Of a DNA stretch of 42,812 nucleotides, positions 1 to 42,812 are shown piece after piece. The position numbers were made by a program, and so were the translations under genes. The notes below the pieces were generated by a model. It was not told where the DNA came from. It saw nothing but the letters and a program-made list of their open reading frames with translations, and ran no database searches. The first letter of the stretch is position 1; each line of letters starts with the position of its first letter. Location: contig JAFOFC010000021.1 of assembly GCA_017387515.1 (NCBI GenBank), positions 1-42,812 on the forward strand, given 5' to 3'. The DNA is from Paludibacteraceae bacterium. GTDB taxonomy: Bacteria > Bacteroidota > Bacteroidia > Bacteroidales > Paludibacteraceae.

Positions 1-738
1 ACCATTCACGGCACACCCGGCGAGAACGGTATTTTGCAAGGCTATTTTGACCTAATAGGCATGAAATATTCGTGCTGTGGCGTATTGGCTGCATCGCTTA
101 CTTTTAATAAATTTGTGTGCAACCGATACTTGCAAGCCTTTGGAGCAAACATTGCTAAATCGGTGTTGTTGCGTCAGGGAAATGCCTACCAAGCCGACGA
201 AATTTTAGCCACTGTAGGACTACCTTGTTTTGTAAAAAGCAACGTAGGGGGTAGCAGTTTTGGGGTAACCAAAGTAAAAGAAGCTTCGCAACTAAACGAT
301 GCCATTGCCATTGCCTTTAAAGAGGGGGCAGAGGTTATTATTGAATCGTTCTTGCAAGGAACCGAAATTACCTGTGGTATGTACAAAACCCACAACAAAA
401 CCGTGGTATTCCCCATTACCGAAGTGGTGTCAGAAAACGACTTTTTTGACTACGACGCCAAATACAACGGTCAGGTAAAAGAAATTACTCCTGCTCGCAT
501 CAGTGACGAATTAACCACAGAGGTACAACGCCAAACCGCCAAATATTACGATATTTTGGGTTGCAAAGGCATTGTACGCATCGATTATATCATTTCGCCA
601 GATGGCGTTCCACATGTCTTAGAAGCCAATACCACTCCTGGCATGACACCCACCAGTTTTATTCCTCAACAAGTACGTGCAGCCGGCTTGGATATTAAAG
701 ATGTTATGGCCGATATTATTGAAAGCGAACTAAATTAG
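1..738 (+). CDS. ddl: D-alanine--D-alanine ligase (3' part; 5' end outside window)
   Basis: ATP-grasp enzyme joining two D-alanines for the peptidoglycan stem peptide in the cytoplasm. The reading frame is open from base 1, and the first visible residues (IHGTPGENGILQGYFD) match the Ddl HGxxGEDGxxQG motif. About 245 C-terminal residues are present, and roughly 80-90 N-terminal residues should lie upstream of the window. The central ATP-grasp part contains FVKSNVGGSSFGVTKV, and the C-terminal metal/ATP-binding motif EANTTPGMTPTS is intact, ending in a normal Ddl tail. The polyprenyl synthase gene follows 38 bp downstream on the same strand and may be co-transcribed. Start and promoter cannot be judged. 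Identity is clear from the motifs; incompleteness is only an edge effect. Confidence 0.95.
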   Translation, partial: TIHGTPGENGILQGYFDLIGMKYSCCGVLAASLTFNKFVCNRYLQAFGANIAKSVLLRQGNAYQADEILATVGLPCFVKSNVGGSSFGVTKVKEASQLNDAIAIAFKEGAEVIIESFLQGTEITCGMYKTHNKTVVFPITEVVSENDFFDYDAKYNGQVKEITPARISDELTTEVQRQTAKYYDILGCKGIVRIDYIISPDGVPHVLEANTTPGMTPTSFIPQQVRAAGLDIKDVMADIIESELN

Positions 739-776
739 CCAGATTCACCACATCGTGCAACGAAAATAAAAACCAT

Positions 777-1748
777 ATGATTAAACAATTGCAACAACAA
801 GTAGAAAAGGCTATAGCCGACATCAATTGGGTGCAAGAACCCACTGGTTTGTATCAACCCATCGACTATGTTTTGTCATTAGGAGGCAAACGCATCCGTC
901 CGGTATTAACCTTATTGGCGTGTAAACTTTTTTCGGACGACGAAAAGCAAGCCCTTTCTACCGCATTGGCAGTGGAAGTATTTCATAATTTTACGCTATT
1001 GCACGATGATGTGATGGATCGTGCCGATACCCGTCGTGGCAAACCAACGGTGCATAAAAAATGGAACGATAACACCGCTATTTTGTCGGGCGATGCCATG
1101 CTGATTAAAGCCTATCAGTTGTTGCAACAAGCCCCTGCCGATAAACTGCCCGTTTTGTTAGATTTGTTTTCTAAAACCGCTATAGAAGTGTGCGAAGGAC
1201 AACAATACGACGTTGATTTTGAAAACGACCTAGCGGTACAGCTGCCTCAATACATCGAGATGATTCGCCTTAAAACTGCGGTGTTGTTGGCTGCTGCCTT
1301 AAAAATGGGAGCTATTATTGGGGGTGCATCCCTACAAGATGCAAATGCTTTGTACGATTACGGCATTAATTTGGGCCTTGCTTTTCAGTTGCGCGACGAT
1401 TACCTAGATAGTTTTGGCGACCCTGCTGTGTTTGGTAAAAAGATAGGGGGCGATATTTGTTGCAACAAGAAAACCTTTTTGATGATTACCGCCTTGCAAA
1501 CGGCTAGCGAAGAGCAGCGTAAAGAACTATTGCAATGGATTGGTTGCACCGATACTACCTGCCACGAGCAAAAAATTAAGGCGGTGCTAAAAATATACCA
1601 AGATCTACAAATTGATACTCGTTGCGAAGAGGCTATCCGTGCATATTTTGAAAAATCAGTCGGCAGTTTGAAAAATGTACAACTAGCTGAAAATAAGAAA
1701 GATATACTGGTAAAATTTGCAAACGACCTGATGGGTCGCAACAAGTAG
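777..1748 (+). CDS. Polyprenyl diphosphate synthase (isoprenoid chain elongation, probably short-chain)
   Basis: Head-to-tail prenyltransferase of 323 aa, the usual family length. It condenses isopentenyl diphosphate onto allylic diphosphates. The GGKRIRPVL substrate-binding motif lies at about residues 36-44, the first aspartate-rich motif DDVMD at 77-81, and the second, DDYLD, at 207-211. The residue five positions before the first DDxxD is phenylalanine (NFTLLHDD). In this family an aromatic there generally limits chain length, so an FPP/GGPP-type product is more likely than octaprenyl; this is inference from family knowledge. It starts 38 bp after ddl on the same strand. The product could feed undecaprenyl or menaquinone synthesis. 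Confidence 0.88.
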   Translation: MIKQLQQQVEKAIADINWVQEPTGLYQPIDYVLSLGGKRIRPVLTLLACKLFSDDEKQALSTALAVEVFHNFTLLHDDVMDRADTRRGKPTVHKKWNDNTAILSGDAMLIKAYQLLQQAPADKLPVLLDLFSKTAIEVCEGQQYDVDFENDLAVQLPQYIEMIRLKTAVLLAAALKMGAIIGGASLQDANALYDYGINLGLAFQLRDDYLDSFGDPAVFGKKIGGDICCNKKTFLMITALQTASEEQRKELLQWIGCTDTTCHEQKIKAVLKIYQDLQIDTRCEEAIRAYFEKSVGSLKNVQLAENKKDILVKFANDLMGRNK

Positions 1749-1788
1749 CAATAAAAAATTGTTGAAAAAGTATGGCAGTTCCAATAAA

Positions 1789-1826
1789 ACGTGTTATTTT
1801 TAGGGCATAAAACCTAAAAATCACGT
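1789..1826 (+). promoter_or_regulatory. 14-bp bulged hairpin ending 3 bp before a start codon
   Basis: The left arm ACGTG-TT-ATTTTTAGG (1789-1804) pairs with the right arm CCTAAAAATCACGT (1813-1826), with a two-base TT bulge and an 8-nt loop. It ends three bases before the ATG at 1830, so in RNA it would cover the ribosome-loading region. There is no T-tract after it, which argues against an intrinsic terminator for the upstream gene. It could be a translational control hairpin or a dyad operator. The structure is seen directly; its role is inferred. Confidence 0.6.
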
Positions 1827-1829
1827 ATT

Positions 1830-2564
1830 ATGCCATACAGACGTTTGCCCAATACAGACGCAGCAAGGTTGCGTGCTATGAAAATAGCCAAAGAAAAATA
1901 CGACCGTTTAGGTGCTTCTGCGGTACCTTTTTCTGCGCGAACGGCCAATATAGTAAGAGGTCTTATCCCTACCTTCGAACGTGCCATATCCGATTACAAG
2001 ATGGCGGTTAATGCCCAATCGGAAAAAAACATCAAATACCAACAACAAGTAAAGATGGCACGCATGTATGTTTCCCACTTTATACAGGTGCTAAATTTAT
2101 CGTGTCAACGCAACGAGATTAAGCCCGAAAAGAAATTGATGTACAAATTGTTGCCCGACAACTATACTGTGCCCGATTTAAGTACCGAGGCCTTGTTGAT
2201 GGAGTGGGGCAAAAACATCATCGATGGCGAAATGGAGCGTTTGCGTCAAAGCCCTGGCGCAGCCATTTACAATCCTTCTATAGGCAAGGTAAAGGTGCAC
2301 TTTGACCAATTTGCCGATGCGTATCAGGTTAAAAAAGTATCGCAAAAAAGTGCTGGTAGGTTTTTAGATACCATTCAAACCATGCGCAAAGAGGTAGATG
2401 CTGCCATTTTGCAACTATGGAACGAGATAGAAGAAGCGTTTGCTCCTTTGGGTGTAGAAACCATGCAAGAAAAATCCAAAGAATTTGGCATTGTTTACTA
2501 CTTACGTCGCAAAGAGCGCAAACTATTGGGCCTTCCTGTTTCGGGCGACGAAGACGAAGATTAG
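1830..2564 (+). CDS. Conserved-looking hypothetical protein, 244 aa
   Basis: I do not recognise a named family. The product is soluble, with no signal peptide or membrane segment. It is rich in charged residues and looks mostly alpha-helical, for example in the stretches around ARLRAMKIAKEKYDRLG, SEKNIKYQQQVKMARMYV and TMRKEVDAAILQLWNEIEEAF. The C-terminus is basic then acidic (YYLRRKERK ... SGDEDED). The start is the ATG directly after the hairpin at 1789-1826. The 3' end overlaps the convergent CPBP protease gene by 42 bp, so the two transcripts would be antisense at their ends. Codon use resembles its neighbours, with no sign of recent transfer. No function is proposed. Confidence 0.8.
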   Translation: MPYRRLPNTDAARLRAMKIAKEKYDRLGASAVPFSARTANIVRGLIPTFERAISDYKMAVNAQSEKNIKYQQQVKMARMYVSHFIQVLNLSCQRNEIKPEKKLMYKLLPDNYTVPDLSTEALLMEWGKNIIDGEMERLRQSPGAAIYNPSIGKVKVHFDQFADAYQVKKVSQKSAGRFLDTIQTMRKEVDAAILQLWNEIEEAFAPLGVETMQEKSKEFGIVYYLRRKERKLLGLPVSGDEDED

Positions 2565-3425
2565 CATGCTACCCACGTATAAGACCACGCTAATTAACGC
2601 AACAATTGCCGTTAAATAGTCTTCTAAATAGGTGGGTGTCCCCATGGTAGATAGGTTGGTTTCGTTGGTTGCTTGGTACATTAGTTTGTAAGAAAGAACC
2701 GCTGTAGAGTTGTTTACAAAATGTGCCCAAATAGGAATCCAAAGTGATTTTCCGTAAACGTAAAAATACCCCAAGGCAACGCCTAAAACAAATCGGGGAA
2801 TAAATCCATAAAACTGAAAGTGGATAAAACTAAATACAAAGGCAGTGACCCATACCGCAAGGTGGGCATTGCCTGTTTTGTTTTGAATCCCTTTTTGCAG
2901 CCCCCCTCTAAACAAAAATTCTTCGCCAATGGCGGGTAGCAGTGCCATTACTACTAGCAATATCCAAACACTATTACCTTGCATGATTTGTAGGGTAAGA
3001 TCGTTGGCGCTGTCTTCCATGCTGCGCAAGAGTTCTTCTATAGCGTGCAGCGATTCGGGCAACTGTATGCCATTGTTCCAATAGGCAGTAATGCTAACCA
3101 AGGGCGATAATAGGTACATAGCCAAGGTAGCTATGACGTATAACCAACCGCTATTAAGGCGGTTAATGCCAAAATATTGCGCTGGTTGTGCCGATGTTAG
3201 GTAAGCGTACAGCCATCCCCCCAATATAAACGTGCAACCCGACTGAAAAGCCTGCATCCATAGTAAATGTTGGCTGTCTGCTTGGGCAGTATCGATGCCA
3301 GCAACATGATTAATAATGGCGCAAATAGCAGCCGAAAAAAGCATTAAAAATACGGGAATGCCCATGAGTAGGCCCACTTTAGTGTACCATTTACTGCTGG
3401 CAAATAATCCTTTTAGTGATATCAT
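2523..3425 (-). CDS. CPBP-family intramembrane metalloprotease
   Basis: Multi-pass inner-membrane protein of 300 aa with the three CPBP (Abi/CAAX-protease-like) motifs. EEFLFR (E168, E169, R173) is the glutamate motif; FSFIH (H202) and HFVNN (H236) supply the histidine and Asn positions expected at the active site. The N-terminal half has several hydrophobic segments (about 15-40, 58-78, 93-115, 152-167). Its start codon overlaps the stop of the LD-carboxypeptidase gene by 4 bp (ATGA), so it is the last gene of the porX operon and probably translationally coupled. The 3' end overlaps the convergent 244-aa gene. Substrate is unknown; bacterial members range from bacteriocin self-immunity to protein maturation. 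Confidence 0.9.
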   Translation of the reverse strand: MISLKGLFASSKWYTKVGLLMGIPVFLMLFSAAICAIINHVAGIDTAQADSQHLLWMQAFQSGCTFILGGWLYAYLTSAQPAQYFGINRLNSGWLYVIATLAMYLLSPLVSITAYWNNGIQLPESLHAIEELLRSMEDSANDLTLQIMQGNSVWILLVVMALLPAIGEEFLFRGGLQKGIQNKTGNAHLAVWVTAFVFSFIHFQFYGFIPRFVLGVALGYFYVYGKSLWIPIWAHFVNNSTAVLSYKLMYQATNETNLSTMGTPTYLEDYLTAIVALISVVLYVGSMLIFVFVARNRKAQ

Positions 3426-4312
3426 AATTGTTGTATGGTGCTAGTGTTGCTCTGTACGGTTAGTTGGGTGGTTGATCCTATTATAAGCGGATAATTTTGG
3501 TCTACGTGTCCTACCGGTGCATTCATGCACACAGGGTAGTGATAGTCTTTTACCGCCTCTGCTATAATGCCGTAGGCACCTTGTGCAAAGCTAGTATCGG
3601 GCGCAATATCAGAAAATTGCCCTACTATAAGCCCGCTTATTTGTGCCAATACCCCACTTAACCGTAGGTTTTGCATCATGCGGTCTATGTGGTAAAGGGG
3701 TTCGCAAAGGTCTTCTATTAGCAATATATTACCTGCTGGTTGTATATCGTAGGGAGTAGAACGCAATCCGTAAAGTACCGATAGGTTTCCGCCTATTAGT
3801 TTTCCTGTTGCCGTTCCTATTTTATTAAGGTTGTGTGGTGCGACTTCGTACCGAGGCATTTCGCCAAAAAGCACCCTTCGCAGTTGCTGGCTAGGATCCT
3901 GTTCCATGCTAATTTGTTTGGCCATAATGCTGTGTATCGATTCTATGCCAATGGCCGATAACGCACCATGCAACACCGTAATATCGCTAAAACCTAGCAA
4001 CCATTTGGGGTTTCTTACCAGCGGTGCCAAGTTTACCTTATCAATAAGGCGCGTTAGTCCGTAACCACCCCTTAAGCACAAAATAGCGGCTATGTCGGGT
4101 TGGTCAATGGCCCATTGCAAATCGGCCAATCGTTCGGCATCGGTACCTGCAAAACGGTGGTACTTTCCCCTAGCGTGTTGCCCAATGATAACTTCCAATC
4201 CCCATTTTTCTAGTGTTTGGATGGCACCATCTATCCAAATGGCATCAACAGCGCCCGATGGGGCAATTAAGGCAATTTTACTGCCTGCGTGTAAAAAGGG
4301 TGGACGTATCAT
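3422..4312 (-). CDS. LD-carboxypeptidase (peptidase family S66)
   Basis: Serine peptidase expected to remove the terminal D-Ala from the tetrapeptide of murein during recycling; some family members instead give microcin C resistance. At 296 aa it has the normal S66 length. The catalytic triad can be placed: Ser109 in GFSDIT, Glu200 in LLIEDLCEP and His269 in PVGHVDQNYP. The RGGYG loop at 81-85 is also present. There is no signal peptide, consistent with a cytoplasmic recycling enzyme. It begins 5 bp after the porX stop and overlaps the CPBP start by 4 bp, so all three genes form one operon. The link to PorX is positional only. Confidence 0.92.
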   Translation of the reverse strand: MIRPPFLHAGSKIALIAPSGAVDAIWIDGAIQTLEKWGLEVIIGQHARGKYHRFAGTDAERLADLQWAIDQPDIAAILCLRGGYGLTRLIDKVNLAPLVRNPKWLLGFSDITVLHGALSAIGIESIHSIMAKQISMEQDPSQQLRRVLFGEMPRYEVAPHNLNKIGTATGKLIGGNLSVLYGLRSTPYDIQPAGNILLIEDLCEPLYHIDRMMQNLRLSGVLAQISGLIVGQFSDIAPDTSFAQGAYGIIAEAVKDYHYPVCMNAPVGHVDQNYPLIIGSTTQLTVQSNTSTIQQL

Positions 4313-4317
4313 GGTGC

Positions 4318-5868
4318 TTATTTTTTAGGGTGCATGCTTACTATGGGGATAATCATTTCTTCTAGCGATATGCCCCCGTGTTGGAACGTGTCTTTGTAAT
4401 AGCTAACGTAATAGTTATAGTTATTGGGGTAAGCTATAAAGTCGTCGCTCTCGGCAAAAATATAGGTAGAGCTGAGGTTGGGTGTGGGCAACAAGCACGT
4501 TTCTGGTTGGGTAATAGCCAACACTTGTTTTTTGTCGTATGCCAGGTTTTTGCCCACCTTATAACGTAGGTTAACGTTGGTATTTTTATCGCCTACCACC
4601 TTAATGGGGTTTTTAACGCGTATGCTGCCGTGGTCGGTAGCCAATACAATGTGCACGTCTTGCCCTGCTAAAATGCGGAAAAATTCGGCAATAGACGAGT
4701 GTTTAAACCACGAGTGTACCAAGGCACGATAGGCAGCCTCGTCGGGGGCCAAATCCCTAAACAGTTTTACCTCGGTACGTGCGTGCGATAGCATATCTAC
4801 AAAGTTAAATACCACCACGTTGAGCGGATTATTTAGCAGCTGTTTAAGGTTTTCGTTTAGTTTTTCGCCCGCTCCGTGGGTGTTAATTTTATGGTAAGAG
4901 AACGCATATTTCTTTCTAAAACGGTCTAGTTGAGTTTGAATAAGGGCCTCTTCGTTTAGGTTTTTGCCCTCGTCCTCTTCTTCGTCTACCCACAAGGTGG
5001 GGTACATTTTTTTAATTTGCGCTGGCATTAGCCCCGAAAAAATAGCGTTGCGCGAATATTGCGTAGCCGTAGGCAAGATGCTGTAAAAGGTGTCGTCGCA
5101 GTCAAAATGAAACAGCGATGCTAGTTCTTGTTGCATCACTTTCCAATGGTCTAATCGCAAATTATCAATTAGCACAAAAAACACCTTTTTACCTTGGTCC
5201 AACAAGGGAAAAACCTTGGTTTTAAATAAATCGGGGCTCATAATGGGTCGGCTGTCGGGGTTTTTCCACCAACTTTCGTAGTTCTTTTTAATAAAGCGCG
5301 TAAACAAATTATTAGCCTCTGATTTTTGCATTTGTAGCATCTCGTTTAGCGTGCTACCCGTGGCAGCTAGCTCCATTTCCCAATACACCAAGTGGTTGTA
5401 AATGTTTCGCCAGCTATCGGCATTGGTGCTATCGTTTATTTGCGAACTAATGCGCATAAACTCCATTTGGTAGTTGCTGGTGGTTTTTTGCGATATAATT
5501 TCGCTGGCCTGCAATACCTTTTTAATGGTCATAATAATTTGGTTGGGATTTACGGGTTTTATCAGGTAATCGGCAATTTTTTGCCCAATGGCCTGTTCCA
5601 TAATATCCTCTTCTTCGCTTTTGGTAATCATAATAACCGGTAGCGAAGGTTGTAGTTTTTTTATTTCTAGTAGGGTTTCTAAACCACTAATGCCTGGCAT
5701 GTTTTCGTCTAAAAACACAAGGTCAAACTTGTTTTCTTGGCAGGCTTTTATGGCTTCTTTTCCGTTATTGACGGGCATAACGCTGTATCCTTTTCCTTCT
5801 AAAAAAAGGATGTGAGGCTTAAGTAGCTCAATTTCGTCGTCGGCCCAAAGTATGTGAATGGAATTCAT
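4318..5868 (-). CDS. porX: PorX: response regulator with PglZ (alkaline-phosphatase-superfamily) effector domain
   Basis: Two-component regulator of type IX secretion, 516 aa. The N-terminal receiver (about 1-120) has acidic residues D10/D11, phospho-acceptor D54 (LVFLDENMPG), T82 and K104. The long C-terminal PglZ domain has an alkaline-phosphatase-like layout: VLIDNLRLDHW, the T267-A-T269 segment where the nucleophile is expected, DMLSH and ATDHG metal-ligand motifs. In Porphyromonas, PorX works with the kinase PorY and a sigma factor to control T9SS genes. Its PglZ domain is reported to be an oligonucleotide phosphodiesterase. No PorY gene is in the window. The gene has its own upstream promoter-like element and heads an operon with the LD-carboxypeptidase and CPBP genes. 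T9SS substrate genes lie about 32 kb away. Confidence 0.92.
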   Translation of the reverse strand: MNSIHILWADDEIELLKPHILFLEGKGYSVMPVNNGKEAIKACQENKFDLVFLDENMPGISGLETLLEIKKLQPSLPVIMITKSEEEDIMEQAIGQKIADYLIKPVNPNQIIMTIKKVLQASEIISQKTTSNYQMEFMRISSQINDSTNADSWRNIYNHLVYWEMELAATGSTLNEMLQMQKSEANNLFTRFIKKNYESWWKNPDSRPIMSPDLFKTKVFPLLDQGKKVFFVLIDNLRLDHWKVMQQELASLFHFDCDDTFYSILPTATQYSRNAIFSGLMPAQIKKMYPTLWVDEEEDEGKNLNEEALIQTQLDRFRKKYAFSYHKINTHGAGEKLNENLKQLLNNPLNVVVFNFVDMLSHARTEVKLFRDLAPDEAAYRALVHSWFKHSSIAEFFRILAGQDVHIVLATDHGSIRVKNPIKVVGDKNTNVNLRYKVGKNLAYDKKQVLAITQPETCLLPTPNLSSTYIFAESDDFIAYPNNYNYYVSYYKDTFQHGGISLEEMIIPIVSMHPKK

Positions 5869-5888
5869 GGTAATGGTAATATATCACA

Positions 5889-5917
5889 CAAAGTTACAAA
5901 TCCATTTGTATAACCAA
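5889..5917 (-). promoter_or_regulatory. Bacteroidetes-type promoter for the porX operon
   Basis: Read on the minus strand there is TAACTTTG (5889-5896), matching the -7 consensus TAnnTTTG, with a TTG (5915-5917) 18 bp upstream as the -33 element. This gives a short leader of about 15 nt before the porX ATG at 5868. Confidence 0.6.
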
Positions 5918-5951
5918 TACTGCATTAGTTTTTTTTAGTATGTTTTGGTTT

Positions 5952-8900
5952 TTATGCGGAAGTGTTGTAACGTTGGCTAACGTAATTATAAACCACGTTT
6001 TTGTAATAATTTATGCTTTCGTCGGGGTAACTATTAGGTAAATTGTTCCATAGTAAATCACGTATAGCAATCATAATAGTAGATCTTGTTTCTTGTTTGT
6101 CAAATGGGTGATCCATAGTAGAAATAAGATTTTTAATGCTTGCCAATAAATCTTTTGCAACCTTTTTTAGCGTCTTAATATCTTCTTTAGAAAGATTTTC
6201 TTTCATTAAAACATCAAACATAGATAGTTGCTCTTCGTTTTCAAATCCTTCTTTAATATAGCGCTTTTCTTCCTCGCTAAGGTTTTTAGAAAGTTGCATT
6301 AACTCTTCAAAGGTCTTCTCTATGGTTGCCCTGTTTTGCTCGTAATTATATTCGTTTATAATTTCTTGATACTTTTCGTAGAAGTTTATACGTGAGGGAT
6401 TTTCGGCAACCATCCTTGCTATTCGTTCTTGAATTAACTCTTCAATATCTTTTAGCAGTAAGTTTTTATGTTTCCTTTTGGCAAATTCTTGTCTTAATAT
6501 GTCAAAGTTTATGCCACTTATGTCAAATTGCGTATTGCTTTCTTCCTCAACATGGTTTATGTTTATGTGTTCGTTTATTATCTGGTTTATGGCTACGCTT
6601 ATGTTGGTAATATCGGCGTGCTTGCGTTTCTTTTGCAACTCCTTATAAATGGCTTCTATGGCATCTTTGGGTTGCTTAAGTTCTGTGGTAATATCTTCTC
6701 TATTTAAGTATCTCCACAGGTTTAGCAAGGTAGTGGCAAAAGTGCAGTAGGTTTTTCTTATTTCGGGCGATGCACACATGGCATCGGCTGCATCTTTTAA
6801 ATAAGCTAATTTTGCAAATTCTTGGGCCTCAATAATTTTGTTCAAACCAATGTGATGCTCCCATAAAAAGGCAGTTGCCCCTGCAATAATGTTGTTTATT
6901 TGCTTTATCAATTCATTTTTGTCAATGGTGGGATCTTCTCCTTGGGTATTACCTTCTGGGTTTGCTGTGTAATTAGCCAAAGCTTCGCGCAGTGCTTTTA
7001 CTAATCCTATGTAATCAATGATTAGTCCGTTGGATTTACCTTCTGCTACACGATTGGCACGGGCAATGGTTTGCATCAGCGTATGGGCTTTCATAGGTTT
7101 GTCAATATACAAACAAGACAATGTTTTCACATCAAAACCTGTGAGCCACATAGCACAAACAAATACCACCCTTAGCTTGTTGTTTTTATCCTTGAATTCT
7201 TTGTCAAGTTCTCTTTTTTCCATCTTAGTGCGATGTGGTAGTATATCCAACCCCCATTTTTGGAATGTTTGTATTTCATTTTGCTCCCCAGAAACCACCA
7301 CTGCCATTTCTGTTTCTTGCATCCACTTGAGTTTGCGGTTCATCTCTTGTACCTCTTGTTGAGAAGTTGATTGGGCAATAGATTTTTCCAATAAAGCTAT
7401 TTCCTTTTGCCAATACTCTTGTACATACTCATACATGCGTACGCAAGTTACCTTGTTGTAACTTACCATCATGGCTTTGCCAGATGTCCATAGGTCGCTA
7501 TAATGACGTACAAAGTCTTTCGCAACAATGCGCAAACGCTTTTTCGCAGTCAATAAATGTACTTCTTTTGCAAATTCTCTTTCTAGTTTTGTAAGTTGAG
7601 AAGCATCCATATCTCCTGCTTGCTCTAAGGCGGTTGCAATTTCTTCATTTATCTTAGGATTCTTCAAATCTTGCAATCGCTCCCCTCGGTTTTCATAAAA
7701 CAAAGGAACCGTAGCTTTATCCTCAACGGCACGTTTAAAGTCGTATATACTTACATAACCACCAAAAGTTCTGGCGGTGATGTTGTCGTTAGACAATAGT
7801 GGAGTGCCGGTAAAACCAATTCGATTGGCTGTAGGCAACATGTGCATCAAGTTCTCGGCAAAAAATCCATTTTGGGTGCGGTGTGCCTCGTCGCTTATTA
7901 CCACTATGTCGTGGTCTGGATAAATAGGTTTCGCATTAGGTTTGTTGAACTTCTGTATCAGTGAGAAAATAAACGATGGATTCCCTTTCAATTTGGTTAT
8001 CAAATCTTCGCCACTTTGGGCAATAAATTCTTTCGCCTCTACCTTTCCAAGTATGCCACAATTTTCAAATGTCTCGCTTATCTGCTTGTTGAGTTCCTCA
8101 CGGTCGGTAAGCACTACAATGGTAGGAGAACCAGTAAACTTACGACGTATCTTCTGAGCAAAGAATATCATAGAATAACTTTTGCCACTACCTTGTGTAT
8201 GCCAAAAAACGCCCAATTTTCCTTGGTTTAATTCACGGTTTCGGTACATTTCTACAGCTTGGTTCACCCCTAAATATTGGTGGTTTCGCGCCATAATCTT
8301 AGCAGTAGTGCCGTTGGAATGGTCAAATAGAATGAAGTTTTCTAGCAAATCTATGAAATTCTCTTTTTTGCAGATACCACGCAACATGGTAGGCAGTTCA
8401 ATACTACCTGCATCCGATTCGTTTAGTCGCTTCCATTCATGGAAAAACTCCCATTTTGAATCGATGGTTCCTACACGAGCCGAAAGTCCATTGCTGAACA
8501 TAATGAAAGCATTGTGGTAAAAAAGCTGTGGTATGGTATCTAAATAGTCGCGGTAGTTGTTGTTAAAAGCATCTTCCACCTCTACATCGTGGTTTTTAAG
8601 TTCCATAAACAGCAGTGGAATACCGTTTACAAAACCTACAATATCGGCTCGTCTGCGGTATAGGCTCCCATAAATCCACATTTCACGTACACACAAAAAA
8701 TCATTTTTAGCTGGGCAGGCAAAGTCTATCACCTTGGCTTTAATTTCTTCTGTCTCGCCGTTTGGTTTTACACGTGTAACAGGTATGCCGTCTTTTATGT
8801 ATTGGTATTTTTGCTCGTTAATTTGCATGAGTGTTTGTGTACTCATGTGTTCTATCATTTTTTCTACAGCCTCGGTTAGTTGTTTGTCTGTAAGCCATGG

Positions 8901-9092
8901 GTTCAGGTTCTTCAAAGCCTTACAAAAAGGACGTGGCAGTAGTACCTCTTGGTACGATTTTCTACCAAAAGTGCCATTCTCTCCTAATATTTCAGTGTCC
9001 CAAGCCATTACACTAGTCCAGCCCAACTCATTTTCAAGTAAATGAGCAGCACTTTTTTGCACCAGTTGGTCTTCGCTGTAGTCTTTAGACAT
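5952..9092 (-). CDS. hsdR: Type I restriction enzyme, R (translocase/nuclease) subunit
   Basis: Motor and endonuclease subunit of a type I restriction-modification complex, 1046 aa, full length for the family. The N-terminal PD-(D/E)XK nuclease appears at about residues 145-165 (ADIVGF ... MELKN). The SF2 helicase follows with Walker A HTQGSGKS near residue 300, the DEAH-box DEAHRTQ, the TGTPL motif, and motif VI with QTIARANR. A helical C-terminal region of about 250 aa, probably the HsdM/S-docking part, completes it. No frameshift or missing key motif was seen, so it should be active. It is the last gene of the operon, 25 bp after hsdS. Confidence 0.95.
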   Translation of the reverse strand: MSKDYSEDQLVQKSAAHLLENELGWTSVMAWDTEILGENGTFGRKSYQEVLLPRPFCKALKNLNPWLTDKQLTEAVEKMIEHMSTQTLMQINEQKYQYIKDGIPVTRVKPNGETEEIKAKVIDFACPAKNDFLCVREMWIYGSLYRRRADIVGFVNGIPLLFMELKNHDVEVEDAFNNNYRDYLDTIPQLFYHNAFIMFSNGLSARVGTIDSKWEFFHEWKRLNESDAGSIELPTMLRGICKKENFIDLLENFILFDHSNGTTAKIMARNHQYLGVNQAVEMYRNRELNQGKLGVFWHTQGSGKSYSMIFFAQKIRRKFTGSPTIVVLTDREELNKQISETFENCGILGKVEAKEFIAQSGEDLITKLKGNPSFIFSLIQKFNKPNAKPIYPDHDIVVISDEAHRTQNGFFAENLMHMLPTANRIGFTGTPLLSNDNITARTFGGYVSIYDFKRAVEDKATVPLFYENRGERLQDLKNPKINEEIATALEQAGDMDASQLTKLEREFAKEVHLLTAKKRLRIVAKDFVRHYSDLWTSGKAMMVSYNKVTCVRMYEYVQEYWQKEIALLEKSIAQSTSQQEVQEMNRKLKWMQETEMAVVVSGEQNEIQTFQKWGLDILPHRTKMEKRELDKEFKDKNNKLRVVFVCAMWLTGFDVKTLSCLYIDKPMKAHTLMQTIARANRVAEGKSNGLIIDYIGLVKALREALANYTANPEGNTQGEDPTIDKNELIKQINNIIAGATAFLWEHHIGLNKIIEAQEFAKLAYLKDAADAMCASPEIRKTYCTFATTLLNLWRYLNREDITTELKQPKDAIEAIYKELQKKRKHADITNISVAINQIINEHININHVEEESNTQFDISGINFDILRQEFAKRKHKNLLLKDIEELIQERIARMVAENPSRINFYEKYQEIINEYNYEQNRATIEKTFEELMQLSKNLSEEEKRYIKEGFENEEQLSMFDVLMKENLSKEDIKTLKKVAKDLLASIKNLISTMDHPFDKQETRSTIMIAIRDLLWNNLPNSYPDESINYYKNVVYNYVSQRYNTSA

Positions 9093-9117
9093 AATTATTT
9101 AGTTTTAGGGTGTCTTT

Positions 9118-10371
9118 TTATACTTCTACTTCTCCGTTCATCAACTTAGGTAGCAAGCGGTCGCGAGCCTCGGTAAGTGAGCGGACTTGGTTTGCCAAAG
9201 CAAACAATTTTTTCATCATTGGACTGATTACTTCATCAAACTTAACAATGTATTTCTTATTGGGCATCAGTAGTTTTAACGACTTAATTGCATTTTGATT
9301 AAGGCCAGGTTGAGCAGCATTCTTATTTAACTTTTGCATTTTCTCAAAATAAACTTTCTGATATAATGTAAAGAATAAAAAGTATTGACAAATTTCTTCT
9401 TTTGTATGTAAAAGGAATACATGCTCATTTACCATAGCCTCTTTATGAGGGAAATTATCTTGAAATAAGGATGTTCGGCCTATGTATGCTCCATCTTTGT
9501 AAATAAGAATATCTTTATTTTCAATTTTACCTTTCTTTGCGTTTTTGTAAAAATCATAAGATACAAGTTTTTCAGAAGAGAAATTGTATAGTCCAGGTCC
9601 AATAACATTCTCAGCTCCAACACTAGCAATTCCTTCTTTAATAGAAGTATCAATACCTCCTTTTGGTCGTGACCCTGATTCTAACTTTTCAATTATATTG
9701 TCAACTGATGTAATGTTCCAACCTTCGGGTATGCCATCAACAAATTTTGTGGTTTCGTGACCGGGAAAGCGGAAATCTACAAACCATTCCTTGTATAGTC
9801 GCTGTGCCGCCTCCTCCAACAGTTTTATTTGCCGTTGATAGTTCTCAATCAAATCATCATAACGTGACAGTATGCTTGCAATGCGGTGTTGAGTTTCTAT
9901 TGGCGGGCAAGGAACCTCAAAATTTTCAATCATTACTTTAGTCATTGCATTTCTTGAGGCTCCCTTCCCTACTGCTAAACTTAACATATATGCTTGCATT
10001 TTGGGAGTTGTAAGAAAATAATTTAAATAATGAGAGTTTATTATTTTTTCATTGACTCTTATTATTGCAACATGTTGATTGACCCTCGCAGGTAAGACAC
10101 AATCTGGAACAATGCATGTTCTTGCGACAGAATCTCCTGTTATATTTAATAGAATATCATTTTTGTAGATAGTCACTCCTTTGAGTTTTTGTGCTGCTTC
10201 TTCTGTTATATGTGTAAGCCCATTATAATCAAATGAAAGATTATATACGTTTTGACTACGAATAAATGAGGTGCCAGAATCAATATATACAGTCGAACCT
10301 CCTTTAGGGGTAGACCCACTTCCTATTTTAACACAACAATCCCCCAACCTCACCTTCTTCCATTCACTCAT
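9118..10371 (-). CDS. hsdS: Type I restriction-modification specificity subunit
   Basis: DNA-recognition subunit of 417 aa with two target-recognition domains. TRD1 spans about 1-155 (starts EWKKVRLGDCC) and TRD2 about 210-375 (starts GWNITSVDNIIE). Each is followed by a conserved helical spacer: HRIASILSRYDDLIENYQRQ in the middle and VRSLTEARDRLLPKLMNGE at the end. The TRDs look visibly more AT-rich than the flanking genes, as expected for exchanged recognition domains. It overlaps the DUF1016 gene by 4 bp (start 10371, stop codon 10368-10370). It would define a bipartite target, which cannot be predicted from the sequence alone. Confidence 0.95.
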   Translation of the reverse strand: MSEWKKVRLGDCCVKIGSGSTPKGGSTVYIDSGTSFIRSQNVYNLSFDYNGLTHITEEAAQKLKGVTIYKNDILLNITGDSVARTCIVPDCVLPARVNQHVAIIRVNEKIINSHYLNYFLTTPKMQAYMLSLAVGKGASRNAMTKVMIENFEVPCPPIETQHRIASILSRYDDLIENYQRQIKLLEEAAQRLYKEWFVDFRFPGHETTKFVDGIPEGWNITSVDNIIEKLESGSRPKGGIDTSIKEGIASVGAENVIGPGLYNFSSEKLVSYDFYKNAKKGKIENKDILIYKDGAYIGRTSLFQDNFPHKEAMVNEHVFLLHTKEEICQYFLFFTLYQKVYFEKMQKLNKNAAQPGLNQNAIKSLKLLMPNKKYIVKFDEVISPMMKKLFALANQVRSLTEARDRLLPKLMNGEVEV

Positions 10372-11489
10372 ACCTCTTCCTCCTTGTTTTGTTTTGGGTC
10401 TCTAAGTTCATTTTCAATGTCCTCTATAGATGGCAGAGCACTCTTAAAGTCTTCTGTTAGTTTGTCGAAGATTTCAACAGAAGAGACTCCAATAGGTGAA
10501 TCTACTCCTTGTAGTGTATATTCCGCTACAACGTCGTTTTTGTCTTTACAAATAAGTAGTCCGATGGTAGGATTGTCTTGAGGTGTGCACATCAAATTGT
10601 TGACAGCTGTTACATAGAAGTTCAGTTGTCCAATATGCTCTGGTTTGAAAGCTGTTGCTTTCAGTTCTATTACAACATAACAATGCAGACGCACATGATA
10701 GAACAATTGGTCAATATAGAAATCCTCATCTCCTACGCGAAGGTGTACTTGGTGCCCATAGTAGGTAAAACCCTTGCCCAGTTCCAATAGGTATTGAGAA
10801 ATGTGAGTGTCCAGATGTGCTTCTAATTCTCGCTCTTGCATTTCTTGGTGTATACCCATGATGTCTATGATGTAAGGGTCTTTTGTTATCTGTTGTGCCA
10901 AGTCGCTTTGAGGTGCAGGCAGTGTCTGTTTGAAATTGCTAACAGCTTTACCTTGTCGTTCGTATAGATTGCTGTCTATCTGCCAGTCAAGTACATTACG
11001 GCTCCAGTTATTTTCAATGGTCTTTTGAACATAGAACATAGCCTTTTCTGGTGCTTTCAAAAACTTATCAATAAGCAACTTGTGATGACCCCATGGAACC
11101 GAAAAGATTAAAGGCTCAGAATTGCCCCCAACTTGGGGGTTATTTAAAGAAGCATTGATTTGTAGCAAATTGCCCTCAACTTGGGGGTTATTCTCAACAG
11201 CATTAGCGTAAAGTAGATAAAACCTCTTGATATATCCAAGATTAGTAGGAGAAAATCCCTTGGTCTCAGGGAACTCTTCCTTTAAGTCTATACTAAGGTT
11301 TTTAAAGAACTCGGAGCCGTATGTATTCTCAAAATTACGCTCTACAATATCTTTCCCCAATGACCAATAGAATCGCAATATTTCGCTATTTACCTTCACA
11401 GCCGCTTTAATCTGGCTCTGACGAAAACGTTGGCTGAGTGACTTTAGCCACTCTGCATATTCTTTGTTTGCAAGCAATAGTTTACTCAT
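10368..11489 (-). CDS. DUF1016 (YhcG-like) protein with PD-(D/E)XK nuclease domain, inside the RM operon
   Basis: 373 aa, DUF1016 architecture. The N-terminal helical domain (about 1-130) carries the family signature FYWSLGKDIVERN and GFSPTNLGYIKRFYLLY, followed by the typical VPWGHHKLLIDK. The C-terminal nuclease-like domain has FYIDQLFYHVRLHCYVVIELK, i.e. the D...(E/D)xK catalytic pattern, then GQLNFYVTAVNN. The molecular function of the family is not settled; it is often found in defence islands and inside type I RM operons. Here it overlaps hsdM by 8 bp and hsdS by 4 bp, so it is translated as part of the RM operon. The linker around residues 90-125 contains a duplicated NNPQV(G/E)GN segment encoded by palindromic repeats (11121-11192). 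Confidence 0.88.
   Translation of the reverse strand: MSKLLLANKEYAEWLKSLSQRFRQSQIKAAVKVNSEILRFYWSLGKDIVERNFENTYGSEFFKNLSIDLKEEFPETKGFSPTNLGYIKRFYLLYANAVENNPQVEGNLLQINASLNNPQVGGNSEPLIFSVPWGHHKLLIDKFLKAPEKAMFYVQKTIENNWSRNVLDWQIDSNLYERQGKAVSNFKQTLPAPQSDLAQQITKDPYIIDIMGIHQEMQERELEAHLDTHISQYLLELGKGFTYYGHQVHLRVGDEDFYIDQLFYHVRLHCYVVIELKATAFKPEHIGQLNFYVTAVNNLMCTPQDNPTIGLLICKDKNDVVAEYTLQGVDSPIGVSSVEIFDKLTEDFKSALPSIEDIENELRDPKQNKEEEV
11121..11192 (-). repeat. Two 24-bp direct repeats, each containing a G/C-run palindrome, within the DUF1016 gene
   Basis: Copies lie at 11121-11144 and 11169-11192, offset by 48 bp (16 codons). Each contains a palindrome with C-run and G-run arms: CCCCCAA-C-TTGGGGG at 11125-11139, and the same with one mismatch at 11173-11187. 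They encode the repeated NNPQVGGN / NNPQVEGN linker segments. The spacing keeps the frame, so copy number could change without destroying the protein. Confidence 0.8.
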
Positions 11490-13293
11490 GATTTAATTCC
11501 TCCCAACTTTTCAAAATATCTTCCATCAACACATTGGCTTCGTCGTTTAAGCGTTTTAACTCTGTGTGAATCTCGTTCATACGTGCGTTGAAGTCCACTC
11601 CATCGTCTTCTGCTTCTGCCACACCTACGTATGCTCCGGGAGTAAGCGAATAGTTCTTTTCTTCTATCTCTTGGATGGTGGCTATTTTGCATAAACCCAG
11701 TATATCTTGGTATTGCCCTTCGCCAAACTTTTCGGTTAACCATTGGTATTGACGAGCGGTTTCTAGTGTATCTTCCAATGCATCCTGAATGGCTTTTTGT
11801 TCTGCTTCTATGCGTTTTTTGTCTTTACGTGAAGCATTGGCAATAGCCTCCTTGGCTTCTGTTTTGTGCTTTTCAAGAGCCGCTTGGGCAGATGCTACAG
11901 TAGTATCGCCAAGTTCTTTTCTATAGTCGGCAAGTAATGCTTGGTATTTTTCTGTTTCGCCTCTATAAAGGTGTACTATGGCTTGCAAGTTGCGTAATTG
12001 CCATTCGGTCCATTCGTTGAGGGTGCGATCTACTACGGTGTAGTAATTGCGTGCGTCTATAAAAAGTACTTTGTCTCTGTTTTCTGCTCGTTTTGCTTTG
12101 TCAAAAAACCAAAGTGAACAAGGAAGTGAAAGGGTGTAGAAAAAGTTGTTGCCTACGCTTACCATTACATCTACATCTCCAGTACGTACCAGTTGTTCCC
12201 GAATCTCGCGGTCTTTATTGGCACTGTCGGTAGCAGAACTTGCCATAACAAAACCTGCGCGCCCCGTGTCATTGAGGTATGCATGGAAATAACTAATCCA
12301 TAAATAGTTAGCATTACCAATCTCTTTGGTTTTGGCATTTACACCCGGCAAACCAAAAGGCAAACGACCAGCTGCCCATGCCGATTCAGATTTTACTTTA
12401 TCTACGTTGAACGGAGGATTGGCCATTACGTAGTCGCATTTGCCTGCTAAATTATGTGCGTCGTGGTAAAAAGAGTTTGCTGCATCGCCCGAGATTACCT
12501 TGCCGTTTAGTCCATGCACAGCCATGTTCATAAGGCAAAGCTGAGCGTTGTATTCTACTTTTTCTTGTCCGTAAAAGGTCATTTGGGTGTTGGCGTTTAG
12601 GCCAGCATGATTTACAAAATCGCCTGTTTGTACAAACATGCCACCAGACCCACAAGCAGGGTCAAGCATAATGCCAGATGTTGGTTCAAGTACATTTACA
12701 AGCATCTTTACTAGCGATTTTGGTGTAAAGAATACACCGTCATCACTGGCTACTGCTTTTGCAAATTTTGATAAGAAATATTCATAAATACGACCAATTA
12801 TATCTCCACCTACCTCGTCAATGGTCTTATTGTTAAAGATACGAAGTAATTCGGCCAATAAATCATCGGCAAACATGGTATAGTTTTTAGGTAAAATACC
12901 AGTTAGTTGTTCGCTTTGTTCTTCTACCAATTGCATGGCGTAGTTTACAGCCTCGCCTAAGGAGTTAATGGCTTTGCCGTCTTTTGTAGTGAGCTGGGCG
13001 GCAGCGATATTCTCTGGTAGGTTTATCAGGTATTCGTATTGCGCTTCAAGGGGTAGGTATAAGGCACTTTTAGCCATAAAATCGGAAGCTTCTACGGGCA
13101 TCACCCTACCACCGCGTGAGGGGCGGTTTTGTAATATCTCTGCTTCTACCATTTTGTATCGGCTATAAGCATAGCGCAAAAATAGCAACGCCAGCACAGG
13201 CATACAATATTGACTACTGGTCAATTTACTTCCTTGACGAAGCAAGTCGGCAGATTCCCATAGGTCGGATTCTAATTTCTTTATATTGGTCAT
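11482..13293 (-). CDS. hsdM: Type I restriction-modification DNA methyltransferase, M subunit
   Basis: N6-adenine methyltransferase of 603 aa. The HsdM N-terminal helical domain starts NIKKLESDLWESADLLRQ. The SAM-binding motif I DPACGSGGMF lies at about 209-218, the catalytic motif IV NPPF at about 290-293, and a coiled-coil stretch rich in A/E/K at about 470-520. I chose the ATG at 13293 over an in-frame upstream start at 13335. The extra 14 residues (MGFLSPTYLQNQYT) are not HsdM-like, and a TAnnTTTG promoter element lies at 13340-13347. It is the first gene of the RM operon and overlaps the DUF1016 gene by 8 bp. All motifs are intact, so host DNA should carry its methylation. Confidence 0.95.
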   Translation of the reverse strand: MTNIKKLESDLWESADLLRQGSKLTSSQYCMPVLALLFLRYAYSRYKMVEAEILQNRPSRGGRVMPVEASDFMAKSALYLPLEAQYEYLINLPENIAAAQLTTKDGKAINSLGEAVNYAMQLVEEQSEQLTGILPKNYTMFADDLLAELLRIFNNKTIDEVGGDIIGRIYEYFLSKFAKAVASDDGVFFTPKSLVKMLVNVLEPTSGIMLDPACGSGGMFVQTGDFVNHAGLNANTQMTFYGQEKVEYNAQLCLMNMAVHGLNGKVISGDAANSFYHDAHNLAGKCDYVMANPPFNVDKVKSESAWAAGRLPFGLPGVNAKTKEIGNANYLWISYFHAYLNDTGRAGFVMASSATDSANKDREIREQLVRTGDVDVMVSVGNNFFYTLSLPCSLWFFDKAKRAENRDKVLFIDARNYYTVVDRTLNEWTEWQLRNLQAIVHLYRGETEKYQALLADYRKELGDTTVASAQAALEKHKTEAKEAIANASRKDKKRIEAEQKAIQDALEDTLETARQYQWLTEKFGEGQYQDILGLCKIATIQEIEEKNYSLTPGAYVGVAEAEDDGVDFNARMNEIHTELKRLNDEANVLMEDILKSWEELNHE

Positions 13294-13339
13294 AGTGTAT
13301 TGATTTTGTAAGTACGTTGGGGATAAAAATCCCATCTTA

Positions 13340-13347
13340 CAAAATTA
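13340..13347 (-). promoter_or_regulatory. -7 element of the probable RM operon promoter
   Basis: On the minus strand TAATTTTG matches TAnnTTTG. The -33 region is weak. Its position makes the upstream start codon at 13335 too close to the likely transcript start and supports the ATG at 13293 for hsdM. Confidence 0.45.
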
Positions 13348-13379
13348 GCAAAATAATCGGGAAAAGGGTGTGTGAGGGG

Positions 13380-14417
13380 TTATTTATTTTCGCGCCACAA
13401 CAACACCGATCCAGTTATCATGGGTATAACGTAGTTAATAAGCCACACGCTAATGGCTGCTAGGGCAACGCCTACGGTATTAGAGGTAAAGGTACCTATT
13501 AGGGCGATGCCAATAGATCCTCTAATGCCCATTTCGGCAAAGGCAATGGATGGGGTAATAGAAACCGCTAAATAGTTTATGGGTATAAGCAGTAGGGCGG
13601 TAAGCGTGTCTATTGGCACATCAAAAAAACGCAGCATAAAAAAGTACTGCAGGCAGTAAACACCGTAGCGCAACAGGCTGTAAAGGGTTACTTGTAGCAG
13701 GGTGGGGTACGATATACTTAGCGCCGCTTTTAGGTAGGGTATTGCGCTTTTAAGCAGGTCGGTAAACCACGAATAGCGCAACAAGCCACTGCGCATGTCG
13801 TATACAAATTGCCAAAATGGAGTAAACTGCCCAGTTACTACGCATTTGCCCCAACTGGGTAAGGTAAAATAGCAAAGGCTTAGTAGGCCTAGTAGCACAC
13901 CTCCAACCATTTGACAGATATCCACAGTAGATACGTAGGTGCCAAGGTGAAGGCTTAAAAAGCCAGTGGATGCTACCACGCCATACACCAGCGAGGCAAA
14001 GATTTGCCCCATTACGCCCACCAACATTAAGGCAACGCCTTGGCTACGCTTGCCATCGGGCAATAAAATAGAGCGCCCAACGGGTTCGCCTATGCGGTTA
14101 GGGGTAAAAAATCCAGCCGTAATGCCAATTAAAATGCTTTTGATGCTCCACCCAAGGCTACTGGGGTGCAAGTGGCTTAACAGTGCCTGCCATTTTAGCC
14201 CCTCAAGCCCCCAATTTAGGGCAATAAACAAAAGGGCAGCACTTAAAAACAAGTATCTATCTAGGCTAATGTGGCTAAAACTTTGGGCAAACTGCTGGTA
14301 ATATTCAAAGTGAGCCAACGTATAAGCCAAGTAGCCGTAGGCACACAGCATAATGCCTACTTTAATGATCGTAAAGTAGCGATCAACCCAACTTTTGTTT
14401 GTCGCTAACCGATTCAT
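13380..14417 (-). CDS. UPF0104 / lysylphosphatidylglycerol synthase TM-region family membrane protein (flippase-like)
   Basis: 345-aa polytopic protein with about eight hydrophobic segments. It carries family hallmarks such as the FFTPNRIGEPVGR segment after the third helix, and the late hydrophobic stretch SVSITPSIAFAEMGIRGSIGIALIG, where PSIAFAEMGIR corresponds to the P-x-GxGxxE-like motif of this family. Members are flippase-like lipid or glycolipid membrane proteins; the substrate here is unknown. The start at 14417 overlaps the end of the upstream GtrA gene by 35 bp, pointing to co-transcription and possibly coupled translation. The downstream hsdM begins 86 bp later with its own promoter-like element. 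Confidence 0.85.
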   Translation of the reverse strand: MNRLATNKSWVDRYFTIIKVGIMLCAYGYLAYTLAHFEYYQQFAQSFSHISLDRYLFLSAALLFIALNWGLEGLKWQALLSHLHPSSLGWSIKSILIGITAGFFTPNRIGEPVGRSILLPDGKRSQGVALMLVGVMGQIFASLVYGVVASTGFLSLHLGTYVSTVDICQMVGGVLLGLLSLCYFTLPSWGKCVVTGQFTPFWQFVYDMRSGLLRYSWFTDLLKSAIPYLKAALSISYPTLLQVTLYSLLRYGVYCLQYFFMLRFFDVPIDTLTALLLIPINYLAVSITPSIAFAEMGIRGSIGIALIGTFTSNTVGVALAAISVWLINYVIPMITGSVLLWRENK

Positions 14418-14883
14418 GGCTTCTAAACGAGTAGTATTTTTGTAGGATAAAACTTAGCAAGGTGGTAATAACGGTGGTTATCATTTTAGATGGAGTAGGA
14501 TAAACGCCCACCATTTCTACCAATACTTTCATCAGAAAATAGGTTACCAACCAATTGCAACCCAAAATGGCAGCATACCGAAAGGCCTGCCTGGTGGTTT
14601 CTAGTTTTGAATGCCTAAACGTAATGTATTTAGAAAAACAGAACCCCACAAAAAATGTAATGGGAGTTACTATAATTAGGCTCGATATGTGGGGCGATAT
14701 GGTAACAAATCCCAAATCGATAAATTGTTTTTGAATAATAAAGTTATAAATGATAAAGTACATCACCCAATCGCAGCAGGTATTGATGGTGCCACAGGCT
14801 AGGTAGTAGTACACCTCTTTGTTTAGGTAGCGTTTAAACAACGGGTAAAAAAAATCGAGTATGTGGGTTAAAATGCGGAGCAT
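14383..14883 (-). CDS. GtrA-family membrane protein
   Basis: 166 aa with four hydrophobic segments (about 25-50, 62-85, 97-118, 125-150) and the typical GtrA ending FILQKYYSFR. The family comprises small four-helix proteins, often linked to moving undecaprenyl-phosphate-linked sugars or to cell-surface polysaccharide synthesis. Other motifs seen are FLVGFCFSKYITFR-like (FFVGFCFSKYITF) and YYLACGTINTCCDWVMY. It is the first gene of a two-gene operon with the UPF0104 protein, suggesting a joint role in lipid-linked glycan handling at the inner membrane (inference). It is transcribed divergently from rsmA across a 50-bp gap. Confidence 0.88.
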   Translation of the reverse strand: MLRILTHILDFFYPLFKRYLNKEVYYYLACGTINTCCDWVMYFIIYNFIIQKQFIDLGFVTISPHISSLIIVTPITFFVGFCFSKYITFRHSKLETTRQAFRYAAILGCNWLVTYFLMKVLVEMVGVYPTPSKMITTVITTLLSFILQKYYSFRSHESVSDKQKLG

Positions 14884-14899
14884 TTTCGACTTTTATCAT

Positions 14900-14926
14900 T
14901 AACTTTGCGAAGATACAACAAAATTA
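14900..14926. promoter_or_regulatory. Back-to-back promoter elements between gtrA-type gene (-) and rsmA (+)
   Basis: The 50-bp gap holds TAACTTTG on the plus strand (14900-14907, for rsmA) and TAATTTTG on the minus strand (14919-14926, for the GtrA gene). Both match TAnnTTTG. The two transcripts would overlap at their 5' ends, so the promoters may compete. The -33 elements are not clear. Confidence 0.5.
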
Positions 14927-14933
14927 TTAGACA

Positions 14934-15719
14934 ATGTACGTAAAGCCCAAAAAACAGTTAGGTCAGCATTTTTTAACCGATATGGGTATTGCCAAGCGCA
15001 TAGCCGATACCTTGCCAGCCGATGGCCCCTTTAAGGTGCTAGAAATTGGTCCAGGAACAGGAGTGCTTACCCAATTTTTATTGCAACGCAACCCCATCGA
15101 TTTGCGTGTTATTGAAATTGACAACGAATCGGTAGCCTATTTGAATCAGAACTTTGAAGCGTTGGCAGGCAAAATCATAGCCGACGACTTTTTAAAATAC
15201 GATGTTCCTTCTATTTTTGGTGACGAGCCCTTTGCCCTTATTGGCAACTATCCGTACAACATATCCAGCCAAATCTTTTTTAAGGCGTTAGAGCACAAAG
15301 AGCAAATTCCGTTTATTAGCGGTATGTTGCAAAAAGAGGTAGCAGAGCGTTTGGCCTCTAAACCAGGCAAAAAGGCGTACGGCATTTTAAGCGTATTGTT
15401 GCAAGCGTACTACGATATTGAGTATTTGTTTACCGTGCCACCAGGGGTGTTCAACCCACCGCCCAAAGTACAATCGGCGGTTATCAAAATGGTGCGCAAC
15501 AGCGTTACCTCACTTCCTTGCAACGAGGTGCTGTTTAAGCAAGTAGTAAAAACCACCTTTAACCAACGTCGCAAAACCATTCGTAATTCCATAAAACCCC
15601 TGTTAGGCGCCGAGTTTGACAAAGCAGGCACGCCCTTGCTAGACAAACGCCCCGAACAACTTAGCGTAGCGCAGTTTGTAGAGCTAACCCAGTGGGTAGA
15701 ATCGCAACAGAAAGCATAA
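14934..15719 (+). CDS. rsmA: 16S rRNA dimethyladenosine transferase RsmA (KsgA)
   Basis: Methylates two adjacent adenines in helix 45 near the 3' end of 16S rRNA during 30S maturation. At 261 aa it has the usual length. The N-terminal KPKKQLGQHFL signature, the SAM-binding motif LEIGPGTGVLT (about 35-45) and the catalytic NYPYNIS motif (about 105-111, in place of the common NLPYNIS) are all present. So is the C-terminal FNQRRKTIRNS helix. It stands alone on the plus strand. It has a promoter element upstream and a strong bidirectional terminator shared with the convergent recQ. Confidence 0.97.
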   Translation: MYVKPKKQLGQHFLTDMGIAKRIADTLPADGPFKVLEIGPGTGVLTQFLLQRNPIDLRVIEIDNESVAYLNQNFEALAGKIIADDFLKYDVPSIFGDEPFALIGNYPYNISSQIFFKALEHKEQIPFISGMLQKEVAERLASKPGKKAYGILSVLLQAYYDIEYLFTVPPGVFNPPPKVQSAVIKMVRNSVTSLPCNEVLFKQVVKTTFNQRRKTIRNSIKPLLGAEFDKAGTPLLDKRPEQLSVAQFVELTQWVESQQKA

Positions 15720-15723
15720 ATAA

Positions 15724-15756
15724 AATCGGTGACCTAGAAATTCTAAGTCACCGATT
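15724..15756. terminator. Bidirectional terminator between rsmA and recQ
   Basis: A perfect 10-bp stem AATCGGTGAC / GTCACCGATT (15724-15733, 15747-15756). A further inner TAGAA/TTCTA pairing follows after one mismatch. T-rich sequence follows on the plus strand and A-rich sequence precedes it. It separates two convergent genes. Confidence 0.85.
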
Positions 15757-15776
15757 ATTTTATGCTGTTAGCAGGT

Positions 15777-17960
15777 TTAGTTGGCTTTTTCAGAAATGAA
15801 TTTGATGCGAATTAGCCTTACTTCTTCTTCGGTAAAGTCGCCGCCCAGTTCGTTAAGGGCTTCGTCAATATCGTCGGTGGTCGATTCGGCAAAGTATTCC
15901 ATAATTTCGTCCACTTTATCGGGGTCCATTACTTCGTTAATAAAGTAATCGATGTTGATTTTGGTGCCCGAGTAAATAATGGCTTCAATTTCGGTTAATA
16001 AATCTACAAAGTCCAATCCCTTAGAAATAGCCAAATCGTCTAGGCTAATTTTGCGGTCAATGGCCTGAATAATAAACACTTTCAATTTTGATTTATTGGC
16101 CACGGTGCGCACGCGCATATCTTCGGGACGTACAATATCGTTTTCTTGAACGTGTTTTTTAATCAGCTTAATAAACTCTTCGGCGTATGGTTTATTGGCT
16201 TTGCCTACGCCTACACCCGGAATGTTTTGCAACTCTTCTATGGTAATGGGGTAGGTGGTTGCCATCGACTCTAACGAGGGGTCTTGGAAGATAATGTAAG
16301 GAGGTTCGCCCTCTTGTTTGGCAATTTTTTTGCGCAAATCTTTTAGCATCACAAACAAGGTTTCGTCGGCAGCGCACGAACCCACCTTGCGCATAGGTGC
16401 TTCTTCTTCCTCTTCTTCAAAATCGTTGTCTTTGGTAATTTTAAAGGTGGTAGGTTTCTTTAAAAAGTCTTTACCTGCTTTGGTAATCTTTAAAACACCA
16501 TAGTTTTCTATTTCTTTATCGATGAATCCGCCAATCATGGCTTGTCTTATAACGGTATGCCAAATGGTGGGGTCTTCGCCTTTTCCGGTGGCAAAAACAT
16601 CTAATTCATCGTGTTTATAGTCTAATACCTCGGATGTTTCTTTTCCGATAATAATATCAACAATATGTTCTGCTTTAAACTTCTCTTTTACCGCCATAAT
16701 GGTTTCGATGACGGTACACAACATCTCTTTCGCTTCCATTTGTTTTTTAGGATGCAGGCAGTTGTCGCAGTTGCCACAGTTTTCGGGGGTGTATTCCTCA
16801 CCAAAGTAGTGAAGCAATAATTTTCTTCTACATACCGACGATTCGGCGTATGCGGCCGTTTCGTTGAGTAATTGTTTCCCTATTTCCTGCTCGGCAATGG
16901 GTTTGCCTTGCATAAATTTTTCTAGTTTCTGAATGTCTTTGTTCGTGTAAAATGCAATACACTGTCCTTCGCCTCCGTCTCTGCCCGCTCTACCTGTTTC
17001 TTGGTAGTAACCTTCCAAACTTTTGGGAATATCGTAGTGAATAACGTAACGCACATCGGGTTTATCAATACCCATGCCAAACGCAATGGTAGCTACAATT
17101 ACCTCTACCTTTTCCATCAAGAAATTGTCTTGGTTTTCGCTACGCACGTTAGAATCCATGCCGGCATGGTAAGCCAAGGCATTGATGCCGTTTACACGTA
17201 GGGTTTCGGCAAGGTCTTCTACTTTTTTACGACTCAAACAGTAAATAATACCCGATTTGCCTTCTTGCGAACGGATAAATTTAATGATGTCTTTGTCTAT
17301 ATTTTGCGTTTTTTTACGTACTTCGTAATACAAGTTGGCTCGGTTAAACGACGATTTGAATACCTGAGCATCGCTCATGCCCAAGTTTTTTTGAATATCG
17401 TGCTGAACCTTAGGCGTTGCAGTGGCGGTTAGTGCAATAACGGGTGCATTGCCAATTTGGCTAATAATGGGGCGTATTTTACGGTATTCAGGACGGAAAT
17501 CGTGTCCCCATTCCGAAATACAGTGTGCCTCGTCTACCGCATAAAACGAAATCTTAACCCCTTGCAAAAACTGAATGTTTTCTTCTTTGGTTAACGATTC
17601 GGGAGCTACGTATAGCAGTTTGGTTTTACCACTTAAAACGTCGGTTTTTACCTCTTCTATGGCAGCTTTGGTTAGCGACGAGTTGATAAAATGCGCTACC
17701 CCAATGTCTTCGCTAAAAGAGCGCATGGCATCCACTTGGTTCTTCATCAGGGCGATTAAAGGCGAAATAACAATGGCTACACCATCCATCAGCAACGATG
17801 GCAATTGGTAGCACAACGATTTTCCACCGCCTGTTGGCATCAATACAAACGTATCGTTGCCAGCAAGCAAATTTTCTATAATTGCTTCCTGATTACCCTT
17901 AAAAGAATCAAATCCAAAATGCTTCTTTAAGGCGCTTGTAAGTTCCTTGTTTTTTGCCAT
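15777..17960 (-). CDS. recQ: ATP-dependent DNA helicase RecQ
   Basis: 3'-5' SF2 helicase for recombination and fork repair, 727 aa. Walker A MPTGGGKS lies at about 41-48, DEAH at 143-146 followed by CISEWGHDFRPEY, and the arginine finger region QETGRAGRDG. The RQC zinc cluster is seen in CRRKLLLHYF...CGNCDNC, and an HRDC domain in LQNIPGVGVGKANKPYAEEF. A long acidic patch (DFEEEEEEAP) links RQC and HRDC. The C-terminal extension of about 110 aa resembles other Bacteroidota RecQ proteins. The ATG at 17960 sits only 7 bp from a well-formed promoter element, so the mRNA may be nearly leaderless. Confidence 0.96.
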   Translation of the reverse strand: MAKNKELTSALKKHFGFDSFKGNQEAIIENLLAGNDTFVLMPTGGGKSLCYQLPSLLMDGVAIVISPLIALMKNQVDAMRSFSEDIGVAHFINSSLTKAAIEEVKTDVLSGKTKLLYVAPESLTKEENIQFLQGVKISFYAVDEAHCISEWGHDFRPEYRKIRPIISQIGNAPVIALTATATPKVQHDIQKNLGMSDAQVFKSSFNRANLYYEVRKKTQNIDKDIIKFIRSQEGKSGIIYCLSRKKVEDLAETLRVNGINALAYHAGMDSNVRSENQDNFLMEKVEVIVATIAFGMGIDKPDVRYVIHYDIPKSLEGYYQETGRAGRDGGEGQCIAFYTNKDIQKLEKFMQGKPIAEQEIGKQLLNETAAYAESSVCRRKLLLHYFGEEYTPENCGNCDNCLHPKKQMEAKEMLCTVIETIMAVKEKFKAEHIVDIIIGKETSEVLDYKHDELDVFATGKGEDPTIWHTVIRQAMIGGFIDKEIENYGVLKITKAGKDFLKKPTTFKITKDNDFEEEEEEAPMRKVGSCAADETLFVMLKDLRKKIAKQEGEPPYIIFQDPSLESMATTYPITIEELQNIPGVGVGKANKPYAEEFIKLIKKHVQENDIVRPEDMRVRTVANKSKLKVFIIQAIDRKISLDDLAISKGLDFVDLLTEIEAIIYSGTKINIDYFINEVMDPDKVDEIMEYFAESTTDDIDEALNELGGDFTEEEVRLIRIKFISEKAN

Positions 17961-17967
17961 AGTTTAG

Positions 17968-17997
17968 CAAATATAGTAAATAGAAACGCGAATGCAA
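17968..17997 (-). promoter_or_regulatory. recQ promoter, very close to the start codon
   Basis: On the minus strand TATATTTG (17968-17975) matches TAnnTTTG exactly. A TTG (17995-17997) lies 19 bp upstream. Only 7 bp separate the -7 element from the recQ ATG, implying a leaderless or nearly leaderless transcript. Confidence 0.65.
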
Positions 17998-18017
17998 GCA
18001 TTTTTGCAAAAAAAATG

Positions 18018-19238
18018 CTACATCATCTTGTTTTTATCCAATTTACTAGCCACAATTTCTTTGGTTATCGCTAAACTATCGGTTTCTTCCGACGGAATGG
18101 TGTACATGTAATCCATAATAACCGATTCGGTTAGCGAGCGCAATCCGCGGGCACCTAACTTGTATTCTACGGCTTTATCTACTATGTAATCCAAGGCCTC
18201 TTCGGTAAACGATAGGGTAACTCCATCCATCGCAAACAATTTAATGTATTGTTTGATGATAGAGTTTTTAGGCTCTACCAAAATACGGCGCAGGGCGGCT
18301 CTGTCTAGTGGATCTAGGTAGGTTAAGATAGGCAAACGACCAATAATTTCTGGAATCAACCCAAACGACTTTAAGTCTTGTGGGGCGATGTACTGCAATA
18401 AATTTTCGCGGTCTATTTTTTGCACCTCTTTCGATGCCGAGTAACCCACGGTTTTGGTATTTAATCGGTTGGCAATTTTTTTCTCGATGCCATCAAACGC
18501 ACCCCCACAAATAAACAAGATGTTTTGGGTGTTTACGGCAATTAGTTTTTGTTCGGGGTGTTTGCGTCCGCCTTGGGGTGGAACATTTACCACAGATCCC
18601 TCTAGCAATTTTAGCAAACCTTGTTGTACGCCCTCGCCGCTAACGTCGCGCGTAATAGAGGGGTTGTCGCCTTTGCGGGCAATTTTATCAATTTCGTCGA
18701 TAAATACAATGCCTCTTTCGGCAGCTTCTACGTTATAATCGGCTACTTGAAGCAAACGGGTAAGAATGCTTTCGATGTCCTCGCCTACGTAACCTGCTTC
18801 GGTTAGTACGGTGGCATCGACAATGGTAAAGGGAACGTGCAATTTTTTGGCAATGGTGCGGGCTAGCAAGGTTTTACCCGTACCGGTAGAACCCACCATA
18901 ATCACGTTCGATTTTTCAATTTCTACCTCGTCGCCCATGTCTTTTTGCAACAACCGTTTGTAGTGGTTGTACACCACCACGCTAAGGCTTTTTTTGGCGC
19001 TGTCTTGGCCAATGACGTATTGGTCAAGGAATTCTTTAATTTCTTTGGGTTTGGGCAATTCTGCCATGCTCAAACCAAAGTTACTTTTGCCACGTTGCTT
19101 TAGGGTTTCGCGTACCATTTCGTGGGCACTCTCGGCACATTCGTTGCAAATGTTGCCGTTTAGCCCCGTCATAAGCATGGCTACTTCGCGTTCGCTACGT
19201 CCGCAAAAGCTACACCTTTGATCGTTTTGTTTTGCCAT
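18018..19238 (-). CDS. clpX: ATP-dependent Clp protease ATP-binding subunit ClpX
   Basis: AAA+ unfoldase that feeds substrates to ClpP; 406 aa. The zinc-binding domain has Cys9, Cys12, Cys31 and Cys34. The AAA+ module follows with Walker A GSTGTGKT (about 116-123), Walker [10 protein letters not shown], and the pore loop TEAGYVGED. Sensor-2 is in the LGARGLRS segment near the C-terminus. Its ATG overlaps the clpP stop by one base (TAATG), so clpPX is translationally coupled. No terminator is obvious in the 57 bp before recQ, which has its own promoter. Confidence 0.98.
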
Positions 19239-19909
19239 TATTTACCTGCTTTAATCAATACCTCGTCAATCATGCCGTATTCTTTGGCTTCTGCTGCGGT
19301 CATCCAATAGTCGCGGTCGGAGTCTTTCTCGATGCGTTCAAATGGGTTGCCCGAGTGGTCGGCTATGATGGTGTACAATTCTTTTTTAAGTTTCTGAATT
19401 TCGCGTGCTGTAATTTCGATGTCCGATGCTTGGCCTTGCGCTCCACCCATGGGTTGGTGAATCATAATGCGCGAGTGCTTAAGTGCAGAGCGTTTGCCTT
19501 TGGCACCAGCGGTAAGCAATACGGCCGCCATCGATGCTGCCATACCGGTACAAATAGTAGCCACATCGCTGCTAATAAATTGCATGGTATCGTAAATACC
19601 CAAGCCTGCATACACGCTGCCGCCAGGGCTGTTTAGGTAAATAGAAATGTCTTTACCTGGGTCGGCGCTGTCTAGGTATAGCAATTGCGCTTGAATAACG
19701 TTGGCGGTGTAGTCATCTACTTGGGTACCCAAAAAAATGATACGGTCCATCATTAAGCGCGAAAATACGTCCATTTGCGCCACGTTTAGTTGGCGTTCTT
19801 CAATAATGGTGGGCGAAATGTAGCTGCTGGTAATGTCCATGTATTGGTCCAATGCCAATCCATTCATGCCCAAATGCTTGGTAGCATACTTTCTAAATTC
19901 GTTGTTCAT
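19238..19909 (-). CDS. clpP: ATP-dependent Clp protease proteolytic subunit ClpP
   Basis: Serine protease subunit, 223 aa, about 25-30 residues longer at the N-terminus than E. coli ClpP. The catalytic triad is Ser126 (GMAASM), His151 (MIHQPMGG) and Asp200 (SDRDYW), each offset by 29 from E. coli numbering. The ATG at 19909 follows an unusual leader. Between it and the stop of the upstream FNT gene, 87 bp are almost wholly filled by 8-bp tandem units and a mini-hairpin. No TAnnTTTG element was found in that gap, so clpPX may be read from the FNT promoter or from an unrecognised one. Confidence 0.97.
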
Positions 19910-19916
19910 ATGTTGT

Positions 19917-19994
19917 TGGTTATTTGGTTATCTGGTTATTTGGTTATTCGATTCACCGATTCTCCGATTCACCGATTCACCGTCGCGTAGCGAC
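19917..19994 (-). repeat. 8-bp tandem array (4 + 4 units) with GCGTAGC mini-hairpin in the clpP leader
   Basis: Eight 8-bp units lie in perfect register. Four are TGGTTATT-type (19917-19948, one C variant) and four are CGATTCAC-type (19949-19980, one T variant), given as plus strand. A hairpin GTCGC-GTA-GCGAC (19982-19994) follows directly. The array starts 7 bp from the clpP ATG, and the hairpin ends 2 bp from the stop of the FNT gene. Two different unit sequences sharing one period and register is unusual. Confidence 0.85.
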
Positions 19995-19996
19995 TC

Positions 19997-20590
19997 TTAA
20001 AACTCTTCGCGCATAAATAATCGAGGTAGGTTGCATCCTACAAAGTTGCCTATAATAGCCCAAAGCCATGCCCATAGTAGCATGGGTTCAAATTTGCCGT
20101 AAAATAGGGCGGCTGCATAGTAAAAAGCATCGGCTACGCAGTGAGGCAATCCGCACAAAATAAATACAGGCACACCAAATAATAGGGGCCAGTAATGTTT
20201 TTGTTTAGCACCGTATACCGCCAAGGTCATAATCATGCCTGTGCCTACCGATGTCATGAGCAAACCGTGCCACGAGGCAGCAAGGCGAGCATTTAATATG
20301 CCTTGTAAATTGGTAAAGACGGTTTCGTTGCTTACGTAGTAGGCAATCCATGCCGCAAAAGCACAACCTACGGCATTGAGCAAAATCATGGGAATAAGTT
20401 TCCACATTTCTTTTACGGGTAAAAAACCCGACTTGCCTGTGTACAATTGCGCACCGCACATAACTACGCTTAAAAGCCCAAAGGCAAACAACACAGCGCC
20501 AGCAATGCCGCCAACGCGTAGGTAAACAATGCCGCCTATTCCTATTAAAAGCCCGGCAAAGATGGCCATAGAGGTAAATTGTTTGGTCAT
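19997..20590 (-). CDS. Formate/nitrite transporter (FNT)-family membrane protein
   Basis: 197 aa with about six hydrophobic segments. FNT-like features are GFLPVKEMWKLIPMILLNAVG, the CGLPHCVADAFYY segment (compare CGxxHxxADMFY of FNT channels) and the closing GNFVGCNLPRLFM. Family members move formate, nitrite, hydrosulfide or similar small anions. The protein is shorter than canonical FocA/NirC (about 260-285 aa). I start it at the ATG at 20590 because a Shine-Dalgarno-like TTAGGAG lies 4 nt before it. An in-frame start at 20719 would add 43 residues read through the repeat array and the promoter. Substrate is not determined. It lies upstream of clpPX on the same strand. Confidence 0.8.
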   Translation of the reverse strand: MTKQFTSMAIFAGLLIGIGGIVYLRVGGIAGAVLFAFGLLSVVMCGAQLYTGKSGFLPVKEMWKLIPMILLNAVGCAFAAWIAYYVSNETVFTNLQGILNARLAASWHGLLMTSVGTGMIMTLAVYGAKQKHYWPLLFGVPVFILCGLPHCVADAFYYAAALFYGKFEPMLLWAWLWAIIGNFVGCNLPRLFMREEF

Positions 20591-20605
20591 ACTCCTAATT
20601 TTTGG

Positions 20606-20636
20606 CGAAAGTAATGCAAAAAAAAGAAATAACAAA
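20606..20636 (-). promoter_or_regulatory. Promoter for the FNT gene
   Basis: On the minus strand TACTTTCG (20606-20613) is one base off TAnnTTTG. TTTG (20633-20636) lies 19 bp upstream. A TTAGGAG ribosome-binding site then precedes the ATG at 20590. The octamer array at 20644-20690 lies just upstream of this promoter. Confidence 0.6.
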
Positions 20637-20643
20637 TTTTTTT

Positions 20644-20690
20644 GTTTATTCGTTGATACGTTTAGTCGTTTAGTCGATTGTTCGCTTCGC
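20644..20690 (-). repeat. 8-bp tandem array with GCGAAGC motif upstream of the FNT promoter
   Basis: Five units in register on the plus strand: GTTTATTC, GTTGATAC, GTTTAGTC, GTTTAGTC, GATTGTTC (20644-20683). GCTTCGC (20684-20690), the reverse complement of GCGAAGC, follows directly. On the minus strand the core unit is GACTAAAC, the same unit as at 20805, 21086 and 33683. Confidence 0.8.
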
Positions 20691-20838
20691 TCTGTGGGGC
20701 AACAAGCGATAATCGACATATTAAATTAAGTTAAAAGAATGCTTACCCTCTTGTAACATTCTGCCAAATGTCTTTACCTTTGCAACATCAATTTGGCGCT
20801 CGTCGCCTAAACGCATCAACAACTAAACGACTAAACGT
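20658..20838. other. Possible invertible promoter segment bounded by a perfect 17-bp inverted repeat
   Basis: The 17-mer ACGTTTAGTCGTTTAGT (20658-20674) is exactly the reverse complement of 20822-20838. The 147-bp segment between contains a good plus-strand promoter (20751-20782) that currently points toward the tra cluster. Inversion would turn it toward the FNT gene. Promoters flanked by short inverted repeats are a known phase-variation device in Bacteroidales. The caveat is that both arms are made of the common 8-bp unit, so the symmetry may be incidental. No invertase gene is in the window. Confidence 0.4.
20751..20782 (+). promoter_or_regulatory. Promoter reading toward the tra cluster
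   Basis: TTG (20751-20753), 21 bp spacer, then TACCTTTG (20775-20782), an exact TAnnTTTG match. The resulting leader of about 105 nt contains the octamer array and mini-hairpin at 20805-20849. This is the only clear plus-strand promoter I found before traE. Confidence 0.6.
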
Positions 20839-20849
20839 CGCGAAGCGAC
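20805..20849 (+). repeat. 8-bp tandem array followed by GCGAAGC mini-hairpin in the tra leader
   Basis: Units GCCTAAAC, GCATCAAC, AACTAAAC, GACTAAAC (20805-20836) lead straight into the hairpin GTCGC-GAA-GCGAC (20837-20849). The core GCGAAGC is known as an exceptionally stable DNA mini-hairpin. A 22-bp stretch at 20816-20837 recurs identically at 21089-21110, so direct repeats flank the small ORF 20895-21065. Confidence 0.8.
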
Positions 20850-20894
20850 TTTATAAACATCTTAATTATTAATCCATGAAATCCAGTTACCATT

Positions 20895-21065
20895 ATGTTT
20901 GGTTTATCCGAAATTAGTTGGGGCAATTTTTTGCTTGCAACTGCCTTGTTGTGTCTGCTGTTTAATGTAGGCGTTTGGGTGTACTTTTGGTGGGACGCTA
21001 AACGCACGTCCAACCCCTCGTCGTTGCGCAAACAACAAAAGTTCCATCAGTCCTTACCGTTTTAG
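20895..21065 (+). CDS. Small single-pass membrane protein, 56 aa, first in the tra cluster
   Basis: Not recognised. One hydrophobic segment (about residues 11-33, LLATALLCLLFNVGVWVYFWW) is followed by a basic cytoplasm-type tail (DAKRTSNPSSLRKQQK). The ATG at 20895 overlaps, in another frame, a 13-residue upstream ORF (MKSSYHYVWFIRN, 20876-20917) that could couple translation. It lies between the tra promoter and traE on the same strand, so it is probably transcribed with the cluster. It could be a small T4SS accessory or an unrelated passenger. Its size and position do not match TraC or TraD of Bacteroides elements. Confidence 0.6.
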   Translation: MFGLSEISWGNFLLATALLCLLFNVGVWVYFWWDAKRTSNPSSLRKQQKFHQSLPF

Positions 21066-21085
21066 CCGCCGCAAGTTGTTTAATC

Positions 21086-21117
21086 GCCTCAACAACTAAA
21101 CGACTAAACGACTAAAC
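21086..21117 (+). repeat. 8-bp tandem array in the traE leader
   Basis: Four units in register: GCCTCAAC, AACTAAAC, GACTAAAC, GACTAAAC. It ends 29 bp before the traE ATG. No GCGNAGC hairpin abuts this copy. Confidence 0.8.
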
Positions 21118-21146
21118 AATTATTCATTCATCTTAATTTCTATTTT

Positions 21147-21455
21147 ATGAAAACGAAACTTCAAAAATGTGCCACAATGGTGGCAATGAGTGCCGTAGCT
21201 TCTGCAGCATGGGCACAAGGCAATGGCGTAGCAGCCTTAGAAAAAGCCAATTCAGAAATTATGTCGTATGTAGAACCCATGACCAACCTCTTTTACGTGG
21301 TGTGTGCCGTTATTGGGTTAATCGGTGCCATTAAAGTGTATGGCAAGTGGTCGGCCGGCAGTAGCGATACCACCAAAACCGCCGCATCGTGGTTTGGCGC
21401 CTGTGTTTTTGCCATTGTGGCTGTTACCGCTATTAGGGCATTCTTTATTGGGTAA
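21147..21455 (+). CDS. traE: TraE-like conjugation protein (DUF4134), VirB2-type pilin candidate
   Basis: 102 aa. The signal peptide (about 1-23) is cleaved after AAWA, giving AQGNGVAALEKA, the typical start of mature DUF4134 proteins. Two hydrophobic segments follow (about 45-65 and 85-100), with the conserved VIGLIGAIKVYGKW between them. In Bacteroides conjugative elements TraE is the small two-helix membrane protein that fits the VirB2 pilin slot. It is the first recognisable gene of the T4SS cluster, 2 bp before traF, with an octamer array in its leader. Confidence 0.88.
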   Translation: MKTKLQKCATMVAMSAVASAAWAQGNGVAALEKANSEIMSYVEPMTNLFYVVCAVIGLIGAIKVYGKWSAGSSDTTKTAASWFGACVFAIVAVTAIRAFFIG

Positions 21456-21457
21456 CA

Positions 21458-21781
21458 ATGGCTTCGTATCCCATTAACAAAGGGGTGGGAAAGTCTATAG
21501 AGGTAAAAGGACTCCGTGCTGGCTACGTTATTTTTGCCGTGGTAGGTACCGTGTTGGCCTTGCTTTTGCTGTTTTTGCTGCTATTAGTAGTACCCATCGC
21601 TATAGCCATTGTGGTGGGGGTAAGCATGTTATTGGCAGTGTGGTGGGCTAGTTTTTACCTCAACAAAAAGTATGGCGAGTATGGCTTAATGCAGCGCCGT
21701 GCAGTCAGAAACATTCCCATGCGCATAGGCATTTCTTGCTCCGTTACTCAGTTGTTGCGTCATGAAAAATCCATTTGGTAA
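21458..21781 (+). CDS. traF: TraF-like conjugation protein (DUF4133), VirB3-like
   Basis: 107 aa. It starts YPINKGVGKSIEVKGLRAGYV, the DUF4133 signature, followed by one long double hydrophobic segment (about 25-68) and a cytoplasmic tail (YLNKKYGEYGLMQRRA). By size, topology and gene order it corresponds to VirB3, an inner-membrane partner of the VirB4 ATPase. It overlaps the start of traG by 20 bp, as is common for this gene pair. Confidence 0.88.
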   Translation: MASYPINKGVGKSIEVKGLRAGYVIFAVVGTVLALLLLFLLLLVVPIAIAIVVGVSMLLAVWWASFYLNKKYGEYGLMQRRAVRNIPMRIGISCSVTQLLRHEKSIW

Positions 21782-24248
21782 AAAGTTACAAGATTGTTTT
21801 CCCTTGTTGGCCTGGGAAAACAATTGCTTGGTAAGTCAAAGTGCCGATATCACGGTGCTGTTTACCCTTACGCTTCCCACCGTTTTTGAACGTGGTGTAG
21901 AACAATTTGAAAACGAACACGCGGCTTGGGTACGTGCCTTGCGCTTGTTGCCCCATTACACCATTGTACACAAGCAAGATGTGTACCAGCAAACCCGTTT
22001 TGAACCTACCCATGTACAACAGGCATCGGTTTCTATTTTACAACAAGCGTCCGATGATCATTTTAGGGGGCGGCAGTACTTGGAGCATACGTGTTATGTG
22101 TACGTTACGTTATCGTCTAAACAAAACATGCAAACCCAAAGTGTGGGCAACATGCTTTGTCAAAACCGCATTGTGCCTAAAGATATGTTGCAGCCTCATC
22201 GCATAGCCGATTTTTTAGATAAGGTGGCGCAATTTAAAGCCGTACTAACCGAGGCGGGTTACCAGGTACAACGATTGGGCGAAAAGGAGGTACTGGGCAG
22301 TAACCCATACACGGGGCTCTTGGCCCAATACATGCAGTTGCATTTTAGTCAGCCCCCCACGGCGTGGGCCGATTTACACCTGTCGGATGCCGATTTTATG
22401 GTAGGCGATAAGTACGTTAGTGCATTTTCGTTGCATCAGGCAGAGCAATTGCCCTCGCAGGTGCACACCTATCGTATGCATCCTGCTTACAACCAAGTAG
22501 ATTTACCCTTATCGTATGCCTCTGTTATGGGGGCCGATTTGCCCTTTTCGCACATTTATAACCAATATTTCTTTTTAGACAATGCGGCAGATTTGTTGCA
22601 AAAAATAGAAAAATGTGGGCGGCAGCAGGCTTCTTTATCGGGTATATCGCGCCAAAATGCCATTAACAAAACCTTTAACGAAGCTTTTCTAAACGAGGCC
22701 ATGGCACAGGGAAGGCAAGCCGTGCGCTGTGCATTTAACGTGATGCTTTGGGATACCGATTACTATCAATTGCTTAAAAAGCAGGCGCAAGTATCGGCTG
22801 CGTTAACCCAAATTGATGCTTTTGCCTCTAAAGCAGAGGGCATTGTGCCCCTGTTGTTTTGGGCAGGCATTCCTGGGGCTGCATCGCAATACCCCGCCGA
22901 AATGACGTTTCTTACTTTTTTGGAGCAAGGAGCGTGTTTTATCAATGGAGAAACCTTTGCTACCCATACCCAACAGCCCTGTAGCATTCGTTTATGCGAC
23001 CGTATAACGGGCATCCCCTTATCGGTCGATTTGTCGGACTTGCCTTTAAAGAAAGGATACATTAACAACCGAAATAAGTTTATTTTAGGCCCGTCTGGTT
23101 CGGGCAAATCCTTCTTTACCAATCACTTGGTAAGGCAATATTACGAACAGGGCAGCCATGTGGTATTGGTAGATGTGGGCGATAGTTACAAAGGCCTGTG
23201 CGACCTTATTGCTGAAACTACCCATGGTGAGGATGGGATTTATTACACCTATACCGACAAAAATCCCATTGCGTTTAATCCGTTTTATGTGGCCGATGGG
23301 TATTACTCCATCGAAAAGCGCGAACAGTTGGCCTCGTTGGTGTTTTGTTTGTGGAAGAACGAAACCGAAACCGTTACCAAGGCCGAAGAAACCCACATTG
23401 CCGATGCCATCAATGGGTATTTGCTGCAAGTAACAGCGGGTGCTTGTATGCCATCGTTCAATACGTTTTATGATTATTTGCAAACCACGTTTAAGCAACA
23501 ATTAAAACAGCAAGATGTGCGCGATGTGCATTTTGACATCGATAATTTGCTGCAAGTATTGCGCCCTTATTATAACGGGGGCATGTACGATTATTTACTC
23601 AATGCTACCCAAAACATCAACCTCCTTACCAAACGATTTATAGTGTTTGAGATAGACAACATCAAAGACCACAAAACCCTGTTTCCGGTGGTAACCCTTA
23701 TTTTGATGGATACGTTTATTTCTAAAATGCGGCATCCCGCCGTGGCAGGGCAGCGCAAAATGATTCTAATAGAAGAAGCCTGGAAAGCCATTTCTAAAAA
23801 CGGTACTGCCGAGTTTATTAAATACCTGTTTAAAACGGTGCGTAAGCATTTTGGCGAGGCCATTGTGGTAACGCAAGAGGTAGAAGACATTGTAGGAAAC
23901 GACATTGTTAAGAACACCATTTTGTCCAATGCCGATTGCAAAATTTTATTAGACCAACGTAAGTATGCCCATAAATTTGACGAAATTAAACAAACCTTAT
24001 CGTTAAACGAACACGAAAAAGCATTGGCCTTATCGCTTAATCAAGACCTTTGCACGCAGGGACGCAACCCTTATAAAGAGGTATTTATTACGTTCAATGG
24101 CAATGCCCCAATGGTATATGCCTTAGAGGTGTCGCGTGCCGAATATTGGGTATATACCACCGAAAAAAGCGAAAAAATCCGCCTGCAGCAGGCGCAGCAA
24201 GACTATGGATCGTTGCAAAACGCCATTCATCATCTGGTTACATCTTAA
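21762..24248 (+). CDS. traG: TraG-like conjugation ATPase (VirB4 family)
   Basis: 828 aa, full length for Bacteroidetes TraG. This is the T4SS assembly/energising ATPase on the inner membrane. The N-terminal 400 residues form the substrate-contacting part starting FPLLAWENNCLVSQSADITV. The ATPase domain has Walker A GPSGSGKS at about 443-450 and Walker B MILIEEAW near 666-674, followed by VTQEVEDI. Reading frame and motifs are intact. It overlaps traF by 20 bp and is followed 12 bp later by the DUF4141 gene. It is not the VirD4-type coupling protein; none was found here. Confidence 0.95.
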   Translation: MKNPFGKKLQDCFPLLAWENNCLVSQSADITVLFTLTLPTVFERGVEQFENEHAAWVRALRLLPHYTIVHKQDVYQQTRFEPTHVQQASVSILQQASDDHFRGRQYLEHTCYVYVTLSSKQNMQTQSVGNMLCQNRIVPKDMLQPHRIADFLDKVAQFKAVLTEAGYQVQRLGEKEVLGSNPYTGLLAQYMQLHFSQPPTAWADLHLSDADFMVGDKYVSAFSLHQAEQLPSQVHTYRMHPAYNQVDLPLSYASVMGADLPFSHIYNQYFFLDNAADLLQKIEKCGRQQASLSGISRQNAINKTFNEAFLNEAMAQGRQAVRCAFNVMLWDTDYYQLLKKQAQVSAALTQIDAFASKAEGIVPLLFWAGIPGAASQYPAEMTFLTFLEQGACFINGETFATHTQQPCSIRLCDRITGIPLSVDLSDLPLKKGYINNRNKFILGPSGSGKSFFTNHLVRQYYEQGSHVVLVDVGDSYKGLCDLIAETTHGEDGIYYTYTDKNPIAFNPFYVADGYYSIEKREQLASLVFCLWKNETETVTKAEETHIADAINGYLLQVTAGACMPSFNTFYDYLQTTFKQQLKQQDVRDVHFDIDNLLQVLRPYYNGGMYDYLLNATQNINLLTKRFIVFEIDNIKDHKTLFPVVTLILMDTFISKMRHPAVAGQRKMILIEEAWKAISKNGTAEFIKYLFKTVRKHFGEAIVVTQEVEDIVGNDIVKNTILSNADCKILLDQRKYAHKFDEIKQTLSLNEHEKALALSLNQDLCTQGRNPYKEVFITFNGNAPMVYALEVSRAEYWVYTTEKSEKIRLQQAQQDYGSLQNAIHHLVTS

Positions 24249-24260
24249 CTATTACATCCC

Positions 24261-24995
24261 ATGAAAAAAATCTTACTTCTTATTCTTTTTACCACCCAAC
24301 TGCTTACCGCTTATGCGCAGTTTGTGGTGAGCGACCCTACCTCTTTTGCGCAACGCCTTAGTTTGTTTGCCGAAGAGTTGTACGAAATCATGACCGACCG
24401 TAAAGAACTGATATCGCAAACGGCCAATACGGGCCAGATGCTAAAAAACACCAAAGAAGCGTTAGAAAAATTGCAGCGGGTAAGCCATTACGTACAAGGT
24501 GCAAAAATATCGCTCGATATCATCAAAGAGGGGGTGGAATTGTCTAATCAGGTAAATAAATTGCACACCGACTTTAGCCAGTTAACCCACCTTACCGACG
24601 AAGAAATAGCCAATGCCGTTTGTTTTTCGGCCGAGTTGGGTGACCATGTTGCCGATATGGTGGCCGAGGCAAAAGAAATGCTTAGTAGCCGTAAAGACAA
24701 GGGCGAAATGACCGACTACGAGCGCATTCAGCTGCTAAAAGACATCCAAAAAGAGCTAAAAACCTTGCGTGGGTTACTCACCAGCGTGCAAAAACGTTTT
24801 AAGGATAAAAATTCGTTGGCCTTGATGGACGATTACATGCAAGCCATGACCACCGAGGCCATCTTTTTTGGCATGGAAAAAGCCTGGGATGTGCCTATGG
24901 CCGACCCGTCATCGGTAGTAGATAGGGTGGCCGATAAAAACAAAAAAAGCACCAAAAAGTCTACCCAATCATCATCTAAATCCACTAAAAAATAA
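24261..24995 (+). CDS. traI: TraI-like conjugation protein (DUF4141)
   Basis: 244 aa. The signal peptide (about 1-20) ends TAYA, and the mature start is QFVVSDPTSFAQRL as in DUF4141 proteins. The rest is a long helical, coiled-coil-rich periplasmic body (about 60-190, for example NTGQMLKNTKEALEKLQRV), plus a low-complexity Lys/Ser tail (KNKKSTKKSTQSSSKSTKK). The fold and position suggest a VirB5-like periplasmic role, though this equivalence is inferred. The Lys/Ser-rich tail seems unusual and may be disordered. Confidence 0.85.
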   Translation: MKKILLLILFTTQLLTAYAQFVVSDPTSFAQRLSLFAEELYEIMTDRKELISQTANTGQMLKNTKEALEKLQRVSHYVQGAKISLDIIKEGVELSNQVNKLHTDFSQLTHLTDEEIANAVCFSAELGDHVADMVAEAKEMLSSRKDKGEMTDYERIQLLKDIQKELKTLRGLLTSVQKRFKDKNSLALMDDYMQAMTTEAIFFGMEKAWDVPMADPSSVVDRVADKNKKSTKKSTQSSSKSTKK

Positions 24996-25000
24996 GCCTT

Positions 25001-25936
25001 ATGTTGATGTTAAATTCGTCTATGGCTGCCCTAGCGGCATCGCTTTCGCAGCAATTAATGCAAGTTAAAGAGCTGGCTCAAGAGTATGTTGCAGCCTTGG
25101 CTGTGCCAGCGCAACTGTTGTGTGGTTTGTTTGCCTTTATTTACATAGGGGTAGGGTTGTGGGGGCAATGGGCAAGAGGGCAAAAAATTGATTTTTATGG
25201 CTTGTTGCGTCCTTTTGCCGTTGGTTTGGTGGTGCTCTTTTTTTCGGGGTTTGTTGCCTTATTGGGGCTTAGTATTTACCCCATAGAGTTGGCTACTAAA
25301 TCGCTAAACAGTGCTGTTCAAACCAACTATCAACAGGCGCAGCAAGAGTACCAGCAAGCTAGCAACACCATGCGTAATGCCATGGCAGCTTACCAACGTA
25401 CGCAGGTAGAGCAAGAAGAGCTAGATGTTGATCAGGTAACTACAGAAGCAGAGCAGGGTGGCAATTACCTGCAACTGTTTAAAACCAGCGTACATCTGTT
25501 GGTTTCGTTTAGCTCGTTGGTATTAACAGGCATGGTGTATTTTTTTAGGATATTTGTGGTATTGGCCACCATTGTGCTGTCGTTAATAGGGCCATTTGCC
25601 TTTGCGTTGTCGTTGTTACCAGGTTTTGAAAACAACATTAGAAACTGGATGGTGCACTACCTACGCATTGCCATGTATGTGCCCCTTAGTTTGCTGGTTA
25701 GTTTTGTGGTGGCGGTTTTGTTTTCGGGTTGTGTGTACCCCTATTTTACCAAATTGATTACGGCATTGCCCAGCGCTAATTATACCTTTGCCCACTACGA
25801 AACGGCGCAAAACGTAGGTTTTTCTATCCAACTTATTACTCTTTTGTTTAACTGCATTGCCATTGCTTTGTACGCTTGTATCCCTACTTTTTCTACGTGG
25901 ATTATTCGCAGCGAGAGCAAAGCCAATGCCAAATAA
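25001..25936 (+). CDS. traJ: TraJ-like conjugation membrane protein (VirB6-like)
   Basis: 311 aa polytopic inner-membrane protein with hydrophobic segments at about 35-55, 68-90, 160-205, 220-250 and 275-300. A Gln-rich helical loop (about 100-130, YQQAQQEYQQASNTM) separates the two membrane halves, and ILSLIGPFAFALSLLPGFENNIRNWM is the TraJ/VirB6-like core. Two closely spaced Met codons (1 and 3) make the exact start uncertain by two residues. It follows traI by 5 bp. Confidence 0.88.
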   Translation: MLMLNSSMAALAASLSQQLMQVKELAQEYVAALAVPAQLLCGLFAFIYIGVGLWGQWARGQKIDFYGLLRPFAVGLVVLFFSGFVALLGLSIYPIELATKSLNSAVQTNYQQAQQEYQQASNTMRNAMAAYQRTQVEQEELDVDQVTTEAEQGGNYLQLFKTSVHLLVSFSSLVLTGMVYFFRIFVVLATIVLSLIGPFAFALSLLPGFENNIRNWMVHYLRIAMYVPLSLLVSFVVAVLFSGCVYPYFTKLITALPSANYTFAHYETAQNVGFSIQLITLLFNCIAIALYACIPTFSTWIIRSESKANAK

Positions 25937-25944
25937 ATGGTGCT

Positions 25945-26565
25945 ATGTTTCAGTCATTAAAACACATACAAAATGCATTTGCTTTGGTACGTATCTACCT
26001 TATTCTTATTACGGTGGTGGCTATAGGGGTTAGCGCTTACGCCATCTATGCCTCTTTTCAATTTGCCGAGGCGCAACGCCAAAAAATTTATGTATTAGAC
26101 CAAGGTGAATCGTTGTTAATGGCCCTTTCGCGCAACGTGTCAGAAAACAGAAAAGCCGAGGCCAAGTCGCATGTAAAGCGTTTTCACGAATATTTCTTTA
26201 CCCTTTCGCCAGAAAAAGACGCCATAGAAAACCACGTTTCGCAAGCCTTGTTTTTGGCCGATAACTCGGCATCCGACGTATATATGCAGCTAAAAGAAGA
26301 AGGTTTTTACGAGCGCATTATTGCCTCTAGCATTGTGTGCGAAATAAAAATAGATAGCATTGTTATTAACGATGCCGTATATCCGTATCGGGTTAAAACC
26401 TATGGCATGACCTCTATTGTAAGGCGTTCTAACATTACCTACCGTAATTTAGAAACCGAGTGTTCGTTGCTTCATGCTACCCGTACCGACCAAAATCCGC
26501 ACGGATTTTTAATTGAGAATTGGAAAATTATTGATAATAGCGATGTAAGCATAGTACAACGATGA
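25945..26565 (+). CDS. traK: TraK-like conjugation protein (VirB8-like)
   Basis: 206 aa bitopic protein. The short cytoplasmic N-terminus is MFQSLKHIQNAFALVR, then one membrane segment (about 17-38) and a periplasmic domain with LDQGESLLMALSRN and YRVKTYGMTSIVRRSNITYRNLETEC, characteristic of TraK. I chose the ATG at 25945 because it gives the family-typical N-terminus and length. An in-frame start at 25876 would add 23 residues that overlap traJ. It overlaps traM by 4 bp, leaving no room for the traL usually found between them. Confidence 0.9.
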   Translation: MFQSLKHIQNAFALVRIYLILITVVAIGVSAYAIYASFQFAEAQRQKIYVLDQGESLLMALSRNVSENRKAEAKSHVKRFHEYFFTLSPEKDAIENHVSQALFLADNSASDVYMQLKEEGFYERIIASSIVCEIKIDSIVINDAVYPYRVKTYGMTSIVRRSNITYRNLETECSLLHATRTDQNPHGFLIENWKIIDNSDVSIVQR

Positions 26566-27593
26566 ACAAGCAACAAAAATTTTTACATGCCGTATCCTTG
26601 TTGGTAACCGCCTTTGTTATAGTATGTTTCTTTTTGTTAGGTGGAGGTACAGCTCAAAAGCCTACCATACCGCTAGAACAAGCCCAGCAGGGAATAAATG
26701 TTAGTGTGCCCGAAGCCGATGCCAACGAACTATCGGCCAATAGGTTAGAGGCTGTTCTGCGCCAAACAGAAGAAAATAGCTGCAACGAGCGCATCAATCG
26801 CATGCAACAGGCCTCGTCGTTTAGGTGGCTCGATACCCCACCCATCGATTCTTTGCAGAAGCATGATGAGGTTGCTGTGCAGGTAGAACCTACTAAAGCA
26901 CCTTCATCGCAGCGGGAAGTGCCAAAAAAAACGAGCGCACAACTTACGCCAGAGCAAGAAAAACAACAGTTTATAGAGATTACCCGTAGGCAGTTGGCCC
27001 AAAAATACGGCATTGAGTTGCCCGAAGAATCCGCACCAACACCTGCCAGCAATCCCCAACAACAACCCTCGGCAACGGTGGCTTCTACTAGCACCCCTGG
27101 GTTTTACGGATTAGAAAGCCCTGCGCCTGCCGCCACCGATATACGGGCCGTGGTGCATGGCGAGCACCGTAATGTAGAGCGAGGGGCCATTGTTAAGTTG
27201 CGCTTGCTAGACAACATCGTTATAAACGGCACCACCATACCGGCCAATACGTTTTTGTACGGGCAGTTAGGTTTTGCATCGTGCAGGGCCACCATTCGGA
27301 TAGAAAATGTGCAGTATGGCGGGGTAGTGTATCCCTTTGTTGGAACCATTTACGATAAAGATGGTTTCGAAGGCCTGTATGTACCCGATAATCGAATAGA
27401 CGATGCAGCTCGTAAGGCAGGTTCGCAAGCATTGGGTAATGTTAACGTGCGTATTCCAGGGGCGTCATTTATCACCTCGGCAGCCAATGCGGCGGTAAGT
27501 GCCGTGCAGTCGGTGGCGCAACAAACCATCAGCGAGCAAAAAATTAATATATCGTCCAATTATTTAGTAACCATCAAACAAACATCCAAATGA
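26562..27593 (+). CDS. traM: TraM-like conjugation protein (VirB10-like)
   Basis: 343 aa. An N-terminal membrane anchor (about 8-28) is followed by a long, low-complexity, Pro/Gln/Ala-rich periplasmic linker (about 80-185). The C-terminal TraM domain (about 190-310) contains VVHGEHRNVERGAIVKLRLLDNI, GTTIPANTFLYGQL and GTIYDKDGFEGLYVPDN, equivalent to the VirB10 barrel domain bridging both membranes. Start overlaps traK by 4 bp and the end overlaps traN by 4 bp, so all three are coupled. Confidence 0.93.
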   Translation: MNKQQKFLHAVSLLVTAFVIVCFFLLGGGTAQKPTIPLEQAQQGINVSVPEADANELSANRLEAVLRQTEENSCNERINRMQQASSFRWLDTPPIDSLQKHDEVAVQVEPTKAPSSQREVPKKTSAQLTPEQEKQQFIEITRRQLAQKYGIELPEESAPTPASNPQQQPSATVASTSTPGFYGLESPAPAATDIRAVVHGEHRNVERGAIVKLRLLDNIVINGTTIPANTFLYGQLGFASCRATIRIENVQYGGVVYPFVGTIYDKDGFEGLYVPDNRIDDAARKAGSQALGNVNVRIPGASFITSAANAAVSAVQSVAQQTISEQKINISSNYLVTIKQTSK

Positions 27594-28654
27594 AACGTTT
27601 TGGCTTTTTCTTATCTTTTTTCTGCTTTTGTACCTGGCTATTGGCCAATCCCGTGTTTAACATCAGCCATACCCAACAGTTGGCCCTGCAGTTTCCCTCA
27701 GAAATTAAGTACGTAGACGTGGGCAGTGCCCAAGTTGAGGTACGTCAGTTGGCCGATTCGCGTACCCTAACCTTGCGCGCCAAGCAAGCGTATTGTGCCA
27801 ACAGTACCTTGTCGGTAGTAACCTCTAACGGCAAGTATTACTTATACACCCTTTTGTATGCTCCTACCTTGCCTTTTTTGGGGTACATAATCGATAAAGG
27901 GCCCATTCCATCGCCTGTGGTAGGTATTGGTCAAACCAAAACCACTCACTTTATAGCGCCTTTTCCTATTGCCGATTGGTCGGTAGGTACCGATTCGGTT
28001 ATTGCCGCCTATGCCGATGGCATACAAAACATGGTGCGCATTAAAGCTGCACAACCCTACAAGGCAGAAAGTTCGATGGTGTTGTTGGGCCAGCGAGGTT
28101 CTATTTATACCTACCGATTGGCCTGCAACGATAGTACGCCTTTGCTTTCGGTACAGTTGGGCGATTCGCTTTCTTCGTCGGCGCTGTTTTTGTCCAACCC
28201 CGTCGATATTAATTTGCTACAATCGTTGGGCGAGCAAGCCCTGCAACAACCATACACGGTAAATCATTTGGGGGTAGTAGACCATAAAATGCATTTTGCC
28301 GTAGTGGGCATTTTTAGTCACGAAAATTGGTTGTTATTTAGGTTGCAAATACACAATAAGAACAACATCAACTACGACATTGATTTTATTAAAGGTTACA
28401 TTGTCGACAAAAAAGGGAGCAAACATACGGCTCTGCAAGAAACCGAGATTGCTCCCTTTTATACCTATTGTTCCGATAGCGTAGCTACCACCCTTCCGGC
28501 TAATCATGTGCAAGAAAGGGTAGTGTTTGTGCAACGTTTTACCATTCCTAAACAGCGCACCCTTTACTTTGAACTATTTGAAAAAAACGGGGGTAGGCAC
28601 TTGTCGTTCCCTGTTTCTAACAAAGAGTTATTAAAGGCCCGTAAGTTGCACTAA
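27590..28654 (+). CDS. traN: TraN-like conjugation protein (DUF4138, VirB9-like)
   Basis: 354 aa secreted protein with signal peptide (about 1-19, ending LLA). The mature part starts NPVFNISHTQQLALQFPSEIKYVDVGS, the DUF4138 signature, and is followed by beta-rich domains including ENWLLFRLQIHNKNNINYDIDF. TraN is the outer-membrane-core component partnering TraM. It is the last gene of the cluster. Downstream is a convergent gene and a hairpin repeat, so traO, traP, traQ and all mobilisation genes are absent here. Confidence 0.9.
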   Translation: MKRFGFFLSFFCFCTWLLANPVFNISHTQQLALQFPSEIKYVDVGSAQVEVRQLADSRTLTLRAKQAYCANSTLSVVTSNGKYYLYTLLYAPTLPFLGYIIDKGPIPSPVVGIGQTKTTHFIAPFPIADWSVGTDSVIAAYADGIQNMVRIKAAQPYKAESSMVLLGQRGSIYTYRLACNDSTPLLSVQLGDSLSSSALFLSNPVDINLLQSLGEQALQQPYTVNHLGVVDHKMHFAVVGIFSHENWLLFRLQIHNKNNINYDIDFIKGYIVDKKGSKHTALQETEIAPFYTYCSDSVATTLPANHVQERVVFVQRFTIPKQRTLYFELFEKNGGRHLSFPVSNKELLKARKLH

Positions 28655-28682
28655 TGCCTTTTACTGCAATTCGGCTCGGGGA

Positions 28683-28727
28683 ATTCCTTCTTGGTCACTG
28701 AGCCTGTCGAAGTGCCCAATAAGGAAT
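28683..28727. repeat. Imperfect REP-like hairpin between traN and the EnvC-like gene
   Basis: Outer arms ATTCCTT (28683-28689) and AAGGAAT (28721-28727) enclose inner pairs GG/CC and CACT/AGTG, with the loop GAGCCTGTCGA. The core CACTGAGCCTGTCGAAGTG resembles a short motif I recall as recurrent between genes in diverse bacteria. Lying between convergent genes, it can act as a bidirectional terminator. Confidence 0.6.
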
Positions 28728-28731
28728 AAGC

Positions 28732-29940
28732 CTACTTACTTAACCAAAGTTCGGGGTTTTGTAGCAGTTTATCTTTCCAAACCTGAAAATACAGTTCGGT
28801 TTTGTTGTTTTCTTCGGCATCGGTATACACTATACCAATGTTTTGTTTGGGTTTTACCTTGTCGCCAGCCTTAACGTACACTTTGGTAAGGTTGGCGTAC
28901 ACGGTACGATAAGCCCCGTGTTTAATAATAACAGCATTGTTGCTACCCGGAATTGAAAACACTTGGGTTACCTCTCCGTCAAATACGGCTCTAGCCTTGG
29001 TGCCTTTAGGGCCTTGTATGTAAATGCCTTTGTTATCTACCGATACATATTTTAGAACAGGGTGGGGTTGCACACCAAAACTACCCACCACGATGCCTTT
29101 TTCTACAGGCCAAGGCAAGCGCCCTTTGTTTTTCTCAAAGTTGCCCGATACCAATTTTTCTTCTTTGGTTAAAGCATACGTTTTTTCTTTTCCCTTGCCC
29201 GTGCTAGTGCTGCTTGCTTTTTTGGTTTCGGCAGCAATCTTATCTTCAATTTGTTTGTTTAGCTTGTTGGCCAATTGCTGCTGTTTTTTTAATTCAGCCT
29301 TTAGGTTTTTTTCTTTCTTTTTAAGCTGCGTAACCAGCGTATTTTGTTTCTTTTTTTGCTCGTTTAGCTTGCTTTGTTCGGCCTTTTTAGATTTTAGTGC
29401 CGCCAAGCGTTCTACGCGCTTTTCTTCTACCTCGGCAAGTTTGGCATCCAGGGCTGTTTTGGTCGATTTAATCTCGTCGCCTTTCTTTTCGCAGTATTGG
29501 GCGTATTGTTTCATGTAACGCCAACGCCTATACGATTGGCCAAAATCGTCGGCCGATAAAATAAACAGCAAGTTCTCGTATTTGTTTTTCTTAAAATACG
29601 AGTGGTACATTAGTTTAGCGTATTCTGCCTTTAAATCGTCTAGCTGTTTTTGCAAGCCGTTTGCCTCGCCACGTAGTTTGCTTAGTTGTCTATTAATGCC
29701 ATTTACCTCGGCATTGATGGTGTTAATTAGCTTTTGTTGTTCCTTTATTTGCGCATTCAGTACGTTTAACTGATTGATGGTGGCAGTCTTATTCTTGGAT
29801 GTTTCAGAAATTAGGTTGTTGGTTATTTCTAACTGCTTGAGCGCATTTTCTTTGCGTTTTTTCAGTTCAGAAACCGATTGTCCTTGTAATACAAACAAGC
29901 AACATCCAATCAAAGCCAGGGCAATAAATAATCGTTTCAT
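28732..29940 (-). CDS. EnvC-like murein hydrolase activator (degenerate LytM/M23 domain)
   Basis: 402 aa exported protein. The signal peptide (about 1-20) is followed by a long coiled coil (about 22-245) rich in K/E/Q/L. The C-terminal LytM domain (about 275-400) has SFGVQPHPVLKYVSVDNKGIYI and IIKHGAYRTVYANL. A catalytic LytM would show an H...D zinc pair at the first motif and HxH at the second; here the expected residues are VDNKGIYI and YANL. The zinc site therefore looks lost, as in EnvC/NlpD-type amidase activators. It ends the ferritin-dut-TPR-DUF4292 operon, 3 bp after DUF4292. Confidence 0.88.
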   Translation of the reverse strand: MKRLFIALALIGCCLFVLQGQSVSELKKRKENALKQLEITNNLISETSKNKTATINQLNVLNAQIKEQQKLINTINAEVNGINRQLSKLRGEANGLQKQLDDLKAEYAKLMYHSYFKKNKYENLLFILSADDFGQSYRRWRYMKQYAQYCEKKGDEIKSTKTALDAKLAEVEEKRVERLAALKSKKAEQSKLNEQKKKQNTLVTQLKKKEKNLKAELKKQQQLANKLNKQIEDKIAAETKKASSTSTGKGKEKTYALTKEEKLVSGNFEKNKGRLPWPVEKGIVVGSFGVQPHPVLKYVSVDNKGIYIQGPKGTKARAVFDGEVTQVFSIPGSNNAVIIKHGAYRTVYANLTKVYVKAGDKVKPKQNIGIVYTDAEENNKTELYFQVWKDKLLQNPELWLSK

Positions 29941-29943
29941 CTG

Positions 29944-30753
29944 CTATAGGCTCAATAGTTGGTTCTTTAGTTCGTCTACGGTAACCGTTTTATAACCCGT
30001 AGGAATGCTAAAGTTTAATGGGGTTACTTGGTTAAATTTAATTTGTTGGAAAGTTACGTCAACGCTGTTGCTTCTTTCTTTAGAATAGTAAACGTATTTA
30101 GCCGTAGTAGGAAATTGAATGCCTCCATTATCGGTTACGGCGCCATACGTAGCCATTAAATAATCGCCTTTGGCTACAGAACGAATAATGGTACGTTGCA
30201 AAAACTTGCCCGCTTGTAGCAAAAACTCGGTTTGGTATTTGCCTTGGTGGGTAAGCATCCAATCACCGCTGGTGGTATTTAATGTAAAGTTGGCATAGTT
30301 GTTTTGGTCGGGATCAAATAGGCGGTTGGTAAGCAATCCTTGCAAGCCATAAAAATCGGTGCCTAACTCGGGAGCCAATTCCGAAAAAGGCATTTGGCAA
30401 ATGCGTCTGCCTATTCTATCTATCAACACCGCTTGGGTAGGTGTGCAGTAAATGCGCAATACTTCAATGCCAAATAAGGCTTTTACCGATACCATTAGTT
30501 CTTTGTCGGTTACCGATTCCAATTGACCACTTAGGGTAAACAATTTATTGCCCAACAATTGCATGCTAAATTGGGCCGATAAACTACTAATGTTTTGGTG
30601 ATACGATGTAGCTATGGCAAGCGTATCTACCTTGGGTGTCTCTGCTGCTGCTTGTTTGGGGGTGGTGGCACTTTGTGTGGTTTTGCAACCTACCAATACC
30701 AATAATACTGCGCTTGCTATCCATGCAAGTGCTTTAAGGTGTTTGTTTTTCAT
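29944..30753 (-). CDS. DUF4292 lipoprotein
   Basis: 269 aa. Lipoprotein signal peptide with lipobox LVGC (lipidated Cys about 23), then a LolA/LolB-like beta-rich body: SSLSAQFSMQLLGNKLFTLSGQLESVTDKELMVSV, then LFGIEVLRIYCTPTQAVLIDRIGRR. This is consistent with DUF4292. These proteins are probably involved in outer-membrane lipoprotein or lipid handling, which is inference from fold resemblance. It overlaps the TPR gene by 20 bp and is followed 3 bp later by the EnvC-like gene. Confidence 0.85.
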   Translation of the reverse strand: MKNKHLKALAWIASAVLLVLVGCKTTQSATTPKQAAAETPKVDTLAIATSYHQNISSLSAQFSMQLLGNKLFTLSGQLESVTDKELMVSVKALFGIEVLRIYCTPTQAVLIDRIGRRICQMPFSELAPELGTDFYGLQGLLTNRLFDPDQNNYANFTLNTTSGDWMLTHQGKYQTEFLLQAGKFLQRTIIRSVAKGDYLMATYGAVTDNGGIQFPTTAKYVYYSKERSNSVDVTFQQIKFNQVTPLNFSIPTGYKTVTVDELKNQLLSL

Positions 30754-32422
30754 GGTTTTGTTTTATTTTTTCTGCCTCTTGAAAATACTGTTTGGCCTCT
30801 TGGTCTAGGCCTAATTGTTCCAATATTTTGGCATAATCGTGATACAATTCGTAAGTTTGCCCTCCATCGTACTCAATGGCCTGATGCATATAGAATTTAG
30901 CATACTCAAGCTTGCCTTGTTTCATTAAAATATACCCATACGTATGCAAGTAGGCACTGTTAAGGGGCTCTTTTTGAATTACCTGGTAACTTAATTGGGC
31001 GGCTTTGTCTAGGTTTTTTCCTAGCAATGCCCAATAATAGGCCAAGTTGTTGGCGGTCGATACCTCGTTAGGAACTAAACGATGCGCCTTTTCTGTATAA
31101 TAGGCTGCTTTTTCTAACTGATTGGTTTCGCCATACATATTGCCTATCAAATTGTAAATATATTGGCTAACCACCACAGGCGTAGAATCGTTTAGGTTTT
31201 CTACGCTTTTATTTGCATAGGTTTGCCATGTGTCATCGTCTTGTAAAAACCTAGCAATAGCTTTGTTGCATAGTAAGTAGGCGCTATTAGGTACGGCGTC
31301 AAGGCTCTTGTTTAACAACGCTTCTGTTTGGCTTTCGCTAAGTGTAGCCTTTGCCAAATCATAGCGTTGTATATGGCATATTTCGCACGATGGTAGGATG
31401 CTGATACAAGTGTTCATGCTTTGCATCGCTGCATCTACATCTTGCACGTTTACCAAAAACTCGTTGTAGCTTGCCCAAATTTCTTCGTTACCATTATCGG
31501 CCAAAATTAGCTTTTGAAAAATGGTTTTTATAATTTCTACGTAGTTAGCACGTGGTTTGTAGAAACTTAGGGCCGCTTTTAATATGTTTTTCTTTTCGCT
31601 CCAATCAATGGTTTTTGCCCCAAAGATTTTAAGCATGGTAGCATCGGCTTGTGCCGATTGTCCCATTCTGTCGTACAAATCGCAGGCATAACGCAAGGCG
31701 TCTGCATGCTCGGGATTAATTTCTAGGGCTTTTTCGTAGCAAGCAAGTGCTTTTTTATTCTCGCCCAAAATGCTTTGATAAATAGCCCCTTCTCTAAAAT
31801 ACAAATCCTCGTTTAAAGGAAACTTTTGGTACAACTTAGCAAACTCGGCTTCTACCCCTGCGGTATCGCCTGTTAGCGCTATGGTGTAGATTTTTTCTAG
31901 CGAAATTTCGGGTGTCAGCCCAATGCGTTTTTCTAGTTTACTGTATGTTTGTATGCTATTTTTATAGTCACCCATCATAAAATAGCATTTGCATAGCATG
32001 TAAATAGGAAAATCCTTGTCAGGGAATAACTTGGTTAGGTCTTTATAAATGTTGCCCGCCTCTTTATACTTGCCCTGATTGCTGTAAATTTCGGCCAATG
32101 CCGTTTGGTAATAATAGTTGTTGGGGTTTAGTTTAACGGCTTTTTTTAGCTGTTTGATACTGTTAATGGTATCGTTGTTTTGGGCGTAAAGGGTAGATAG
32201 TTGGTAGGCTACTGCTGCACTTTTGGGTTGTAACTTAGCGCAGGCTTCAAATCGGTTTTGCGCAAGAGCTATACTATCGGCATGCATATAGCACAAGCCT
32301 TCCATAAACAGGCTATCAAACTCGGTGGTATAAAACAAGCGTTCTGCTGTGTGTTTACACGCCCATGCAGACGGCATACAACAGCAGAACAATAAAGCAA
32401 TGTATAGTAACTTTTTTCTCAC
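30734..32422 (-). CDS. Exported tetratricopeptide-repeat protein
   Basis: 562 aa with a cleavable signal peptide (about 1-21, ending SAWA). About ten TPR-like helical repeats cover most of the chain, for example [43 protein letters not shown] and [32 protein letters not shown] arrays act as scaffolds for protein assemblies; no catalytic domain is visible. The gene overlaps dut by 4 bp and DUF4292 by 20 bp. A shared envelope-assembly role with the lipoprotein and EnvC-like protein is plausible but unproven. Confidence 0.88.
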
Positions 32423-32856
32423 TTTTTACCCGTATGTCCAAAGCCACCTTCGCCGCGTTCTGTTTCAGAAAGGGCCTCTACAAGGCTCCAAGAGGCGGTG
32501 GCATGTTGAGCAATTACCATTTGGCAGATGCGTTCGCCATTTTCAATCACAAAAGGTTCGCTCGATAAATTAATTAGAATAACCCCAATTTCGCCCCTGT
32601 AATCGGCATCGATGGTGCCAGGGGTGTTTAATACAGTAATTCCTTTTTTAAGGGCCAATCCACTACGAGGACGAATCTGTGCTTCGTAACCCGCAGGCAA
32701 TTCAATGTACAACCCTGTAGGAATCAATTTTCTTTCTAGGGGTTTTAACTCTACAGGCTCGCTTAAAAAGGCGCGCAAGTCCATGCCTGCCGAAAGGTCG
32801 GTGGCATAGGCAGGCAACTGGTTGTTGCTTTTATTAATAATGGGAATTTGAATCAT
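32419..32856 (-). CDS. dut: dUTP diphosphatase (dUTPase)
   Basis: Trimeric all-beta enzyme hydrolysing dUTP to dUMP. At 145 aa it is the standard length. The five dUTPase motifs can be followed: [18 protein letters not shown], the catalytic-Asp motif [20 protein letters not shown], and the C-terminal P-loop-like [10 protein letters not shown]. It starts 17 bp after ferritin and overlaps the TPR gene by 4 bp. Confidence 0.97.
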
Positions 32857-32873
32857 ACCAAGGTTTTAAATTG

Positions 32874-33395
32874 TTATTCTTTGCCAGCCAAAGGGGTTGG
32901 AGTTACGTATACGCGTGCTGCTAGTTCTTTGTCGAACATGTAAAGACCATAACCATGGTCGCCAATTTTTTTCAAATCGTCAATAAAGTTTCTGGCGGTT
33001 TCTTCTTCTTCTACTTGTTCGTCAATAAACCATTTTAGCATGCTTTGCGATGCATAATCGTTTTCTTCTACGGCCAATGTGTACAAATCGTTAATAAGCG
33101 ATGTTACTTTCTTTTCGTGTTCTAACGTATGTTTAAAGGCATCGGCAATCGATTCCCATTGGGTAGGCACTTCGGCAATGGGCATAAGGGTTACCTTGCC
33201 GTCGTGTGCATTTACGTAGTTCATCAAGATAGTAGCATGCGCTTGCTCTTCTTTAAATTGCACCCTAAACCAGTTGGCAGTACCGTTATAACTAGCATTC
33301 TCAAAATGCATCGACATCGATAAATATAGATAAGCCGACCACAATTCGGCGTTGATTTGGGCATTTAAAGCCGCTTCCATTTTCTTACTTAACAT
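32874..33395 (-). CDS. Bacterial non-haem ferritin
   Basis: 173 aa four-helix iron-storage protein. Ferroxidase-centre ligands are visible in INAELWSAYLYLS (Glu17 region), QFKEEQAHA (the E-x-x-H pair) and WFIDEQVEEEE (Glu/Gln pair on helix D). No haem-binding Met52 pattern of bacterioferritin is apparent. It has a strong Shine-Dalgarno AGGAGG 6 nt before the ATG, rare among its neighbours, suggesting high translation. First gene of the operon leading into dut. Confidence 0.94.
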   Translation of the reverse strand: MLSKKMEAALNAQINAELWSAYLYLSMSMHFENASYNGTANWFRVQFKEEQAHATILMNYVNAHDGKVTLMPIAEVPTQWESIADAFKHTLEHEKKVTSLINDLYTLAVEENDYASQSMLKWFIDEQVEEEETARNFIDDLKKIGDHGYGLYMFDKELAARVYVTPTPLAGKE

Positions 33396-33400
33396 GGTGT

Positions 33401-33465
33401 CCTCCTTTTTTAAAAGTAAAACTTGTAGCTATATTTCAAAACGATGAATAGCATGTACAAAAGTA
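33401..33465 (-). promoter_or_regulatory. Ferritin promoter -7 element and strong ribosome-binding site
   Basis: On the minus strand TACTTTTG (33458-33465) matches TAnnTTTG, giving a leader of about 55 nt. The leader ends in an AGGAGG Shine-Dalgarno sequence (33401-33406) before the ATG at 33395. Most genes in this window lack such a strong site. Confidence 0.55.
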
Positions 33466-33551
33466 ACTTTTTTCTGCTAAAAAACCTAACTACCCACCCT
33501 CTCTAATCTATAAAAAATCATAACAAGGTTTTAATAACGTTCCGATATTCG

Positions 33552-33559
33552 TATCTTTG
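33552..33559 (+). promoter_or_regulatory. -7 element of the antiporter promoter
   Basis: TATCTTTG matches TAnnTTTG; the -33 element is not clear. Transcription would begin near 33565, giving an unusually long leader of about 170 nt that includes hairpins and an octamer array. Confidence 0.5.
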
Positions 33560-33590
33560 CACTGAATAAATTCAGTGCGACATTTGTCGC
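33560..33590 (+). promoter_or_regulatory. Tandem hairpins at the start of the antiporter leader
   Basis: CACTGAAT-AA-ATTCAGTG (33560-33577) is immediately followed by, and shares one base with, GCGACA-TT-TGTCGC (33577-33590). They lie at the predicted transcript start. They could protect the 5' end, serve as a dyad operator, or form part of a structured leader. No known riboswitch was recognised. The remaining stretch 33591-33682 shows nothing else I can name. Confidence 0.5.
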
Positions 33591-33682
33591 GACTCGGCAA
33601 AATCAATGTAACATTGCTTCTGCTCTCGCTGCTCCAAATGTTGCCCCACAATAATCATTACACCTAAAATTGCGATTAAGCG

Positions 33683-33730
33683 AACTAAACGACTAAACGA
33701 CTCAACGACTCAACGACTAAACGACTAAAC
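33683..33730 (+). repeat. 8-bp tandem array (six units) directly before the antiporter start codon
   Basis: Units AACTAAAC, GACTAAAC, GACTCAAC, GACTCAAC, GACTAAAC, GACTAAAC are in perfect register. Only 7 bp separate the array from the ATG at 33738, so the array occupies the ribosome-binding zone and no Shine-Dalgarno is present. Confidence 0.9.
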
Positions 33731-33737
33731 AAAAAAT

Positions 33738-35219
33738 ATGACTTTTCTAACCTCTGGAAACATCCTTCTTATAGGATCTATCCTAATTTTTAGTAGCATC
33801 CTTATTACCAAAGCTGGCGGACGTTTTGGTATCCCCGCCTTGTTGCTATTCTTATTAGCAGGCATGATTTTTGGTGTAGATGGGGTAGGTATTATGTTTA
33901 ACAACGTAAGGCAGGCGCAGTTTGTGGGCATGATAGCCTTGTGTGTTATTTTGTTTGCAGGCGGCATGGAAACCAAGTTTGCCGATATCAAACCCATTTT
34001 AGGCCCAGGATTAACTCTCTCTACGCTGGGGGTAGTGCTCACTACGGCCTTTACTGGTGGTTTTATCTTTTTGCTTTCGGAGTGGCATTCGTTCCCTTTG
34101 GCCTTGCCTTTAGCCAGCTGTTTTTTATTGGCGGCCATTATGTCTTCTACCGATTCGGCTTCGGTATTTAACATCCTTAGAAGTAAAAATATTCGCCTTA
34201 AAAACAACCTACAACCCTTGCTAGAGTTAGAAAGTGGTAGTAACGACCCCATGGCGTATATCCTTACCATTGTGCTTATTCAATTGGTGCAAAGTTTTGG
34301 TAGTAGTGCTGCTGCCGATATGGGCACCTCTGCCGTTATCATCAATGCGTTAGGAGTATTGGTACAACAATTTACCGTGGGTATTCTTATAGGGGTGGCC
34401 ATGGGTTATGCTGGCATTTGGTTGCTCAATAAAGTTCAGATAAAAAACGTTCCGCTCAACTCTATTTTATTGATTAGTTTGGTGTTTTTTACCTTTTCGT
34501 TTACCGATATGTTGGGCGGTAATGGTTATTTGGCCGTGTACTTAACCGGTATTCTAATAGGCAACAATAAAGTTCCCTACCGCAAGCAAATTCTTTCGTT
34601 CTTAGACAGCCTTACTTGGATAGTGCAGATAGGCATGTTCTTGGTGTTGGGCTTATTGGTTAATCCAAGCACCATGATTCAGTCTGTTTTGCCAGCGGTG
34701 GCCATTGGCGTATTTGTCATGATAATAGGTCGTCCCTTAAGCGTGTTTATCTCTTTGTTGCCATTCAGAAGCATGTCTGTTGCTTCTAAATTGTTTACCT
34801 CGTGGGTGGGTTTACGCGGTGCTGTGCCCATTATTTTTGCCATGTATCCCGTGGTAGAAGGTGTGCCTGGTTCCGATCAGATTTTTAATATTGTATTCTT
34901 TATTACCTTGTTATCGCTTATTATACAGGGTAGTACCATCGCTTTTGCAGCCAATAAGTTGCAACTTACCTTGCCTCCATTAGAAGAAAAACAATTTGAC
35001 CTTGATTTGCCCGATGAGGCTGGCGAACTAAGCGAAATGACCATTACGGCCGATGTGTTGGCCGAAAAAGGGTCTACCTTAAAAGACTTTCAAATGCCCA
35101 AAGGGTTGTTGGTTTTGTTTATAAAACGCAACGGCAGGTTTATTGTTCCCAATGGGTCTTTTGAACTACGCGAAGGCGATCACATGCTTATTGTGGCGGG
35201 CCCCGATTTTGATCAATAA
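33738..35219 (+). CDS. Potassium/proton antiporter, NhaP2/CvrA type (CPA1 exchanger + RCK_C)
   Basis: 493 aa. About twelve membrane helices form the Na+/H+-exchanger domain (about 1-390), with TDSASVFNILRSKNIRLK and ELESGSNDPMAYILT carrying the conserved acidic ion-binding residues (SDP motif). A C-terminal RCK_C/TrkA_C-like domain (about 420-490) ends LREGDHMLIVAGPDFDQ. The C-terminus is shorter than in E. coli CvrA, with no further regulatory domain. Expected to exchange K+ or Na+ for H+ at the inner membrane. Expression may depend on its unusual leader (hairpins plus octamer array). Confidence 0.92.
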   Translation: MTFLTSGNILLIGSILIFSSILITKAGGRFGIPALLLFLLAGMIFGVDGVGIMFNNVRQAQFVGMIALCVILFAGGMETKFADIKPILGPGLTLSTLGVVLTTAFTGGFIFLLSEWHSFPLALPLASCFLLAAIMSSTDSASVFNILRSKNIRLKNNLQPLLELESGSNDPMAYILTIVLIQLVQSFGSSAAADMGTSAVIINALGVLVQQFTVGILIGVAMGYAGIWLLNKVQIKNVPLNSILLISLVFFTFSFTDMLGGNGYLAVYLTGILIGNNKVPYRKQILSFLDSLTWIVQIGMFLVLGLLVNPSTMIQSVLPAVAIGVFVMIIGRPLSVFISLLPFRSMSVASKLFTSWVGLRGAVPIIFAMYPVVEGVPGSDQIFNIVFFITLLSLIIQGSTIAFAANKLQLTLPPLEEKQFDLDLPDEAGELSEMTITADVLAEKGSTLKDFQMPKGLLVLFIKRNGRFIVPNGSFELREGDHMLIVAGPDFDQ

Positions 35220-35240
35220 CCCCTTTTTACATACGTAAAG

Positions 35241-35275
35241 TAAAGAAACACGGATTTTGTATCCGTGTTTCTTTA
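35241..35275. terminator. Terminator after the antiporter gene
   Basis: A perfect 15-bp stem (35241-35255 with 35261-35275) with a 5-nt loop TTTGT, followed by a T-rich stretch. It ends antiporter transcription just before the nadB promoter element. Confidence 0.92.
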
Positions 35276-35283
35276 TTATTTTA

Positions 35284-35291
35284 TAAATTTG
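35284..35291 (+). promoter_or_regulatory. -7 element of the nadB promoter
   Basis: TAAATTTG matches TAnnTTTG, 20 bp before the nadB ATG. Its -33 region would overlap the right arm of the upstream terminator. Confidence 0.5.
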
Positions 35292-35311
35292 CGATTATAA
35301 AACGAACAATT

Positions 35312-36898
35312 ATGGTACGCAAGTTTGATTTTATAGTGATAGGCAGTGGTATTGCGGGTATGAGTTTTGCCTTAAAAGTGGCCGATAAAGGTAAAGTGGC
35401 TATTTTGTGTAAAACCAAGTTGACCGAGGCCAATACCAACCTGGCACAAGGCGGTATTGCCTCCGTAACCAATGCTGCCACCGATAATTTTGACAAACAC
35501 GTGGCCGATACCCTTATTGCAGGCGATGGCATTTGCAACGAGGCCGTGGTACGCAAAGTAGTAGAAGATGCCCCACGCGAAATTACCGAACTGGTAAGGT
35601 GGGGTGTAGACTTCGACAAAGATGAACAAGGCAACTTTGACCTGCACAAAGAGGGTGGTCACTCCGAGTTCCGTATTCTTCACCACAAAGACAGTACCGG
35701 TGCCGAAATTCAACGTTCGCTGGTTAAACGCATCCAACAGCACCCAAACATCGATGTGTTCGAAAACTACTTTGCCATCGAAATCATTACCCAACACCAT
35801 TTAGGGCAATTGGTTAAACACACCACTCCTAATATTGAATGTTATGGGGTGTATGTGCTGAATCCTCGTACCCGCAGGGTGCATACCTTCCTTTCTAAGG
35901 TTACCATGATGGCTACCGGTGGCATTGGGCAAATATACCAAACTACCACCAACCCTAGCATTGCCACAGGCGATGGCATTGCCATGGTATATCGTGCTAA
36001 GGGTAGGGTAAAAGACATGGAATTTGTGCAATTCCACCCCACCTCGCTCTACAACCCCGGTGAACATCCTTCTTTTCTAATAACCGAAGCCATGCGTGGT
36101 TACGGGGCTGTATTGCGCACGCAAAAGGGTGTTGAGTTTATGCATAAATACGATGCACGAGGTTCGCTTGCTCCCCGCGATATTGTGGCCCGTAGCATCG
36201 ATACCGAGATGAAACTGGCAGGTAGCGATTTTGTTTACCTGGATGTTACGCACAAAGATGCAGAGCAAACCAAAGAGCATTTCCCCATGATTTACGATAA
36301 ATGTATGAGTTTGGGCATTGATATAACCAAGCAATACATTCCTGTTGTGCCTGCAGCTCACTATTTATGTGGGGGCATTGTGGTAGATATGGATGCCCGT
36401 ACTTCTATCAATCATTTATATGCTGCTGGCGAGTGCTCTTGTACAGGCTTGCATGGTGCAAATCGTTTGGCATCTAATTCGCTTATTGAAGCCATTGTGT
36501 ATGCCGATGCTGCTGCCAAGCATGCGTTAAGTATTATAGGAGGCATTACGCACAACGATAAAGTGCCTTTGTGGAACGACGAAGGAACCTCGCTGAACGA
36601 AGAAATGGTGCTTATTACCCAAAGCAAGAAAGAGGTGGGTCAAATCATGAGCAATTACGTAGGCATTGTGCGTTCTAACTTGCGCTTAAAACGTGCCTTT
36701 GACCGCTTAGAAATTCTTTACAAAGAAACCGAAGATCTTTTTGACCGATCGGTAGTAACCAAAGATATTTGCGAGCTACGCAACATCATCAATACCGCTT
36801 ATTTGGTGATTAAAATGGCCATGGAGCGCAAAGAAAGTCGTGGCTTGCACTGCACTATCGATTATCCCGATAAGATAGAGATGGATAGTAAAGGATAA
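35312..36898 (+). CDS. nadB: L-aspartate oxidase
   Basis: FAD enzyme oxidising L-aspartate to iminoaspartate, the first step of de novo NAD synthesis; 528 aa, normal length. The FAD-binding GSGIAG lies at 11-16, TNLAQGGIA in the substrate-loop region, then MATGGIGQIY. Active-site segments equivalent to those of E. coli NadB are QFHPTSL (His), LAPRDIVAR (Arg) and AAHYLCGG (His). NadA and NadC are not adjacent, so it stands alone between two terminators. Confidence 0.96.
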   Translation: MVRKFDFIVIGSGIAGMSFALKVADKGKVAILCKTKLTEANTNLAQGGIASVTNAATDNFDKHVADTLIAGDGICNEAVVRKVVEDAPREITELVRWGVDFDKDEQGNFDLHKEGGHSEFRILHHKDSTGAEIQRSLVKRIQQHPNIDVFENYFAIEIITQHHLGQLVKHTTPNIECYGVYVLNPRTRRVHTFLSKVTMMATGGIGQIYQTTTNPSIATGDGIAMVYRAKGRVKDMEFVQFHPTSLYNPGEHPSFLITEAMRGYGAVLRTQKGVEFMHKYDARGSLAPRDIVARSIDTEMKLAGSDFVYLDVTHKDAEQTKEHFPMIYDKCMSLGIDITKQYIPVVPAAHYLCGGIVVDMDARTSINHLYAAGECSCTGLHGANRLASNSLIEAIVYADAAAKHALSIIGGITHNDKVPLWNDEGTSLNEEMVLITQSKKEVGQIMSNYVGIVRSNLRLKRAFDRLEILYKETEDLFDRSVVTKDICELRNIINTAYLVIKMAMERKESRGLHCTIDYPDKIEMDSKG

Positions 36899-36980
36899 TC
36901 CCTCATTTACGCTAAGTAAACTCCGCTTTTTCAGGCTTCGCGTGCCTAAAACTACATCCTTTTATTCAACCTCTCAATAT

Positions 36981-37018
36981 AAAGGGGATGACTAAAAAGT
37001 AAATTAGTCATCCCCTTT
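36981..37018. terminator. Bidirectional terminator between nadB and the PorP/SprF-like gene
   Basis: A perfect 15-bp stem AAAGGGGATGACTAA / TTAGTCATCCCCTTT (36981-36995, 37004-37018) with an 8-nt loop. T-rich sequence follows on the plus strand and, read in reverse, is modest on the minus strand. It lies between convergent genes. Confidence 0.92.
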
Positions 37019-37037
37019 TATTTAACTCATTATAATA

Positions 37038-38003
37038 CTATCTACAGAAATGTTTTTGATAACAGAAGCTATAACCTAGCATAATTTCGTGTGTACCGTA
37101 GTTTTGGGTAACTAGGTTGTTTAGGTCAAGGCTAAAGGCATAGCCCAATTGGAATTGACCAATGCGGAAACCACACATAGGCATCAATACCATAGCTTGA
37201 ATGTTGTTTGGGTTCCAGCTATGACGGTACGATGCTTGTACCCAATACCCCCAATCTTTGTCTACATCGTGTCCAAATTTAAGGTTTAAGTCCATGTTTA
37301 ACTCTAGGTACTTATTCATTTTTAACATAGCCATAGGCTCGATGTATTTGTCTTTACGTGCACCTAGGTCAAAGGTGTAACCACCAAACAAGAAACCGGT
37401 AAACGGAGCTGGCATTTCTTTGTCACCATAAATATCGGCAGCCAATGGAATGATGTTGGTTAACGATAAACCTACAAAACCACCATACGATTTATAGTAA
37501 ACACCAAAGTTAGCATTGGGCAAGAAACCGTCTGTGTTGTTAAAGGCAATGTCTTGCGATGCATTAGGGTCGTCTATAAACAAATCGTTGCTGATGTAGA
37601 AATAAGCAAATTTAAACGATACACCAAACGATAGTTGACGGTCGTATGACACCTTTTTAGAGTATCTTCTGCCGCTGGTAAGTGGAATGTGGTAAGCAAA
37701 GGTTGCTTGTCCACCCGCCTTGTTGGTGTAACCATTGCGGTCGTGGTAGATGTATGCACCAATACCTACGTTTTTCCAAACGCGTGTTTTAAACGATAGC
37801 AATTGGGTCATAGGAAAATCTTCCATACCGGTCCATTGCATTTTATTGCTCACCATTAAGTGCGAACAAGGTTCTGCGCCCGCCAAAGCAGGGTTCACTA
37901 AATAGTAGTTAAAATGATACTGATTGTATATAAACTCTTCTTGCGCAGTAGCCTTACCTACTGCCAATAGGGCTAATAAAACGATGCATACGTACTTTTT
38001 CAT
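37038..38003 (-). CDS. PorP/SprF-family type IX secretion outer-membrane protein
   Basis: 321 aa. The signal peptide (about 1-20, ending ATAQ) is followed by the family signature EEFIYNQYHFNYYLVNPALAGAEPCSHLMVSNKMQWTG split over the first 45 mature residues. A beta-barrel body with alternating aromatic strands ends LMLGYSFCY-like (IMLGYSFCYQK). PorP/SprF-like proteins anchor or help export T9SS substrates of type B. Here the gene directly follows, by 61 bp, a 1444-aa type-B substrate, the usual pairing for a dedicated partner. It may have its own promoter (38037-38044). Confidence 0.92.
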   Translation of the reverse strand: MKKYVCIVLLALLAVGKATAQEEFIYNQYHFNYYLVNPALAGAEPCSHLMVSNKMQWTGMEDFPMTQLLSFKTRVWKNVGIGAYIYHDRNGYTNKAGGQATFAYHIPLTSGRRYSKKVSYDRQLSFGVSFKFAYFYISNDLFIDDPNASQDIAFNNTDGFLPNANFGVYYKSYGGFVGLSLTNIIPLAADIYGDKEMPAPFTGFLFGGYTFDLGARKDKYIEPMAMLKMNKYLELNMDLNLKFGHDVDKDWGYWVQASYRHSWNPNNIQAMVLMPMCGFRIGQFQLGYAFSLDLNNLVTQNYGTHEIMLGYSFCYQKHFCR

Positions 38004-38036
38004 GTTGTAAAGATAGTATTTTATTTAGGTTATTTG

Positions 38037-38044
38037 CAAATTTA
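38037..38044 (-). promoter_or_regulatory. Possible promoter element before the PorP/SprF-like gene
   Basis: TAAATTTG on the minus strand matches TAnnTTTG, in the 61-bp gap after the giant gene. No convincing -33 element was found, so co-transcription with the upstream gene is equally possible. Confidence 0.3.
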
Positions 38045-38064
38045 TCCAATCTGTTCCTTGTTTT

Positions 38065-41000
38065 TTAACGTTTCAAGGTAAAGTGACCGGTGTATTGTTT
38101 TCTAATTTCTTCTACGGTAATTAGGTACCAATAGTCGTCGCTAGGCATTTGGTGCCCATTGTAATTGCCATCCCATCCTAGCCATGTAGTTGGGTCGTTG
38201 GCGGTTTCGCTGAACGAACCCGTGCGGTATTCGTACAAACGACGGCCATAACGGTCAAAAATTTCTACAATCCAAGAGGTGTAAGCATCCAATCCTTCAA
38301 CGGTCCAACGTTCTGTTTCTGGGTCTCCTTCGCCATTAGGCGAGAAGAATTTTTTAGGAATAACAGGAATAGGACTAATCTCAAATGTGTCGCTGTTTTC
38401 GCATCCCCATTCGTTGGTAATGTACAAACGGTGGTAACCAATTGGAATACCCGAAATTACTACTGGCGAGTTTTCGTAGGTATTGTCAATGTCGTCTACG
38501 CGGAATGTTGGCCATTGGGTTTGGTCGTCTGCAACGGCTGTAATTTGGCGTACATCTGTTTCTTCTATCGATACAATAACGGGTTTTGGATGAACCGTTA
38601 CTTTGGTTTCTTTAGTAGCCGAACATGTTTTTAGTAAGGTTTCAATTTCTACCGTGTAGGTTATGTCTTGTTTGGGCGATGCCGTAGGTTGTTGAATGGT
38701 GTTATCGCTTAGACCGTTGTTTGGTGACCATTTATAGGTGTAATCACCATCGGCATCCAATTCCAATTTAACATCATTGCCTTCGCAAATTTCATAATCT
38801 TGGATAGAAGCTACAATGCCTTTTTCTACCGTAATGGTAACCTCTTTAGACGCTTGGCAAACGTCTTTAACGGTTCCAATATAGGTAAACTCGCCTGCAG
38901 CATCCGCCGTAATGGCTAGGCTAGTTGCTTTGGGGTCTTCTTGTGGAATAGCGGTGCCATTAAGTGTCCAAGAATAGGTAGCATCTGGATATTGGGTAGT
39001 ATTGATGTCAAAGGCCAATGTGGTGCCTTCTCCTTGGCAAAGTATGTTAGGAGTAGCCGATACGCTAAAGTCGATAGCACCAAGAACGTCTACCTGGGTA
39101 GTAGCATCGGCAAAACAAGTACCGTTGGTTACTTCTAATGTAATGGTGTGTGTGCCTTCTGTTTCGCCAGTATAGGTAAGGCTAGCATCGTCCTCGCCTG
39201 TTAAAATAGTGCCGTTGTCTTTCCATACGTAACTAGGACTTGTCAATGTAGCTGCTTCTGCATAGGTTACAGTTGCTGTGCCCTCTAAACAGATGATGGC
39301 AGGGTCAACGCTTAGGGTAGGAATTGGTTTTTTGTCAACGTTAATGGTAATGGTGCCATCACCCTCGCATGCACCATTGGTTACTTCTACATCGTAGATA
39401 GTTTTAGCCGTTAATGCTTCTAGGTCTGAATATACGCGCATGCCGTTACCTTCTGCAACTTTAGTACGAACTCCATCTGCTCCTGTTTTGTACCAAGTGT
39501 AATACTCGCTTGCATTTTCTGGACGGCTAGAAGTAATGGTTACTTTGGTGCCTTCGCAAACGGTATTGTTGGTAGCATTCGATGTTAATGGCACATTCAT
39601 GTTAGTGCCAATTAGCACCGTATGCAAAACTTCTTTGCCACACATGGTAGCATTGCCAAATGTGATGGTATAAGTTACCGATGCCACGTTGCCGTGTGCG
39701 GTATTATCAGTAAAGGTATATTCGGTACCGCTAAAGTTGGGTTCTGTTTTTAAGACGGTAGAACCTTTTTTAATCACCAAGTCGCCTGTGCCTTCCATGT
39801 TGGTAAGCGTAAGGGTTACCTCGGGAGCGGCGGCACACACTTCGTCTGGAGCCGATAAGGTGAAATTGGTATTTTCGTGAATATAGCCATGTAGAAAGAC
39901 ATCGCTTTTTGCACAATAGTTAGGACTCTCCGAACTTACACGAATGTAAAATGGTGAGGTGTCGTCTTGCATTACAACAAATTTAAATTCAGAGGAACCA
40001 ACATTGGTATTGTTGCCAGAAAGGTCGTTAAGTGGTCTAAGTACATTGCCAGCAGCGTCCACTTTGTGCCAAGTCCATACGGTTTGTGGGTCTGCGGTGC
40101 TGGTCATGTATCCAGCCATGGTAGTGGTAGCCAGGTCATTTCTACAATAATCATCGGGAACAAGCCCTGTGGTGTTAATACCGGCACTTTGTGGTTTTAG
40201 TGTTACCGTTACCGCTGTTCTTTCACTTTCGCAGTAGGTGTCGCTAGTTCCGTCTTGGTCGTAGGTAACGTAATAGGTGGTAGTTGGGCTTGCGCTGTTA
40301 TATGTGCTAACGTCAACGTTTTGAGCATCTGTGGCGCTCATAGGGGTGTCGCCTGTTGCGCTAGTATACCAATAGTAAGTACCCGTGCTGCTAGGGTTGG
40401 TAATTAAGGTATTTAAGTCCAATTTGGTGGTACTAGGGCACTCTTTATAATTTTCAGCCTCTGGAGCAGGCGATGCGGTACATTCGCATTCGTAGGTAAT
40501 CTTAATGGGATCAGATACGGCTGTTAGTGCTCGGCAACCTGTGCCAGGTTGTCCGCTTGTAGCAGAAGCTTCAACAGCTTCTTTGGTAGCACCTACCCAT
40601 ACACGATAATATAAGCCATTTTGATATTGTGTTGGGTCTACGTCTATAGTTATAGAAGGGTCTGTGCTAGCTGCTGCTGATACAGGACTCCAAGGACCCG
40701 TTTCTGATGTTGATGTTTGGAAGAAATAGTAGGGTGTGTCAAAAAATTCTGTTAAATCGTAAACAGCTGATGCTTCTAAGAGCACATTTACATTGCTGCC
40801 TTGACCACATACAGTTACAATGGGTTTGTAAGCATTGTCAGAGTAAATCTGAATTTCGGGGCGACATGCGCTAAATACAATATCGTCTACACCAATGTCG
40901 TTACCAAGAACATTTCCATCTTGATCTACGGTTCCTTGGTAATTATTTCGGATGGAAACAACAAATGTAGTATAGTCGCCCGAGTTAAACGAACGTCCGT

Positions 41001-42399
41001 ATTGCCACCAATCGCTGCCAGAACCTAAATCGCCAGTAGGAATCTTAAAGAATTCGTAATCGGGTTGTCCTGCTTTTTTACCTACTACCGATAGGGTGGC
41101 ATTAACGGGTGCATGTCCAGTTGTATTGTCTACGTTGCATATAAAAGCAGAAAAGTCGTAAACGGTGTTGGAACATAAAGCGTTGTCTTCTACCGTATAA
41201 GTAAATATTACTCCTGTTTCCGCGCCGCAATCTACCAGGTAAAATCCATCTTTCGCAGGATTTTGTCCCATGCCTCCTTGTGATACGGGACGTTGTGTAT
41301 TGCCACCCTCAATATGGCTACTAGTCCAGTGACCTCCTTGCGATGGCGTTTTTAGAATGGCATAACTACGAGCGGGGAATGTTCCACTTGCGTAACTATA
41401 TGTAGTAATATCGTTATTTTTAAATTTACCTCTACTTGAACCCATTAATTGAATAATATCGTCATCAATAAGGTCAAAGCTTTCAGTAAAAATAGGGGTT
41501 AAGTCGCCTGCTTTTGCACAGCATATAACGGGCGTAATGGCCTGGTGTTGAGTAGTTGATCCTGGAACCAAAGGAGTATAAAGAATTTTAGTTCCTTTTT
41601 TTGCACGGTAGAACATTCTGTCTGTTACTAAAACTTGTATGTCTATTGCAGTTTCGTTAGGTATGGTTGTCCATGTTATACCGTCTTCAGAGCTCTCCCA
41701 AACAACAGGTGCCGTAACGTTTTGGCCAATAGCCGATAGGGTGGTTATGTCGCCAGCGCACACCTCGTATCCCAAACTAGAAGAAACCATTTCTTCGCAT
41801 GGACCGGCTAAAGATGCCTCGGTAAAGGTAAATGTTTGTAAACCTTTGTTAGCGTAACTAGGGTTGTAGCTGAATGTGGCGCTACCTTGTGTCGAATTGG
41901 CTGTAAAGGTCCATGTGTTGGTGGTTATACTGTTGTTAAATTGTGGCCATTGAGGTCCGGCATTGTCCACGTTGGCAAAACCGCTAAAACCTCTTTTTAA
42001 CTGAATGTCGTTACCAGAGAATTTACCTTTTAGGGTAAATGTGTAGGTTTTGCCTATAACAAGGTTGTCGAACGTGAAAGTAAGTAGGTTTAGGTCTAAA
42101 CCATCTGTATAATTACTATTATTAGGACTATAATAACCAAACTCAGCCACTCCATCTTTGATGTGATATTCTCCTTTTTGACCAGAAACATTACTTGCGC
42201 TAAATGCGTATTTTGTAGTAATACTTGTAATAAATGGAGACGATGTAGCAGTTTCGTCTATGGTAAAATAGGTTTCTGTTACATCCTCTTTAGGCTCGAA
42301 TTTGATGGTTGATGTCAAATTAACAGTTGCACTCCATGCTGTCGATGCAAAAAAGAATAAAACTGATAGAAAGAGTAAAGAAATGGCTCTTTTTGTCAT
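38065..42399 (-). CDS. Giant T9SS-exported surface protein with Ig/PKD-like repeats and type-B (CHU_C) sorting domain
   Basis: 1444 aa. The signal peptide (about 1-23, ending STAWSA) is followed by a beta-rich N-terminal region (about 24-190). At least six Ig/PKD-like modules then recur with a paired-Cys pattern such as EVCAGDITTLSA, TVCEGTKVTITSS, IICLEGTATVTY, ILCQGEGTTLAF and EICEGNDVKLEL. A CHU_C gliding-motility-type C-terminal domain ends the chain: FFSPNGEGDPETERWTVEG, IFDRYGRRLYEY, WDGNYNGHQMPSDDYWYLI, ending GHFTLKR. It is expected to be secreted by T9SS and held at the cell surface as an adhesin or matrix protein. It pairs with the downstream PorP/SprF-like gene and is under the promoter at 42464. 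Confidence 0.93.
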   Translation of the reverse strand: MTKRAISLLFLSVLFFFASTAWSATVNLTSTIKFEPKEDVTETYFTIDETATSSPFITSITTKYAFSASNVSGQKGEYHIKDGVAEFGYYSPNNSNYTDGLDLNLLTFTFDNLVIGKTYTFTLKGKFSGNDIQLKRGFSGFANVDNAGPQWPQFNNSITTNTWTFTANSTQGSATFSYNPSYANKGLQTFTFTEASLAGPCEEMVSSSLGYEVCAGDITTLSAIGQNVTAPVVWESSEDGITWTTIPNETAIDIQVLVTDRMFYRAKKGTKILYTPLVPGSTTQHQAITPVICCAKAGDLTPIFTESFDLIDDDIIQLMGSSRGKFKNNDITTYSYASGTFPARSYAILKTPSQGGHWTSSHIEGGNTQRPVSQGGMGQNPAKDGFYLVDCGAETGVIFTYTVEDNALCSNTVYDFSAFICNVDNTTGHAPVNATLSVVGKKAGQPDYEFFKIPTGDLGSGSDWWQYGRSFNSGDYTTFVVSIRNNYQGTVDQDGNVLGNDIGVDDIVFSACRPEIQIYSDNAYKPIVTVCGQGSNVNVLLEASAVYDLTEFFDTPYYFFQTSTSETGPWSPVSAAASTDPSITIDVDPTQYQNGLYYRVWVGATKEAVEASATSGQPGTGCRALTAVSDPIKITYECECTASPAPEAENYKECPSTTKLDLNTLITNPSSTGTYYWYTSATGDTPMSATDAQNVDVSTYNSASPTTTYYVTYDQDGTSDTYCESERTAVTVTLKPQSAGINTTGLVPDDYCRNDLATTTMAGYMTSTADPQTVWTWHKVDAAGNVLRPLNDLSGNNTNVGSSEFKFVVMQDDTSPFYIRVSSESPNYCAKSDVFLHGYIHENTNFTLSAPDEVCAAAPEVTLTLTNMEGTGDLVIKKGSTVLKTEPNFSGTEYTFTDNTAHGNVASVTYTITFGNATMCGKEVLHTVLIGTNMNVPLTSNATNNTVCEGTKVTITSSRPENASEYYTWYKTGADGVRTKVAEGNGMRVYSDLEALTAKTIYDVEVTNGACEGDGTITINVDKKPIPTLSVDPAIICLEGTATVTYAEAATLTSPSYVWKDNGTILTGEDDASLTYTGETEGTHTITLEVTNGTCFADATTQVDVLGAIDFSVSATPNILCQGEGTTLAFDINTTQYPDATYSWTLNGTAIPQEDPKATSLAITADAAGEFTYIGTVKDVCQASKEVTITVEKGIVASIQDYEICEGNDVKLELDADGDYTYKWSPNNGLSDNTIQQPTASPKQDITYTVEIETLLKTCSATKETKVTVHPKPVIVSIEETDVRQITAVADDQTQWPTFRVDDIDNTYENSPVVISGIPIGYHRLYITNEWGCENSDTFEISPIPVIPKKFFSPNGEGDPETERWTVEGLDAYTSWIVEIFDRYGRRLYEYRTGSFSETANDPTTWLGWDGNYNGHQMPSDDYWYLITVEEIRKQYTGHFTLKR

Positions 42400-42463
42400 G
42401 GTATTTAAAAAATTTAAGGTTTATCAAATAGGCTTTTGTGCACAATTGGGCACATAAATCTCA

Positions 42464-42471
42464 CAAAGGTA
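42464..42471 (-). promoter_or_regulatory. -7 element of the giant surface-protein promoter
   Basis: On the minus strand TACCTTTG matches TAnnTTTG exactly. A TTG lies about 22 bp upstream, and the leader before the ATG at 42399 is about 60 nt. Confidence 0.55.
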
Positions 42472-42516
42472 GGTATTTTTTTGCAAATAATAACAATAAT
42501 CCTACCTAATTAACAG

Positions 42517-42551
42517 AAAAACAGCACAAATATTGCGTTTTGTGCTGTTTT
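42517..42551. terminator. Terminator downstream of the gene at the right edge
   Basis: A 14-bp stem AAAAACAGCACAAA / TTTGTGCTGTTTTT (42517-42530, 42538-42551) with a 7-nt loop TATTGCG. Read on the minus strand the right-hand side ends in a T-run, which fits termination of the CDS ending at 42594. Confidence 0.85.
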
Positions 42552-42593
42552 TAGAATAAAATTTATTGATAATGATGAAGACTTATTCAATGC

Positions 42594-42812
42594 TTATTCA
42601 GGATTCTTATCTGAAATATCCATAATTGATTCTGTAGGTGTGTTTTCTATGAAATGTTTTGCGTTCATAGATGAAACCACTGGTTTGTTTGTTTCTTCTT
42701 CCAATAATAGGCGTGCGTTACGTGCTACTTTCCCGCCGCGTTTAGCTACGCTTTTGTGTTCATCAAAGGTTGTAGGATTGGTAGATTCAGATATTTCTTT
42801 GGTCGAAATTTC
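42594..42812 (-). CDS. 3' end of a gene, possibly DinD/BRO-type protein (5' end outside window)
   Basis: An open frame from the window edge to TAA at 42594, 72 residues. It includes FDEHKSVAKRGGKVARNA, then RLLLEEETNKPVVSSMNAKHF, and an acidic tail ending DISDKNPE. The segment with K-x-VA-(K/R)-x-GG-x-(V/A)-A-x-x-AR followed by a PVVSxxNA motif resembles the C-terminal part of Bacteroidota DinD-like or phage BRO/antirepressor-like proteins, from memory. The catalytic or DNA-binding N-terminal part is not visible, so the name is tentative. A terminator follows its stop codon. Confidence 0.5.
   Translation of the reverse strand, partial: EISTKEISESTNPTTFDEHKSVAKRGGKVARNARLLLEEETNKPVVSSMNAKHFIENTPTESIMDISDKNPE

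Follow-up and report, generated by a model that had tools for sequence, protein, structure and literature searches.

T4SS without the coupling protein VirD4 include Bordetella Ptl, Brucella VirB, H. pylori ComB and Bartonella Trw, as listed in PMC12857230. T4SS without a relaxase have been described as surprisingly numerous, non-conjugative use being one explanation offered in a 2011 survey (PMC3158045), and protein-secretion T4SS were known in MPF-I and MPF-T only, according to Abby et al. 2016 (PMC4793230). Here we describe a tra cluster that very probably makes up most of a domesticated Bacteroidota (MPF-B) T4SS, once mobile and fixed before the radiation of its genus. No earlier description of such a system was found in the open-access literature.

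The window analysed, the full 42,812-nt stretch of contig JAFOFC010000021.1, belongs to a draft genome (G000, 86.9% complete) of the Paludibacteraceae. The genus is referred to as Enterocola, a name taken from one member, and is represented by 16 genomes, all of them drafts with gaps.

Organization and annotation of the tra cluster

Positions 21147–28654 of the window hold traE, F, G, I, J, K, M and N in that order, annotated with Pfam and NCBIfam profiles (Table 1). A first, sequence-only reading had reported eight full-length tra genes with neither a relaxase, a coupling protein nor an integrase beside them; all eight frames are indeed open, the profiles assign them, though TraI only weakly, and neither a relaxase nor a coupling protein adjoins the cluster. 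We take the cluster to be of the type found in CTnDOT-type Bacteroidetes conjugative transposons and ICEs, designated MPF-B. TraE and TraF are presumably VirB2-like and VirB3-like, TraJ and TraK VirB6-like and VirB8-like, and TraM and TraN VirB10-like and VirB9-like. TraJ and TraM fall under the NCBI cut-offs, and the channel is therefore divergent.

Table 1. Features of the tra region, with window positions, strand and basis of assignment
Feature	Position	Strand	Basis
Small ORF of membrane type (56 aa), conserved, preceding traE	20895..21065	+	Read from sequence
traE (DUF4134)	21147..21455	+	PF13572 1.5e-30
traF (DUF4133)	21458..21781	+	PF13571 2.7e-19
traG, VirB4-type ATPase	21762..24248	+	TIGR03783 2.1e-288; Walker A (GPSGSGKS) and Walker B-like motif
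traI, weakly assigned	24261..24995	+	DUF4141 7.7e-05 and TrbJ 1e-4, both under cut-off
traJ	25001..25936	+	TIGR03782 3.7e-25, under cut-off
traK	25945..26565	+	TIGR03781 5.1e-78
traM	26562..27593	+	PF12508 3.5e-33; TIGR03779 2.5e-35, under cut-off
traN	27590..28654	+	PF13595 3.2e-57; TIGR03780 9.5e-61

The start of traK is most likely the ATG listed rather than the TTG at 25876 from which the mechanical ORF runs. TraI keeps its position in the cluster across the genus, has a signal-peptide-like start and yields an all-helical AF2 model (pLDDT 65.5); because a fold search of the PDB returned no match at E≤0.001, its VirB5 identity relies on the weak profile match, and the protein is perhaps VirB5/TrbJ-like. 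At 7 of the 27 named loci, tblastn places a match to the 56-aa ORF 5' of traE; dN/dS of this ORF is 0.22–0.24 against G007, G003 and G004.

Upstream of the cluster lies an FNT transporter gene, assigned by Pfam; clpP, clpX, recQ, envC, dut and ferritin are names assigned by reading translations rather than by HMM. Among the translations read, no integrase was recognised, and no tRNA was found. The base and codon use of the tra genes had been read as host-like, which the measurements bear out: GC content is 45.1% compared with 43.2% in flanking genes, and the pooled tra codon correlation is 0.90. Nine single flanking genes of more than 300 codons range from 0.75 to 0.92, the restriction operon stands at 0.81, and single tra genes span 0.48–0.88, the lowest values belonging to short ones. 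The sole dense 10-mer signal in a test for uptake sequences was a clade-specific tandem repeat in G000.

Distribution, descent and selection

TraG was detected in 15 of the 16 Enterocola genomes, compared with 34 of the 342 that represent the rest of the family (Fisher p 2e-13). Each positive genome of the genus carries one copy, full length in 13, split over two contigs in G003 and cut by a contig end in G005; the Walker A motif is present in 15/15. G009 lacks TraG through loss or a gap, draft incompleteness alone being expected to hide a locus in ~2.2 of 16 genomes. The TraG and RecQ trees have 9 of 10 splits in common, an agreement seen in no more than 4 of 10,000 label shuffles; the comparison left out G007 and G008, which have no full RecQ, as well as G009, which has no TraG. 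In a 42-row TraG tree, built without the partial sequences of G003 and G005, with no root inferred and with the long branches L021 and L024 meeting, the genus clade sits among Bacteroidetes conjugative-type clusters. The patchy, horizontal spread of an ICE was thus not found, given near-universal presence in the genus and a TraG tree congruent with RecQ. The tra cluster predates the genus radiation.

Where dS could be computed, tra dN/dS ranged from 0.075 to 0.29, indicating purifying selection; because several dS values were saturated or not computable, pN/pS was also read. Values for clpX, clpP, recQ, dut and ferritin were 0.015–0.05, and the tra genes therefore evolve faster. Collectively, near-fixation, congruence with a species marker, purifying selection and retention after a split into two sites (see below) support one proposal of the sequence-only reading, a channel kept for another task, whereas the age of the cluster disfavours another, a young remnant.

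Relaxase and coupling protein searches

A third proposal, a channel using a relaxase encoded elsewhere, found no support. Relaxase searches covered PF03432 and Mob_Pre. PF03432 matched in 1 of the 16 genomes of the genus, in G002, on an unrelated 5.9-kb contig without tra, where the relaxase gene is cut by the contig end and accompanied by a NikA/MobC-like gene and AbiE/AbiH-like genes; the coupling protein profile PF12696 matched in 0/16. A search of the window genome yielded an orphan traO on contig C21 but no PF03432 or PF12696, so that this draft combines a VirB-type channel and a VirB4 with neither a detected VirD4 nor a detected PF03432 relaxase. The same profiles match relatives outside the genus (PF03432 in 11/12, PF12696 in 6/7), and PF12696 also matches in control genomes; Mob_Pre gave no match anywhere, control genomes included.

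Among 17 tra stretches from other genera of the family, 10 have no relaxase or coupling protein near tra, and local absence alone is therefore uninformative. Relatives with a relaxase beside the same cluster, which the initial reading had named as speaking against a repurposed channel, were found only outside the genus. The tra clusters there look mobile, Adhaeribacter L014/L015 being among the examples.

Partner genes at a second site

The reported absence of traO holds for the window but not for the genome: contig C21 encodes traO, then c13 (1271 aa), then the lipoprotein c14. Of the 16 genomes of the genus, 14 carry traO and 14 carry c13, the two being absent only from G009, which has no TraG, and from G005, where the tra contig ends. 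In sister clades both genes adjoin tra; in the window clade they occupy a second common site, traO-c13-c14 being adjacent at this shared site in 4/4 split-clade genomes.

c13 has a signal-peptide-like start and a predicted structure of tandem beta/Ig-like domains. Its Foldseek TM-scores, 0.07–0.16 by query length among the 50 matches listed, are low, and therefore support the fold class alone. The T9SS tail profile was detected in 5 of 11 c13 proteins scanned, the first of the 11 having been scanned without its tail, and went undetected in 5 of the 10 others; the whole G000 protein scores 22.6 bits against a cut-off of 23. c13 thus has an apparent type IX sorting tail, and it is probably a large protein of the cell surface. 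The gene is broken in 2 of 14 drafts, by one in-frame stop in G007 and into two separate frames in G014, breaks that may be assembly errors.

c14 has a lipobox-like cysteine. In L017 and L019, two relatives of mobile type, c14 homologues adjoin tra, which suggests that c14 arrived with the conjugative element. BLAST links between c13 and giant proteins in L017 and L019 were lost in a profile search of the loci of 33 relatives, which upheld L093 alone. PHROGs and PADLOC gave no match for either c13 or c14.

A probably domesticated channel and its possible functions

We propose that the ancestor of the genus acquired a conjugative element that subsequently lost its relaxase, coupling protein and mobility, which would have left a fixed chromosomal system of traE–N, traO, the surface protein c13 of ~1300 aa and the lipoprotein c14. 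In the window clade, a rearrangement would then have left traE–N between FNT and envC and traO-c13-c14 at the second site, with mnmG-ybeY as the putative vacated one. In support of this history, the analysis shows that the system is present across the genus, shares one descent and is under selection, and that its two halves are retained together; the searches detected no coupling protein, and a relaxase in just one of 16 genomes. The job of the machine may be contact, DNA uptake or two-step export. The VirB4 ATPase TraG presumably powers a TraE pseudopilus that is assembled or moved through an envelope complex of TraK, TraM, TraN and TraO. Because no coupling protein was found, substrates would have no usual cytoplasmic entrance, and the machine would thus act either from the periplasm or at the cell surface. 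c13 and c14 would lie outside the cell as a contact or receptor part.

The likeliest single job, offered tentatively, is contact with other cells, mucus or particles, or attachment to them, by way of the retained mating-pair part. A more specific version, in which the MPF-B T4SS, TraO, a type IX-exported Ig-like stalk and the lipoprotein form a hybrid surface machine contacting neighbouring cells or host mucus, is conceivable but somewhat doubtful, and we rate it lower because c13 is broken in two drafts. DNA uptake as by H. pylori ComB, where a VirB4-driven pseudopilus would pull dsDNA into the periplasm and ComEC would take one strand inward, appears rather unlikely. The gene subset is similar, ComB comprising VirB2–VirB4 and VirB6–10 without VirD4 and VirB11 (PMC12857230), and ComEC (PF03772) occurs in 12 of the 16 genomes, 11 of them among the 15 TraG-positive ones, where draft gaps may account for some absences. 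However, the window genome, G004, G007 and G008, the last of which is 96% complete, yielded no ComEC, and G009 has ComEC without TraG; the two show no co-occurrence in these drafts, which gaps can explain in part. Moreover, no dense uptake-sequence-like 10-mer appeared in 35–63 kb from each of six genomes, and TraI, with its weak TrbJ match and possible VirB5 identity, is kept, unlike in ComB.

Two-step export as in Bordetella Ptl or Brucella VirB, by which Sec-exported periplasmic proteins would exit through the TraK/M/N/O complex, is likewise improbable on balance: it suits a genus in which no genome yielded a coupling protein, as Ptl and Brucella VirB also have none (PMC12857230), but the co-inherited secreted proteins seem to have routes of their own (the apparent T9SS tail of c13, the lipobox-like cysteine of c14), and reading recognised no candidate effector beside the cluster. 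The small G002 contig would fit a channel serving as a conjugation helper in trans for visiting mobilizable elements that supply relaxase and coupling protein. This we consider very unlikely, since no coupling protein was detected and purifying selection with near-fixation across the genus would need a benefit to the host. Decay of an integrated element would account for the missing relaxase and coupling protein, for the broken c13 genes and for the traK/traM overlap in the window, which has no ORF between the two genes whereas several genus relatives have one there. Nevertheless, the open tra frames, the Walker A motif in every TraG of the genus, dN/dS well below 1, congruence with the species tree and co-retention of two separated loci make a decaying remnant extremely improbable.

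A probably domesticated, relaxase-less T4SS in Bacteroidota with vertical inheritance, selection and conserved partner genes makes the purpose of such a system testable in gut bacteria and, if correctly read, would link a T4SS to a surface protein that a different secretion system exports. The hybrid surface machine, if real, would be the first repurposed T4SS of the Bacteroidota lineage and a functional T4SS-T9SS link, having arisen at least once in Enterocola and perhaps again in related genera.

Comparison with known systems

The Enterocola system shares with the Bacteroidetes conjugative transposons (Tra families TIGR03779–03783) the order E-F-G-I-J-K-M-N and a VirB4-type TraG, and differs from them in having yielded neither relaxase nor coupling protein, in being near-fixed in a genus and in occupying two chromosomal sites in the window clade. 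Like Ptl, Brucella VirB, ComB and Trw, it retains the channel and VirB4 with the coupling protein absent; unlike these, it is built of Bacteroidota Tra proteins, and its partners are TraO, a lipoprotein and a surface protein of T9SS type. The MOBless T4SS of Guglielmini et al. 2011 (PMC3158045) and the pT4SS of Abby et al. 2016 (PMC4793230) are likewise T4SS without a nearby relaxase. The system described here is of the Bacteroidetes type, as opposed to MPF-I or MPF-T, and is characterized by its inheritance and its partner genes.

The tra cluster and its surroundings

The window corresponds to contig C10 in a draft genome of 1.76 Mb in 81 contigs (86.9% complete). All eight tra frames are open and closely packed, and their GC content and pooled codon use are similar to those of the flanking genes, in agreement with a sequence-only reading that had described full-length genes of host-like composition. 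TraE, F, G, J, K, M and N were assigned by profiles, the TraI match being weak but positioned as expected, and the VirB4-type ATPase TraG carries Walker A and Walker B-like motifs.

Two further features of the window were recorded. The intergenic 8-bp repeat is matched at 10 places in the window, where 0.13 would be expected, and, genome-wide, numbers 41 in the window genome (G000), 36 in G004, 18 in G007, one each in G003 and G005 and none in the other 11 Enterocola genomes. The restriction-modification operon is absent from the corresponding place in L003 and L013, loci from G004 and G003.

Features located in the window, its genome and relatives
Feature	Location	Arrangement	Basis
Type I restriction-modification operon (HsdR, HsdS, HsdM) and PDC-S02 candidate defence gene	5952-13335	GC low, 39%	
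Tandem repeat (CGACTAAA)n	20659-20676, 20820-20837, 21088-21118, 33682-33731	intergenic	
56-aa membrane-type ORF	starts 20895	ahead of traE	sequence reading
Eight tra genes	21147-28654	head to tail	profiles and ORF reading
PorP/SprF-type protein and 1444-aa Ig-like protein (T9SS-type)	37038-42399	adjoining; type B T9SS tail on the Ig-like protein	
c13 of G000	C21:28745-31873	second site	alignment search
traO of G000	C21:32562-33104	second site	alignment search
634-aa HHH_3 (helix-hairpin-helix) protein	L178:4585-6489	third gene past c14; order identical in L179	
Coupling protein, ~885 aa	L096 9439 (G334:C138)	immediately 3' of traN	

Distribution, descent and selection

TraG occurs as a single copy in 15 of the 16 Enterocola genomes, full length in 13, as two contig pieces in G003 and truncated at a contig end in G005; it was not found in G009 (85% complete), and completeness figures predict chance absence of any given locus from ~2.2 of 16 genomes. 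Outside the genus, TraG was detected in 34 of 342 family genomes (E≤1e-100; Fisher p 2e-13 for genus versus remaining family), spread unevenly over 11 further genera and including 13 of the 15 inspected genomes of genus g26 (G322-G336). Most close relatives in the named collection are MAGs of Paludibacteraceae recovered from animal gut and rumen; they include Candidatus Enterocola intestinipullorum (L006), whose name is used here for the genus. The closest TraG in 72,556 plasmid records is 47% identical.

In the 13 genomes having both proteins, the TraG and RecQ trees share nine of 10 splits, several forks being weakly supported in both, compared with at most four in 10,000 label shuffles; the Mantel correlation was 0.67, equalled in 0 of 10,000 shuffles. 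A tree of 42 TraG rows places the 13 full-length sequences of the genus together on one side of a single branch (SH-aLRT 98). Where dS was computable (window versus G007, G003 and G004), dN/dS of the tra genes ranged from 0.075 to 0.29, with many dS values above 1 and some comparisons not computable. The lower values in clpX, clpP, recQ, dut and ferritin (0.015-0.05) and envC (0.06-0.07) indicate weaker constraint on tra; computable values were 0.12-0.13 for c13 and 0.08-0.18 for traO.

Relaxase and coupling protein

The coupling protein reported missing from the window was found in none of the 16 Enterocola genomes (PF12696), five of which combine completeness of 90% or more with contamination no higher than 5%. 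The corresponding claim for the relaxase (PF03432) holds for the window genome but not for the whole genus, G002 alone of the 16 being positive; its match lies on a contig of 5.9 kb that also carries NikA/MobC-like genes and others resembling abortive-infection genes, and no tra. Identical searches were positive in non-genus relatives (relaxase 11/12, coupling protein 6/7), and in Adhaeribacter (L014) coupling protein, relaxase, MobC-like, ParA-like and DUF3408 genes precede a similar tra cluster.

Among 17 stretches from other family genera, both genes lie near tra in six (L090, L100, L102, L103, L104 and L109), a coupling protein without relaxase in one (L096), and neither in ten (within ~20 kb or to the contig end). 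Local absence is thus common, and the hallmark of the genus is absence at whole-genome level. Other g26 genomes with the L096 TraG type have the coupling protein on a separate contig.

A coupling protein is present in 10 of the 15 g26 genomes, and G323, G328, G329 and G336 (99-100% complete) have TraG without it. The same applies in genus g24 to G316, a 99% complete genome whose TraG has an in-frame stop. In L016 and L026, carAB, DUF4197 or Mg-chelatase genes flank tra. Domestication may have occurred more than once.

Two architectures, traO and the c13 and c14 proteins

In the window, L003 and L013/L141 (G003), traE-N is flanked by the clpP-FNT and envC sides; the G007 contig (L002) holds tra genes only. 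The remaining 11 TraG-positive genomes carry a Gate-family transporter gene upstream, followed by mnmG and ybeY in nine (G001, G002, G005, G006, G008, G010, G013, G014 and G015), the G011 and G012 contigs stopping before that position. traO and c13, a protein of ~1300 aa, directly follow traN in nine of these 11; a few genes intervene in G008, and the G005 contig stops within traG.

The absence of traO noted earlier is confined to the window, a search for orphan copies having recovered it elsewhere in the same genome. By alignment search, traO and c13 each occur in 14 of 16 genus genomes, both being missing from G005 and from G009, which also lacks TraG. In G000, G003, G004 and G007, traO, c13 and c14 stand together at a second site with common flanking genes, two of which encode an RlmL-like methyltransferase and a DUF4294 protein (Pfam, for G000); both halves were thus retained after the block split. 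c14 adjoins c13 in 11 of 14 c13-bearing genomes, the G001 stretch being cut at the c14 start and those of G013 and G014 stopping ahead of it.

Eleven c13 sequences have a signal-peptide-like start (by eye) and no internal stop, and G013 has a single open frame. The G007 copy (C241) contains one in-frame TGA and the G014 copy (C37) is in two separate frames, through assembly error or recent loss. An NCBI type A T9SS sorting tail was found in five of 11 c13 scanned; the first of the 11, that of G000, was scanned with its tail left off, and the whole protein scores 22.6 bits (cut-off 23). An AlphaFold2 model of residues 1-1150 is largely beta strands (mean pLDDT 66.8; ~65-92 per ten-residue block over residues 480-1000), and its best PDB matches, all with low TM-scores, are fragments of GhpA, the Aureispira grappling hook protein, and other Ig-domain chains. 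We take c13 only as putatively tandem Ig-like, a fold class and nothing further. Ten other copies are 22-53% identical to that of the window genome.

c14 contains what looks by eye like a lipobox cysteine, together with a weak match to PKD. Its homologues lie near tra in L099, L017 and L019, and the L019 genome has a relaxase and coupling protein on a contig numbered C160, the number of L019's own; c14 therefore probably arrived with a mobile ancestor.

Proposed function and relation to known systems

Lacking a coupling protein, the channel would have its usual entrance closed to cytoplasmic substrates. In the account excerpted from PMC12857230, VirD4-less systems serve export (Ptl, Brucella VirB), DNA uptake (ComB) or, as proposed for Bartonella Trw, adhesive pili. 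Retention of TraI (a possible VirB5), the co-inherited outer proteins and c13 divergence lead us to infer contact or attachment as the best fit for the Enterocola system, a tentative preference. DNA uptake, as by ComB, appears somewhat less likely; ComEC, present in 12 of 16 genus genomes and not found in that of the window, neither proves nor excludes it. Export, as by Ptl, ranks level with uptake.

In the open-access literature, we found no description of a domesticated Bacteroidetes-type T4SS. Many MOBless T4SSs are reported in PMC3158045, where non-conjugative use is offered as an explanation, and PMC4793230 associates protein secretion solely with MPF-I and MPF-T. The Enterocola tra system belongs with these MOBless/VirD4-less T4SSs, as a variant of them.
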